Shown piece by piece: positions 1-64,000 of a stretch of 64,000 nucleotides of DNA. How positions within the stretch are numbered: the stretch's first letter is position 1; every line of letters starts with the position of its first letter. The translations under genes were made by a program, and so were the position numbers. A model generated the notes under the pieces. That model worked only from the letters and a program-made list of their open reading frames with translations. It was not told the DNA's origin and made no database searches. This DNA is from Gautieria morchelliformis (Eukaryota; Basidiomycota; Agaricomycetes; Gomphales; Gomphaceae), in the NCBI GenBank assembly GCA_015179125.1, contig WHVA01000105.1, forward strand, positions 124,001 through 188,000, read 5' to 3'.

Positions 1-777
1 CCTTCGCGACGCCACTTCAGGCACGGACTTATCGATTTTGCAATTGCCGTCTGGCACCGTTAGTCGCCGGCAACCCCCTCGCGACCGAGCTTCGATCACG
101 CTCCCCGGAAACCTGCTTGCCAGCCGGCAGCCGTGGTGTCGGCGTCCCTGGCGAGGCGGTGTCGGCGGTCCGCTGGTCCTTTCCCGATCCGTCCTCCCGT
201 CGGCCCTGGGCGATGGATGTGACCCTCAGACACAGCCTCGTCCTCCGACGGGTCTCTCGGCGCGGCCGACCTCCCGAGCGGCCACAGCCAGCCAGGCCCG
301 CCGGCCATGCACCACGAGCATACACCCACAAGAAACAAAGTGTCGGAAGCGAGCACGTCGCAATACTGTAGATGCAGGCACCCACAGATCCCAGCTGTCA
401 TCGCATACAGCCTGCGCGGATCAGAGCTTCGGCAACGATGTGGTTACTGAACTATCGTGTCCCAGACGGGAACGGCGTCTCTCACTCGTCCGGTCATGTC
501 TATTCAATCCGATCCAGGAACAGCGACTCTGTGAATGCACATCCATGCGCCACCACCTGAGCCAGCTTGCCGATCAGCCACTTGGCGATCCCAGGCGCGC
601 GCTGCCGATTGGACACAGTCATGCAGAGTCATCCTCACTCGACTCCGCGAGCGACATTCTGTCGTCGGCCGGACATGAAGAGACCATAGCCGACGACTGA
701 TGCGCGAATTCGACGACCAGTAATAACAAGTGAAATCCCACCTTTGGTACCCGACCGAAGGTGTGACCGTCACGCCA
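1..777. other. Upstream region of the phosphatase gene, no supported gene
   Basis: GC-rich DNA. An open frame at 38-700 (+) would give about 220 residues rich in Arg, Ser and Pro, but it shows no domain, no signal peptide and no splice structure, and both strands are open here by composition. It ends 78 bases before the phosphatase ATG, so this stretch is more likely promoter and 5' leader. The left part may belong to a gene outside the window. Confidence 0.4.
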
Positions 778-2068
778 ATGGCCCCGTTCGACCTCGATGC
801 CTGCATTTCCCAGCTTCTCCGCAAACAGCTCCTCCACCAGGCCTTGCTGCGCGAGATATGCGAGAAGACGAAGGAGGTCCTCATGCGCGAGTCCAATGTA
901 GTCCATGTCAGCGCCCCGGTCACCGTCGTCGGCGACATCCACGGGTGCGCAGCTCCATCCCTTCTCGAGTCTGCCTGACCGGACTCTTGCAAGCCAATTT
1001 TACGATCTCATCGAGATATTCCGCATAGGCGGCTATGCGCCCCATACCAATTATTTGTTCCTCGGTGCGCCCTCATCTCCCTCTCCGTGCCCACCGTGTC
1101 AACGCCGCCCAGGCGACTATGTCGACAGAGGCCTTTTCAGCGTCGAAACCATATCCCTTCTCACCTGTCTCAAGCTCCGCTACCCGGATCGTGTCCAGCT
1201 CATCCGAGGAAATCACGAGTCCAGAGCTGTCACACAGGTTTAATTTCCATCATTCCCCATCCCTTCCAGAACCTCACAACCACATAGACCTATGGGTTCT
1301 ATACAGAATGCATACGGAAATATGGTACCTCCCACGTCTGGACTTATTTTACCGACATGTTCGACTTCCTCACGCTCTCCGTCGTCATTGAAGACCGCAT
1401 ATTTTGCGTGCATGGCGGTCCGTATAATCCCATCTTGTCCCTCTCATTACCGACCGTATTCTAGGCCTATCGCCCTCCATACATTCCATCGACCAAATCA
1501 AGGTCGTCGATCGCTTTCGAGGTAGGCCCATCTAGCTGTGGTCGCGCATGTGGCTGCTCAATTGCGCCCACAGAAATACCCCACGAAGGTCCCATGGCCG
1601 ATTTGGTATGGTCAGATCCCGACCCTGATAAGGAAGATTTTGCAATTTCACCACGGTAGGCATAGCGTCCTTCCCATTAATCATCTCATCCTTATCCTCT
1701 TATAGTGGTGCGGGCTATACCTTCGGCTCCGGCGTCGTCCGAAAATTCCTCGAGACCAACAGAATGTCCCACATCCTCCGAGCCCACCAATTGTGTATGG
1801 AAGGCTTCAGCGTGTTATTCGATAACCATCTCTCCACCGTCTGGTCCGCCCCAAATTACTGCTATCGATGTGGCAATTCTGCCAGCATCTTGGAAGTCGG
1901 CCCCGGAGAAGGCTCGATGCATTTCAATGTATTCGAGGCCGCCCCGGAGAATGAACGCGACGGCCCCAGTCAACAATCACAAAATGCCGGCTCAAAGGTA
2001 AATCCCTTCCCGTGTCGCCTCTTTCATGCTGACTCTCCATGCCCAAGCTGCCGGAATACTTTCTGTAG
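778..2068 (+). CDS. PPG1: PP2A-like serine/threonine protein phosphatase catalytic subunit (Ppg1 type)
   Basis: Metal-dependent protein Ser/Thr phosphatase of the PPP family, expected to be soluble and to work with regulatory subunits. Eight exons: 778-944, 994-1064, 1113-1237, 1288-1417, 1465-1521, 1574-1655, 1706-1997 and 2048-2068. All seven introns are 47-52 bp GT-AG, and the 945 coding bases stay in one frame and give 314 residues, the usual family length. The metal-site motifs are complete: GDIHG (52-56), GDYVDRG (80-86), GNHE (112-115) and HGG (163-165). The C-terminus LPEYFL resembles the PP2A tail whose last Leu is carboxymethylated. The N-terminal [10 protein letters not shown] fits Ppg1 better than PP2A, PP4 or PP6. 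An in-frame ATG at 730 would add 16 unlikely residues. The next gene follows in tandem after 113 bp. The subfamily is inferred from memory of orthologues; the PPP family is certain. Confidence 0.93.
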
Positions 2069-2181
2069 CCATCGGCCCGCGTGTAGCTTAGACTTACTGT
2101 ATCGCAATGCCAATGCAGTGCGCATGGCGCCATAGTCGTAGAAATGAATTTCCTCCAGGCTACAGTGAATCCTTGAGCCGG

Positions 2182-3764
2182 ATGCCTGCACACGGAGAAC
2201 GGGTAAGCAAGCTTGGTAAGGTCCGGCGTCAATTGGCTATTTCCGTCCTCCATGCCCTACTGTTATGCTCTCATATCTGCAAGCAAAGTATGATGCAGTC
2301 ATAGCACTCCACCACGCTCGATATGAAGCCGCGCTGGGCCTCCAGGCCGCCTTGCGTAGCGAGGTACTCGGCGACCTCGTCGCGGAGCACCAGCTGGATG
2401 AACGATGCGTGTCATGCGCGAGGGAGTGGATTGACGATTATGGCAAGTGGCTTCGATCAACTGTCCAGTCCTGACGGGTGCTTAGAAGACATATTAGGAT
2501 CAATCTTCCGTATGTATAAGGTGCAAATGCGGTTTCATGGTGTTTCGACACAGCCGTACCTAATCAGATTCTTCATTTTGTTTGCTGCTAGAAACATCAT
2601 TTCGACCCTGCGGAGACCCGTAACGCTCTAGAAAGCACTTTGCGATGGCGCATCTCGGAGCTGCCATGTCTGCAGGTTGCCAAAATGGAAGGGGTCAGGG
2701 ACCCTTCGTCCGACCGGCCACTGTTTATCCAGCATCTCCCTGATCCAGTCCGTGACGTGTTTGGGCGGCCCGTGCTGCTCGTTCATCTAGGAAAGCTCCT
2801 TGATGCGTCACTCGCGACGAAGCACGAGATAGTGCGCGTGCTGGAGGAGATTCGCCAGCGTTTGCGGACACATGGCGACTGTGAACAACCCACTCTCCAG
2901 TATGTCGCGATAGTCGATTTCGAGGGTGTCGCTATGCGCAGCATGGTACGGTGAGGCTTGGTTGCCGTAGAGCCTCCCGACGGCTTACCCTAAGCGTCGC
3001 ATAGGCTCTAGAACTCATCCCATGGTTCATTCGCGAGGTCGCGCCCCGGTATCCGGGCATGTGTGCCGCGGTTTTTGTGGTCAATTACTTCTGGGCGTAT
3101 GGTATGTACAACGTTGTCAAGTGAGTTTGCGCTTGATGCATACACATCTGTTTCATATCGCTGACTACACATAGGCGGTTGCTGCCAGCTAACGTCTTAT
3201 CGCGAATATACTTTCCGTCGCCATCGGAGCTTCTCTCATGCATCGAGAGCCATTGTCTTCCTCGAGGTTCGTCTTGACGATGCCATGCTACACGCGTCGT
3301 ATGACCTTCTGTGGCCATTTATAGAATATGGGGGTGTTCTTGACACGTCGCCTACACCCGCTGATTCCAGTAGTCTAGCGACAGAAGTCGAACGCCCTTC
3401 GGATCTGCCACATCCGAATACCCAGTTGTCTCACTTCTTGCCTTCGATGTCGATGCTCAATCCGTACTTCGGATATCCCGTAATGACGAACCCGGGTTCG
3501 TCAGTGCCTTCTCTGATAAATGGTCGCAGACGCAAACGTGACCTCGTCCGGACGCTGGCTCTGCTGTGGATCGCGAAGCTCAAGAGGCTGACTGATCACA
3601 CGTGGATGTGGATAATTTTGACGTTGGTACTGTGGGCCGTGGAAGTTCGGACAACCTGCTCCATGAGCAGCGGTGCAGAATCCAGATCCTACGTTTACCG
3701 TGTCTACTACTACCTGTTCATCAGGCCGGCACTGGCTTCAGTGTATGATCGTGGCAAAGCATAA
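2182..3764 (+). CDS. CRAL-TRIO (Sec14-like) lipid-transfer protein with C-terminal membrane anchor; apparent frameshift
   Basis: Likely phosphatidylinositol/lipid-binding protein of the Sec14 family, held on a membrane. Exons: about 2182-2215, 2284-2520, 2592-2945, 3005-3120, 3175-3266 and 3325-3764, roughly 423 residues. The N-terminal CRAL-TRIO-N helices end in DPAETRNALESTLRWRI. The lipid-binding fold follows (YVAIVDFEG, LELIPWFIREVAPRYPGM, FPSPSELLSCI, PREYGG). Near residue 371 a segment HTWMWIILTLVLWAVEV looks like a membrane helix, and a second hydrophobic stretch lies near the end. Exon 2 changes frame around 2470-2474: one extra base in the context TCCTGAC creates a TGA, while the downstream frame (DGCLEDILGSIFRMYK) is clearly conserved coding. 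No intron of workable length bridges it, so it is either a sequencing error or a real lesion. Exon 1 is uncertain; a donor at 2203 with acceptor at 2288 is an alternative. Confidence 0.82.
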
Positions 3765-3854
3765 TTACTGTCATCACGAGGGAATCTATATACAAAATCC
3801 TCGCAGTGGCATCTTCAATGTCCGTTAATCATTCATCACTGAGATGGCAATAGC

Positions 3855-4715
3855 CTAATGGCCAAAGGAGTGATGTGGATCCGAGTAGGCATAATGACCC
3901 TTGGGAGCAAGAAGGCCTTGGTTCTGGTCCAATGGCTGATGCGGATAGTAGGCATTCGTGGGACCCATGTTGAATGCGGTATCGACGTGGCCCGATGTGC
4001 GGTGGTAACTCTGTTCTTCGTCCAGCTGTTTGACATATCGATGGATCACCGCAACTATGTCTTTTGAATGGAGGAGATAGGTAAGTGCCCAACTTAATCT
4101 TCACGGTCGGCCACGGCGACTTACATGCTTGAATGAGCAGCTCAATGACAAGGAACACGATAACGAAGATCTTAGTTTTCTTGGACAGATCAACGCAGTT
4201 CTCGGTCTGGCCGTTCACTACCACCTGGCACGTGGCACCGTTGACGGAGGTGGCGTGGAAGAGCGAATATATGAGGTATCCGCTCGCCGCGCATTGGATG
4301 AAGAATATGATGTAGCACATTGTCGAGTACAGTGCCACAAAGCTGCGTCGACGGATGACAGAGCCGATGAACCTGTGGAGGGAGTATGAGAAACGGAGCA
4401 GGATAAACGACGCTGCCGCGCAGACACGCACCCGAACAGCGAGGCCAGGGCAATAAGCGTGTAGACGCCACCCACGACGCCAAAGGCAGTTTTTTGGGAC
4501 TGTGTTAGGTGGGCGAATGTGTTATCATCTGATTGGGTTTCTGCGCCATGGAGTCGGAGGTCAGTAAGAAGACTACGACTAGAAAAAGCGTGGCACGTAC
4601 TTATCAAGACAAACCAACATATGCCGGCCACAAAGCCCGCACCCATGAAGGCCATCATCGACGTCATGAAGACAGCAACACGGACGGGTATACAACAGAA
4701 GAAATGGCGAGACAT
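3855..4715 (-). CDS. Four-pass membrane protein, basidiomycete tetraspan-like
   Basis: Integral membrane protein of unknown role. Minus-strand exons: 4715-4601, 4540-4432, 4372-4125 and 4060-3855. The GT-AG introns are 59-64 bp and the 678 coding bases give 225 residues in one frame. Four hydrophobic segments lie near residues 10-37, 58-80, 85-112 and 138-165. The loop between segments 3 and 4 holds two cysteines (CQVVVNGQTENC) that could pair outside the membrane. The tail of about 55 residues is polar and rich in His, Tyr and Gln. Two consecutive cysteines near the start (HFFCC) are possible palmitoylation sites. The overall plan resembles tetraspanin or MARVEL proteins, but the tetraspanin CCG signature is absent. 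It converges on the CRAL-TRIO gene with 90 bp between stops. Confidence 0.8.
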
Positions 4716-6062
4716 TACGGGTAGGAGAACAGTAGTAGTGGGGAGTAGTGACGGTTGCGTCCCTTTAATGGGAGAGATTTGGGCGGTGCAAAATATGAAT
4801 ATCAGACCGCGCGGGCGCCGGCCGGAGGCTGTGCAAGACAGTGGGCTGCGGGGGAAAAGGTCATATGCCCGAAACTGCCGCACAGCCGTTGCTCAACATT
4901 AAGTACTGGTAGTATCTAAGCCACTCTTGAAGCGTGCAAACCACGGTGTGATAATGGGCTTCTCTGCCATTTCTTACTCTACACTGGATCGCACAAGCCA
5001 CAGCCTGCACCCTACCTGTGTGCGGATGTTAATTGCACCCGCTTTTGGTTCAACAGGACTACAGATGACGATGTCCACTACCCGAAGGTCCTTCGGAAGC
5101 TGCTAAGCGACAGCACACAGATGCACTTGGATGCCGCCTCGGCCGGCATGACCAAAGAATGCCTGCTACAGTGGAGACCCACAGCTCAATGTGGAGCCTG
5201 ACCTGTACTCAAAGACCGCGCAAATCTGTGTACAGAACAGCTTTGGGAAAATGGACAAGATAGGTATGCTATGATCCCTATGCAGTATGCTTGGCTTACT
5301 ACGGAATGAGTGGTGGCTAGTCGGCATTGACAGAAGGATCAATCTTGATGACCGGTGACAGGCGGATGTTTGCTCCGCCCGGAAGCACACTCTGTGGAGC
5401 TGAGAGAGCTGCGGTTGTGCTCGTGAACACAGGACACTGGCTTCAGAAGAAATAAACCCAAGCTAGTCGACGAGGTTGGCTGTGAGCTTCGAGTGAGCAG
5501 GGGCAGAGTCGACAAGTGATCGTGCAGAACACTAGCGAACGACAGTGATTGCGATAGCAATGGGGCTTCCACGACGACGCTCACGTGAGAAGTTAGCGAC
5601 TCAATGAAAGGGTGTCAGACGACAGATATGGGATCGTTTACCATAATTTTAGACATAAAAACGTACTCACGCTAGTGACCGGCCAGACAGTCTGCCGTGT
5701 GTGAGGAGGCCAAAGGAGAATGGCCACAACGAGAAACTACATGAGCAAGCTGTCCAGAACACACTGGCAGGTACGGGCTTGCCTGTATTTGGCATTATGC
5801 GATCGAGAGGTAAGACCCTGACCCACTCGGACACGGGCTGCAGGTGAACGAGTGCAGTGGCAGCAGCTTGCCAGGCCAGCCATGTCTATTGCAGACGCCT
5901 TCCTCCAGCGCAGGTCATCCATGGCTCTTCGTGGAGGCGTCCGAGGGAAAAGAGTCGATACGAACTCCGCCACGCGGAGGTAATTTGCTTGAACGCGTCG
6001 CGCTCAGACTCACTATATCGTCAGACAATACCCAGCCAGCGGTTTGCTGCTGAAGGACCATC
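4716..6062. other. Intergenic region between divergent genes
   Basis: About 1.35 kb between the four-pass protein start (minus) and the Fun30 start (plus). Short open frames on both strands show no recognisable domain and no consistent splice structure. It presumably holds two promoters. I see no repeat from the retroelement half of the window here. Confidence 0.5.
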
Positions 6063-9000
6063 ATGTCCTTTGAGACCGGTACCCAGGCTGCCAACAGGGT
6101 GACTATCTCTCAACTCCCATTAGAATGCTGCTGTGATATGTCCCTGACCCTCAACATATCTCTTGCATTGTAGACAGCTGCTCTGCAAAATCTCAAGTTC
6201 AAGAAGAACGCAAAGCAGGCTCGGGTGAATGGTACTCATACCTCCGAGGTTTCTGTCCCCTCTGGATCCTCGACGTCAACCTACCAAGTCCCAGCCCAAT
6301 CCAGGGATGGGACCGCGCATCCACCGTATTTTGCCCCATCCACTCCGCGGAATAATGTAGGAACCATCCTAGCACCAGACTCCAGCCCCTCCGGCCCCAT
6401 GCCACCAGTTTCGTCGCATTTGGATATGACATACAAACCACATCAGTCGCATTTCTTCAGTTCAGTCATACCTATAGAGCACAATCTACCGTCTCTCCCA
6501 AGGATAAATCGTCCAGTCGATCCCTTGTCCGCCCCGAGTGGCTTTAGGATGTCCACTCAGGTCCCCAATGTCCCCGAACATCGACCCTCGGGTATATCCA
6601 ACTTGGGGAAGCATCTGGGCGACGATGACGACGATCCCGGCCCCCCTCGCAAAAGAATAAATTGGGGAGCCTCGTCTCTTGATCCCATTACCATCGAAAG
6701 TTCTCCTGAGATAAAACGGCCCTTCACGTCGGCGGCTAATACTCGTCCTCCTCCACGTGAGGATACTTCTGATTCAGATAGCTTGCCCAACCCGGCAGAT
6801 CTTTTGGGTCATACCAAGTCAAGGCTAGTTCGCGGCCGGAGGCCTGATGTTGAACAGACAGAGACTCTGGATTCTGTTGAGCTCAACACCTTGGTCTTCA
6901 CTCATCCCTCGCATCCCAGAATTCGCGTCATTCGCGCATTCAAGCTTTGTGACGGTGACTCGAAAGCTGCTGCTGCCTTGATACAGGACCCATCATGGAG
7001 CCATGAACGCAGCCCTGATTTGGCTGTGTCGCCGCCACCTTCTACCTCCGTCACGCCGTCTGTCAGCGGCAGTGGCAGCAATAAGCGTGCGGCAGAAAGG
7101 GAGAAGGGGAAAAAGTCAATGATTTATGCGAAGCGACAAGGCCTCTCTGCACCCCAAGCTAATGTTCCCGCCAAAGTGACTGTGATGCCTGTGCAACCTC
7201 CCCCAGACATTGAGATGAGCCCCGTGGATTCCAAGCCTTCCAGACGTAAGGCTGCTAAGCGTAGAGTTGATTCAAGCGGTTCGGAAGCAGAATATAGTGA
7301 TGAACATGATAGCGACTCCAACGATGGCGTGTTCTCGCAGTCCCGAGAGGAACAGTATTACCGGGCCGAGGCATTGAAATGGCTTAACGAGTGCGAGTCG
7401 CCGGCGCTGGTCGAGTTGACAGGTGAGTGCAGCCAGGTATCCCGGGCAAATCCCTACTGACTGTCTGCGTAGGTATCACAACGCAGCAAGCTAACACGCT
7501 CATGGGACTTCGCCCATTTCCAGACGCTGCAGATTTCAACTCGAAGGTCTCGCGACGTAACAAGACAGGTTTAAGCTCTCATATCTTGACATACTGTACA
7601 GAAATGTTTAGAGGCTACAAGAGCGTGGATGACGTGCTCGAAGGCTGTGAGCGCGTCGGTGACCAGTTGAAGGAGGCTATCAGCAAGTGGACTCATAACT
7701 CGGTGCCGACAGCTTCAACTTCTCAGGCGTCGACACCCTTCGACGACAACGATGGCGCTCTGGCATTGGATGCGTTGCCTGTCGGAGAGAAGGACCTCGA
7801 TGCAGATTATATCTCCACACAGCCATCGCTCCTTGCCAACACCGTTCAGCTCAAGGAATATCAACTCCTTGGAGTTAACTGGATGAATCTGCTTTACCGG
7901 AGAAACTTGAGCTGCATTCTTGCCGATGAAATGGGTGCGTGTAACCCCTACACATACGGCTTTCTGTGTTAAAACACCCTGTTACCTCCCAGGTTTAGGG
8001 AAGACTGTTCAAGTAATCGCGTTCTTGGCGCATCTCAAGGAGCGGGGTCAGGACGGACCCCATCTCATTATTGTGCCGTGAGCTACCCCATCGCTACCAT
8101 ATATCTTCGCTTCAATTATGCACTTTAGGTCCTCCACATTGGAAAACTGGATCCGCGAGTTTGACCGCTTCGCGCCGTCGATCGAAGTTCAGGCATACTA
8201 TGGATCACAGAAGGACCGTATGGAGCTTCGTGCCGAGCTGCGGAGTCAGACGTGGGATGTCCTAATCACGACATACAACCTTGCTCAAGGTGATGATCGG
8301 GATCGGAAGTTTTTCCGCAAGTTTGATTGGCAGGTAGGCTTCAATGTACTCTTTTTTTATTTCGACCATGTTTTTGACACCCAACAGTGCTGCATTTTTG
8401 ACGAGGGCCATGTCCTGAAAAACTTTGACTCGCAACGTTATGGTCAATTAATGAAGATAGAGTCCAAGTGGCGTTTACTTCTCACCGGTACTCCGTTACA
8501 GAATAATTTACAAGAGCTTGTGGTACGTGACTCCCACCCTCCGGGATACACTCGATATTAAGAGAAGAAACGAATAGTCATTGATGAATTTCATCCTCCC
8601 TCGTTATTTCACCGACGTGGTCACCAACCTGCGCGCCATCTTCAAAGTCAAGGCAGATAAACACCTTAGTTTACTCTCCCGTGATCGTGTGTCGCGGGCC
8701 AAGAAAATGATGACACCTTTCGTTCTTCGACGGCGGAAGGACATGGTAATTTGTCCTCGCATGAACTTGTGTCACCAAAGATGATGAACCGGGCTCGCAG
8801 GTCTTGAAGGATTTACCCAAGAAGTCGGAGCGAATCGAGTGGTGCGAGATGACAGCGCTTCAGAAGTCGATATACCGTGATGCCCTGCAGCGGTCTCGCA
8901 AGGCCGTGCTTGATGCGACCGCAATACCTCCGTCCGACACTGCCGCTGACGGGAAAGTGAAGAAGCGGCCGCGTGAGACAAAGAAATCCAAGGACACTTC

Positions 9001-9981
9001 GACAAACGTGCTAATGGACCTGAGGAAGGCCGCATCCCACCCCATGCTCTTCCGCCGGCTGTTTGACGACGCGGCGATCAAAGTCATGGCTAAGCAATGC
9101 ATGGTTGAACCTGAATTCAGTGGAAGTAACTACGAGTACATCGTCGAGGACATGGAGGTCATGACGGATGCCGAACTACAAGCGTTCAGTCTGAAGTACA
9201 AGGTTAGATGGCTTCTCCACACATGTTATCCCAACTTGATTTTAACGCATGTTTCTAGTCTATAAAGAAGTTTGCCAAAGACGCCAACTGCTTCGAAGAT
9301 GCGGGGAAGATCTCAACGCTTCTCAACTTGTTGGATAGGTATGCAGAGGAGGGCCGCCGGATCCTGATATTTTCACAGGTATGCAATGAGTAGAGTGCCC
9401 ACTTAAACCTGACGATATTTTGATCTAGTTTACACAAATACTCGACATTTTGCAAGCTGTTCTCAGGCATCGGAAGACAAAATTCCTGGTTCTGACGGGA
9501 TCCACGGCTGTCGATGTCCGACAATCCCTTGTGGATGAATTCAACGAAGACGAATCTATTTCCGTCTTCCTACTGTCTACAAAGGCGGGTGGTATGGGTA
9601 TTAATCTCACGGCCGCCAGCGTGGTAGTCCTCTTCGACCAGGACTTCAATCCGCACAACGATCGTCAGGCAGCGGACCGTGCATACAGAATAGGCCAGAA
9701 GCGAGATGTTGAGGTGATCAAGTTGATCACAAAGTCGACAATAGAGGTATTTTCCTAATGGTTGCTTCTCCCATCCACCATGATTTACATTGCTTCAGGA
9801 GGACATGTACCGCCTGGGCCAGACGAAGCTCGCCTTGGACGAGGCGGTAGCAGGCGACGACAATATAGACGGGGACGGCAGCGATGGAAAGGCCGAAAAA
9901 CGGATGAAGACGTCGCTGTTGAGTGTCCTTCGGGAACAGTTTGAAAAGGAAGAACTTCAGCAAAGTGGGAGACCCTCTTGA
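6063..9981 (+). CDS. FUN30: SNF2-family ATP-dependent chromatin remodeller, Fun30/SMARCAD1 (ETL1) type
   Basis: Nuclear remodelling ATPase. Known family members help heterochromatin silencing, DNA-end resection and nucleosome editing. Eleven exons: 6063-6098, 6174-7422, 7473-7934, 7993-8077, 8129-8333, 8388-8522, 8578-8745, 8801-9202, 9259-9378, 9429-9746 and 9799-9981. The coding length is 3,363 bases, 1,120 residues, close to yeast Fun30. The N-terminal 430 residues are mostly disordered and Ser/Pro-rich, with a CUE-like ubiquitin-binding segment near 245-285 ([20 protein letters not shown]). The ATPase core starts near 551: DEMGLGKT (motif I, 579-586), DEGH (motif II, 684-687; this variant is usual for Fun30), LTGTPLQNN (about 711), [11 protein letters not shown] (about 1004) and [11 protein letters not shown] (about 1034). 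The acidic and basic tail ends in [10 protein letters not shown]. It converges on the TRAPP gene with 135 bp between stops. Confidence 0.95.
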
Positions 9982-10116
9982 TTACAAATGACAGCATGGC
10001 GGCGGAGCCATACAATGGGCAAGATATCCTAATTATGGGATTGCAACAGGGGATTTAGATGTTTGTTGTTGGCTGCATATCAACTTCTGGGTGTATATAC
10101 ATAATAACACAGTAAA

Positions 10117-10879
10117 CTAATTAAAAATGGACAAACCTCTCAGAAGCCTATCCGTGCCGTTGCGGAAGTTCTCGTTATCAATGCCATGCTCTTGAGAATC
10201 CATATCAGCCAGAGGATTGCGAACCACATATTCAATGAATGGGCCTGTATATATTTGCCGGAGGATAAATCGCAGGGACTCAGCTTGAGGGTCGGTGAGC
10301 ATGACGAATTTGTACCCAGACAACGTTTCGTAAACGTGTAGCTTGTATGCTGAAGTCTGATATGCAACGAACTGCTCTTCCCTGAACAAGGCACGGAGGA
10401 AAGTCTGCGCCAGGTATATATGACGACCATGAAAGAAACTGACCTTCCTGACAACTTCTTGACCATATTTCTTAGGGAAAGAATAACACCGTATACTAGC
10501 TTGGCTTCTTCATCAAAAGGCAACTGAGTGCTGGGTTGAGGGGGAACTTGAGGAGGTGTCGCAGATATCGCCGTAGGCGAGGTTATCGTGTCATTCGATT
10601 CACCAAGTGCGACTACAACTCCAGAGGAAGAGCTCAATGTATTACGCGGGTTACCAAAGGAGACCTGAGGGGCTGTGGAGTCGGAAGACTGAGGGGCAAC
10701 TGATCGGGAGACTGCAGGGAGTAGGTTACCCTCAACAGCAGGTTTTGGTCGTTTCACACGATGCCAGTCTTGATAATAAATACAGTTGCAATGTCTAGTA
10801 AAGCGTTAGTCGCAACATTAGCAATTGACAATATCAAGGTAACTTGCCGGTCATATATGTAGAGACTAAATATTGTCAT
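10117..10879 (-). CDS. BET5: TRAPP complex subunit Bet5/TRAPPC1
   Basis: Small longin-fold core subunit of the TRAPP tether/Rab exchange complex, acting in ER-Golgi traffic. Exons on minus: 10879-10848, 10794-10444 and 10381-10117, giving 648 bases and 215 residues. It starts MTIFSLYIYDRHCNCIYYQ, the longin N-terminal strands. After DWHRVKRPKPA comes a Ser/Thr/Pro-rich insert of roughly 85 residues, and the conserved core resumes at DEEAKLVYGVILSLRN, followed by YKLHVYETLSGYKFVM and YTGPFIEYVVRNPL. The insert explains why it is longer than human (about 145) or yeast (about 159) homologues. Intron 1 (10847-10795) uses a GC donor, GCAAGT, forced by the reading frame; intron 2 (10443-10382) is GT-AG. 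It shares its promoter region with the divergent TRM112 gene. Confidence 0.93.
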
Positions 10880-11024
10880 GGTGTACTCGTTTATTGGCTG
10901 TGGGTCGATTGAGAAACTTTTTTCGGAGTGCCATGGCACTCGCTCAACCACGTGATCCCCCGCTCTGAGTCGGGGGCTTGAACTTAACCACTTGTTTTTT
11001 TCGGTTCAAGCAATACTTCGTACT
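10880..11024. promoter_or_regulatory. Shared divergent promoter of BET5 (-) and TRM112 (+)
   Basis: The two start codons are 145 bp apart and point away from each other. The interval contains a CCAAT box on the minus strand (10893-10897), a perfect 14-bp palindrome AGTGCCATGGCACT (10927-10940), an E-box CACGTG (10949-10954) and an inverted repeat CCCCCG/CGGGGG near 10958-10977. A T-rich tract lies just before the TRM112 ATG. Function is inferred from position and motifs only. Confidence 0.6.
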
Positions 11025-11560
11025 ATGGTTCGGCTGATCACCCACAATCTGCTTGCCTGCCATGTCAAAGGATGCAACTCAAATAACTTCCCTCTTGCAT
11101 TCGATGGTCCTCAAATCGAAATTCGGGAGGCCGAGTTCAACAGTGACTTCCTAATGGGTTTTTTTCCAAAGATAGAGTGGTCGGCTCTTGTGAATGCTTC
11201 GAGACAGGTATATTCAATATAGTTTGCTGGGATGTGTCCTCAGGACTCACTTTCTTCTTTCTGACAGCTCGGGGATCAATCCTTACCTGAGCAACAGCCG
11301 GATGCAGAAAATATCGACGACGCACTCCTCAAAGCTTTGCACCATGTACTTCTGGAAGTATGTCGAAGTTCCGATAAAAAGACATAGGTCTAATGCAGAC
11401 ACCAGATTCACGTTGAAAACGGGAAAATGATATGTCCTAACTGTTCACACATTTATCCTATCTCGAACGGAATACCCAATATGGTAATACTCGACTCTGC
11501 TCACCCACATTTCGTTGACATAATCCCTTTCAGCTACTTGCCGAACATGAGATTGCATAG
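11025..11560 (+). CDS. TRM112: Trm112, zinc-binding activator of tRNA/rRNA/protein methyltransferases
   Basis: Small obligate partner of several S-adenosylmethionine methyltransferases (Trm9, Trm11, Mtq2 and Bud23 in yeast), acting in tRNA modification, eRF1 methylation and 18S rRNA methylation. Exons: 11025-11207, 11268-11357, 11406-11483 and 11534-11560. Introns are 48-60 bp GT-AG, and 378 bases give 125 residues. The four zinc-site cysteines are present (C12, C17 and the pair in ICPNC near 101-104). Family signatures are MVRLITHNLLACHVKGC, NFPLAF, LHHVLLEIHVENG and YPISNGIPNMLLAEHEI. The length and the short final exon are typical. This is the last host gene before the repeat block. Confidence 0.95.
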
Positions 11561-11959
11561 GTTCATAGGTAATTTCAAGTGTTTTTGTATAAACTTGGCA
11601 CCGTTGGTCATTGTCTTCAAGGAAAACACTTCTGCGAAGGCTAGGCTTAAGTCTTAGCATACTCCCATCTTCTAGTCTCTTCGGTTGACCTGTTTATATT
11701 CTAAGAATTGTTACAACAAATATAGGGCGGGGGACTGTACTTGTGAGTTACATAGCTAGCTCCGACTCTGCTGCATGCCAATCTTCTTTCCTGCGAGTCG
11801 TACGGCATACGCGTCGAGACGGTTCACCTGTCCTTGCCTGCGTGGATGGTTCATATACGTCATATTCGCGTGCTAGAGGATGGACACAGGATACTATCAG
11901 GGGCAGGAGTTTAAACTTCCTGATTGGGGCAGCCACATGAAGCTGTACTCAGTCAAATG
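11561..11959. other. Boundary stretch between host genes and repeat block
   Basis: About 400 bp downstream of TRM112, presumably 3' flank and terminator. No gene, RNA or repeat could be recognised. Retroelement coding similarity begins just to the right, on the minus strand. Confidence 0.4.
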
Positions 11960-13417
11960 CTAATTGGACATTGACCTTAGTATCTGAACTCTTTGAGGCC
12001 CAATATTGGGATGTGAGATGGTGTCTCTAAAATTAATGAGAAGAATGGTGAGAAGCAGAATGTGCCATATTAAAAGCAAACTTGATGAATGGTAGTTTTT
12101 GCACCCAGTCCTTCTGATCTGGTGAGACAGTGATTCACAGCATCTGGGTGACTGTTTGATTGGCTCTCTCAGTAGCACCGTCTGTCTGAGGGTGGTAGGA
12201 CATGGGCATGTGTAGTTTAAAGCCAAGTAGCTTGTGCAAGTGGTCCCAGAAGGTAGCTATGAACAGGGAGTCCCTGTCACTCACCATACTTTCTGGCATC
12301 CCATGCAGCTTGTAGACATTGTCAAACACTAGCTCAGCTATCTGTTTTGTGCCAAAGGTCTGTTTTGATGGGGCTAAGTGTATCATAGATGTTAAGTGAT
12401 CAATGATAACACATAACATATCGAAATCACCATGTCTGTTGGATGATGAAGGTAGTGGTCCTACAAAGTCTATCCCTATTTGTTCCAGATCAGGCAAACA
12501 TCCCTGGCCACCAAACATGCTCGCAGAGGTAGTGGATCATTTTTCATCCTGCTATTTATAAGGGCAACCTAGGCAGACGCTCTACACTCAAGCGGCGAAC
12601 TGGTGAAGGGGGATCCAAAGGTAAGATAGAGAACTATATACATGACACAGTCATACCTGGCAAAGGGGGATCCAAAGAGAAAACTCTAAGGAACCCCTTC
12701 ACCACCTAGCTATGACTATAAGTAAGCTTGGGCATGCTAGCCTGATCACCGAATGCCCGAGTTATATAAGCAATCACACCAGCGATAACAGGGCTGGACA
12801 GATAAGGAAGGAATGATGTTGGAAGGGGTCAGAACAGGAAGGGAAATAAATGGAACACAAGACAGAAGGATGCTGAAGGTTAGGAGAAGCTCAGGGGCCA
12901 CCAATAACACACTGCAATAATGTGCACACCAGGGTAATGTGCAAGTGGTGATAATGCACATGGCAATAATGCACCTCATGACAATGCACACTGCGATAAA
13001 TGGGCCTTGCGATAATGCAGTGTGTGATTGGGGTTCCCCTGACACTATTGCCAGGAGTGAGTGAGCATGGGAGATCAGCAACTCCCATATGTTCAGTGCA
13101 TGCACCCCTTCTGGGATGCATAACTTACTTGATTCCTGCTCTGTCATCACAATGAGGCTGTCCTGTATCGAGAAGTTTTTGAAGTCACTTGGGTCTGCTG
13201 TGATGTCCCTGAAGAAGCTATCCTTCTTGTACAGTGATTTAAGTACAGCTGGGAAGCTCAGGGAAGGGACCATCATTGAGATAACATCAGAAAATGCAGA
13301 TGGATTATATTCCTCCTGCATTGGTTGTGTCTGTTCTATAGGGGTGACATGATGTGTGTCATGTGTATGGTGGTCGTCTGCCAGTTTTGGACAAACATGT
13401 TGTGTTGACTTCCTCAT
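11960..13417 (-). mobile_element. Fossil Ty3/Gypsy pol fragment (integrase and upstream linker)
   Basis: The minus strand from about 12,518 to 11,970 encodes an integrase core (QIGIDFVGPLPSSSNRHGD, a DRDSLFIATFW segment, YHPQTDGATERANQTV). The block 13,417-13,100 resembles the RNase H-integrase linker of the same superfamily (YKKDSFFRDITADPSDFKNF). Between them, 12,519-12,745 is non-coding and contains two nearly identical GGGGGATCCAAAG-type segments. The piece is truncated and carries many breaks, so it looks old. No LTR or target duplication could be tied to it directly. Confidence 0.75.
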
Positions 13418-13570
13418 TCCTGCTGATTTGTGTGCCTCAGGGCGTGTGGCTTACACATTTTCATTAATGGCTGTACAGCAATCAAACATGCATATAGATA
13501 CTTCAGGGGCGAAACAGCATTTTTCTGGATGTTTTTATTGCACATTTAGGAGTAGTTACTTATACTAAAA

Positions 13571-14225
13571 TGTTAGTGACTACTAGGATTTGAATTACTA
13601 AGAGAATGAGTTGGAATAGTGGATTTTGATATAGGAAATGCTCCACAGGCTATATTCAGCTGTGGAGCAGGAACAAAGATATAGATAGTGATCCTGCTGA
13701 TCACTATCCAAGCAGGGACTTGGAAGTCTCATACAAAGCTCCTGACTACATTAATTATAATTCGTAATCAGTGGAGCTGGTCAGGGGAATTGAATAGAAA
13801 AGGAAACATGTCATTCCCTGTGCTGCATGCCTGCAGGCACTTGGCAAGGGAATTGCCACCTCTGTATCTCTCTCCTGAGGTAGCCACTTTGTGAGTCTAT
13901 ATATGGGACTATCATGTGATTTCCATCATATCCAATGTTCCTGTGCAGCATGGTTAGTGCTGCAGCAATTCTTTCTTCTGACCAAGTCCAGGCACCTGCT
14001 TGTCAGGACAGGCCCAATTTGCAGGTGCAGCACCTGGGTTATCTTGACAGAGGCTCAAGTAACCATGTGATGTGTCATATCTATCTGAGATATGACATCA
14101 CCACATTTTAGTGCTCCCACACACAGATGCACATGCATCTCAAATATTTCCCAATTAGCAAAACCATTAGCAATTTGATAAACCATAGAATAGTATGAAA
14201 TAGTGTTATTCCATTTATTCTAACA
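13571..14225 (-). repeat. LTR-A, probable 3' LTR of a decayed chromovirus
   Basis: A sequence with TGTTAG...CTAACA ends, clearly related to 42,284-42,866 (shared central block containing GATCCT, TGATCACTATCCAAG and CTGAGGTA). The match extends slightly left of the TGTTAG, so the left limit is approximate. The chromodomain-coding fragment on its right reads toward it on the minus strand, as expected for a 3' LTR. CpG-poor, so probably old. Confidence 0.6.
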
Positions 14226-14228
14226 GGC

Positions 14229-14937
14229 TGTTATGACCATGCCACTCAACCAACTCTACAACCTCCGCACAACCTCACACCACTTCCACACCACCTCCAA
14301 CTCTATTCTGCAACATCTGCAAACCTTGGCCCTTGACCCCCCTTGTTCTTTCTACACCCCTTATGACTCTATTCATTGGCCCTCCATACTCGACCCTTAG
14401 CACAACAAGATGCCAAGCCCAGAACATCATTTGTTCCGATGTCCATTTAGACTTATGTTCCCCTTGTTCTTTTGCCTATTGTTCTTGACTCTACCCTGCA
14501 CCCCCTTGTAGTTCTCTTGTTCCACATTAGTTAGTTACTCTGTTTGTTAAAGTTACTTCCACTCACACTGGAATTGCTTACTCCCACCTCATTACTTGTT
14601 GCTTCAGCTTTTTGTATAAAACCCACTCATGTATGCTCTCTGTTTCTGCAATCAGATAATCAACTTTGATATGTAATTCCCTTCACACTGTCTCCTGTTC
14701 TTAGCACAGTGCAAGATCTCTATCTCTCCACCTTCTGACCTTTCTGTCTTCTGACTTCTGACCTCTGATCTCTGACCTTTGACTTAGCTCAATTTTTGAA
14801 CCCTTCTCTACCTCTGCCTCTTCCAAATTCCGATCTCTGTTCTGAAATACTTAGGATGATAGCTATTGGGGGTGCAACATACAAGTTGAAGCTGCTGTCC
14901 TTTTAGATCTGAACTCTGGGATTCCTGATACATAACA
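14229..14937 (+). repeat. Solo LTR of the Gypsy-3 family, CpG-decayed, target duplication CAGGC
   Basis: It begins TGTTATGACC and ends CATAACA, and is flanked on both sides by CAGGC (14,224-14,228 and 14,938-14,942). It shares the TATA-like TGTATAAAA, the block CAATCAGATAATCA, CTGTTCTTAGCACAG and GGGGGTGCAAC with the Gypsy-3 LTRs. The family's TTCCG units appear here largely as TTCTG or TTCCA, the pattern left by CpG deamination. It landed 3 bp from the edge of LTR-A. Confidence 0.88.
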
Positions 14938-14942
14938 CAGGC

Positions 14943-15900
14943 CTATCAGTGGAATGCCAGCCTGATTCACCTCCGGGAAAGAGGGGGACATAGTGTAGTG
15001 GTGCATACAAAGCATTATCTGCCTGGATTTGTTTCAGTTCTCCACCTCTAAAGTGAAGAACAATGTCTCTATTGCCCCCAGGCATGCCCTCTCCTAGAGC
15101 ACAATGGCAATCCCATCCCCTGTAGGAATATTATATCTTGTCTGTCACCCCCCCTCTAGAATGTGGCAACCCAATGCATGAAGGCCCACTGGTGGAACAG
15201 GGGTGTGATTCTGAAAGGTGATGGCCTCTAAGGAGCAAATGCAATGAGGGGTACCCAGATGTAAGTGGTAGAAGTCAGTGATGAGGTCAGGAGCTTGGAC
15301 ATCACCCTCATTCTCCAATGAATTCTCTACATAGCCATACCCCTTCCACTTGATGAGGAACTGCAGGTGACTCGCTCACATGTGACTGTCTAACACCTGT
15401 TCGACTTCAAAGTGCTCATCACCCTCACTAAGAATGGGTAGGAGTGGTGGTGATGGTCGCTGACCTGGGATTGGATCGCATGGAGCAGGAGTCAGTTGAT
15501 GACAGGGAAAATGGGGTGGAGGCGATTTAGAGACTTAGGGAGGCAAAACAATATGCATACAACTCAACTTGGCATTTGACAACATAGAGGCCAAGTTGCC
15601 AATGAGCCTTGATGGATGGGTGGTGCATATATCACTTGCATTGAGGTAAACCTTGTCACCTGGTGTGAACATAGGTGGAGGCTCATGTTGGTGATTATCA
15701 TACTCCTTGGACTTTGCCAGTGCTCCTTGAACTCATTGACAGAGTCAAGGTGCTATGAAGGTTGATGCGCTTTGAAGCCCATCTGTAGGTGCCACCTGGT
15801 GTCCAGCATGAAGGCAATTGATGAGTTGAAGCATGGATGAGTTGAAGCATGAACATGGTTGTTGTAAGATAGTGGCAGTATAAACCGTGCACCCTCTAAG
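14943..15900 (-). mobile_element. Fossil chromovirus fragment: integrase C-terminus and chromodomain
   Basis: The minus strand encodes a GPY/F-like integrase end (MFTPGDKVYLNASDI near 15,670, then HWQLGLYVVKCQVELYAY) and a chromodomain (FEVEQVLDSHM, LQFLIKWKGYGYVENSLE near 15,400-15,310). The two lie in the normal chromovirus order. The rest of pol is missing or unrecognisable here and several breaks are present. It probably belongs with LTR-A to its left, the solo Gypsy-3 LTR having inserted between them. Confidence 0.72.
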
Positions 15901-17599
15901 TGCCCATCTAAGCCATCTCACCAGAACACATTCCCAATTGTAGACACTTGAAATTTCAAAAAAGTAAGACCATACACCGCTTTTTATGGGTTAGTAATTG
16001 TAGATCAAGCCCTCATGAACACATAAGAATGTAGCATTATCTACACATAATTGAAGGTATCCTTGTATAGCCTCTGGTTTGAGTATGTCAGCACAGTTGA
16101 ATGTCTGAATATCCCAGACCGAACCAGAATCCGACCAAACGTCGGTACTTGGGCCAGTGGATCGCATCGAGAATCCCCAACGAGGTCAGTCATCTAAATA
16201 TCTCTAAATATCTCTAAATTAGCCAAGCACTTATCACAGATCGGTCTTTGAACACCCCATAATAACATAACATTGCTGTGAGCACATATATTCATCCTAA
16301 AGCAACACCATGCCCTTCCAAGGGCTTATATGCCTGCAACATATAGAACAAAGTTTTAATATGGTAAGCTAAGTACTAGTAGAATTCTCTCAAGTCCTTC
16401 TGGATCCCGACTTATGTAATTAGAGTGCACGTTCTTCCTCTCTCACCACCACCACCATGACTGTGATGTGTTTGCCCCATGTGGGCCAGTAGCACTGGGC
16501 GGGCACATCACAGGACATGTCTGCTTTTCGCTTTTCGTGCCCCGCAGCGTGCACACACCACATGTCACAAACCACGGTGCGCGGGGGAACGGCGAGAGCA
16601 GCGATGGCGCAGGGAAGGGCGTGGGCGCATGAATGTGCGGGGCCGTGTGCATGTGCGCCGCCGGGTATGGGTTCGGGTGCATGTGCCCGCGGCGACAGCG
16701 TGGACAGCACAGGAGCTGCGGGCTGCCACTGCTTGTGTGGGAAGCAGTCGTGGTTGCATGCCGTTCAAATTCCACTCGCGCAGTCTGTTAAAATTCTTAT
16801 ACCACCTCTCGCAGCCTTTCTTTTCCTCCCCACCCCTCCTGCTCTCCCCCATCGATGTCCCTGTCCACTGCACATATCCACTGCCTTTCCACGTGCTCCC
16901 ACTTGCCCTCCTCAGCGCCTCTCGCGCGGCGTGAAGCAGCACACGCCGTGCGCGAGGTGGTACTTGAACCCGTGTAAGTGCCATGCCATCATATTTCTCG
17001 GACTCGGTCTGTTGACTATATGCGTGTCATTTCACAGCACTCAGTCCACGGCTCTGATCTCAGGGCATCCTCTTCAGGGATGGTGGCGGCTGCCCCTATG
17101 GGTCGGGTGGGAAGGGAGGCCCGCCTGCATGAGCTCTAGTGGCAGTGGTGCAGGTGCAGTGCAAGGTAAAGGATTAATTTCTTGTGGATGTGTTTTTCTT
17201 TTTTTGGGATGACGCAGCACGTTTATATTATATCGCGTGTGTATGTATGCGGGAATTTGTACTCTAATGAGTTTTCAATAGCATGAGTACATTCTGACTA
17301 TGATGAAAATGGTTGTGTATATGTGTACTGTGGCAATTGTGTTGTGAGCATAATGTTTGCATGTATAGGTCTGCTGTAACTTGGATCTGAATAGGTGTAT
17401 GGCCCATAGGATGAGGAAGGAGTTCATGAATTCATACCATAAAATATATATATATAATTTGGAGTGACAATCAAAATCATATTTCTTTGTGCATCCGCAG
17501 ACTAATCTAAACTGTACGCGTTAGAGGCGTCAGTTTACCCGCCGTTGTTGGACTCAGAATACTCCCGAACGCCTGCAGTAACTCAGCTATTTGTGCATA
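15901..17599. other. Long non-genic stretch including a CpG-rich island (about 16,420-17,215)
   Basis: No element could be named here. The left part (15,900-16,400) is AT-rich and featureless. From 16,420 to 17,215 the DNA is CpG-rich with G/C strand runs and open on several frames; an open frame of 231 codons at 16,517-17,212 (+) has no recognisable domain. The part beyond 17,215 is AT-rich with a short TA run near 17,445. Confidence 0.4.
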
Positions 17600-18243
17600 T
17601 TCGGACTACAAAAACTACCGTCCTAAGTATTTCGGATTTGACTTCCAGATGTCGGAGATGGCGGAAGTTGAGAACAGAATGCTGAGGGTTGGAAAACAAA
17701 GGTCGGAAGAGGCGGAAAAGGCGGAGGACAGAGGGTCGAGAGCAGAGGGAGACAAGACTAGCAAAACTTGCTGTGCTAAGAACAGGAGATAGTGTGGAGG
17801 GATTCACGTATCGAAGTTGATTATCTGATTGCAGAAACGGAGACATACATGAGGGGGTTTTATACAAAGAGCAGAAGCAACAAGTAATAGTATGGTACTA
17901 AGCAAATTCCAGAGAGTGCGGGAATCAGATAGACATATGGGGCAAGTAACTAATGCGGAACAAGGGGATGACAAGGGGGGTGCAGGGTAGGGTAAGTACA
18001 ATGGCAAAGAACAAGGCGAGTAAGTACAATAGGCATTGGAACAAATGGAAATATGGAAATGGTATCTTGCTGTGTTCAGGGTCGAGTACGGGGGCTGGTA
18101 TCTGGAGGTGGCCAGGGGTACTGAAAGAACAAGGGGTCGAGGTAGAGGGTTGCGGATGTTGTGGATGTTGCGGAATAGAGTCAGAGGTGGTGTGGAGGAA
18201 TGTGGAGGGGATGCGGAGGTGGTTGGTCGGAACGGTTGTAACA
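17600..18243 (-). repeat. Truncated Gypsy-3-family LTR, minus orientation
   Basis: It matches the Gypsy-3 LTR in reverse (TGATTATCTGATTGCAG..., CTGTGCTAAGAACAGGAG, TTTTATACAAAGAGC) and ends at 18,243 with GTTGTAACA, the family terminus. The other terminus is missing at about 17,600. It directly abuts a plus-oriented piece of the same LTR. Confidence 0.75.
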
Positions 18244-18455
18244 TGTTCTTAGCACAGCAAGTTTTTGCAGGTCCTCTGTCTCTCTTCCTTATGACACCCT
18301 GTCTTCTGATTCTTCTGACCTCCAACCTTTCGATTTAGCTCAACCCCCAAATCCTCCCTACCTCCACCTCTTCCAGTCTCGGGTACTCAGTTCCAAAAAT
18401 ACCTAGGACAATAGTTCATTGGGGGTGCAACACATAAGTTGAAGCTGCTGTCCTC
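18244..18455 (+). repeat. Partial Gypsy-3-family LTR, plus orientation
   Basis: It begins inside the LTR at TGTTCTTAGCACAGC and runs through TTCATTGGGGGTGCAAC to GAAGCTGCTGTCC. With the preceding minus copy it forms a head-to-head pair. No target duplication is visible. Confidence 0.65.
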
Positions 18456-18699
18456 TTGTTGGATGGGAGGCCAAAGGACAACAATCCATCTGCATGGTAT
18501 GGAGCAGCGAGAACAGTCACACTCACACATGCAGCCAATGAACAATGAAGGGTTCCAGGCACCTAGGGTGATGAACAGTGGCCCTCCTCCCCCCTGGTTG
18601 CTCGCAATGCGGGTGAATCACACACCAGGTTCACCACACCACTCCCTTCAAGGCGAGTGATCACACCAGTGCCCGCACCCCCATGACTGCCTCTGGGCC
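18456..18699. other. Unassigned interval between LTR fragments
   Basis: About 240 bp with no recognised feature. A short proline-rich open frame (+) is not supported by any domain. Confidence 0.3.
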
Positions 18700-19285
18700 T
18701 GTAGGAATATAGTGAGCGCTAGAAGCTACTAGAAGCTTGCATGTGTAAGGAACAAACACATGATAGCCCTCACGTGATGTTGCATGTCTTTATGGGCTTT
18801 TTCGAGTAAAGTACGTGTCTTGCCTTACTTCAAGACGTTTCTTTTGTCTACCTAATTTTGCCATCTAAAGATCCAGAAACTATAAGTATCCTTAGTTTGT
18901 AGTGTCTTCCTCAGTTATTTGACCTCGCTCACACACACAAACACTGAGGTAAGACTAGTTAGTTACTTTTAATTTCTCTTTACTTACCTGTACAAAACAG
19001 TTTCTCGTACTAGGTAAATCATACAGTCGTTTGATCTCGCTCATGCGCGCAAACACTGAGTTTCTTGTACTAGCTACACAATCTTTACAGGTTATTGGGC
19101 CCCGCACCTAAACACCAGACCTCCCGCAGCTCTGATCATGTCTACCACAACTCTCACTACCACCGACCTCCTCCCTTCCTCTGTCCCGAAGCTCATGGCC
19201 AACAGTTTAAATTGGACTGTGTTCTCGATGCATTTCCAAGATGCAGTTGAAGCTAAAGGGTTGTGGGGCTACTTCGATGGCACAA
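18700..19285 (+). mobile_element. Copia-3 fossil: LTR, primer-binding site and start of gag
   Basis: An LTR of about 390 bp (18,700-19,089) starts TGTAGGAATATA and ends TTTACA. Immediately after it GGTTATTGGGCCCCGC (19,090-19,105) resembles the half initiator-tRNA-Met site used by Drosophila copia. The first ATG is at 19,138 and the frame reads a Copia gag start (NSLNWTVFSMHFQDAVEAKG). The element stops abruptly near 19,285 where a minus-strand gypsy gag begins. Only one LTR is present, so it is a truncated fossil. Confidence 0.75.
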
Positions 19286-20175
19286 GCACACAGCCAGCCG
19301 TAAGCACACTGCCCACAACAGATGATTGCTGCACCTTTCCTGACATGAAGGCAAGCATCTGTTTGACACGGTGCTTCTTGGGGAATCCAGTTATCTCAAA
19401 CCAAATGTTTACGGCGTATGACCAACGCTTGAAGGCATCAAAGTCTGGTGTGCCGTCATAAGCAGTGGGTGTATCAATCTTGACTCTGGTCACCGTGTCC
19501 TTCTTGGACCTCCGCTGCTCATGGTTGTTATTCTTCTTTTCAGGACGCTTAGCAGCACGGAGAGTTCTTGCGCTACTACTGGATGAGCTTGAGTCAGACG
19601 AGTCAGATCCGTCTGGGTCCGGTTATCCAGCAGGCACGATGTTCCTCGCAAAGTAGCTCATGGGTGGGGCCTGATCTGCCGCCTTATGCATCTCACGTGG
19701 GATGCTGGGCTTCATAACGTTCCCTCCTGGCATTATGCCTCGCAACCTTATGATGTCCGGCAGTTCGGACGATCTGGTATGATTATAGGGTACTTCAGTG
19801 TTCACGGTGGCTTCGTCTGTCGAGCTGGTGTTACTCAAGGTGAGACTTTTGATTGACTGCAGTGAGATCTGAGACTTCTCTACAGATCCATGCTCATGCT
19901 CGTCGATGTGCTCATTGATTGTCTCAGAGGGGGCAACACTACTTCCTCTCTGATGTACATCTCTCGTATGGGAGGATTCTGCTACGGGTGGCGTGCTCAT
20001 GGCGTAGGACGGCTGAGCAGGCATATAGGAAGAGACAGCGCTGGGTGTAGTGTTGGAGTCTATGTCCGTTGTACGTTTAAGGTGCTTGTATCTTTCCGCT
20101 CGAGCATACGACTCATTCTGTATGTCATTGTCTAGACCATGCAGTATATTTGCCATGAATTCCATGTAAGAGCTA

Positions 20176-20787
20176 TGTTATGAATAGGGAAATCGATTTT
20201 TACATTTATATACACCACTAACAAGTTAATAACAACTTCCCGGCACATCCCAGGACATGGATGTGCACATAATTACTGCCGACACTACATATCATGTGTG
20301 CGCGCGCTATCACTCGTGCACGCCTCTAACCGGTGGCTTTGACCCTGAGCCGGGTTCCGGGGTCGACCGAGGCACAGATCCGACAGAGTGCGGAAGGTGC
20401 TCCATCATTCCTGATGCATACATTAAACTCCACATGATAGGCACAGCTCCGGCGCTGGTGCATGCATCACACACTGGCGGCACTTGTTTGCTCCACAACC
20501 CTCTTTCCACTTCTATCCTAGTATAGCTTCGTTCCAAGTAGTTAAATAGCTAGCTACTGTACAATAACAATCCAGGCAGTAAATCTCCAGCATTGTGTTC
20601 TTATTCTAGCCCATGAGGCTTGTGACTGGATGGTGATATATCAGTCGGTGTCTAGTGTTGTTGTCACTGTGCATGGTGTTTGCGCATACAACCGATGTTG
20701 TGCTCTCATCTCTATTCTCTCCATAACTCTCTATGAGCCTCACGAACTGCTCCTATGTACGCAACCCCGCAGACCATACTTTCTACA
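20176..20787 (+). repeat. Solo LTR-E, target duplication AGCTA
   Basis: It begins TGTTATGAAT and ends TTCTACA, with AGCTA on both sides (20,171-20,175 and 20,788-20,792). It sits inside the Gypsy-7 gag. It is partly similar to the sequence at 63,720-64,000 (both start TGTTATGAAT and share AGTTAAATAG and a GGCAGT-AATCTCCA block), so they are related LTRs. Confidence 0.75.
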
Positions 20788-21221
20788 AGCTATGCGTAGC
20801 TGCATCCAGTTCGTGGATTTCACGACTAGTACGCGTTGGCTGCCTCGAGTCGTTACTAGGCTCAGCTCCTCCCCAACCGGTCGGTAGACGACCGTAAGGG
20901 TGTTCAGAGCCGTCGAAGTCCTCCCACCTAATGGGGGCATTCTCCCCATCGTTGGGAGGGGCAACGCCAGCATCATTGCTGGGTGCGGCTCCCACTGGGT
21001 TGTGCTCAGCGCTCCCAGGAGCATTCACAGCATCTACCTCAGCCATTCGAAGGCCCAATGGAGCGTCGACGTGCTCAGTAGTCAAGAGCATGTCTGAGAC
21101 AGAGGGAGGGAGTGGTACCTCCTCCGCTCTAACCTCGTTGGAGGTGTCCGCTGAGGGCATAGATCCCTTGCGGCTGGTCACTTGTAGCGATGCTTGGGAG
21201 GGCGGGTGCGTTGTACCCTGT

Positions 21222-22031
21222 TGTTATGACCGTGCATTTCCGACTTCCGACCTTCAGTTCCGCAACACTTTCCGCCTCTCCGATATTTCCAACATCTACT
21301 CCCTTGTTCTTTCAACTCTATTACTCAGACCCACCGGACCCGCTTCATCGTTCATCAAGATCATATATCCGGTCACCCTTGTAGTTCATTGTCATATATG
21401 TTTTTTGACCCCTTGTTCTTTGCCATTGTTTTACCTTACCCTGAACCCTTAGTCCCATTGTTCCCAATTAGTTAGTTCCCACGTATTGTCTACCCAACTT
21501 CCGCTCCCCTCGGAATTTTCTTAGTACCATCTCATTACCTGTTGTCTCAGCTCTTTGTATAAAAGCCTGTCATGTATATCTGTTATTCTGCAATCAGATA
21601 ATCACCTTCGATACTTGATTTCCTTAGCTCCATCTCCTGTTCTTAGCACAGCGGGTCTAGCAAGACCTCCGTCTCTCCGTCTTCCGTCTTCCGTCTTCCG
21701 TCTTCCGTCTTCCGTCTTCCGCCTTCCGCCTTCCGCCTTCCGTCTTCCGCCTTCCGTCTTCCGCCTTCCGTCTTCCGTCTTCCGCCTTCCGCCTTCCGCC
21801 TTCCGCCTTCCGCCTTCCGCCTTCCGCCTTCCGCCTTCCGTCTTCCGCCTTCCGTCTTCCGCCTTCCGCTTCAGTTCCGACTCAAGTTCTGACCAACCTA
21901 TAGTTCAGTACTTTCCAACTTCCGACTCATTTCCGAAATACTTCGGACGATAGTTCATTGGGGGCGCAACCTATAAGTTGAAGCCGCTGTCCTTTCCAGT
22001 TCCGACTTAGCGGAAATCTCGATACGTAACA
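21222..22031 (+). repeat. Solo LTR of the Gypsy-3 family, target duplication CCTGT, expanded TTCCG array
   Basis: It begins TGTTATGACC and ends ATACGTAACA, with CCTGT at 21,217-21,221 and 22,032-22,036. TATA-like TTGTATAAAAG near 21,555. It shares all landmarks with the Gypsy-3 LTRs but is about 125 bp longer because of the 7-bp array inside. It sits in the Gypsy-7 gag. Confidence 0.92.
21678..21868 (+). repeat. Tandem array of 7-bp units CTTCCGT / CTTCCGC
   Basis: About 27 head-to-tail 7-bp units alternating CTTCCGT and CTTCCGC. The Gypsy-3 LTRs have only a couple of units at this point, and the old solo copy at 14,229 has a decayed array with CTTCTGA-like units. The array therefore expands and shrinks within one LTR family. 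Confidence 0.9.
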
Positions 22032-22499
22032 CCTGTTCGTCCCCTTGTCGCCTACTCAGTGCCTCATGGAATGCCGTTAGGTGTTCACCATGAGTGGTTT
22101 CGAGTGTACGGACTGCATCCATGCTGGCAGCGTGCTGCGGGAGCGTTGCCTGTTGGTACGTTCGGCTGGTTCGAGTCAACATAGTAGGTCTGGTTAGTTG
22201 TGGGAAGTTGTGCGATATGCTCACAGGTTGATCAGGCCGGAGAGTTTTGAAAGGTATTGGATTTGTGAAGACGGGTCAAAAAATGTAAGAAAATGGTATA
22301 GAGAGGACTTCGAAATATCTCAGTAGACGGGATGACCAGTCGTAACCAAGTGTATGTTCGGGGTAGGTTCTCTCTCTCTAGTTTACATGTATCGTTTGGT
22401 AGACTATTTATATGAGGAGACATGGGCCTAGGTACCCGTGTCTTACCTTTGGTGTGCGTAAGTGGTTGGCCGTATTGGTTCTCCACTAATAGTTATGCC

Positions 22500-22973
22500 G
22501 GTTCCTTACAAATTGAAACAGCCTTACAAATGATTTTGGCTAAGCTAGATATTCCACAAAGTCGTGGAAATGCAATGCAGGATGAGTCAGATTTCGGAAA
22601 AGTGGAAGTAGCGGAAGAGAGGATGTCTGCGAAGTTGGAAAGGTCAAACCCACAACTCTGGTGGACTTTGATGGAGATTGGGAGAAGGGATGCGCATTCT
22701 TCAACATATGCAGCATCTACTTCGCAATTGTCGGAGACCTCTTTCCAAACGACCAGGCTCGGATTCACTGGGCATTGTGCCATTGTCCTTTTTCAAGTCG
22801 GACCGCACAGCCCGTTTTGCAAACAAGGTGATCCGACAGAAAGCAAAGGGCAAGGGAAACTACTTCTGGGACTGGGACGCCTTCGAGAAGACCTTTTCCG
22901 ACCAGTTCTTCCCGAAAAATGAGCAACTCACAGCCCTTATGAAGCTCGAGGGGACCAGCTGGTACCAGGCCAA
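22500..22973 (+). mobile_element. Fossil gypsy gag fragment, plus strand
   Basis: Plus-strand frames encode a capsid-like gag core common in mushroom gypsy elements (FDGDWEKGCAFFNICSIYF, SFFKSDRTARFANKVIR, FWDWDAFEKTFSDQFFPKN). It is short, with a few breaks and no LTR of its own. It is cut at 22,973 by the repeat that follows. Confidence 0.65.
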
Positions 22974-23162
22974 TGTAAGGTGGTTGGCTTATTACTTGTG
23001 TTATCACAAGGCAGTAGAACTCAACCAAACTATGGTGATTCTAATATGATGTAGTGACGGTTACAGGTAAAGTCAAGCTGGGGAATCCCGGAGGTCCCAT
23101 GCAAGAACTATACAGTGGGTCCTCATGGACCCACTGGTGCTATGTAAGCTTATGTATTTACA
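22974..23162. repeat. Repeat F: TGTAA...TTACA segment shared with 47,325-47,400
   Basis: The first 78 bp (through CTAATATGATG) recur at 47,325-47,402 with few differences. The 189-bp segment has TGTAA/TTACA ends like an LTR, but no matching target duplication was found. It could be the 3' LTR of the minus-strand element to its right. Confidence 0.45.
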
Positions 23163-23184
23163 CCCTCCCCCACTATGGAGAACT

Positions 23185-25098
23185 CTAATCCCTATAGATC
23201 TCGGCGTCGAGGTCCTTGTCCTGGGCTGAGGGAGCGTCGTCCATTGGGACATCCTCATATGGAGCCGGCAGGGGCCAGGGATCCACATGCATTGCATCCA
23301 CGTGAGCAGATGTGGATGGACCGGGTCTGGCTCGGGGATGATACGGACCTGTTTCAAGAGATGGGTTGATCCCTATCTCCTGGAGGAAGGTGGCATCCGC
23401 GACCAGATCAGGTTGCGGATCTGGGGGGCGGGATGCGAGCAGTTCCTTATCGAGCTGCTCCAAGGTGCTAGCAGCCGCTTTCTCGCGGGCACACTGGGAC
23501 AACTTCAGTCCCTGTTTGTGCCACCACTGCCCTGTGCACGCAGCGGTGTTCGTGACTTCCTTGTCTCGAAGTCGTTGAAAGTATCTCTTGATCCAAGGGA
23601 TATGTTCATGGTTCACGCCGCCATGGAGGGCTAGTCATGACACGAGTTCCTTCAGCACTAGTCTGTTCCCAATCAGGAACGTCCTGGTGACGGAGGCCCA
23701 AAGGGTGTGCATGGTGGGAGAAGGGATCGTGATGTCAGTCATGAGCTCCTGCCACTGGCGCGGTGTACCAAACAAGTTGCTTAAACATGACTTGAGGGGG
23801 GACTGTGGCTTGCCTTTGGGCACCAGGATCTGTATCCACATCTAGATATCAATATCTGTTGTGTTTAGCCCACCCTCCACATCATCGTGGATGGCAGGAG
23901 GGACACCTTTGGTGTTTGACTGCCAGCCGCTGAGCACCGTGACTATGTCATCTGGTGTGCCATCCAGAATATTTATGTAATTTGGACGGGGCTTACAGGG
24001 GCCCTCCTCTCGGAGGCGCCAGAATGCAGTATTCATTTCCGGCATGCACTGGTTGACCGGGGTATCCTTGGCAAGCGTGAGGAGGTCTTGGAACCTCTGC
24101 TCGGTTATGGGGCAGACATGGTACCACTCAGCGACCCGAGGGACCAATCTGCCTAGGGGCTGCGGCAAGCGGCCCGTCACGGAGATCGGTGGATCTCCGT
24201 GTCTCAACGGCTCCCCTTCCCCTGGGTAGCGTTGTATAACTCCTGCCCCTGGCAGCGATAGCATGACATGAGGACCTATGTACTGGGCCTGGGCTGTGGC
24301 TAGTGCCCGGTGCAGCCGGGGTTCGTCGACGCTGTGTGCTGATGATTCTGCTAGATACGCGTTCTTGACATGTTCTAGTTCATCTGCCAGTCCATTCTCT
24401 ATGACTGGCGGTGGGAGGTGTTTTCTGTGTTTCCATTTGGAAACACATTCAGCCCGGTCTGAGTCATAATCATCCCAGACCGACATGTCGGACAGCCATC
24501 CATCCGGGATGTCAGCGTAGGCCGACTTGAATGACGCTGTTGCTGTCAACAGTGTTGTGACTGTCGCTGTCCTGGATGCCGTGTGAGGCTCTGTTATCCG
24601 GCTGGCCAAAGCCAAGCCTGTCGGGAGGGGCGCAGCCCTGGGGCTAGTATCGCCCCTTTATCGCGCAATGGCAGTGGAGCCATTGGGTGGGATGATGGTA
24701 CGGCCACAGGCTGGGCCTTTGGCCATGCCAGGGTGGGGCGTGTTCGCCTGGCTCCTTCGAGTTGTTGTTTCAACTCATGGATCTTGTCATCCCGACATGA
24801 GACTTGTTCAGGTTCGGACTCCAGGTCCCGCTTGAGGCGCTCGATCTCTGCCTGAGTGTCCTCGACTGCCATTCGTCTGGCCCCTTTGGTGATCCAGGGC
24901 CAGGTGTCTTTGACTGCGTAGCCGATGTCATTGTCTATGATCCTTATCTTACTGGAGTTTGACGACTCCGCTAAGTGGGTTGTGTATGATTTGCAACATT
25001 TGCATTTATCTGAATGTGTAATGGCGAGCCTGTCGTTCCATGACGCTATTTCCCAGTTTTCAGGAGCCAACTTCTTTGAGAAGATTGCGGCGGCTCCC
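23185..25098 (-). mobile_element. Element-associated ORFs of unknown function, minus strand
   Basis: Three consecutive minus-strand open frames lie at 25,098-24,594, 24,615-23,842 and 23,616-23,185. The first has a motif SDKCKCCKSYTTHLAES and a coiled-coil stretch (IERLKRDLESEPEQ). The second is 257 residues, acidic, with no known fold. The third contains TGQWWHKQGLKLS and a proline-rich end. I recall similar high-copy hypothetical proteins from mushroom genomes, but that is memory, not evidence here. They lie downstream, on the same strand, of the protease fragment at 31,580-32,765, with LTR-C and Copia-1 between. They are treated as part of a decayed retroelement. The function is unknown. 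Confidence 0.5.
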
Positions 25099-26068
25099 TG
25101 TCAAGATTGGTTTTTAGGTGTTAATATCGTGTATTAGTGAACACAGTGAATGCCTGAATAACCTGTGCGAATAAGTATGCCATTTGGCAAATAGGAGAAC
25201 CAATAAATGTTCACAAGATAAGTGGGCTGCCCGAACGGAGCTCGCCCTATCTACAGTTGTAGTGAAATAGCCCGTGACTCTTGACGATGTAACGTGCAAG
25301 GTGTCACGAAAGGGTTGTCTAAGTAGCGACAATCTCCTCGTCAGCAAAGGCGCTCCTTCAGAGCCCTTCGCCAACGGCACAGAAAATAGTTTGAAGGCTA
25401 AGGTAACGAAGATGAAGTATGAGAACTCACCAGTGATGCCTAAGTCTTCTTCTGGTCGAAGATAGAAATCTACAGGAGAAGGCTCAAGACAATAGTCACA
25501 GCGAGGTCAAGTTTGCACAAGATGGACATATGATAATTGAACTGGGGAATATACATGTGAATGCAAACTACTTATATCGAATGCTCGTATGGTATCAGCG
25601 AATAGGAAAGAAGCCACCATGAGTCAGGGTTGGATAGGGGTGTGCAGTCATGATATGAAATAGATGGAATAAACATACAATAGAGTGAGGGAGGAGGGCG
25701 AACATGAAACGACGGAGAGTAAAGATGGCGAAAACACTTATGTATGAAACCATGTCTTGGGACCTGCATATATGCTACCCTGCACCGACTCTTCGTCTAC
25801 TGGGTTGATCCCACACAACCTATGGGTAGGATGTCCTGCGAACGCATCCTGGCCATATGAACACCTAAAGGGGTTGGATCGAGAAGCTGATGGTGTTAGC
25901 AACTAGGGGCTATGGCAGGGAAGGTTCGGTAGAGTTCTTAGAAAGCTAGAATCAAATATACTCTCTCAGTGAATTTATTGTCACTGATGTATTAATACAA
26001 TACCTAGAATCAAATATACTACATGATTTTCAGTCAACATGCTATGTAAATATGAAGAATACTACTCG

Positions 26069-26102
26069 CCTCTCTCAGTGAATTTATTGTCACTGAGAGA
26101 GG
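26069..26102. repeat. Perfect hairpin in the Copia LTR
   Basis: Inverted arms CCTCTCTCAGTGA and TCACTGAGAGAGG (13 bp each) around an 8-base AT-rich loop. The same structure is in every Copia LTR of the window, and a half copy lies about 100 bp away in the same LTR. Whether it acts in RNA is unknown. Confidence 0.85.
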
Positions 26103-29100
26103 AGTGTAATCCTGTCTCAGAAGGCATATACTTGCACCCGGCCCTTTAGTGCCCAAGGGCTCGCGCGTCGAAGTCATTTCAAACTCCGCTGGGTGCAGCC
26201 GCCTGTGAAAATAGAAATAACAGAATGGAATGGAGAGATAGGGAGTGGCTAGAAAATTTCGAAAATAAGCAGGGGAGTGGATGCATGGTACAAGAACAGT
26301 ATGAGAAAATATTGAAACACCACACAATAAATTGAATATATTATGCTTGATTTTGGTGCAGGAGCATAAATGCACCCAACACGCCCCCTCAAGCTTAATA
26401 TATTCCGATTTTCTCGTTGAGGATTCTCACTTTAGGACTAGGAAGTCCTTTAGTGAGAAGATCGGCTAGCATGTGTTCCGTTGGCAGGTACACAAGCTTA
26501 ATTTCTTCATCTTCGACTATATCTCGGATGAAATATAATCTAATGTCGAAATGCTTGGTCCTCGTGTGTTGTTGAGTGCCATAGACGATGGCAATGGCTG
26601 ATTGATTGTCTGAATAAAGTTTGATGGGACAATTCAGCGGTTGGAATACTTCAGAAATAAAGTGGCGCATCCATAAGGCTTCTTTGCTCGCATGAGTCAG
26701 AGCAACGAATTCGGCTTCAGTTGATGATAGGGCTACAATGGATTGTTTTTGACAACTCCATGATACTGTCCCTCCATCAATCTGAAAAATATAAGCCGAG
26801 TATGAGTGCCTGTGCTCTTGAGATGAGGCCGTCTCGATTCTTCCCAAGTGTCAATTTGTAGTCCATCGTGCCTTTTAGATATTTAAAGACACATTTGACT
26901 GCATGCCAATGTGTTGGACCTGGGTTTTCGAGGAATTGAGAAAGTAATGACACTGCGAATGCAATGTCTGGTCGAGTGGCTACTGCTGCCCACATCAATG
27001 ATCCTATCGCTTGTCTGTATGGAATTCTTGACATCTTCTGTTTGCCTTCATCTGTAGAAGGGCATTGGTCTCTGGATAATTTAACGGCTGGGTCGAGAGG
27101 CGTTGAAAATGTTTTGGCATCATCCAGATTGAATTTTTTGATGATTTTTTGGATGTATGCGGCTTGTGATATTGCAATCGATTTGTTATTCCAATCTCTT
27201 TCGATTTTGAGGTTTAAAAGCCAGTGAATCTCGCCTAGGTCTTTCATACTAAAAACCTGGGCAAGGTCATGCTTTACCTCATCGAGGATTGGTTGACTCT
27301 CAGCTGTGATAGTGAGGTCGTCTACCGCCGTTGCAATAATCGCATGCCCTCTCGGTCCACGTCTGCAAAATACAGCTCCATCCGAAGCTGATTTAGTGAA
27401 TCCTAACTTGAGAAATTCACCACTCAGATGTTTGTACCATTCCCTTCCAGACTGTTTGAGGCTGTAAAGTGCTTTCTTCAGCAGGAGGACATCATCTTTG
27501 TCTCCGGTCTCATATCCATACGGCTGTCTCATGTAAATAGGTTCTGGCAGTGTAGCATTCAAATACGCACTGTCCACATCCATTTGGTGAATAGGCCAGT
27601 TGTTCCTGGCAGCAATGGCACATATAATCCGTAAGGAAGTCATCCGAGCAACAGGTGCATAGGTTTCATTGTAGTCGACTCCAAAACTTTGTGTAAAGCC
27701 TTGGGTGACCATCCTCGATCTAGGTGTAATGGGTTCACCTTCTGGATTGCGTTTCCAGAGGAATACCCATCTATTTCCGACAATATTTGCCCCAGGAGGT
27801 GGTTTAACCACTTCCCATACACCTTTGTCAAGTAGCACCTGGTACTCTTTATCCATCGATGCTTTCCACATAGGATCATTTAAGGCTTCATCTGCATTGC
27901 TAGGCTCAGTCTGATTCAAATCCGGCAGCACATTATCTTTGTTTTGATCGGAGGTCGAAAGTGTACTGATGGCAAGGTTATAATCACTGATGCCGTCAGT
28001 GACAGAGGATAAATCTTGTTCGAATAATTTGTCTTGATGGTCCTCAATGTCCTCGTAAGCTAGTGTAGTGATATCTGCACCAGCATGTCTCTTAGCTTGA
28101 GATCTTGTTACGGGACCACTTGGGGCCGGCTGCACCTGCTGCTGACGGATCCTCTCGCTTCTCCTTGTTGGAGCAGCTTCTTTAGGTCTGACATCAACAG
28201 TCTGACTGGGTTGCAGCTCTTTCAGACGTTCCTCTGGTTCATCATCATCAATTTCCTCGATCTTTGCCTCCTCGCTGATTAAGCGACTAGGCATAGGTGC
28301 TGGCGCCGAGATGGCCTGTATCATTTTTCTGGACGTAGGTAGCTGTGACTCTTCAATAGAAATGATTGGAGCTTTGCCCCCCTTCATCTCTGAGTCAAAT
28401 ATAACATTCTGCTCGACAGAAACCTTCTGAGAGTCAGGCCAGTAGATGCAGTGACCATGGCTCTGTCCAGAGATTCCTATCCACTGAGCTCTTTTGGCAC
28501 GGGCTGCTAGTTTGTTTCCCTCTTTGACTTTAACGTAGACTTCATTTCCCCACACGTGTATGTCTTTCAGGTTCGGTTTCTCGTGATGGATCATTTCAAA
28601 AGGGGTTTTGTCTGGCAAAGCTCTTGTGTGTGTCCGATTCCTAAGATAGTTGGCATGCAAAATTGCATGCCCCCATAGAGTCTTAGGAAGACTTGATTCC
28701 AATAGCATGGCACGAGCTCTTTCAACTAGAGTTCGGTTTAAACGTTCAGCAACACCATTCGACTCTGGGGTGTCGTGTACGGTTAACCGATGCTTCGTGC
28801 CTTGCTTGGCCAAATGCTGTTCAAATTCCGAGCTTGTGTATTCGCCCCCTCTGTCGGAAACAAGTGCTCTGATGTGCACATTCCTCTGTCGAAGCATCAA
28901 GGCCTCGTAGAGTTTGTATTTTGAAAATGCTTCCGATTTGTTTGCCATCAAATAGATAACCGATTCCTTTGAGTAGTCGTCGATGAAAGACACATAATAG
29001 GATTTCTTGTCAATTGTGGAGTGTCTCGCTGGTCCCCAGACATCAGAATAAATTCTGTCACCGAATTTTGATGATCGGCTTCTGGGTTCCTGAGGAAGTG

Positions 29101-30607
29101 ATTTACGTGCAATCTTCGCCTGAATGCACGCATCGCAAACAACCTTGTCACCTTTTGAGCTCAATTCAATGCCTAATATCATGCCACGGTTGAGCAAGTG
29201 CTGTAGGGACTTTTGTGAAATGTGCCCCATTTTTTGATGTATTTCCATGGCTGATGCGCATACATGCGCTTCGGCACTTGTGTGTTGTAAATCAAATCGA
29301 TATAAGCCATTCAGCTTCGGTGCTTGCATCAATATCCTGCCTTTACGATTGGATATTGTGCATTTCTGATCAGCTATTTGTGTGTTATAGCCTGCATCAT
29401 CGCACCGGCCGATCGAGATGAGGGTAACAGCCATTTTTGGCGCGTAGAACGTATCCTTCAATGTAATGTTCACAGTCTTATCTCCAACCTTGTTAGATAG
29501 CACGAGTGAGCCTGAACCAAAGGCATCAAAAGTGCCTTTGTTGGCTGCACGAATTGTGCGCGGCTGTGAGAATGGACTGTAATCCCTCAATAAATTCTTG
29601 TGAGGGGTCATATGTGCGGTCGTTCCAGTGTCGAGAATAACAACAGTGTCCAGAGATAAACTACTCAAATTAGAGCAGTCGAAGTTGGCGAAAGCGGCTG
29701 GACTGCCACTCTCATCCTCCTCAGAGGACACTTCTTCGGCAACATTCGCCTTGGCTTTGCCCTTCTTCTTTTTGGCTTTCGCTTTCTTCTTCTGACGTGG
29801 CCCCTGGCCTTCTTTACCACCTCCTTTAGCCCAGCAACTTTCTATAGCATGTCCAGGCTTGTGGCAATTAGTGCATGCAAGCACCTTCGGGTCTTTCCGG
29901 CCCTTCTGCCCTTTCGTAGATGAACCAATAAATGCCTGTTCTTCTTGTGAAATATTGAGGGTCTTTCTCCTGTCGTATTGAGCCTTTAGTACTCTGATAA
30001 TATCATCAGGCACTAAGGGCATTCCACATTCTTCGAGCGACGTGGTAAGGGCATTCATAACTGCCTCATAGGAGGGTGGAAGTGATGCAAGGATAATGTC
30101 GGTGAACTCTCCTTCAGAAATTCTGGCTCCCATCTCATTGAGACGAGCATAGAGGTCTTGGGCCTTGTCCAAGTGATCTCTCAAGTCCCCATCCTCAGGA
30201 CACCTCATACTGCGAAGCTGTCTCTGTAGGTTGGTGAGGACCATCTTGGGCTTTTTGGTCATCTCATTGACCAATGCATCCCAGACTTCTTTTGCTGTAT
30301 GTCTCTTCTGTAGCATCAGGGCTAGTGACTCTGACACTGAGACGATTATTTGGGTTTTTGCCTGTCCTTCTCTGGCAAGATATTTCTCCAGCTTCTCCTC
30401 AGCCTTCTCTATCTGAGTTTCCTCAGCTTCTGTGAGAATATGGCCTGGGGGCATGACTGGAGGATCAGGAGGTCGAATGGCTCTCCCTTCTATATGCCTG
30501 AGTAGATTTTTGGACTCAAAATAACTTGTGAGAGTAGCTCGCCACAGAGGCCAATTACTTCCATCTGTTGCAAGCTTCTCCACACCCAAAAGCTTCTGCG
30601 AAGTGTC

Positions 30608-30624
30608 TGCGGGGCCCATAACCC
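30608..30624 (-). other. Copia-1 primer-binding site overlapping the polyprotein start codon
   Basis: Directly inside the 5' LTR the minus strand reads GGGTTATGGGCCCCGC, closely matching the complement of the initiator tRNA-Met anticodon arm, the half-tRNA site known from Drosophila copia. The ATG of the polyprotein (30,619-30,617) lies within it, leaving a leader of only six bases after the LTR. The next in-frame ATG would lose the gag N-terminus. Confidence 0.75.
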
Positions 30625-31579
30625 TTGTTAGCAACTAGGGGCCAAGGCAGGGAAGGTTCGGTAGAGTTCTTAGAAAGCTAGAATCAAATATACTCTCTCA
30701 GTGAATTTATTGTCACTGATGTATTAATACAATACCTAGAATCAAATATACTACATGATTTTCAGTCAACATGCTATGTAAATATGAAGAATACTACTCG
30801 CCTCTCTCAGTGAATTTATTGTCACTGAGAGAGGAGTGTAATCCTGTCTCAGAAGGCATATACTTGCACCCGGCCCTTTAGCGCCCAAGGGCTCGCGCGT
30901 CGAAGTCATTTCAAACTCCGCTGGGTGCAGCCGCCTGTGAAAGTAGAAATAACAGAATGAAATGGAGAGATAGAGAGTGACTGGAAAATTTCGAAAATAA
31001 GCAGAGAAATGGATGCATGGTACAAGAACAGTATGAGAAAATATTGAAACACCACACAATAAATTGAATATATTATGCTTGATTTTGGTGCAGGAGCATA
31101 AATGCACCCAACAGATGGAGCCAGTGGCGAGCCATCATGCCGAGTAGGGGATGCTGATCGTGTTTGATGGCGTGCCTGCTGGCAAATGATGCGAGCAGTG
31201 AATGGTTGTTCGGCGAAATGCAGCGAAGGGTGAATAGAATGATCATTGAAGAGCCGTGGCCCAAGGGGAAGGCGAAGCCACGTGAACGTAGAGGTGGACT
31301 GGGGAAATGGATAATGGGGCTTAACTGGGTACAGGAAACAAACAAGTTACGCCATCCGAGCAAAGGAGCATCCGACGGGGTTTGAGCCAGGAAGGTAAAG
31401 GGACCCGTGATGGACGATTGAGCCAGGGAGAAGGTGTTTATCGAGTACAGGTAGCGCTGCTACGTGCGAATGATATAAGAGCGAATAAACGTTCGGCGAA
31501 TTCGGCGAGGAGCGAACAGGGAGAGCAAAGAAGTGGGGTTTCAAGGTTACTGGGTATACAAAATGGACGGGTCATGACA

Positions 31580-32765
31580 CTCCCTTATTCGGAGCCGCTG
31601 GCTGTGGCGTGGAGGTTGATGGCTCAACGTCCATGGGTTCTTTGATGCCATCCATTCCTCGTGCAAGCAAGGGATGTCATTGTCCTCACGGACGATGGGT
31701 GTAGTTTGGGCAGCCATCAAGCGCCATGTGCATCTGTTTGGACCCCCAGCACTCGGCAGCTTTTTCCTTTTTTCTAGCGCTTTCATTGTGAGATGACAGT
31801 GTCTCTCCCTGCGGGTGTAGGGAGAGGTTGGGGACGAGTCGCGAGACTCATCCTCCTGGCTTCAATTGGCCAGGGTGGGTGGGCATGGGCTCCGAGGTGA
31901 TTCTACTCACCTTTGGATCTGTGCCTCCCTTTGACAACTTGTTGTCATTGAAGCTTACTTTTCCTGTGGGGATGGTTTCATTTCCCACATGGATCGTCCC
32001 TGGACTGGAGAGGTCCAGGGTCACTCCTAGTTTCCTTAGGAACGGAGTTCCCAGGATAGTGTCATAATACTTGACATGTGCAACATCGAAGTATTCTTCG
32101 ACTATTTCACGACCAAATTTAATGGTCATGTTTGTCCCATAGTTGATCATTGATCGACTACTGATGCATGCCAATTGCAGGGAAATTGGCTGTTCCAAGG
32201 CAAATGTTTTAATGCCAGTGGCACAGGTGAATTCAGGGGATAGTAATACTCCTTCACTCCCACTGTCTAGTAGACAGTGGGCCTTTGTACCATTGATCTC
32301 CCAGTACCCCAACAGGGTACAGTTCTCGCTACATGGCCATGCAGGCCATGTGCAGTGTTTGCTTTGATGATGATACATCGGTTTGGCTGCCTTGTCTGGG
32401 GCCGTTGTTCGAGTAGCCATGACTTTGGCTGTCTTGTCTACTGGTGCGATTCTAATTGCGCTGGATCTGTAGGCAGTCTGATTGTCTGCCATGTCCTCAT
32501 CCCAATTGTAGTATTGGGATGGCTTTGGCTCTCAAGCCTCTGCTGGCTCGCCATTCTCTTCCTGATCCTCAGTTTCCTGAGGGTCACCCTCCCCCTCTTC
32601 AATCTCTTGAAGAGAGGTGCTGATGGGATCCTCTGGATCCCCATCGTCGTCCTGCCGTACGGCTGCTGTCTGTACTTTCGGCTTCAGGTGTGGGCAATTT
32701 GCCTTAATGTGACCTGTCTGGCCCCATTCAAAGCAGCTTGCGCTGCTGCGTGTTGTGAATTCTAT
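31580..32765 (-). mobile_element. Fossil gypsy fragment: zinc knuckle and aspartic protease
   Basis: The minus strand encodes a CCHC-like knuckle (CFEWGQTGHIKANCPH near 32,740), an acidic linker and a retropepsin domain with LLDSGSEGVLL and a flap/Ile-Leu-Gly segment DTILGTPFLRKLGV (32,490-31,850). A second short frame (31,786-31,585) follows. About one or two breaks are seen. It is probably one older element together with the minus-strand ORFs left of LTR-C. Confidence 0.7.
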
Positions 32766-33868
32766 TAGATTAATCAGAATGAATGAGGTTCTGATTGCTC
32801 AGGGAGTTTGGGCTGCCTTGTGCGCAATGTATGTGCAGGATGACTAAGCAGGGTAGCTGGTTCCCTGGTGACAAATCAAAGGACCGATGAGAGGATGTTG
32901 TCAAGGAAGAGAACGAGAACTCCAAAGTTCTTGCTTCTGGAGTGATAGAGAGTAGATAGTAATAGTAAACCCTAGATGAGGAAACAGAGAAAACTGCTGG
33001 GAAACAAGTCCTGCAGTGGTCAAACACACATGCAGACTATCTGGTGAGTGCAACCTATAATTGACTGGTTCTATTTTTGGATTAAGATGTTAATTAGTGC
33101 CTTTCAACAAATAGAATCTATTTCTCAGTGACTGGAACCACTGTGTTCGCCCCTCTTCTGTGTGCTGACTAAGCCTTTCGAGGCGCGTCCAGCACTGATG
33201 AATGAGAGTCACGTGACCGTGTCGACAGAAGAATGGTGTCGATCGAAGGGATAACCAAATCAAAAGTGTTCGCTTTTAAGGTAATATAGAGTAAGCAGTG
33301 ATAGTGAACCCTCAACGAAGATCAGGAGTAAACTATCAAGATTTGGACTCTGTAGCTATCAAACAAGACTACAGTAGTTTCAGGGTGTAAAACAATCGAT
33401 TCTGGATTATCTCGTTCATACATTTGTACTAGCTATTTATACTATGTTGATAGTAACTACTAGTGTTCAAGATATTAGACAGATGGGTCGAAAAGCTGCT
33501 TGTAACTAAGGGGTGACTAATTTATAGTCATAAAGTCATGGGGTGATGGGGATGGTGTTAGGATTGTCTGGGCTTTGAAATAGAGATCTGTACCTAGTAT
33601 ACAAAGCCCCTGTCCACATGATGTTAAGATAGTAGTCAGTCAGTCGTGTCATGGAGTTCAAATAGAAAAATGAAGCTGAATTTGCCCTGCCTAGCATAAA
33701 TCCTGGGCTTGGTGATGGGGCCACTGTCTCTGTGCCCTTTCTGTGGGGCAGCTAATTGAGTATGTATACTGTGGATGACATTCTCAAGTCGCTCCACAGC
33801 ACCCTATATTCCTGCGCAGTCTATTGTCCTCTGCGGCGTTTGGTGCCCGCACCCACTCGGTGCCTGTG
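32766..33868. other. Repeat-derived DNA left of Gypsy-2
   Basis: No gene. Two loosely similar segments (32,920-33,030 and 33,250-33,380) share TAGAGAGTAG/TAGAGTAAG and GTGAACCCT-like blocks, and the part 33,440-33,868 looks like a diverged LTR-A (TAGTAACTACTAG, TACAAAGCCCCTGTCC). Gypsy-2 inserted at its right edge. Confidence 0.4.
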
Positions 33869-34412
33869 TGTAAGAACCCGGCCTTTGGCCGGTTACTTAC
33901 CGGTATAACTTTCTTCCAAGCCCGAGCCTTGTGATACTCGTGCTCGAGTACATATGATTCTTATCCTGCGCCCGAGCCCGAGCTACAGCTCATATCCGAC
34001 CTTGATCCCATGCCCGTATCCCCTTAGTTACTGATTCCGCTCCATCACGCATCATTCATATATTACCTCGCCCTGACCTCACCCTGACTCCCACTAATAT
34101 GTTCGCCCCTGACTCGTACCCTCGCCCCATATATAAACCCCCCTGTATGCATTCCTACTCCTCAGTCTGAAAATCAACTATCGTATAACTTCGATCCCTA
34201 GCTAGTTTCTAAGCCTCGCCTCTTAAGCCAAACCTCGCCTCTTATTCGTTTGCCTCCGAAGTTAGGACTCGTGCGTAGGGTCGGCGCAGCACATAAGCTG
34301 AAGCCTAGTCCCTCTCCGACTTCCCCATCCAAACCTCGCCCCGTAACCTTGGACCGTACCTCGGGTTTCGCTCCTGACCTCGGTCAACCTTACGACGGAT
34401 CGTATCGTAACA
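33869..34412 (+). repeat. Gypsy-2 5' LTR
   Basis: 544 bp, TGTAAGAACCC...CGTAACA, with a TATA-like CATATATAAACC near 34,130. Rich in CCTCG, the pentamer found throughout this element. Confidence 0.92.
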
Positions 34413-34458
34413 GTATTTTCAGACTGCTTACACCCTACGTATCCCTTTTCTTCACTAT

Positions 34459-35690
34459 GTCCATGATAACTCGATCTTGCACCCTTCGGGGTATATCAGA
34501 ACAACGACGTTTCTTGGAAGCCCCCGACGATTCACCACCGTCCCCGGGGATACCCCTCACAGACCCCGCCGAGCCTAGTAACAAAGGCAAAGGTAGGGCT
34601 GACCCCGGTGACCTTTCAGGTGATCCAGGTGATGGCTCTGGAGGTTCTGACAATGATCGGGACCTCCCCAACCTGCCACCCGAGGACCTCGGTGACCTCG
34701 AGGACAACGAGCTTATGCGTCGAGTGTTCATCAAACTCGCGAAACCTCGCGAGTCCGAAGCACGAGCCAAGGTCAAGGAACCGGATAGTTATGACGGTAC
34801 TGACCAGGCCAAGCTTTGCACCTTCTTCCTTCAATGCGTACTCAACTTCCGAGATCGTCCCACAGCGTTCAAGACTGGGGCCTCGAAGGTGCAGTATGCT
34901 ATTTCTTACCTGTCTGGCTCAGCTCTACAGTATTTCGAGCCGGCGATCCTCGACGAAGTCCAACCTGAGCCAGATTGGCTCGAGGACTGGGACAGCTTCA
35001 AGGCCGAGCTCGAGCTCAACTTCAGCCATACGACAACGCTGCCCAAGCCGAGATTGACCTCGAGAAGATCGTTATGAAAGAGCACCACAAGGCCGCGCGA
35101 TTCTTTATCGACTTCGCCCGAGCTTCAACTCGGACTCAGTGGAACGACGCGGCCCTCCGACACTTCGCCTACAAGGGCTTGGCCAAACGAATCAAGGATG
35201 ACTTACTTCACTTCCCTCGATTCCGCAGCCTTGCCGAGCTTAGGAACTTCACGCTGGAATGCGACAGCCGTTACTGGGAGCGTAAGGAATATGACGCCAT
35301 GATCAATGGTCGTAGCTCCCAGCCTGCATGCGCCACTAATCAGTCCAGCAGCAATACCACTAACAACAACCAGTCTTCCAGTGGTTCCAACAACAATAAG
35401 AACCGCAACAAGACTAACAACAACGGCAAGGGTTCCAACAACAACTCTTTGAACAACAAGAGCCAGCCCGACATATCGAGCAAGCTTGGGAAGGACGGCA
35501 AACTACTTCCTGAGGAACGCCAACGTCGGGTCGACCAAGGCCTTTGTCTACTTTGCGGCACCAAAGGCCACATTGTCAAGGACTGCCCGAAGAACAAGTC
35601 TACCAGCGGTAGCGGTTCTAAAGGTCGGGCAGCGAAGATGTCAGGGGACACCCTGTTTTCCATTTCCAGTTACGCACGATTGACGTCTTT
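34459..35690 (+). mobile_element. Gypsy-2 gag region
   Basis: It encodes a capsid-type gag (MSMITRSC start; YDGTDQAKLCTFFLQCVLNF; RTQWNDAALRHFAYKGLAKR; CDSRYWERKEY), an Asn/Ser-rich linker and a zinc knuckle CLLCGTKGHIVKDC. It is similar in layout to Gypsy-3 gag. The frame is not continuous throughout (about one break). Confidence 0.85.
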
Positions 35691-36580
35691 GGACTGACTT
35701 AGCAGTCATCGCTGGGTCTACCACCTCCTCTGCTCGACCCTCTTCCAATGGTGTTCTGTGTTCGCTCGGCTTCGCCCTCCACCTCGACCTGTCCTCCTCT
35801 ATGTCACCTCTGTTCACCCTTCCTGGCATTTCGCTGAACGATCATTCGCTGCTCGCATCATTTGCCAACAGGCACACCATCAAATCACGATCGACATCCC
35901 TATGCGGCATGATGGCTCGTCAGTAACTCCATCAGCTTTTCGATCCAACCCCCTTTTGGTGTTCATATGAGCAGGGTGCGTTCGCGGGACATCCTACCCG
36001 TAGGTCATGTGGGATCAACCCAGTAGATGAAGAACCCGTGCAGCAGTTCCGACTCCATTTCCGACTCCGCTTCCGGTTCCGATTCCATCTCCGCCTCCGC
36101 TTTCGGAAATGATTCCGCTTCTGGGAGAGCTTCCACCGGTTCTGTTCACTTTTCCAGTTCCACTCCAATTTCTGACTTCCGCTCTCGGAACAGTGTCGGA
36201 AATCAAACGACTCGCATAATAGGTGGCATCAAGGGTCGATCAAGGGTCAGGGGGATGCAGGGTTGATGGCGGGTGCCAAGTGTTGTCCCTGGCTGCGCAG
36301 CGTAGTATAATACGGGCTCGCTGACATTGGGGGTCCTTAGACTTTTCTCTTTGGATTTCCCCTTGTCAGGTGAGAATCCCCTCTCTTGTATACTCTGTTC
36401 ATTTATACATACTTTGGATTTCCCCTTGTCAGTTGTGTGGTAGTGTGATCTCCACAACCAGCCAGGGTTGCCCTTACAGAAGACCCCCAACGAGGGGACT
36501 TCGGCCTCCATTACAGAGGTGAAAAAATAGGTAGCAACCTCGGAACCACACGATCCAAGGATTGCGGTAACCTCACCCAT
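35691..36580. repeat. Foreign insert in Gypsy-2: reversed LTR-C piece plus TTCCG-rich patch
   Basis: Between gag and protease. About 35,825-36,044 is the reverse complement of an internal part of LTR-C (ACACCATCAAATCACGATCG, TCCTACCCGTAGGTCATGTG). Bases 36,045-36,200 are dense in TTCCG, the signature of the Gypsy-3 family and not of Gypsy-2. Further right the 21-bp block starting CTTTGGATTTCCCC occurs twice (about 36,349 and 36,413). Its origin is unclear. Confidence 0.65.
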
Positions 36581-36599
36581 GTGCTCAGACTCAGTGCCG

Positions 36600-39500
36600 C
36601 TTCTCATTCATTGTCCAAAGATTCCCTTAATGTAGATCTAACCTCACCTTCGCTTCCCAACGTCGCGTTTGTTGCATTAGTTGACTGCGGGTCCTCAGAT
36701 TGTTTTATCGAATCCAGATTTGTCCAGAAGTACTCTATGCCTGCTTATCCTGTCTCTCCTATACCCTTGAAACTATTTGACGGTATTACTAACACTACCA
36801 TTACCCAAGCTCTAGACCTCTGTATCTGCTTTCCGACTGGCAAACAACAATGGGTTTTACCTTCTACGTAACCTCGCTCGACTCGAGTTGCTCAGTGGTA
36901 CTTGGCCACAACTGGCTCACCCGCTACAATCCGTCGATTGACTGGGCATTGGGCAGTATTACTTTCAAGACCATCGACCTAACTACGACTCCAGCGACCA
37001 CGGCGACGTCAGCCCGCTTAGCTTCGGCTACGACTTCGACCTCGCCTACGGCATCTTCGCCCCCGCCTTCGACCTTGCCTCAGAACTCGCCTCCGAAGTT
37101 GCAAGCACCGCTCGTTTCCCTAATCAATGCACCCGCTTTCATGCGTGTGTCTATATTGGAAGGGTCCGAAGTGTTTCAGCTCAATCTGGCCTTGCCTGAG
37201 CTCCTCGCCCGAGGAGCAACATCGGGAGAAAGCTCTTCCGAGCTTTCTGAGAACGTTAAAAAACATGTTCCCGAAGTATATCACGAATTTGCAGATGTGT
37301 TCAGCAAAGCATGTGCTGACACTCTCGCCCCCCACCGACCGCATGATATCAAGATCAACCTTGAAGAAGGGACCTTGCCGCCTATCGGTCCCATCTACTC
37401 TCTCTCAGCTTCCGAACTCAAAGCACTTCGCGAGTTCATCGACGAGCACTTGAACATCGGTTTCATCCGACCTTCACGCTCGCCTCATGGTGCACCGGTA
37501 TTGTTTGTCCGCAAAAAAGATGGCTCACTTCGGTTGTGTGTCGACTTCCGAGGTTTAAACAAGATCTCGAAAAAGGATCAGTACCCATTACCATTGATTG
37601 CTGACTTACTTGATGCTCCAAAGAATGCTTGCATCTATACAAAGATTGACCTTCGTCATGCTTACCACCTCGTACGGGTGGCCGAGGGTGGCGAATGGAA
37701 AACCGCCTTCAGGACTTGCTATGGGTCTTTTGAATGGTTGGTTATGCCATTTGGTCTCACTAACGGCCCTGCTGCTTTCCAGAGATTCATGAACGAGATT
37801 TTCGCCGACCTTTTGGACGTTTGTGTGGTGGTATACTTGGATGACATTCTAATCTACTCCAGTGACCCCTCCAAACATATTGAACATGTCAAGGAAGTCT
37901 TGCGATGACTGCGACTCAACAACCTCTTCGCCAAAGAAGATAAATGCGAGTTTCATCGCGACTCGGTTGAATTCCTCAGCTACATACTCTCTCCTGAGGG
38001 CCTCACTATGGCGGACGACAAGGTAAAGGTCATTCAAGACTGGCCTGAACCTCGCAAAGTTCGCGACATCCAGTCTTTCCTCAGTTTCGCCAACTTCTAC
38101 CAACGTTTCATTCACAACTACTCCCACATCACCATTCCTCTCACCCGACTCACCCGCAAGGGTACCCCTGGAACTTTTCCAAGGATTGTCGACAGGCCTT
38201 CAACCTGTTGAAGAGGGCGTTCACTACCGCTCCTATCCTTACCCACTGGATTCCTGACCTTCCACTAATCGTAGAGACTGATGCTTCAGATTATGCCTTA
38301 GCGGCAATCTTATCACTGCGAACCTCGGAAGGTGAACTTCATCCTGTCGCCTGTCACTCCCGCACATTTACCTCTACTGAGCTCAACTACGATGTTCATG
38401 ACAAGGAACTCCTAGCAATTTTTGAAGCGTTTCAATGCTGGCGACACTACCTCGAGGGTTCTGGCAACCCTGTCGACGTTATCACCAATCACAAGAACCT
38501 CGAATACTTTTCAACAACGAAGCTCTTGACCCGTCGACAAGCTCGGTGGTCAGAATACCTTTCCCAATTCAACCTCGCCATTCATTTCCGACCTGGTCGC
38601 CTTGGAACGAAGCCTGACTCTCTCACTAGACGATGGGACGTCTACCTTAAAGAGGGGAATAGCGACTATGCCACCATAAACCCACAGAACCTACGGCCAG
38701 TGTTTACTCAACACCAGCTGGCATCGTCCCTTAGAGCTACTAACCTCGCTCCCGTCGTACTCTGAGCTGCTTCGATGCTTGATACCGAGCAGATCTGAGC
38801 TGACATACTAGCGAACCTCCCCTCGGACCCCATAGCCAAGTTGCACCTCGGCTTGGTTAATGACCCGAGGTGGACCACAGACCCCGAGGGTTTCCTCAAA
38901 CTTGACAACCGAACCTATGTTCCAGCGGCCCAAGACCTTCGACTTCGCATCCTGCAATACAAGCACGATCACATTCTCTCGGGACACTTCGGGGTCAACA
39001 AGACCTTGGAGCTGATCCGACGAGACTATACTTGGCCAGGGATTAGATCCTTTGTCAAGGAGTATTGCAAGACGTGTACCACTTGTATGCGAAGCAAGCC
39101 GCAACGTCACAAACCCTATGGTCTCCTCAAACAACTTCCTGTTCCCGAGAAACCTTGGAATTCCATATCTATGGATTTCATTGAGCAACTCCCCCCTTCA
39201 TCCGAGTTCACCTCCATCCTAGTGATTGTTGACCGCTTCACTAAGCAGGTTATCTTCATTCCAACCACCGACAAGATAACCTCGCAAGAGCTCGCTCACC
39301 TCTTCGTCCTTCATGTCTTTTCCAAGCATGGAGTCCCCTCGCACGTCACCTCGGACAGGGGTTCCGAGTTCGTCTCGCACTTCTGGCGTTCTCTGGGGAA
39401 AGCCTTGGACATGCGGTTGCATTTTACCTCGGGATATCATCCCGAGGGTGACGGTCAAACCGAGCGTGCTAACCAGACCTTGGAACAGTACCTCAGGATA

Positions 39501-40252
39501 TACTGCAACTATCAACAGTCCAATTGGGCTTCACTCCTTCCCCTCGCCGAGTTCGCTTACAACAATGTGCCTAGCGCAACCACCGGCATATCCCCATTCT
39601 TTGCTAATAAGGGTTACCACCCGAACCTCGCAGTCCACCCCGAGCGCGACCTCACCTCGGCACGAGCTCAAGACTTCGTGGTTGACCTGGACGAGCTACA
39701 CCAAGAACTTCGCCATGCCATCCTCGAAGCTCAGAAAACCTACCAGCCTCAGCCGATGTTCGCCGCAAACCCGCTCCTGATTTCCAAGTAGGATCCCTCG
39801 CCTTTGTAAAGGCACAGTACTTCCGAACAACTCGGCCGACCAAGAAGCTCGCCGAGAAATTTTTGGGTCCTTTTGAGATCATTTCCCGAGCGGGTACTCA
39901 CTCCTTCACCCTTCGACTCCCAGAACACATGCATTCAGTCCATCCAGTATTCCACGTATCCATGCTCGAACCAGCCTCGCCCAACACCATCCTGAACCGA
40001 GTTCAGCCTCCTCCACCCCCAGTCGTCATTGACGGCGAGCCCGAGTTCGAAGTCTCGGAAATCCTTGACTCCAAGATCGATAATAGACGAAAGAGCTGCA
40101 AGCTGCTCTATCTTGTTCGGTGGACTGGATATGAAGGTACCGACGAAGAAACCTCGTGGATCCTCACTTCCGAGCTTGATCATGCCTCGGAGCTGGTCAC
40201 TGACTTCCACGAATCTTACCTGGGCAAGCCGGGCCCTTTGACTGCTCTATGA
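36600..40252 (+). mobile_element. Gypsy-2 pol: protease, RT, RNase H, integrase, chromodomain
   Basis: Protease (VALVDCGSSDCFI), reverse transcriptase with the active-site block VVYLDDILIYS near 37,830, RNase H (ETDASDYALAAILS near 38,275), an integrase zinc-binding and core region (CKTCTTCMRSKPQRHKPYG, DRGSEFVSHFW, YHPEGDGQTERANQTLEQYL near 39,440) and a C-terminal chromodomain (FEVSEILDSKI, LYLVRWTGYEGTDEETSWI near 40,060-40,160). The order is that of chromoviruses. A handful of breaks is present. Confidence 0.92.
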
Positions 40253-40445
40253 TCGTTTTCTTGTTTAACCCCTATGACCCAGTAGTAGATACCAAAATCC
40301 CCTCGCAATCGAACAACACAAAAAATCAATAAAATCCAAGAAAAATTCCATTATCCCATCTACTAGTTTACTCCAACATCCTCATATCCTCTCCCTCGCT
40401 CTCCTCGCTACCCTTGCCTGACTCCTCCTCATTACTACTGCTACT

Positions 40446-41251
40446 TCACTCCACCAAACCCCCATGTCCCCCATAATCCGCCAAGTCTCTCGCCCCCTGC
40501 ATCCGCTTCAAGTAATTCCGCCTCCTCCTTATCCTCATGAACTCCACATCCGCCCTGTTCATCCTATCATTCGCCGCCCTAAACTCCCCCAACAACTCAC
40601 ACACCCTTTCCCCAACCTCGCCAACCTTCTGTCCCACGTCCCTCACTGCCGCTATCAACTCCCTCATCTCCGCACTTTGCTCCGACCTTTTCGTCTTCTT
40701 GTCCTTCTTCGCCCTCCGACCTTCCACCTTGGTTTCCTCTACCTCGGTTTCCTTCCCCTCACTCGACCCCTTACCCTTCTCCTCGCTCAACCTCGTGTCC
40801 ATCTGCTCCACCCTCGTCTCAAGGGTCCGCTCGACCCAGTCACTTGAGTCGCCGTCCTCTGCAGCCTCGTCCCGAACCTTGGCCTCTTTCCTCGGCCTCG
40901 GCCTTGGTCGCGAGTTGCCACTCACGAGGTCCTCTGTCGGCAAGCTTGTACCCATATAGGGACAAGTCGGTAGGGTGGTACAAGAACAACATGCGCTTAT
41001 ACTATACAAATCAGCAGCGTCCATGACCAGACAACGACGGTACTCACCTTCTTGCTGTTGGGCCCTTCTTGCCACGGCTTCCGCATATCTATGGCCCCCG
41101 CATCCTCGATGGGCCGCGGGACCACGTCGGGTCGAACCTCGGGCATAACCTCACCCGAGGGACCATCCTCCTCAGACAACAAGGTCTGGTCAAACACGTT
41201 CGTGCTGTTTTCGTCGATAGCAGAGTTGAAGAGAGCTTGGGGGCGCACCAT
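40446..41251 (-). mobile_element. Gypsy-2 antisense ORF
   Basis: Opposite in strand to pol, between the chromodomain end (40,252) and the 3' LTR (41,423). It starts at about 41,251 (MVRPQALFNSAIDENS), is acidic and Pro-rich, reaches a probable 52-bp GT-AG intron (41,047-40,996), and continues as a charged C-terminal half with a long helical, coiled-coil-like run (AEMRELIAAVRDVGQKVGE, then ELLGEFRAANDRMN) ending near 40,446. It matches the position and general layout of the Gypsy-3 antisense ORF, but I see no secure cysteine cluster. Whether it still encodes a protein is unknown. Confidence 0.6.
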
Positions 41252-41422
41252 ATTCGTTGGCACTTGGGTTTGCTGCCTCCTACCCACCCTTTTATCTAAC
41301 CTCGGCTACGATTAAGCTTCACCTTTCCGGCGACTGAACATCGGGCCGGGATCTAGATTCGAGGATAGGCGAACCTTGTTCACATTATGGCCTCGAGGGT
41401 CTCGGCCATAAGGAGGGGATAC

Positions 41423-41972
41423 TGTAAGAACCCGGCCTTTGGCCGGTTACTTACCGGTATAACTTTCTTCCGAGCCTGAGCCTTGTGATACTCGTGCCTG
41501 AGTACATATGATTCTTATCCTGTGCCCGAGCCTGAGCCCGAGCTACAGCTCATATCCGACCTTGATCCCATGCCTGTATCCCCTTAGTTACTGATTCCGC
41601 TCCATCACACATCATTCATTTATTACCTTTCCCTGACCTCGCCCTGACTCCCACTAATATGTTCGCCCCTGACTCGTACCCTCGCCCCATATATAAACCC
41701 CCCTGTATGCATTCCTACTCCTCAGTCTGAAAATCAACTATCGTATAACTTCGATCCCTAGCTAGTTTCTAAGCCTCGCCTCTTAAGCCAAACCTCGCCT
41801 CTTATTCGTTTGCCTCCGAAGTTGGGACTCGTGCGTAGGGTCGGCGCAGCACATAAGCTGAAGCCTAGTCCCTTTCCGACTTCCCCATCCAAACCTCGCC
41901 CCGTAACCTCAGACCGTACCTCGGGTTTCGCTCCCGACCTTGGTCAACCTTACGGCGGATCGTATCGTAACA
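41423..41972 (+). repeat. Gypsy-2 3' LTR
   Basis: 550 bp, same ends as the 5' LTR, followed by the CTGTG target duplication. Compared with the 5' copy it has lost some CpG sites and gained others. Confidence 0.92.
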
Positions 41973-41977
41973 CTGTG

Positions 41978-42283
41978 GCCTGGTGCCTGTTGACGTCATG
42001 GCCGATGCCATCACTCGATAGGCGCGCCATCCCTGATCGACCGCACGTGGTCAATGCCCAAGCTTCTGTACATTACCCGATCTATGGATAATATAGCATG
42101 TCGTAAATTCATGTGATCGTTGTCTGCGCCGACGTCTATCATAAGTGTCATTTCTGTTTCTTTTTGATCCTTTTCTTTTTTCTTTCTTTATTAGTTTCTT
42201 TTATATATAAATGATTTGAAATGGGATAGTTGCGTTTATCACAACACTATCATACAGTTTTGTGGTAGCTACTTGTACTAAAA
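41978..42283. other. Right flank of Gypsy-2, unassigned
   Basis: About 300 bp with no gene, ending in an AT-rich run (TTTTATATATAAATG) before LTR-A. It continues the older sequence that Gypsy-2 split. Confidence 0.35.
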
Positions 42284-42866
42284 TGTTAGTAACTACTAGG
42301 ATTCAAAATAGTAGGAAAATGGGTCGAGATAGTGAGTTTTGATATGGGAAATGCTCTACAGACTGCATTCAGCTGTGGAGCAGGAATAGGCTTGTGGATA
42401 GTGATCCTACTGATCACTATCCAAGCGGGGACCTAGGAATGATGTACAAAGACCCTGTCTACATGAGAAATAGCTCGTAATCAGTGGGACTAGTCAGGGG
42501 GATTGAATAGAAAATAAATCTTTATGTGTCCTGTGCTGCATGCATACAGCACACTTGGCAAGGCAATTGCCACCTCTGTACCTCTCTCCTGAGGTATCCA
42601 CTTGGCATGTCCATCAATGGGTCTATCTTCTGTGATTCCCATCATGTCTGAGGTCTCCATACAGACTTCTAGGTCCTGTAGTATTTTATCTTCTAACTGG
42701 CGCCCAGGCGCCTGCTTTCTCAGGCAGGCACCAATGCCGGTGTGGCGCATTGGTTTCTAGACCAATACCCCAGCTTGAGTCGAGTGTTATCCAGTTAGCA
42801 GAATCATTAGCTATGTCTTAAACCAATAGAACATAATGGAATTGATTTATGCCATTTATTCTAACA
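42284..42866 (-). repeat. LTR-A (second copy)
   Basis: TGTTAGTAACTAC...ATTCTAACA, related along its length to 13,571-14,225. The match begins slightly before 42,284, so the left end is approximate. No target duplication was seen. Confidence 0.6.
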
Positions 42867-43049
42867 CTGGGCATTTTGTGGCCGGTCTGGGGGGAGGCAG
42901 GACAGTTTTTGCGGGTAGCTCGGCTTCGCCAAGCATTGCGACACCTGAGGCAGATGACCTGTTTGCGGCGACTTTGTTGCCATGGGTCGGCAGAAGGCAT
43001 TGTTTTCCTGGAATGCAGGGGGCTTGTTAAAGCCCGACTGTGTGGCCGG
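42867..43049 (-). mobile_element. Fossil gag fragment with knuckle-like cysteines
   Basis: The minus strand reads a Pro/Gln-rich gag end with CLRCRNAWRSRATRKNCP. It is cut on the right by solo LTR-C and is probably continuous in origin with the gag at 44,265 and beyond. Confidence 0.5.
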
Positions 43050-44264
43050 TGTCAAGATTGGTTTTTAGGCGTTAATATCGTGTATTAGTGAACACAGCGA
43101 ATGCCCGAAGAACTTGTGCGAATAAGTATGCCGTTCAGTGAATAGGTGAACCAATGAATGTTCACAAGATAAGAGGGCTGCCCGAATGGAGCTCGCCCTA
43201 TCTACAGTCTTAGCAAACTAGCCCGTGACTCTTGATGATGTAACGTGCAAGGTGTCACGGAAGGGTTGTCTAAGTAGTGACAATCCCTTTGCTGACAGCA
43301 CAGAAAAGCTAAGGTAATGAAGACGAAGTATGAGAACTCACCAGTGATGCCTAAGTCCTCTTCTGGTCGAAGATAGAAATCTACAGGAGAAGGCTCAAGA
43401 CAATAGTCACAGTGAGGTCAAGTTTGCACAAGATGGACATATGATAATTGAACTGGGGAATATACATGTGAATGCAAACTACTTATATCGAATGCTCGTA
43501 TGGTATCAGCGAATAGGAAAGAAGCCACCATGAGTCAGGGTTGGATAGGGGTGTGCAGTCATGATATGAAATAGATGGAATAAACATACAATAGAGTGAG
43601 GGAGGAGGGCAAACATGAAACGATGGAGAGTAAAGATGGTGAAAGCACTTATATACAAAACCATGTCTTGGGACCTGCATATATGCTACCCTGCACGGAC
43701 TCTTCGTCTACTGGGTTGATCCCACACGACCTACGGGTAGGACGTCCTGCGAACACATCCTGGCCATGTGAACACCTAAAGGGTTGGATCGAGAAGCTGA
43801 TGGAACCAGTGGCGAGCCATCATGCCGAGTAGGGGATGCTGATCATGTTTGATGGTGTGCCTGCTGGCAAATGATGCGAGCAGTGAATGGTTGTTCGGCG
43901 AAATGCGGCGAAGGGTGAATAGAATGATCATTGAAGAGCCATGGCCCAAGGGGAGGGTGAAGCCATGCGAACGTAGAGGTGGACTGGGGAAATGGATGAT
44001 AGGGCTTAACTGGGTACAGGAAACAAACAAGCTACGCCATCCGAGCAAAGGAGCATCTGACGGGGTTTGAGCCAGGCAGGTAAAGGGACTCGTTATGGAC
44101 CATCAAGCCGGGGAGAAGTTGCTGATTGAGTACAGGTAGTGCTGCTATGTGCGAATGATATAAAAGCGAATAAACGTTCGGCGAATTCGGCGAGGAGCGA
44201 ACAGGGAGAGCAAAGAAGTGGGGTGTTGAGGCTACTGGGTATACGAAATGGACAGGCCATGACA
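43050..44264. repeat. Solo LTR-C (copy 2), target duplication GCCGG
   Basis: 1,215 bp, TGTCAAGATTGG...GCCATGACA, with GCCGG on both sides (43,045-43,049 and 44,265-44,269). It aligns with copy 1 along its length. Confidence 0.92.
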
Positions 44265-47200
44265 GCCGGCTTGCTCGTCACAAGCCATGACGTGATGGCC
44301 TTTGCAGCTGTGGTTTCTCGGCGCATCCCTAGGTTGTACCGGGATGCTTCCTTGATCATCCAGGCAGCTTCAAAGAGTTGCTCAATTGAGCTGGACTCAG
44401 CGTTGTAGCCTTTCTTCATGACTTCATTGCACAATGTATCGCGCAATGCTGACACAAACCATCTTTGGAGCGTGTATTCATCGGGCGGCTGTATCATCTG
44501 CGCTGAGTATTTCATGAGCTCATTCAGCATTTCCTGAATGGTTTTCATGCCTTGCACTACCACGTCAAACTTATTTGACATGTGGTGATATGTGAGGGTG
44601 TGCATGAACCTCTTCTGCAACCCTTGCATAGCCATTTCCAAGGTCCATTCATGGACCTGACGATTGAAACACTCAATGTTTCAAATGAACCACTCTTGGG
44701 CCTCACCGGTTAGGCGAGTGCCCAGGTAATCCACCTGCATCTGCACGGTGGTTGGCCCTAGTAGGCAGTTCATCTTGAGCCACCTCAAGATGCCCACTAT
44801 GAACCCCTCGAACTCTTTGACCGAACCCCCGGTGTACAGCTTGGGGTGTGCCAGCTTTACGCCGGCTTTCGCGAGCATGGACTTTTCTGGGTTGTGTCTG
44901 CGGCATCCGTGAGCGCTACATGTATCATCCGTGTGATGCCTGTAAGAATATATGAACTATACAATAACACTCAGTAGATGCTTCGATGCAAAGTACTAGT
45001 AATATTTTACCTATACGATAACACTACAAACGTATAGGTGAGCTAAGATAGATGCGAGACTAATAACGAGTTTCTTACCTCAGTAGATGCTTCGATGCAA
45101 AGTACTGAGGCAGAGTACAGAAGATACTAGCTACTTATAGTTCTTGAGAACAATGAGAATTAAACTACAATAGGGACATCAGGACAAAGGAAAATATAGA
45201 ACAATGAAGCTGCGTATGCTTTGTCACAATGTGGTGACACGGGGTGATGCGGTTTGCTATTGTGCTTACGCATTCACTCCTAGCATTGCCATTCCCACAA
45301 TGCCTTCATATGGCTCATGTGGGCCTTCGATATGGTCTGGGATGCCTTGACCTTCAGTCAAGGCAATGGACCTTTCGCACAGCTGCACAGCTGCGCGTGG
45401 CGTTGCAGTTTCTAACTGCTCACTGCTTCGTGGGGATTGATGTCGGGTGTTCCCTGTCAACCCTGCATTCTGGACTCGTAGTCTGCTTGAGAGAGCAGAG
45501 CATGCCTGTCTGGCCTCCTGAACAACACGCTCCTGCTGTTCGATTGGTAGCTGGGTGGTCTGCACTCGCGTCACCGCCTCTTTGGCATACTGTCTGCACA
45601 GCTCCAGGGCATGTGTATAGCGACGGGCCGCTTGCACCTCCTTCCGTTGCCAGTGCTCAACTTCGAGCTCCAGGCTTGCGGCCGTGTCTTTGGAGTCGAT
45701 TTCCAAGGCCACCTGCTTGTGGATCGCCTGTTGGATGGTTTTGCCATCCTTTGCTGGGGCTGTATTGGTCCCGCAGTTCCTCGGTTCATTTCTGAACCAT
45801 ACGTCCTGCATGGATGGGATGTTTGGCGGCGGCACTCATTGCTGGTCGTGCGCTTCACGCTGTTCCTCAGCGGCGCTTTCGCGCCCACTGTCTGTTGCTC
45901 GGTGCGACCCTCAGTGGTGGTGGTGCTTGTTCTTGTCCTCAAGAGCTTGCAGTGTCGCCCTTATGCTGGCAATCTCTGTATTGCTCTGGCACACGTCTGT
46001 GCGGGACTCGGTCAGCGACGCTTGCAGCCCTGCAAGCTATTTTGCTAGTCTGTGTACCGTCATGACTATGCCCGCAATCCCGTCTGCCACGTTCTCCAGC
46101 TTGCGGCCTATCTGCTCGTTCCTCGCATTGGCATGGCTGATGCATTGCGTTGCTTCATGCAGCTGGTTATTCAGCCGCAATGCTATCATTGTTTCATCAA
46201 CAGTGTTTGTCCTCGAGCTCTTTCGACTTGAGCTCAAGTATTCCAAGTCCCAACTGTCATCAGGTGCTCATTGTTTTTGATGTTGTTCCTTAGGAGGAAC
46301 AATGGTTATCCGATCTTTCGGCCGGGGGGCTGTGTCATGGCTCTTTACCTGTCGCAATGTCTGGTCCAATGCTGAGCCTTTGTTGTTGCTGACAGGCGAT
46401 TTGGCTCAACCCTTGCCCTTTTCATGAGGCAGGGGTGAGCAGGATGGGGATCGTGACTTGTCCCCGTCCTGTTCGTGTTGGGTGCATTTATGCTCCTGCA
46501 CCAAAATCAAGCATAATATGTTCGATTTATTGTGTGGTGTTTCAATCTCTTCTCACATTGTTCTTGTACCATGCACTCACTTCTCTGATTATTTTCGAAA
46601 TTTTCCAGTCACTCCCTACCTCTCCATTTCATTTTGTTATCTCTATTTTCACAAGCGGCTGCACCCAGCGGAGCTTGAAATGACTTCGACGCGCGAGCTC
46701 TTGAGTGCTAAAGGGCCAGGTGCACGTATATGCCTTCTGAGACAGGATAGTACTCCTCTCTCAGTGACAATAAATTCACTGAGAGAGGTGAGTAGTATTC
46801 TTTGTATTTTCATAGCATGTTGACTGAAAATCATGTAGTGAATTTGATTCTAGGTATTGTATTACAGTAATATAACAGTGACAATAAATTCACTGAGAGA
46901 TTGCATTTGATTCTAGCTTTCTAAGAACTCTACCGAACCTTCCCTGCCATAACCCAAAGTTGCTAACAGTTCGTCCACTTCGTCCATGCTTGGAGACATG
47001 TGATTGATAGTGTCTGCGTCCTCTGTTGCTAGGACGGGTGCGGCGAGGTCTATGATTTTGCAGTCTTCTACTTCCTTGGGCCCTACACCCAAGGAAGTGT
47101 CAGCTGTGGTGTCACTAGGCTGCACCAGGGTTTTGTTGCACGAACTGCTTGATCGTGTCGTTCGACTGAATGGGTACATTGCAGGCGCATAGTCAAGTGT

Positions 47201-47320
47201 AATATGTTGTACTACGTTCGTTTTCTGACAGTTTTCCAATCGTCAGCACAGCGATCTTGTCTAAGATTCTGCAGGAACCACTCTTCAACTGTTTGCTGGG
47301 CAAACAGCTGTTGGAAGTTC
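44265..47320 (-). mobile_element. Fossil Gypsy-6 gag, minus strand, interrupted by a solo Copia LTR
   Basis: Minus-strand coding blocks: 45,835-45,266 (helical, Gln/Glu/Arg-rich), 46,246-46,037, 44,878-44,681 (KLYTGGSVKEFEGFIVGIL) and 44,641-44,265 (RFMHTLTYHHMSNKFDVVV, PPDEYTLQRWFVSALRD, EQLFEAAWMIKEASRY), typical of mushroom gypsy gag. A stretch 44,940-45,240 has no coding signal and repeats CAGTAGATGCTTCGATGCAA twice. Several breaks; no LTR is firmly assigned, though repeat F lies just to the right. Confidence 0.65.
46476..46968 (+). repeat. Solo Copia LTR (Copia-1/2 family), target duplication GTTCG
   Basis: 493 bp, TGTTGGGTGC...TTGCTAACA, same family as the LTRs of Copia-1 and Copia-2 but in the opposite orientation. 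GTTCG is on both sides (46,471-46,475 and 46,969-46,973). It keeps the CTCTCTCAGTGA hairpin. More diverged than the Copia-1/2 LTRs. Confidence 0.93.
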
Positions 47321-47324
47321 AAAA

Positions 47325-47400
47325 AAGTGTAAGGCGGTTGGCTTATTGCTTGTATCACAAGGCAGTAGAACTCGACCAAACTATGGTGATTCTAATATGA
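47325..47400. repeat. Repeat F, second copy (truncated)
   Basis: A segment starting TGTAAGGCGGTTGGCTTATT that matches the first 78 bp of repeat F at 22,974. It is cut by the Gypsy-4 left end. Confidence 0.55.
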
Positions 47401-47643
47401 TGTTGTAGACGCTAAGATATCCATATATCTCAACATCTAGCACCGGAGCACCCACAACAACCCCGTAGATCATCGAGGGTATACGATTCCCTACTTTAGA
47501 GACTGTACAGTAGCGGAGAGACCGAGACATCACATCATCCTTAGCTCTGCCTTCCATACTAGACTATGTGTTTGCGTTGTCTCTACAGTATTTACACGAT
47601 CTGCATCTGTATTCTCTTCTACTTGACGTGATCTGCGTCCACA
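47401..47643 (+). repeat. Probable Gypsy-4 5' LTR and primer-binding site
   Basis: TGTTGTAGAC...TCCACA, followed at once by TGGTGGCAACGGTGAG (47,644-47,659), which begins with the TGG expected opposite a tRNA CCA end. The assignment rests on ends and position only; the partner LTR would lie outside the window. Confidence 0.45.
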
Positions 47644-48649
47644 TGGTGGCAACGGTGAGATTGTAAATCACCAGAAGTCGCACAGCTCGAACCCCCCAGC
47701 GTTCCTGATCACAGGTGAATGAAAGAAGACCATCCGGAACGTACAGCTCCAAACAACCCCGATCCCGAAGCAATCATCTGATTCGCACAAATCAGATCTA
47801 TAAGAGAGCTACAAACGTGTATGCTATTTACTGTCAACCCTGAAATAGAAGTGGGCAGGAGCAAGAAGATTTTCCACACCCAAATCTCAGGACGAGCCCC
47901 CTTGCTTGTGTGGGCCGAGAGGTGGGATCCAATATATGAGACTGGAACCTGCTACCCCAGCACACTCAAACTACAGGCTTGGAAGATCGCAACAACTGAA
48001 CTCACCAAACCCACAAGAGTCGTCCGACTTGGTTTCCCAAACGACCACGTAGAAAGAATCATATTCTCAATCACCAGGAACCATGAGAAGTGGCACTTCA
48101 TCTGGATCTTCCAAGCATCAGTGGAAGAACCCTTAAGCCCAGTCTCCATCCGTACGGTCTGTGAGAGAATAGAAGAATTCTACTGAGCACTCGCATAGAC
48201 AGCCATCCTGGAGTCCCCCTCGCTGAAAAAAGAACCCAACTCCAATTGAGACCCGCTACACCTCTCATCCCCCCTCTCAGACCTCGACAATTCCGGAGCG
48301 GCAATAACCCCCCCATGACTTACCTTCCACCCTGAAGTGAACCCACTCGTCAAAAGAAGAGAAGTCCCACCGCACCTGTCCCCCGCACGACACCATCTCC
48401 CACTAGGTCAGCCTCTAGTGTTAGCACCTAATTCAACACTCACGCCACCTCACATCCCACGCGTGTCAACTGCCACAGCAACTGCACCCCACATGCACAC
48501 GATCCCACCAACAGGAAGCACTACACTGTCAGTTGCACAGAAGAACCTCACTCACATGTCGTCCAAAGTCAACATATTCAAAGGCAGCCCAGGACAAGAC
48601 AGCGATGAATGGTTACAAACATTCGAGAAAGCATGCTACGAGCGAGGCA

Positions 48650-49335
48650 TGTTACGTATCGAGATTTCCGCTAAGTCGGAACTGGAAAGGACAGCGGCTT
48701 CAACTTATAGGTTGCGCCCCCAATGAACTATTGTCCTAGGTATTTCGGAAATGAGTCGGAAGTCAGAAAGTACTGAACCAAAGTTTTTGGTCGGAACTTC
48801 AGTCGGAACTGAGGCGGAAGGCGGAAGACGGAGAGACTGAGATCTTGCTAGACTCGCTGTGCTAAGAACAGGAGGTGGAGCGGAGGAAATCAAGTATCGA
48901 AGGCGATTATCTGATTGCAGAAAGAGAGACATAGATGACAGGCTTTTATACAAAGAGCTGAGACAACAGGTAATGATATGGTACTAAGCAAATTCCGGAG
49001 GAAGCGGAAGTCGAGTAGACAATGCGTGGGAACTAACTATTGGGGAACAATGGGACTACAAGGGGGGTTCAGGGTAAGGTAGAACAATGGCAAAAGAACA
49101 AGGGGTCGGAAAAACATATCTGACAACGAACTACAAGGGTGACCGGCTATGTGGTTTTGATGAACGATGAAACGGGTCCGGTGGGTCTGAGTAATAGAGT
49201 CGAAAGAACAAGGGAAATGTACAAGGGGCGGAATGTCGGAAATATCAGAGGGGCGGAATGTGTTGCGGAAATATCGGAGGGGCGGAAGGTGTGGTGGAAC
49301 TGAGGGTCGGAAGTCGGAAATGAATGGTCGTAACA
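48650..49335 (-). repeat. Gypsy-3 3' LTR
   Basis: 686 bp. My hand count finds CGGAA 16 times on the plus strand and TTCCG twice, against about 0.7 expected per strand at even composition. Confidence 0.93.
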
Positions 49336-49458
49336 GTATCTCCCTTCTAAGATCGAGCCCCGCGAGACCACAAGTCGGAATCACGTGACCTGTGAACAAA
49401 CACGTTGGAGTTCGAAAGATAGGCGGGAAAACAAGACGCGTCTTCTTTTTTATCCACC

Positions 49459-50690
49459 ATGAGTACTCCAGTCGACTTCTCCAAAATGACCAGTGCTGAG
49501 ATGAAGCAGCATTTTGCCGACATGCTTGCGCAGAAGGAACTGGCCGAAAAGCGCGAGGCCGAGGAAGCCGCGCGGAAAGAGAGGGAGCATCTGGAGGAGG
49601 AGTGCAAGGAAAAAGAGCGCAAGGAACAGGAGCGTCGGGAACAGGAGCGGAAAGAGAAGGAGGAGCGTGACCGTAACGTCGCGAGGAGGAGTCGCATGTC
49701 CGCGAAGAACAGCGGAAACGGGACGTGGCCAAAAAAGCTGCGGAAGACAAGGCCGCGGCGGAGAAGGGGGGACAATCCCGGGTGAGTCGGAAACGTCATG
49801 TGCTTAGTTCTGGTGCTGACAGAAGAACTTGGCAGAAAATAATTGTCGAATCCGATTCCGAACCGGAATCGGAAGACACCGCGGAAAGCACGCCGTCCCC
49901 TGAGGGGAAGGGGAAGCAACAGGAAGTAGTTCCTGTGCTGAACCTTGTGGCGGATCAGAAAAGGAGGGCGGACGAGTTTCAGCAGGCCAGGAAAGACAAA
50001 ATGGCCCGTATCATCGATCTTCGGGAGTTGGGACCGGAGAATCCCGCGACCCGGAAATGGAAGACGAGGGACGGGGAAGAAGAAAAGGCTCCTTGTGACA
50101 CATGCGAGGTGAAGGGGCACAATTGCGTATGGTCGGAAAATCCACGGGAAACCGCCTGCGAACGGTGCCGCGACAAGAAGAGGCGGTGCGTCGTGGACGG
50201 CTGTTCTGCGAGGGTGGAGCGGAAAAGGCGGAAAGTCGAGACCGAGGGGCCAGAAACCCCAAAGTCAAAACCAAGGCCGAGTGGGAAGAAGATGGCGGAA
50301 GGGGTTCCGGCGACCGGGAAGGCGGTCATGTCGCCTCTGCTTGACATCGCCGAGTCTCTGAGGGGTATCCGGAGATCCCAGCGCGGGATCCGGAACACAC
50401 TCGAGGAGATGTCCGCAGTTCAACAGCAACAGCTGTTGAGCTTCCAAAACCAGATGACGGTTTTGTCGGCAGTTGTGGAGCAGATCAAGCGGGAGTTCCA
50501 GTGGCGGAACAACATGCTCCGGGAACGAATGGAGCGGAGGATGCAGGAGGAGGATGGGGCGGAAGCGGGTCCGAGCCAGGTGGTGGATACGAGGGTGGGG
50601 ACCGAGTTGGTCAACGTGGAGATAGGTCATGCGGAAGAGGGTGCGGAAGCGGAGAACGAGGGTGGGGCGGAAACGATGAGGGAGGAGTAA
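49459..50690 (+). mobile_element. Gypsy-3 antisense ORF: coiled coil plus Zn2Cys6-like cluster
   Basis: Plus strand, opposite to pol, between the chromodomain end (50,821) and the 3' LTR (49,335). The first block starts MSTPVDFSKMTSAEMKQHF and runs into a highly charged Glu/Lys/Arg helix. The second block (to the stop at 50,690) holds six cysteines near 50,096-50,190 spaced C-X2-C-X6-C-X10-C-X2-C-X6-C, which satisfies the fungal Zn2Cys6 pattern. The basic run RDKKRR lies in the second half rather than the first, as if the halves were swapped. A helical region (MSAVQQQQLLSFQNQMTVL, then EFQWRNNMLRERME) follows. The frame changes once between blocks; an intron is possible. DNA binding is inferred from the motif, not shown. 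Confidence 0.68.
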
Positions 50691-50820
50691 GTGTCGTGGT
50701 GACTTGTAAAATATTTCTTGAAGTGTCGGAATTTAGTGTAGCGGAATATTAATCGGATTTGACCAATGACTTGAGAACTTGTAAGAAAGCAATGGGTGTC
50801 GGAAATGAGGTCGGAATTGA

Positions 50821-52250
50821 CTAGGGCGCGGAAATGGGGCCAGGCTTATCAGGATATGACTTGTGGAAATCAGAGACGAGGTCAGAGGTGTGGTCTAGTT
50901 CCGTGGCGGAAATCCACGAGGTCTCTTCGTTGGTGTTTTCATAGCCTGCCCACTTGACTAGGTACTGGAGTTGGCAGCGGTATTGTCTGTTGAGCTTGGA
51001 GTTGAGAATTTCCGAGATCTCATATTCCGGTTCTCCGTTGATGACGACTGGCGGAGGCGGAGGTTGTTCTCGATTCGGAATTGTATTCGGAACTGCGGGC
51101 TCAAGCATAGAGACATGGAATACCGGATGTACTGCGCGCATATTGTCAGGAAGTCTGAGAGTGAAAGAACGGCTGCCGGCCTTAGCAATGATCTCATAAG
51201 GACCAAGGTATTTTTCAGAGAGCTTCTTCGAGGGGCGAGTAGTGCGGAAGTTTTCCGCTTTGACAAAGACTTTGTCGCCAATCTCAAATGCCGGTTGTGG
51301 AAGCCGTTTCCGATTGGCTGAAGTTTGGTATCTCTTCTGGGCAGCAGAGATGTTCTCTCGGAGGTGTTGGTCAAGGTCGTCGAGTTCCACAACAAAATCT
51401 TGGGCTCTTGCAGAGGTGAGGTCGTGTTCGGGGTGGATGGCGAGATTCGGGTGGTAGCCCTTGTTGGCGTAAAAAGGTGAAATTCCGGTGGTAGCGGAGG
51501 GCGCGTTGTTGTAGGCAAATTCCGCAAGTGGAAGGAGGTTGGACCAATTGCTGTGTTGGTAGTTGCAATAGACACGGAGATACTGCTCAAGGGTCTGATT
51601 AGTACGTTCCGTCTGTCCGTCTCCTTCGGGGTGATAACCGGAAGTGAAGTGGAGCTTCATGTCGAGAGCCTTGCCAAGTGTGCGGAAAAAGGAGGACACG
51701 AATTCTGATCCACGGTCGGAAGTGACATGGGAAGGGATTCCGTGCTTGGAAAAGACGTGGAGCACGAAGAGCTGTGCGAGCTGGGCGGAAGTTATGGTGT
51801 CGTAGGTCGGAATAAAGATGGACTGCTTTGTAAGGCAGTCAACGATCACTAGAATGGTATCATAACCAGATGACTTAGGAAGTTTCTCAATGAAATCCAT
51901 GGATATCGAATTCCACGGTTGTTCCGGGATCGGAAGTTGCTTCAGGAGGCCGTAGGGTTTGTGACGTTGAGGCTTGGCTCGCATACAGGTGGTGCATGAC
52001 TTGCAGTAGTCTTGGACCATCATGCGGAGGAGGGGCCAAGTATAGGTACGTCGGATTATGTCGAGGGTTTTGTTTTGGCCTTGGTGTCCTGAGAGCTGGT
52101 GATCATGGCTTTGCTGGAGTACGCGAAGTCATAGATCATTGGTGTCCGGAACGTAAATCCGGGACTTGTACCGGAGAAATCCGTTGGAATCGAGGGACCA
52201 TCCAGGACTGGTGGGGTCATCGAGGTGGGTTGCGGAGATGGGGTCGGAAC
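50821..52250 (-). mobile_element. Gypsy-3 pol, second part: integrase and chromodomain
   Basis: Integrase (CKSCTTCMRAKPQRHKPYG, DRGSEFVSSFFRTLGKAL, YHPEGDGQTERTNQTLEQYL) and chromodomain (YEISEILNSKLN, LQYLVKWAGYENTNEETSWI near 51,000-50,900). About 400 residues are open from 52,023. Its upstream end meets Copia-2. Confidence 0.9.
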
Positions 52251-55200
52251 TGTTAGCAACTCGGGGCTATGGCAGGGAAGGTTCGGTAGAGTTCTTAGAA
52301 AGCTAGAATCAAATATACTCTCTCAGTGAATTTATTGTCACTGATGTATTAATACAATACCTAGAATCAAATATACTACATGATTTTCAGTCAACATGCT
52401 ATGTAAATATGAAGAATACTACTCGCCTCTCTCAATGAATTTATTGTCACTGAGAGAGGAGTGTAATCCTGTCTCAGAAGGCATATACTTGCACCCGGCC
52501 CTTTAGCGCCCAAGGGCTCGCGCGTCGAAGTCATTTCAAACTCCGCTGGGTGCAGCCGCCTGTGAAAGTAGAAATAACAGAATGAAATGGAGAGATAGAG
52601 AGTGACTGGAAAATTTCGAAAATAAGCAGAGAAATGGATGCATGGTACAAGAACAGTATGAGAAAATATTGAAACACCACACAATAAATTGAATATATTA
52701 TGCTTGATTTTGGTGCAGGAGCATAAATGCACCCAACACGCCCCCTCAAGCTTAATATATTCCGATTTTCTCATTGAGGATTCTCACTCTAGGACTAGGA
52801 AGTCCTTTAGTGAGAAGATCGGCTAGCATGTGTTCCGTTGGCAGGTACACAAGCTTAATTTCTTCATCTTCGACTATATCTCTGATGAAATATAATCTAA
52901 TGTCGAAATGCTTGGTCCTCGTGTGTTGTTGAGTGCCATAGACGATGGCAATGGCTGATTGATTGTCTGAATAAAGTTTGATGGGACAATTCAGCGGTTG
53001 GAATACTTCAGAAATAAAGTGGCGCATCCATAAGGCTTCTTTACTCGCATGAGTCAGGGCAACGAATTCGGCTTCAGTTGATGATAGGGCTACAATGGAT
53101 TGTTTTTGACAACTCCATGATACTGTCCCTCCATCAATCTGAAAAATATAAGCTGAGTATGAGTGCCTGTGCTCTTGAGATGAGGCCGTCTCGATTCTTC
53201 CCAAGTGTCAATTTGTAGTCCATCGTGCCTTTTAGATATTTAAAGACACGTTTGACTGCATGCCAATGTGTTGGACCTGGGTTTTCGAGGAATTGAGAAA
53301 GTAATGACACTGCGAATGCAATGTCTGGTCGAGTGGCTACTGCTGCCCACATCAATGATCCTATCGCTTGTCTGTATGGAATTCTTGACATCTTCTGTTT
53401 GCCTTCATCTGTAGAAGGGCATTGGTCTCTGGATAATTTAACGGCTGGGTCGAGAGGCGTTGAAAATGTTTTGGCATCATCCAGATTGAATTTTTTGATG
53501 ATTTTTTGGATGTATGCGGCTTGTGATATTGCAATCGATTTGTTATTCCAATCTCTTTCGATTTTGAGGTTTAAAAGCCAGTGAATCTCGCCTAGGTCTT
53601 TCATACTAAAAACCTGGGCAAGGTCATGCTTTACCTCATCGAGGATTGGTTGACTCTCAGCTGTGATAGTGAGGTCGTCTACCGCCGTTGCAATAATCGC
53701 ATGCCCTCTCGGTCCACGTCTGCAAAATACAGCTCCATCCGAAGCTGATTTAGTGAATCCTAACTTGAGAAATTCACCACTCAGATGTTTGTACCATTCC
53801 CTTCCAGACTGTTTGAGGCTGTAAAGTGCTTTCTTCAGCAGGAGGACATCATCTTTGTCTCCGGTCTCATATCCATACGGCTGTCTCATGTAAATAGGTT
53901 CTGGCAGTGTAGCATTCAAATACGCACTGTCCACATCCATTTGGTGAATAGGCCAGTTGTTCCTGGCAGCAATGGCACATATAATCCGTAAGGAAGTCAT
54001 CCGAGCAACAGGTGCATAGGTTTCATTGTAGTCGACTCCAAAACTTTGTGTAAAGCCTTGGGCGACCATCCTCGATCTAGGTGTAATGGGTTCACCTTCT
54101 GGATTGCGTTTCCAGAGGAATACCCATCTATTTCCGACAATATTTACCCCAGGAGGTGGTTTAACCACTTCCCATACACCTTTGTCAAGTAGCACCTGGT
54201 ACTCTTTATCCATCGATGCTTTCCACATAGGATCATTTAAGGCTTCATCTGCATTGCTAGGCTCAGTCTGATTCAAATCCGGCAGCACATTATCTTTGTT
54301 TTGATCGGAGGTCGAAAGTGTACTGATGGCAAGGTTATAATCACTGATGCCGTCAGTGACAGAGGATAAATCTTGTTCGAATAATTTGTCTTGATGGTCC
54401 TCAATGTCCTCGTAAGCTAGTGTAGTGATATCTGCACCAGCATGTCTCTTAGCTTGAGATCTTGTTACGGGACCACTTGGGGCCGGCTGCACCTGCTGCT
54501 GACGGATCCTCTCGCTTCTCCTTGTTGGAGCAGCTTCTTTAGGTCTGACATCAACAGTCTGACTGGGTTGCAGCTCTTTCAGACGTTCCTCTGGTTCATC
54601 ATCATCAATTTTCTCGATCTTTGCCTCTTCGCTGACTAAGCGGCTAGGCATAGGTGCTGGCGCCGAGATGGCCTGTATCATTTTTCTGGACGTAGGTAGC
54701 TGTGACTCTTCAATAGAAATGATTGGAGCTTTGCCCCCCTTCATCTCTGAGTCAAATATAACATTCCGCTCGACAGAAACCTTCTGAGAGTCAGGCCAGT
54801 AGATGCAGTGACCATGGCTCTGTCCAGAGATTCCTATCCATCGAGCTCTTTTGGCACGGGCTGATAGTTTGTTTCCCTCTTTGACTTTGACGTAGACTTC
54901 AATTCCCCACACGTGTATGTCCTTCAGGTTCGGTTTCTCGTGATGGATCATTTCAAAAGGGGTTTTGTCTGGCAAAGCTCTTGTGTGTGTCCTATTCCTA
55001 AGATAGTTGGCGTGCAAAATTGCATGCCCCCATAGAGTCTTAGGAAGACTTTATTCCAATAGCATGGCACGAGCTCTTTCAACTAGAGTTCGGTTTAAAC
55101 GTTCAGCAACACCATTCGACTCTGGGGTGTCGTGTACGGTTAACCGATGCTTCGTGCCTTGCTTGGCTAAATGCTGTTCAAATTCCGAGCTTGTGTATTC

Positions 55201-57470
55201 GCCCCCTCTGTCGGAAACAAGTGCTTTGATGTGCACATTCCTCTGTCGAAGCATCAAGGCCTCGTAGAGTTTGTATTTTGAAAATGCTTCCGATTTGTTT
55301 GCCATCAAATAGATAACCGATTCTCTTGAGTAGTCGTCGATGAAAGACACATAATAGAATTTCTTGTCAATTGTAGAGTGTCTCGCTGGTCCCCAGACAT
55401 CAGAATAAATTCTGTCACCGAATTTTGATGATCGGCTTCTGGGTTCCTGAGGAAGTGATTTGCGTGCAATCTTCGCCTGAATGCACGCATCGCAAACAAC
55501 CTTGTCACCTTTTGAGCTCAATTCAATGCCTAATATCATGCCACGGTTGAGCAAATGCTGTAGGGACTTTTGTGAAATGTGCCCCATTTTCTGATGTATC
55601 TCCATGGCTGATGCGCATACATGCGCTTTGGCACTTGTGTGTTGTAAATCAAATCGATATAAGCCATTCAGCTTCGGTGCTTGCATCAATATCCTGCCTT
55701 TACGATTGGATATTGTGCATTTCTGATCAGCTATTTGTGTGTTATAGCCTGCATCATCGCACCGGCCGATCGAGATGAGGGTAACAGCCATTTTTGGCGC
55801 GTAGAACGTATCCTTCAATGTAATGTTCACAGTCTTATCTCCAACCTTGTTAGATAGCACGAGTGAGCCTGAACCAAAGGCATCAAAAGTGCCTTTGTTG
55901 GCTGCACGAATTGTGCGCGGCTGTGAGAATGGACTGTAATCCCTCAATAAATTCTTGTGAGGGGTCATATGTGCGGTCGTTCCAGTGTCGAGAATAACAA
56001 CAGTGTCCAGAGATAAACTACTCAAATTAGAGCAGTCGAAGTTGGCGAAAGCGGCTGGACTGCCACTCTCATCCTCCTCAGAGGACACTTCTTCGGCAAC
56101 ATTCGCCTTGGCTTTGCCCTTCTTCTTTTTGGGTTTGGCTTTCTTCTTCTGACGTGGCCCCTGGCCTTCTTTACCACCTCCTTTAGCCCAGCAACTCTCT
56201 ATAGCATGTCCAGGCTTGTGGCAATTAGTGCATGTAGACACCTTCGGGTCTTTCTGGCCCTTCTGCCCTTTCGTAGATGAGCCAATAAATGCCTGCTCTT
56301 CTTGTGAAATATTGAGAGTCTTTCTCCTGTCGTATTGAGCCTTTAGTACTCTGATAATATCATCAGGCACTAAGGGCAATCCACATTCTTCGAGCGACGT
56401 GGTAAGGGCATTCATAACTGCCTCATAGGAGGGTGGAAGTGATGCAAGGATGATGTCGGTGAACTCTCCTTCAGAAACTCTGGCTCCCATCTCATTGAGA
56501 CGAGCATAGAGGTCTTGGGCCTTGTCCAAGTGATCTCTCAAGTCTCCATCCTCAGGACATCTCATGCTGCGAAGCTGTCTCTGTAGGTTGGTGAGGACCA
56601 TCTTGGGCTTTTTGGTCATCTCATTGACCAATGCATCCCAGACTTCTTTTGCTGTATGTCTCTTCTGTAGCATCAGAGCTAGTGACTCTGACACTGAGAC
56701 GATTATTTGGGTTTTGGCCTGTCCTTCTCTGGCAAGATACTTCTCCAGCTTCTCCTCAGCCTTCTCAATCTGAGTTTCCTCAGCTTCTGTGAGAATATGG
56801 CCTGGGGGCATGACTGGAGGATCAGGAGGTCGAATGGCTCTCCCTTCTATATGCCTGAGTAGATTTTTGGACTCAAAATAACTTGTGAGAGTAGCTCGCC
56901 ACAGAGGCCAATTACTTCCATCTGTTGCAAGCTTCTCCACACCCAAAAGCTTCTGCGAAGTGTCTGCGGGGCCCATAACCCTTGTTAGCAACTCGGGGCT
57001 ATGGCAGGGAAGGTTCGGTAGAGTTCTTAGAAAGCTAGAATCAAATATACTCTCTCAGTGAATTTATTGTCACTGATGTATTAATACAATACCTAGAATC
57101 AAATATACTACATGATTTTCAGTCAACATGCTATGTAAATCTGAAGAATACTACTCGCCTCTCTCAGTGAATTTATTGTCACTGAGAGAGGAGTGTAATC
57201 CTGTCTCAGAAGGCATATACTTGCACCCGGCCCTTTAGCGCCCAAGGGCTCGCGCGTCGAAGTCATTTCAAACTCCGCTGGGTGCAGCCGCCTGTGAAAG
57301 TAGAAATAACAGAATGAAATGGAGAGATAGAGAGTGACTGGAAAATTTCGAAAATAAGCAGAGAAATGGATGCATGGTACAAGAACAGTATGAGAAAATA
57401 TTGAAACACCACACAATAAATTGAATATATTATGCTTGATTTTGGTGCAGGAGCATACATGCACCCAACA
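52251..57470 (-). mobile_element. Copia-2, LTR retrotransposon inside Gypsy-3 pol, target duplication GGAAC
   Basis: 5,220 bp, the same length as Copia-1 and nearly identical to it. LTRs 52,251-52,738 and 56,983-57,470, with GGAAC on both sides (52,246-52,250 and 57,471-57,475). By eye the LTRs differ at only three of 488 sites, so it is the youngest datable insertion in the window. The parts match Copia-1 (gag, knuckle, protease, integrase, RT, RNase H), about two breaks, one of them shared with Copia-1. Confidence 0.94.
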
Positions 57471-57475
57471 GGAAC

Positions 57476-59714
57476 GAAGTGCGGAACGGATGTCGGAATG
57501 GAGAGACTCGGTGTCCATAATAATTGAGGCGCGGAGTAGCGGAAACTGCAATGCTGTGGCACGCAGGGACAATGCCAGTTGCTCAGTAGAGAATACTGGG
57601 TGGAAATTGTGCGGATTGACGCTGGCATAGTCGCTACTTCCCTCTTTTGGGTAGACGTCCCAACGTCTAGTGAGTGCGTCGGGTTTTGCTCCGAGCTTTC
57701 CAGGGCGGAAGTGGATCACCATGTTGAACTGTGAGAGATATTCAGACCAGCAGACTTGACGGCGAGTCAAAATCTTGGTAGTGGCAAAATACTCAAGGTT
57801 CTTATGATCCGTTACAACATCGATCGGATAGGTTGGACCCTCGAGGTAGTGTCTCCAAATTTTGAAGGCTTCGAAAATCGCAAGTAGTTCCTTATCGTGG
57901 ACGTCGTAGTTGAGTTCCGGGGCCGAAAAGGTGCGGGAATGAAAGGCGATCGGATGAATTTCTCCGTCGTCAGGGGAAATGATGGAAAGAATGGCGGCTA
58001 GTGCGTAGTCGGAAGCGTTGGTTTCGAGTACAAGTTGGGCATCAGGAATCCAGAAACCGAGTATGGGAGCCGTAGTGAAGGCCGATTTGAGAGCGTCAAA
58101 TGCGGAACGGCATTCCGGAGTAAAATTCCATGGGGCACCCTTCCTGGTGAGACGCGTGAGCGGAACAGTGATGTCGGAAAAGTTATAAATGAAACGCCGG
58201 TAAAAGTTGGCGAAGCCAAGGAAAGACTGCACATCCTTAACACGTCGGGGTTCCGGCCATTCTTGAATTGCCTTGACCTTGTCCTCTGCCATGGTAAGAC
58301 CTGTTGGAGAGAGGATGTAGCCGAGGTATTCGACCGTGTCGCGGTGCCATTCGCATTTCTCTGCTTTTGCGTAGAGATGATGTTTGCGGAGACGGCGGAG
58401 TACTTCGCGGACATGTTCCCGATGTTTTTCCGGTGTGTCGGAATAAATGAGGATGTCGTCAATGTAGACTAGAACGCATATGTCGAGGAGGTCGGAAAAT
58501 ACGTCGTTCATGAATCGCTGAAAAGTGGCGGGAGCATTGGTTAGACCAAAAGGCATGACAACCCACTCAAAAGCACCGTAGCGGGTGCGGAAAGTGGTTT
58601 TCCACTTGTCACCTTCCCGGATGCGGACAAGGTGATAAGCGTGCCGGAGGTCAATTTTGGTGTAGATCTTCACCCTGCGGGGAGTGTCGAGGAGGCTGGA
58701 AATGTGCGGAAGCGGATATTTGTCCTTCTTAGTGAGGGCGTTGAGTCCGCGGAAATCGACGCAGAGGCGGAGAGATCCATCCTTCTTCTTGACGAAAAGG
58801 ACCGGGGCGCCGTGCGGAGACAGCGAAGGGCGGATAAAGCCCATGTTGAGATGTTCATCAATGAACTCGCGGAGAGTTTGGAGTTCACTTTGCAAAAGGG
58901 AGTAGATCAGGCCAAGGGGCGGAGATGCTCCTTCTTCCAAATCTATCTTCAGATCGTAAGGTCGATGTTCAGCTGGTTTATCGGCTTTGGCCTTGTTGAA
59001 CACGTCCGGGAAGTCACGATATTCTTCTGGAACTGAGCTCATGTCGACCGGAGTGGAAGTCGAGGCGGAACGAGCCTTGACTGAAGCTGAATCGGAAAGG
59101 TGAAGCTGGAAAACGGTCATGTCTTCTTGCCGTTGCAATACGCGGAAAGCGGTGGCGGAGACGAGCGCAATTCGAGGAGCTTCGAGGGACGGAGGTGCTA
59201 AAGCGGGACCGGAGTGCGGAACTGAATCCACGAGCGGAGTTGCAGAAGAGGCCTGAGCCATCTTTGCGGACGACGTCGGAATAGACGGAAGTTGATCCGG
59301 GGTACGGAACTGTATTTTACCCAATGCCCAGTTAATCGACGGATTATATTGGGTGAGCCAATTGTGTCCTAGTACAACGGAACAGCTAGCATCTAGCGGA
59401 GTAACGTAAAACGTAACTTCATGGTTGTCCCCAGTAGCGAAACGGATAGACAGATCCACAACTTGGGAAATTCCCGTGTTGGAAGACCCATCGAAAAGGC
59501 GGAGCGGAATTGTCGGAATGTTGCGGGTCGGAAGTTTATGTTTCAAAACAAAGTTGGAATCGAGGAAAACAATGAGTTGATCCTGAGTCGACCAGTACTG
59601 TGAATGGGGGTGCGGAAATGGCGTCGGAAGTGAGCGGAACAGAGAGGGAGTCGGAGGACGAAAGAGCGGATGCGTTGAGTTTAACCTCGTTTGTCGCATG
59701 AATGGGGTCAACAC
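57476..59714 (-). mobile_element. Gypsy-3 pol, first part: protease, RT, RNase H
   Basis: A retropepsin-like start (VVLGHNWLTQYNPSINWALG), reverse transcriptase (LCVDFRGLNALTKKDKYPLP, VLVYIDDILIYSD near 58,450) and RNase H ending HFRPGKLGAKPDALTRRWDV near 57,650. The open reading runs into the Copia-2 LTR at its downstream end, so sequence beyond 57,475 is not part of pol. Confidence 0.9.
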
Positions 59715-59750
59715 AGCCCTCAGCTCGTGCGGAGGCCGGAGGACTGCTGA

Positions 59751-61172
59751 CTATTTTTTTGAATCCGCAGCGGGAGCCGCTTTGGATTTCTCTTCCGTCT
59801 TTGCTGCGCGGCCCTTGGCCTTAGCAGCGGAGGCGGAAGCGCGAGTGCAGTCGGGAGCGACGTGACCGCCTTTGCCGCAGAAAAGGCAAAGGTTGTTGTC
59901 CATGCGACGCTGGCGTTCTACAGGGGTTAACTTTCCGTCCTTCCCAAGTTTGTCGGAAAGGTCCGGAGTGCTCTTCCGGGCGTTGGTGTTGGAACCAGAG
60001 GCCTGGTTGTTACGAGGGGTGGAGTTGTTGTTCTGGTTGCCGGAGCTGGATCCGGAACTGTTGTTGTTGTTGTTGTTGTTTCCAGAGTTGGTGTTTCCGG
60101 AATTAGTCTTCTTCTTGTCTTTGTCAGACTTCTTGTCGGAAGACTTGTCGTTCTTGCTCTGGGCGGAAGTTTCGCGAGCAATCTCGGAATGTCTTTCCCA
60201 GTAGCGCGAATCGATGGATTGGGCGAGGTTGCGGAGGTCGGTAAGGGTGGCGGGTTTTCCGATGCGGGCAATTTCATCCTTGATCCGGGATGGCAAGCCC
60301 ATGTAAAACTGGCGTCGGAGTGCGGGTTCTCCCCATTGGACTCGAGGAGCAAGCTGCTGGAACGTGATGATATATTTAGCTATCTTATGAGTGTCTTTCA
60401 TGCGAAGCTTATCGAGTTCATTTTCCGCATCGGCTTCCATATCAAATGGTCTGAAGTTGCTGCGGAGTTCGGAAACGAAGTTGTGGTAATCGTCGGCCCA
60501 GTCGATGGGAGCGAACGGATCCATGAGGGCGGGTTCGAAGTAGTTGAGAGCCGTGCCTCGGAGATAGGAAAGGGCATAATTGACCTTCCGTTCGTCGTCG
60601 GGAAAGGCGTCGGGGGGATCACGGAAATTGAGTTGAAGCTGGACCAGAAATGGCTGGAGCTTCTTGGGGTTGGATCCGTCGAACTGATCTGGTTCGCGGA
60701 CCTTAGTCTTGGGGCGTGGTGGTGCTTGGGCCGGGCGCTGGAGTTGTCCGGCTAGCATGGCTATGGCTTGCGCAAGATCCGGAAACGGCACAGGCGGAAC
60801 TGGGTTGGCGGGAATCTGAGGTGGAATTGGAGGTGGAGGACCGCCTGGGGGACCGCCAGGTGGGCCACCATGAGGGCCGCCTGGAGGTGGTCCTGGTGGA
60901 GGTGGTGGTGGTGGAGCTGGGCGTCGGAATGACGCTGCTGTTTGTTCTCCGCTGCTACTCGTCGAATTCCCGTCATAGTCGGGATTGTAGTCGGGATTAG
61001 CGTCGGGAACCTCTTCGAATCGTTGCGGAAAAGCATCGGAGAGCTCATCGTCGGCACGAGAGCTGCCAGAGGGTTCCGCGTGCCTTGGTGCTGCGGATCT
61101 AAGGCTGCCAAAATAAGAGAGAGCTTCGACAGCTCCTGCTCGAGCTGAAGTAGCTGTGGTACGAGGAGGCAT
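59751..61172 (-). CDS. Gypsy-3 gag
   Basis: An open frame of 473 residues starting 34 bp inside the 5' LTR. Acidic N-terminus, a long Pro/Gly run (PPPPPPPGPPPGG), capsid core (REPDQFDGSNPKKLQPFLVQ, WGEPALRRQFYMGLPSRIKD, IDSRYWERH), an Asn/Ser/Lys linker and zinc knuckle CLFCGKGGHVAPDC near the end. It is the structural polyprotein of the element and looks whole. Confidence 0.88.
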   Translation of the reverse strand: MPPRTTATSARAGAVEALSYFGSLRSAAPRHAEPSGSSRADDELSDAFPQRFEEVPDANPDYNPDYDGNSTSSSGEQTAASFRRPAPPPPPPPGPPPGGPHGGPPGGPPGGPPPPIPPQIPANPVPPVPFPDLAQAIAMLAGQLQRPAQAPPRPKTKVREPDQFDGSNPKKLQPFLVQLQLNFRDPPDAFPDDERKVNYALSYLRGTALNYFEPALMDPFAPIDWADDYHNFVSELRSNFRPFDMEADAENELDKLRMKDTHKIAKYIITFQQLAPRVQWGEPALRRQFYMGLPSRIKDEIARIGKPATLTDLRNLAQSIDSRYWERHSEIARETSAQSKNDKSSDKKSDKDKKKTNSGNTNSGNNNNNNNSSGSSSGNQNNNSTPRNNQASGSNTNARKSTPDLSDKLGKDGKLTPVERQRRMDNNLCLFCGKGGHVAPDCTRASASAAKAKGRAAKTEEKSKAAPAADSKK

Positions 61173-61205
61173 AGTGATAGTTATCGGGTGGGAATCAGAT
61201 AATAC

Positions 61206-61890
61206 TGTTACGTATCGAGATTTCCGCTAAGTTGGAACTGGAAAGGACAGCGGCTTCAACTTATAGGTTGCGCCCCCAATGAACTATCGTCCTAGGTATT
61301 TCGGAAATGAGTCGGAAGTCGGAAAGTACTGAACCAAAGTTTTTGGTCGGAACTTCAGTCGGAACTGAGGCGGAAGGCGGAAGACGGAGAGACTGAGATC
61401 TTGCTAGACTCGCTGTGCTAAGAACAGGAGGTGGAGCGGAGGAAATCAAGTATCGAAGGCGATTATCTGATTGCAGAAAGAGAGACATAGATGACAGGCT
61501 TTTATACAAAGAGCTGAGACAACAGGTAATGATATGGTACTAAGCAAATTCCGGAGGAAGCGGAAGTCGAGTAGACAATGTGTGGGAACTAACTATTGGG
61601 AAACAATGGGACTACAAGGGGGGTTCAGGGTAAGGTAGAACAATGGCAAAAGTACAAGGGGTCGAAAAACATATCTGACAACGAACTACAAGGGTGACCG
61701 GATATGTGGTTTTGATGAATGATGAAACGGGTCTGGTGGGTCCGAGTAATAGAGTCGAAAGAACAAGGGAAATGTACAAGGGGCGGAATGTCGGAAATAT
61801 CAGAGGGGCGGAATGTGTTGCGGAAATATCGGAGGGGCGGAAGGTGTGGCGGAACTGAGGGTCGGAAGTCAGAAATGAACGGTCGTAACA
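61206..61890 (-). repeat. Gypsy-3 5' LTR
   Basis: 685 bp, pair of 48,650-49,335. A TATA-like TTTATACAAAG (plus strand) lies near 61,500. Followed by AGGCA. Confidence 0.93.
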
Positions 61891-63719
61891 AGGCATAGAT
61901 GCAGATGAAGCCGAGAAACTCAAGTACCTCAAGCTGTGCCTGTCGGGCGAAGCGATGCGTCAATTCAGGTCATGGGACCCCGCCTGCAGAACTTCCTGGT
62001 CAGCGTTCACGATGAAATGGGAAGAAGTATATCCAAGTCGTGAAATACTACCCACCATCACAGAGATGTTCAGTGACTGGCAGAACACGCACATCTCCGA
62101 AGCCAAGTTGTTGACGAAGACTGTAAACGAAGAACAGAGACCAGTCTGGGCCCTAGTGAAATTTGCCCAAACACTGAGCAAACTAGGTGCCAGGCTCACA
62201 GGCATGGACGCAGTAACGAAATCCCACTACTTTTTCCAAAACTTACCGTTGTGCGTTCAAGAAGCACTACCGTTTGACCACTCGAACATGCCAAACTTTG
62301 AAGCTCTACTCCTTGCACTAAGGAACCTGGATCACCAGCGACTCGCGATGAGAGCATCGATTGACTTCCAAGTCAGAAACCTCAGCCACCAGCTGGCCGG
62401 CAACACAGCCAGGATGGATGCATTGGAAAGAGATAGGAGGAACATACCGACCCCAAACCGTCAGTCGATGCTCACCACCCCAAACAATGTGGTACCGCGC
62501 CAACCACCGACAACCCTGAACGGGAGCGCGACGAAACCAGTCGACCTACTGTTCGACGAGTCAACTGAAGGAAGATGAAAATATGAAGTGGCAGTCAAAG
62601 CTTTTTTCACGATGCATGGGCAGAATGCAATCCCCTCCCTGGATAAACCATTCCCATTGTCCCCAGGGTCCCCAAGCCCAGGCAGCCAGGAATGTTGGAC
62701 TTGCGGCACCCAAGGACACGGAAAAGGAGACTCAGCGTGCAACCCTCACAGAGCTCTACCGAGACAAGAGCAACCGTACAGGGAGATCCTGGGAAAAGTG
62801 GTATCTCGAGCTATGGCAAGAGCCAACAGACAAAGCCAACAGTGCATGCTGATGTATCTACAGACTGGAGATGCATCACAACTAGATGGTGCCGATGGCG
62901 GATTAGAAGATGAGTCGGAAAATGGCGGAGGAGAATGCGTTTAAAGAGCCACACCTCTCCTATTCAACAAGACTCTTTACAGTTCGCCTGGATGGTCTCC
63001 CGAGGAGAATCGACGTCGTTGGGAGATGAAAACACCACCCAACCCAGAGCGAGTCGACTTCCCCCCCATCCGAAATTTCTTGGCATCGGTGCCCAAAGCA
63101 GCACACAGCTCAATCAGACCCCTAAGATCGCAATTTCGTCACCATCCGTAACCAACTACATGTCAAACAATCTAGACAATTACAATATATCCAGTTCTGG
63201 ATACACGGGTGAAAAAAGAGCACTCTTAGACATGAGATCATCTCAAGAAGCATTAAGAAGAGTGCAAGTGAATGGCTGACTCGTCACAGATATAGAAGAG
63301 AGAGAAGTCGTCCACTTGTTCTTACCAAGGGAAACAGAGGATATCTTCTCTAACCCTGTCCTAGTGAAAGTCGACATCATGGGCAAGAACAAAGGGACCA
63401 TCCGAGTGGAAGGGACAGTAGATGATGGCGGCCTGCTGTGCGCCCTTGACACAGTACTATGGAGACAGTGGCATGCCATCCTGGGGGAATTAGAACCATC
63501 CCCACTAGCATGCGTAATGGGAAACGGAATGGTCACAAAATCAATAGGTTGAACAGACCTCTTTATCAATGTACACGGGATTGCCACCAAAATACAAGTA
63601 GAAATACTCAACTCAGGAGGCGCCTTCGAGCTCCTACTGGGGAAACCATGGTTAGGACGCTGCTCTGCGATACATGACTATGCAACAGATGAGTTGAGAG
63701 TGAAAACAAGAGAAGAAGC

Positions 63720-64000
63720 TGTTATGAATGGGATAGCATTGGTACCGGATCTTAGTTAGTTCTGGATCTAGTACTGCATGCACGCCCATTATCATGCGGG
63801 CATGAATATGCCTGGCTACCCCTAACTCCGAGTTAAGATCCGAGTCGAGCCCTGACCGCAACTTGATCGCACTGTATCTTCATAGCACCACTACTAGTTA
63901 AATAGTTAGTAGTGTATGTATGTAGAAAACTTTAGGCAGTCAATCTCCACTCTTGTGCTCTTGTTATTGGCTCAGTAAAGCCATTCATGCTATTGTTTTG
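63720..64000 (+). repeat. LTR-E relative at the window edge (partial)
   Basis: It starts TGTTATGAATGGGATAGC and shares AGTTAAATAG, GGCAGTCAATCTCCA and a TTGTTATT-like end with solo LTR-E at 20,176. The right end is outside the window. Confidence 0.5.

Follow-up and report, generated by a model that had tools for sequence, protein, structure and literature searches.

The retrotransposon Gypsy-3 carries one sharp word, KCGGAA, with KCGGAG as a weaker companion, in its LTRs, its pol gene and an antisense gene alike. As a tentative reading, to which we give a little less than even credence, Gypsy-3 would be a dense array of double-stranded DNA sites kept by selection for a helpful sequence-specific protein. 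The element is a Ty3/Gypsy chromovirus, with gag, reverse transcriptase (RT), RNase H (RH), integrase (IN) and chromodomain all within its LTR pair. Its parts and inserts in the window (the whole 64,000-nucleotide stretch analyzed) are as follows.

48650..49335, minus strand: Gypsy-3 3' LTR, with TG...CA ends and a 5-bp flanking duplication, AGGCA; the element's sense strand is minus
49459..50690, plus strand: Gypsy-3 antisense gene, between pol and the 3' LTR; 19 CGGAA, 2 TTCCG
50821..52128, minus strand: Gypsy-3 integrase with SH3_Tf2-1 and a chromodomain; plus-strand counts, 11 CGGAA and 10 TTCCG
52251..57470, minus strand: Copia-2, nested inside Gypsy-3; duplication GGAAC
57472..59750, minus strand: Gypsy-3 RT/RH region; 27 CGGAA on plus
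59751..61205, minus strand: Gypsy-3 gag; 13 CGGAA and 8 TTCCG on plus
61206..61890, minus strand: Gypsy-3 5' LTR; 15 CGGAA and 2 TTCCG on plus
21222..22031, plus strand: solo LTR of the Gypsy-3 family, in the orientation opposite to Gypsy-3, with CCTGT at both flanks
21676..21869, plus strand: 7-bp tandem array within the solo LTR, 27.7 copies of a CTTCCGY-type unit

Counted with the nested Copia-2 excluded and a single LTR included, Gypsy-3 contains 93 CGGAA, against 15.6 expected from dinucleotide-preserving shuffles (500 per region). The reverse complement, TTCCG, is also in excess (26 against 8.5). The effective word is KCGGAA, found 81 times against 9.2 expected; 14 of the 15 single-base variants behind K stand at 0.5 to 1.7 times expectation, the exception being KCGGAG at 3.1 times. 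Shuffling never reached the observed number of CGGAA in the 3' LTR (16 against 1.65; shuffle maximum, 6), the 5' LTR (15 against 1.62; maximum, 6), the antisense open reading frame (ORF) (19 against 4.15; maximum, 12), RT/RH (27 against 4.8; maximum, 12), gag (13 against 2.1; maximum, 7), IN/chromodomain (11 against 1.55; maximum, 5), or the 130 bases at 50691-50820 (4 against 0.24; maximum, 2), which rules out dinucleotide makeup as the cause. In two short pieces, the shuffles did reach the observed counts (49336-49458, 1 against 0.27; 52129-52250, 2 against 0.31). An earlier, sequence-only reading had described this saturation of LTRs, pol and antisense ORF. Its hand counts for the 3' LTR (16 CGGAA and 2 TTCCG in 686 bp) and for 58021-58620 (6 and 3) were reproduced, the latter exactly, while its "about 17" CGGAA in the antisense ORF is replaced by the exact count of 19. 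Most of the CGGAA (77 of 93) lie outside the LTR, spread through gag, RT, IN and the antisense gene, and the sites are mostly at varied spacing, which rules out a simple microsatellite.

Codon preference, already judged insufficient in that reading, is ruled out as the cause by protein-preserving codon shuffles (1,000), under which the excess survives in the main antisense ORF (17 CGGAA against 7.6; maximum, 14), RT (23 sense-strand TTCCG against 8.1; maximum, 16), gag (13 against 4.5; maximum, 10), and IN (11 against 4.1; P, 0.001). These shuffles gave no enrichment for the brief opening section of the antisense ORF (2 against 1.6). Copia-2 lacks the motif, as had been claimed, with 1 CGGAA and 6 TTCCG against 2.6 and 3.5 expected (counted to 57471). 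We also considered whether the word is a by-product of selection on CpG or higher-order composition, for instance through CpGs retained where the genome methylates and mutates transposons. All words found contain CpG, and a stretch at 12 to 16 kb has only 5 to 10 CpG per kb, in keeping with such an effect; however, the shuffles preserve CpG number, KCGGCA, KCGGTA and KCGGGA stand at 0.5, 0.7 and 1.6 times expectation, and the main word of the related Gypsy-2 differs. We therefore regard this explanation as very improbable.

The motif had been said to keep to one DNA strand. The bias itself recurs across the family rather than vanishing in other copies: 33 of the 35 loci L001 to L035, window copy included, show it at 2-fold or more, so that chance in one copy is ruled out. 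The exceptions are L006 (33:24) and L034 (70:54), the latter also having further LTR matches. Strict confinement to one strand did not stand, since TTCCG is enriched as well and the IN/chromodomain region of Gypsy-3 carries both orientations in near balance. In gag, the 8 TTCCG are within the dinucleotide-shuffle range (maximum, 9) yet exceed the codon-shuffle expectation of 3.0 (P, 0.002). The strand bias, seen in Gypsy-3 and Gypsy-2, would suit an RNA-level signal, one that serves packaging, export or translation of the genomic RNA. Against it stand the two orientations in IN, the excess of both CGGAA and TTCCG over Gypsy-3, and a further family, Gypsy-4, in which KCGGAA occurs 39 times on each strand against 4 to 5 expected. 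A packaging signal, one of the options raised earlier, is disfavored because of these equal numbers, and we think any RNA-level signal very unlikely.

Comparison with other families in the genome points to a reader acting on DNA. The sister family Gypsy-2, whose own main word and antisense gene the earlier reading passed over, is represented in the window by the following features.

33869..41972, plus strand: Gypsy-2, with LTRs at 33869-34412 and 41423-41972
40446..41251, minus strand: Gypsy-2 antisense gene, in the same place as that of Gypsy-3, with an intron-like 46-nt GTGAGT...AG stretch at 41047-41002

The main word of Gypsy-2 is CGAGGT, on the minus strand (31 against 3.2 expected); its plus strand has 61 CCTCG and 15 CGAGG, and there is a weak excess of the Gypsy-3 motif too. 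In protein-preserving shuffles, Gypsy-2 gag, RH and IN were enriched for CCTCG and not for CGGAA/TTCCG, whereas Gypsy-4 and a second Gypsy-3 copy were enriched for CGGAA/TTCCG and not for CCTCG; one Copia ORF was enriched for neither word. RT identity is 61% between Gypsy-3 and Gypsy-2, 64% between Gypsy-4 and Gypsy-5, and 40% between Gypsy-3 and Gypsy-4. Judged by these identities, the words do not track pol descent. Gypsy-5 shows a weak TCGCA/TGCGA excess (22 against 6.0 and 17 against 7.0), with some variants raised too, and its densest part is an LTR array at 15-bp spacing; for these reasons, we do not take it as a clear third word. Named proteins among the RT relatives (120 matches listed) came from Pisolithus, Leucocoprinus, Pleurotus, Cyclocybe and Trametes, all of them Agaricomycetes. 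That a sister family has another main word while a distant one has the same word argues for a trans-acting DNA reader over descent, codon use or RNA packaging, and such a reader of KCGGAA DNA very probably exists.

Changes between copies point to selective retention of KCGGAA. Changes found in a lone copy comprised 56 word losses and 7 gains, against 14 losses and 13 gains among changes common to several copies (Fisher P, 2.5e-4; sums added by hand and shared changes not polarized on a tree). Thirteen pooled CpG control 5-mers gave 62:45 for singletons and 23:22 for shared changes (P, 0.48); the pool omits the CpG 5-mers CTCCG (0:2, 0:0) and CCTCG (0:1, 0:0), which had almost no counts, and five 5-mers without CpG. 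Singletons thus mostly destroy the word and shared changes do not, which indicates selection. Between the antisense genes of L001 and L031, 16 of 18 words were kept, against 22 of 81 other CGNNN 5-mers (P, 1.7e-6), the L031 gene being at dS 0.65 to 1.03 from nine other copies. CpG decay inside and outside the motif, used as a proxy for methylation loss, did not differ significantly. The word appears to have been retained, not purged, which makes a silencing target, another of the earlier options, unlikely.

A mutational or copying process, in which reverse-transcription slippage and template switching multiply a short word without selection, would account for local tandem arrays, and the earlier option of a replication-linked expansion holds to that extent. 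The 7-bp array is the motif expanded locally within the solo LTR (36 TTCCG on plus, counted over 21229-22030), and the antisense gene of locus L050 contains a 15-bp array of 15.2 word-bearing units. Eight pairs of sites in Gypsy-3 lie at a direct spacing of 12 bp, which is suggestive only and leans the same way. However, it leaves the scattered coding sites and the flat single-base variants unexplained; most sites are at varied spacing and exceed protein-preserving nulls in coding DNA; lone-copy mutations remove the word rather than add it; and Gypsy-2, whose polymerase is similar, carries a different main word. We consider this process very improbable as the source of the excess. Among the options first raised, a binding signal is best supported, probably at the level of double-stranded DNA, given the sharp word, its two orientations in IN and Gypsy-4, and its retention in shared lineages.

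A candidate for the reader is encoded by the antisense gene. The frame of the window copy is broken, and ten unbroken copies of 401 to 425 amino acids (aa) lie elsewhere in the genome. Across 45 pairs from these ten, dN/dS is 0.16 to 0.40 and, in the window copy, a six-cysteine pattern, C-x2-C-x6-C-x10-C-x2-C-x6-C, is present at 50094-50189 with a coiled coil after it. Because of this dN/dS range and the presence of the pattern in nearly all loci (34 of 35, not seen in L026), we take the protein to be real. The Zn2Cys6 spacing rule is C-x2-C-x6-C-x(5-16)-C-x2-C-x(6-8)-C, and it is satisfied by 34 of 35 Gypsy-3 loci and 8 of 14 Gypsy-2 loci. PF00172 (Zn_clus) gave weak matches in 14 of 14 members (threshold, 10; best E value, 6.7e-4), with scores of 12.4 to 16.2 bits, best-E member excluded, below the curated cutoff of 21. 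Predicted structures had mean pLDDT values of 62 and 60, and a fold comparison with these low-confidence models gave no match. One protein-database search returned a single match, covering 7% of the query, among 7,993 candidates scored, and a second returned 0 of 395 candidates at an E value of 0.01; of the PDB sequence searches, one gave three weak matches, none Zn2Cys6, and another gave none. In Gypsy-2, the antisense gene likewise encodes a Zn2Cys6-like coiled-coil protein; the window copy is without the cysteine cluster, which is kept in 8 of the 14 loci L036 to L049 with the Gypsy-3 cysteine plan and a longer loop; the 46-nt GTGAGT...AG stretch occurs in 13 of the 14 (6 by a strict pattern, 7 by a looser one). 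A scan of the window and 69 loci for one cysteine spacing, in ORFs of at least 90 aa, gave no match outside Gypsy-2 and Gypsy-3. The segment CERCRDKKRRC of the Gypsy-3 protein has two lysines, both invariant in 14 aligned sequences, which we take to align with the place of Gal4 Lys18. The Gypsy-2 protein has no lysine at either place, and its word lacks CGG. Gal4 Lys18 contacts the CGG guanines (PMC5559640). The Gypsy-3 protein resembles Gal4 and Pho7, as described there, in its six-cysteine cluster, basic loop, downstream coiled coil and CGG-type sites (PMC5559640), but its basic half comes second, its listed PF00172 scores are under the cutoff and its fold is not confident.

The reader of KCGGAA may be this Zn2Cys6-like coiled-coil protein, a proposal we hold at somewhat under an even call; Gypsy-4 would then use it in trans, and the Gypsy-2 counterpart would read CGAGGT. 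The antisense-encoded protein is our favored, unproved candidate; its main rival is a host factor acting in transcription or on chromatin. On that view, families would have converged on sites for whichever such factor gives them expression or an open chromatin state, one and the same for Gypsy-3 and Gypsy-4 and mainly another for Gypsy-2, and the antisense gene would have a separate role. We consider a host reader a serious possibility, though a doubtful one: Gypsy-4 carries the word, with a 5' G/T preference like that of Gypsy-3, and no antisense ORF with a cysteine cluster was seen in it, and among fungal Zn2Cys6 factors there is precedent for reading single CGG-containing sites, that of Pho7 being TCG(G/C)(A/T)xxTTxAA (PMC5559640). 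However, promoter use would need sites in the LTR, and most lie elsewhere; nor does host-like DNA at 1-12000 of the window show a clear excess (CGGAA, 15 against 12.0; TTCCG, 8 against 12.1), a single stretch that carries little information on promoters. Were the antisense protein the reader, its binding might open or protect the chromatin of family copies, an anti-silencing action like that of VANC for VANDAL transposons, which we hold with more reserve than the identity of the reader; sites would therefore be useful over the whole element, beyond the promoter.

VANC proteins are described as element-encoded, sequence-specific readers of short family-specific words that are dense, in one orientation, multiplied by tandem repeats and different among related families, and the unrelated Arabidopsis element AT9TSD1 shares VANC6 words (PMC5735166, PMC10398659). 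The Gypsy-3 word is likewise family-specific, dense and rare in other DNA, but is shared with Gypsy-4, much as AT9TSD1 shares VANC6 words, and is in weak excess in Gypsy-2; it is mostly in one orientation, though not absolutely (the IN region), with tandem-repeat turnover. VANC motifs are mainly noncoding, whereas Gypsy-3 coding regions are strongly enriched too, and here the element is a fungal LTR retrotransposon with a Zn2Cys6-like protein and a CpG-containing word. We thus liken Gypsy-3 to the VANC system in its possible mode of working and do not class it as one, its antisense protein having weak Zn_clus matches only.

To our knowledge, defense by sequence-specific proteins is not established for transposons other than the Arabidopsis VANDALs. 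That families carry different words suggests that they are written for recognition by particular DNA-binding proteins, possibly self-encoded. More speculatively, and in our view unlikely as a whole, fungal Gypsy families may run private addressing codes, in which the entire element, coding sequence included, carries a word, an antisense zinc-cluster protein reads it and shields all copies from silencing, words and proteins diverge together between sisters, and compact families, Gypsy-4 among them, free-ride on a word copied from another family. If true, the synonymous positions of a whole element would hold a requirement for DNA binding, which for coding sequence would be an unusual second layer of code. 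Other systems of this type could then be sought in raw sequence by looking for sharp words that exceed a protein-preserving null. Because the sister families differ in main word, each with a cysteine-cluster gene in the corresponding position, and the distant Gypsy-4 has a word in common with Gypsy-3, protein-word pairing is directly testable in vitro. Among the matches listed in the open-access PMC literature, judged by title and start of abstract, none dealt with a fungal Gypsy element that has a saturating motif or a zinc-cluster gene in antisense. An antisense gene is described in a fungal Gypsy element, namely, brtn of Boty-type elements in Botrytis cinerea (as cited in PMC7264820), which is also named as an additional ORF of BcGypsy1 (PMC8365987). 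The plant Gypsy elements Grande, RIRE2 and Retand (TRP28) are reported to carry additional ORFs in antisense orientation, located between pol and the 3' LTR; TRP28 is predicted to bind DNA, the Grande protein is nuclear, and a regulatory role is suspected (PMC7264820, PMC11963269). A saturating word is not mentioned for the plant elements in the available parts of these papers (PMC7264820, PMC11963269), and the Gypsy-3 protein differs in its Zn2Cys6-like cluster, but its gene has the same position and the same strand.

Gypsy-3, a minus-strand LTR retrotransposon with gag, RT/RNase H, integrase (IN) and a chromodomain all present, is interrupted by a second element:

48650-49335 and 61206-61890, minus-strand element: the two LTRs of Gypsy-3, with the flanking duplication AGGCA
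52251-57470: Copia-2, inserted within Gypsy-3, with the duplication GGAAC

The sequence-only reading had described Gypsy-3 as saturated with the word CGGAA (TTCCG in the opposite orientation), and a recount agreed with its motif counts almost to the unit. With Copia-2 left out and only one LTR included, the plus strand held 93 CGGAA and 26 TTCCG (15.6 and 8.5 expected from dinucleotide-preserving shuffles), CGGAA being the most extreme 5-mer on that strand. The observed CGGAA count lay beyond all 500 such shuffles for both LTRs, the antisense ORF, RT/RH, gag, IN/chromo and positions 50691-50820, while 49336-49458 (1 CGGAA, 0.27 expected) and 52129-52250 (2, 0.31 expected) are too short to judge. 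The target duplication of Copia-2 (52246-52250 and 57471-57475) falls in a CGGAAC site of Gypsy-3; this is a single case and is no evidence for targeting by Copia-2.

G or T (K) precedes CGGAA at 81 of the 93 sites. KCGGAA reached 8.8 times its expectation under a first-order Markov model. Among its 15 single-base variants with K kept in front, KCGGAG alone was raised (3.1 times), the other 14 staying at 0.5 to 1.7 times. The word therefore looks like a protein's site and not a smeared compositional bias.

Synonymous codons were shuffled 1000 times within each coding piece. As had been argued from the sequence, codon preference was insufficient to explain the motif, which exceeded the shuffles in the antisense gene (17 versus 7.6, maximum 14), RT (sense TTCCG, 23 versus 8.1, maximum 16), gag (13 versus 4.5, maximum 10) and IN (11 versus 4.1, P = 0.001); the first part of the antisense gene was not enriched (2 versus 1.6). 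The accompanying claim that the motif keeps to one strand was borne out only in part. The bias is strong, but the opposite orientation was equally enriched in IN (10 versus 2.4, maximum 7) and also enriched in gag (8 versus 3.0, P = 0.002), though not in RT (4 versus 3.2), so that there is no strict rule.

Searching the genome (122 Mb, 1113 contigs) with the antisense protein gave at least 120 matches, with 66 to 100% identity among the matches listed. The strand bias recurred, at two-fold or more, in 33 of 35 Gypsy-3 loci, the window copy included. Beyond the window copy, an LTR turned up at 33 loci, with a best match 86 to 94% identical to the window LTR; the remaining locus, L006, gave none. 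In five loci (L031-L035) the LTRs were about 88 to 92% identical to those of the window copy, and the antisense genes of L031, L034 and L035 showed a synonymous divergence of 0.65 to 1.03 from most other copies. LTRs of this similarity beside diverged antisense genes perhaps reflect LTR constraint or gene exchange.

Losses and gains of the word were compared in an alignment of 33 of 37 partial Gypsy-3 copies. Differences in one copy only (singletons) were assumed to be mostly post-insertion, and those shared by at least four copies to have passed through transposing ancestors. Among singletons CGGAA/TTCCG was lost 56 times and gained 7 times, whereas shared differences were balanced (14:13; Fisher P = 2.5e-4). 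A hand-pooled set of 13 control 5-mers with CpG gave 62:45 and 23:22, respectively (P = 0.48); one of these controls, CGGGA, was likewise lost more often than gained among singletons (16:5, against 6:3 for shared differences). Gains occupied 13 of 316 shared columns versus 7 of 516 singleton columns (P = 0.018). Furthermore, relative to one common reference copy used throughout, the antisense gene of the diverged copy L031 retained the word at 16 of 18 sites versus 22 of 81 other CGNNN 5-mers (P = 1.7e-6), and the antisense genes of L030 (13 of 19 versus 28 of 84; P = 0.0055) and L035 (10 of 19 versus 22 of 84; P = 0.027) showed the same tendency. Five of the 19 comparisons fell below 0.05, the others being weaker, and in some the word was held no better than other CGG 5-mers. 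CpG decay within the word was not significantly slower (31 of 1718 versus 115 of 4923 other CpGs; P = 0.21).

A second family in the window has a word of its own:

33869-41972: Gypsy-2, main word CGAGGT on the antisense strand, with its own antisense gene

CGAGGT occurred 31 times on that strand (3.2 expected), its best variants being CAAGGT and CGAAGT (11 each), and the CGAGG/CCTCG bias was at least two-fold in all 14 Gypsy-2 loci. Under the protein-preserving null, CCTCG was in excess in gag (11 versus 3.1), RNase H (6 versus 1.9) and IN (10 versus 4.9) but not in RT (4 versus 2.9), and none of these Gypsy-2 pieces showed an excess of CGGAA/TTCCG. A second Gypsy-3 copy and one Gypsy-4 copy showed the reverse, with CGGAA/TTCCG in excess and CCTCG not, and one Copia ORF had neither excess. 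The separation is incomplete, as the antisense strand of the whole Gypsy-2 held 22 CGGAA (10.3 expected) and 14 TCGGAA (2.9 expected). This TCGGAA excess is weak and lies outside the coding pieces tested; it is perhaps left over from an ancestral word that the families shared, or the mark of a second reader.

In one copy of Gypsy-4, apparently a compact and abundant family, KCGGAA occurred 39 times on each strand (4.3 and 4.9 expected). The preference for G or T resembles that of Gypsy-3 and is looser on the sense strand (ACGGAA, 8 versus 2.1; CCGGAA, 11 versus 2.9); in ten further copies both CGGAA and TTCCG exceeded expectation at the pol end. RT identity is 61% between Gypsy-3 and Gypsy-2, 64% between Gypsy-4 and Gypsy-5, and 40% between Gypsy-3 and Gypsy-4. 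Judged by these pairings, the word does not track descent, since the main words of sister families (Gypsy-3 and Gypsy-2) differ and those of distant ones (Gypsy-3 and Gypsy-4) agree. A trans-acting DNA-reading protein is the simplest reading. Gypsy-5 has an LTR array at 15-bp spacing and a weak excess in pol of TCGCA/TGCGA, possibly a further word.

The candidate reader is the antisense gene between pol and the 3' LTR. In ten unbroken Gypsy-3 copies its protein has 401 to 425 residues. The N-terminal stretch is charged, a cluster of six cysteines follows (C-x2-C-x6-C-x10-C-x2-C-x6-C), and a helix is predicted at the C terminus with high confidence. The protein is under purifying selection (dN/dS, 0.16 to 0.40 over 45 pairs; mean of 0.19 in the cluster region). 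All but one of the 35 loci carry the cysteine pattern, and PF00172 matched weakly in 14 of 14 sequences, the printed scores lying under the curated cut-off. The Gypsy-2 gene occupies the same position and keeps the cysteine plan, with a middle loop of 15 residues, in 8 of 14 loci; the cluster is absent from the window copy. A 46-nt intron-like stretch (GTGAGT...AG) in 13 of 14 Gypsy-2 loci favors splicing of the antisense mRNA. In Gypsy-3, the second half of the cluster (CERCRDKKRRC) resembles the first half of the Gal4 cluster, and its lysines are invariant in 14 aligned Gypsy-3 sequences. Lys18 of Gal4 contacts the guanines of CGG, according to an excerpt of PMC5559640. Gypsy-2, whose word is without CGG, lacks lysines at the corresponding places. 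This match of residue and word, drawn from two families, may be taken as a lead and not as a test.

We favor a self-encoded reader that would bind along the whole of Gypsy-3 and keep it open, in the manner of VANC21 on VANDAL21. In excerpts of the Arabidopsis studies, VANC21 sites occur on VANDAL21 at high density and in a single orientation, tandem repeats having multiplied them (PMC5735166), and VANC effects extend from bound noncoding regions across the entire element (PMC10398659). The main rival is that a host factor reads the word, because Gypsy-4 bears it, yet no antisense ORF with the cysteine cluster was seen in the Gypsy-4 stretches read (L060 and L062 among them). However, the unrelated element AT9TSD1 is described as sharing the VANC6 word (PMC5735166, in excerpt), and the word in Gypsy-4 is therefore compatible with both a self-encoded and a host reader.

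Parts of this picture have precedents, as far as the excerpts of these sources go: antisense genes at the pol-3' LTR position in plants (PMC7264820, PMC11963269), a Botrytis Gypsy element with an antisense gene (PMC7264820, PMC8365987) and sequence-specific anti-silencing in Arabidopsis (PMC5735166, PMC10398659). Searches of the open-access PMC literature, judged by titles and abstract openings, brought up no retrotransposon whose coding sequence is full of a family-specific word, nor such a word paired with a cysteine-cluster antisense gene.

The likeness to the VANDAL system extends to tandem growth of word-bearing units, in a solo LTR and in the antisense gene of a further genome locus, L050:

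21222-22031: Gypsy-3-family solo LTR containing a motif array, 27.7 copies of a 7-bp unit
L050:3590-3817: tandem array in the antisense gene, 15.2 copies of a 15-bp unit, 100% matches

The L050 array is in frame, giving KEQER repeats with GCGGAAG in every unit. Compared with the solo LTR, the two LTRs of the full Gypsy-3 hold just a few closely spaced units of the 7-bp type. Elsewhere in the window, 12001-16000 holds only 5 to 10 CpG per kb, far under the remainder, and may be an old repeat that became methylated and mutated.
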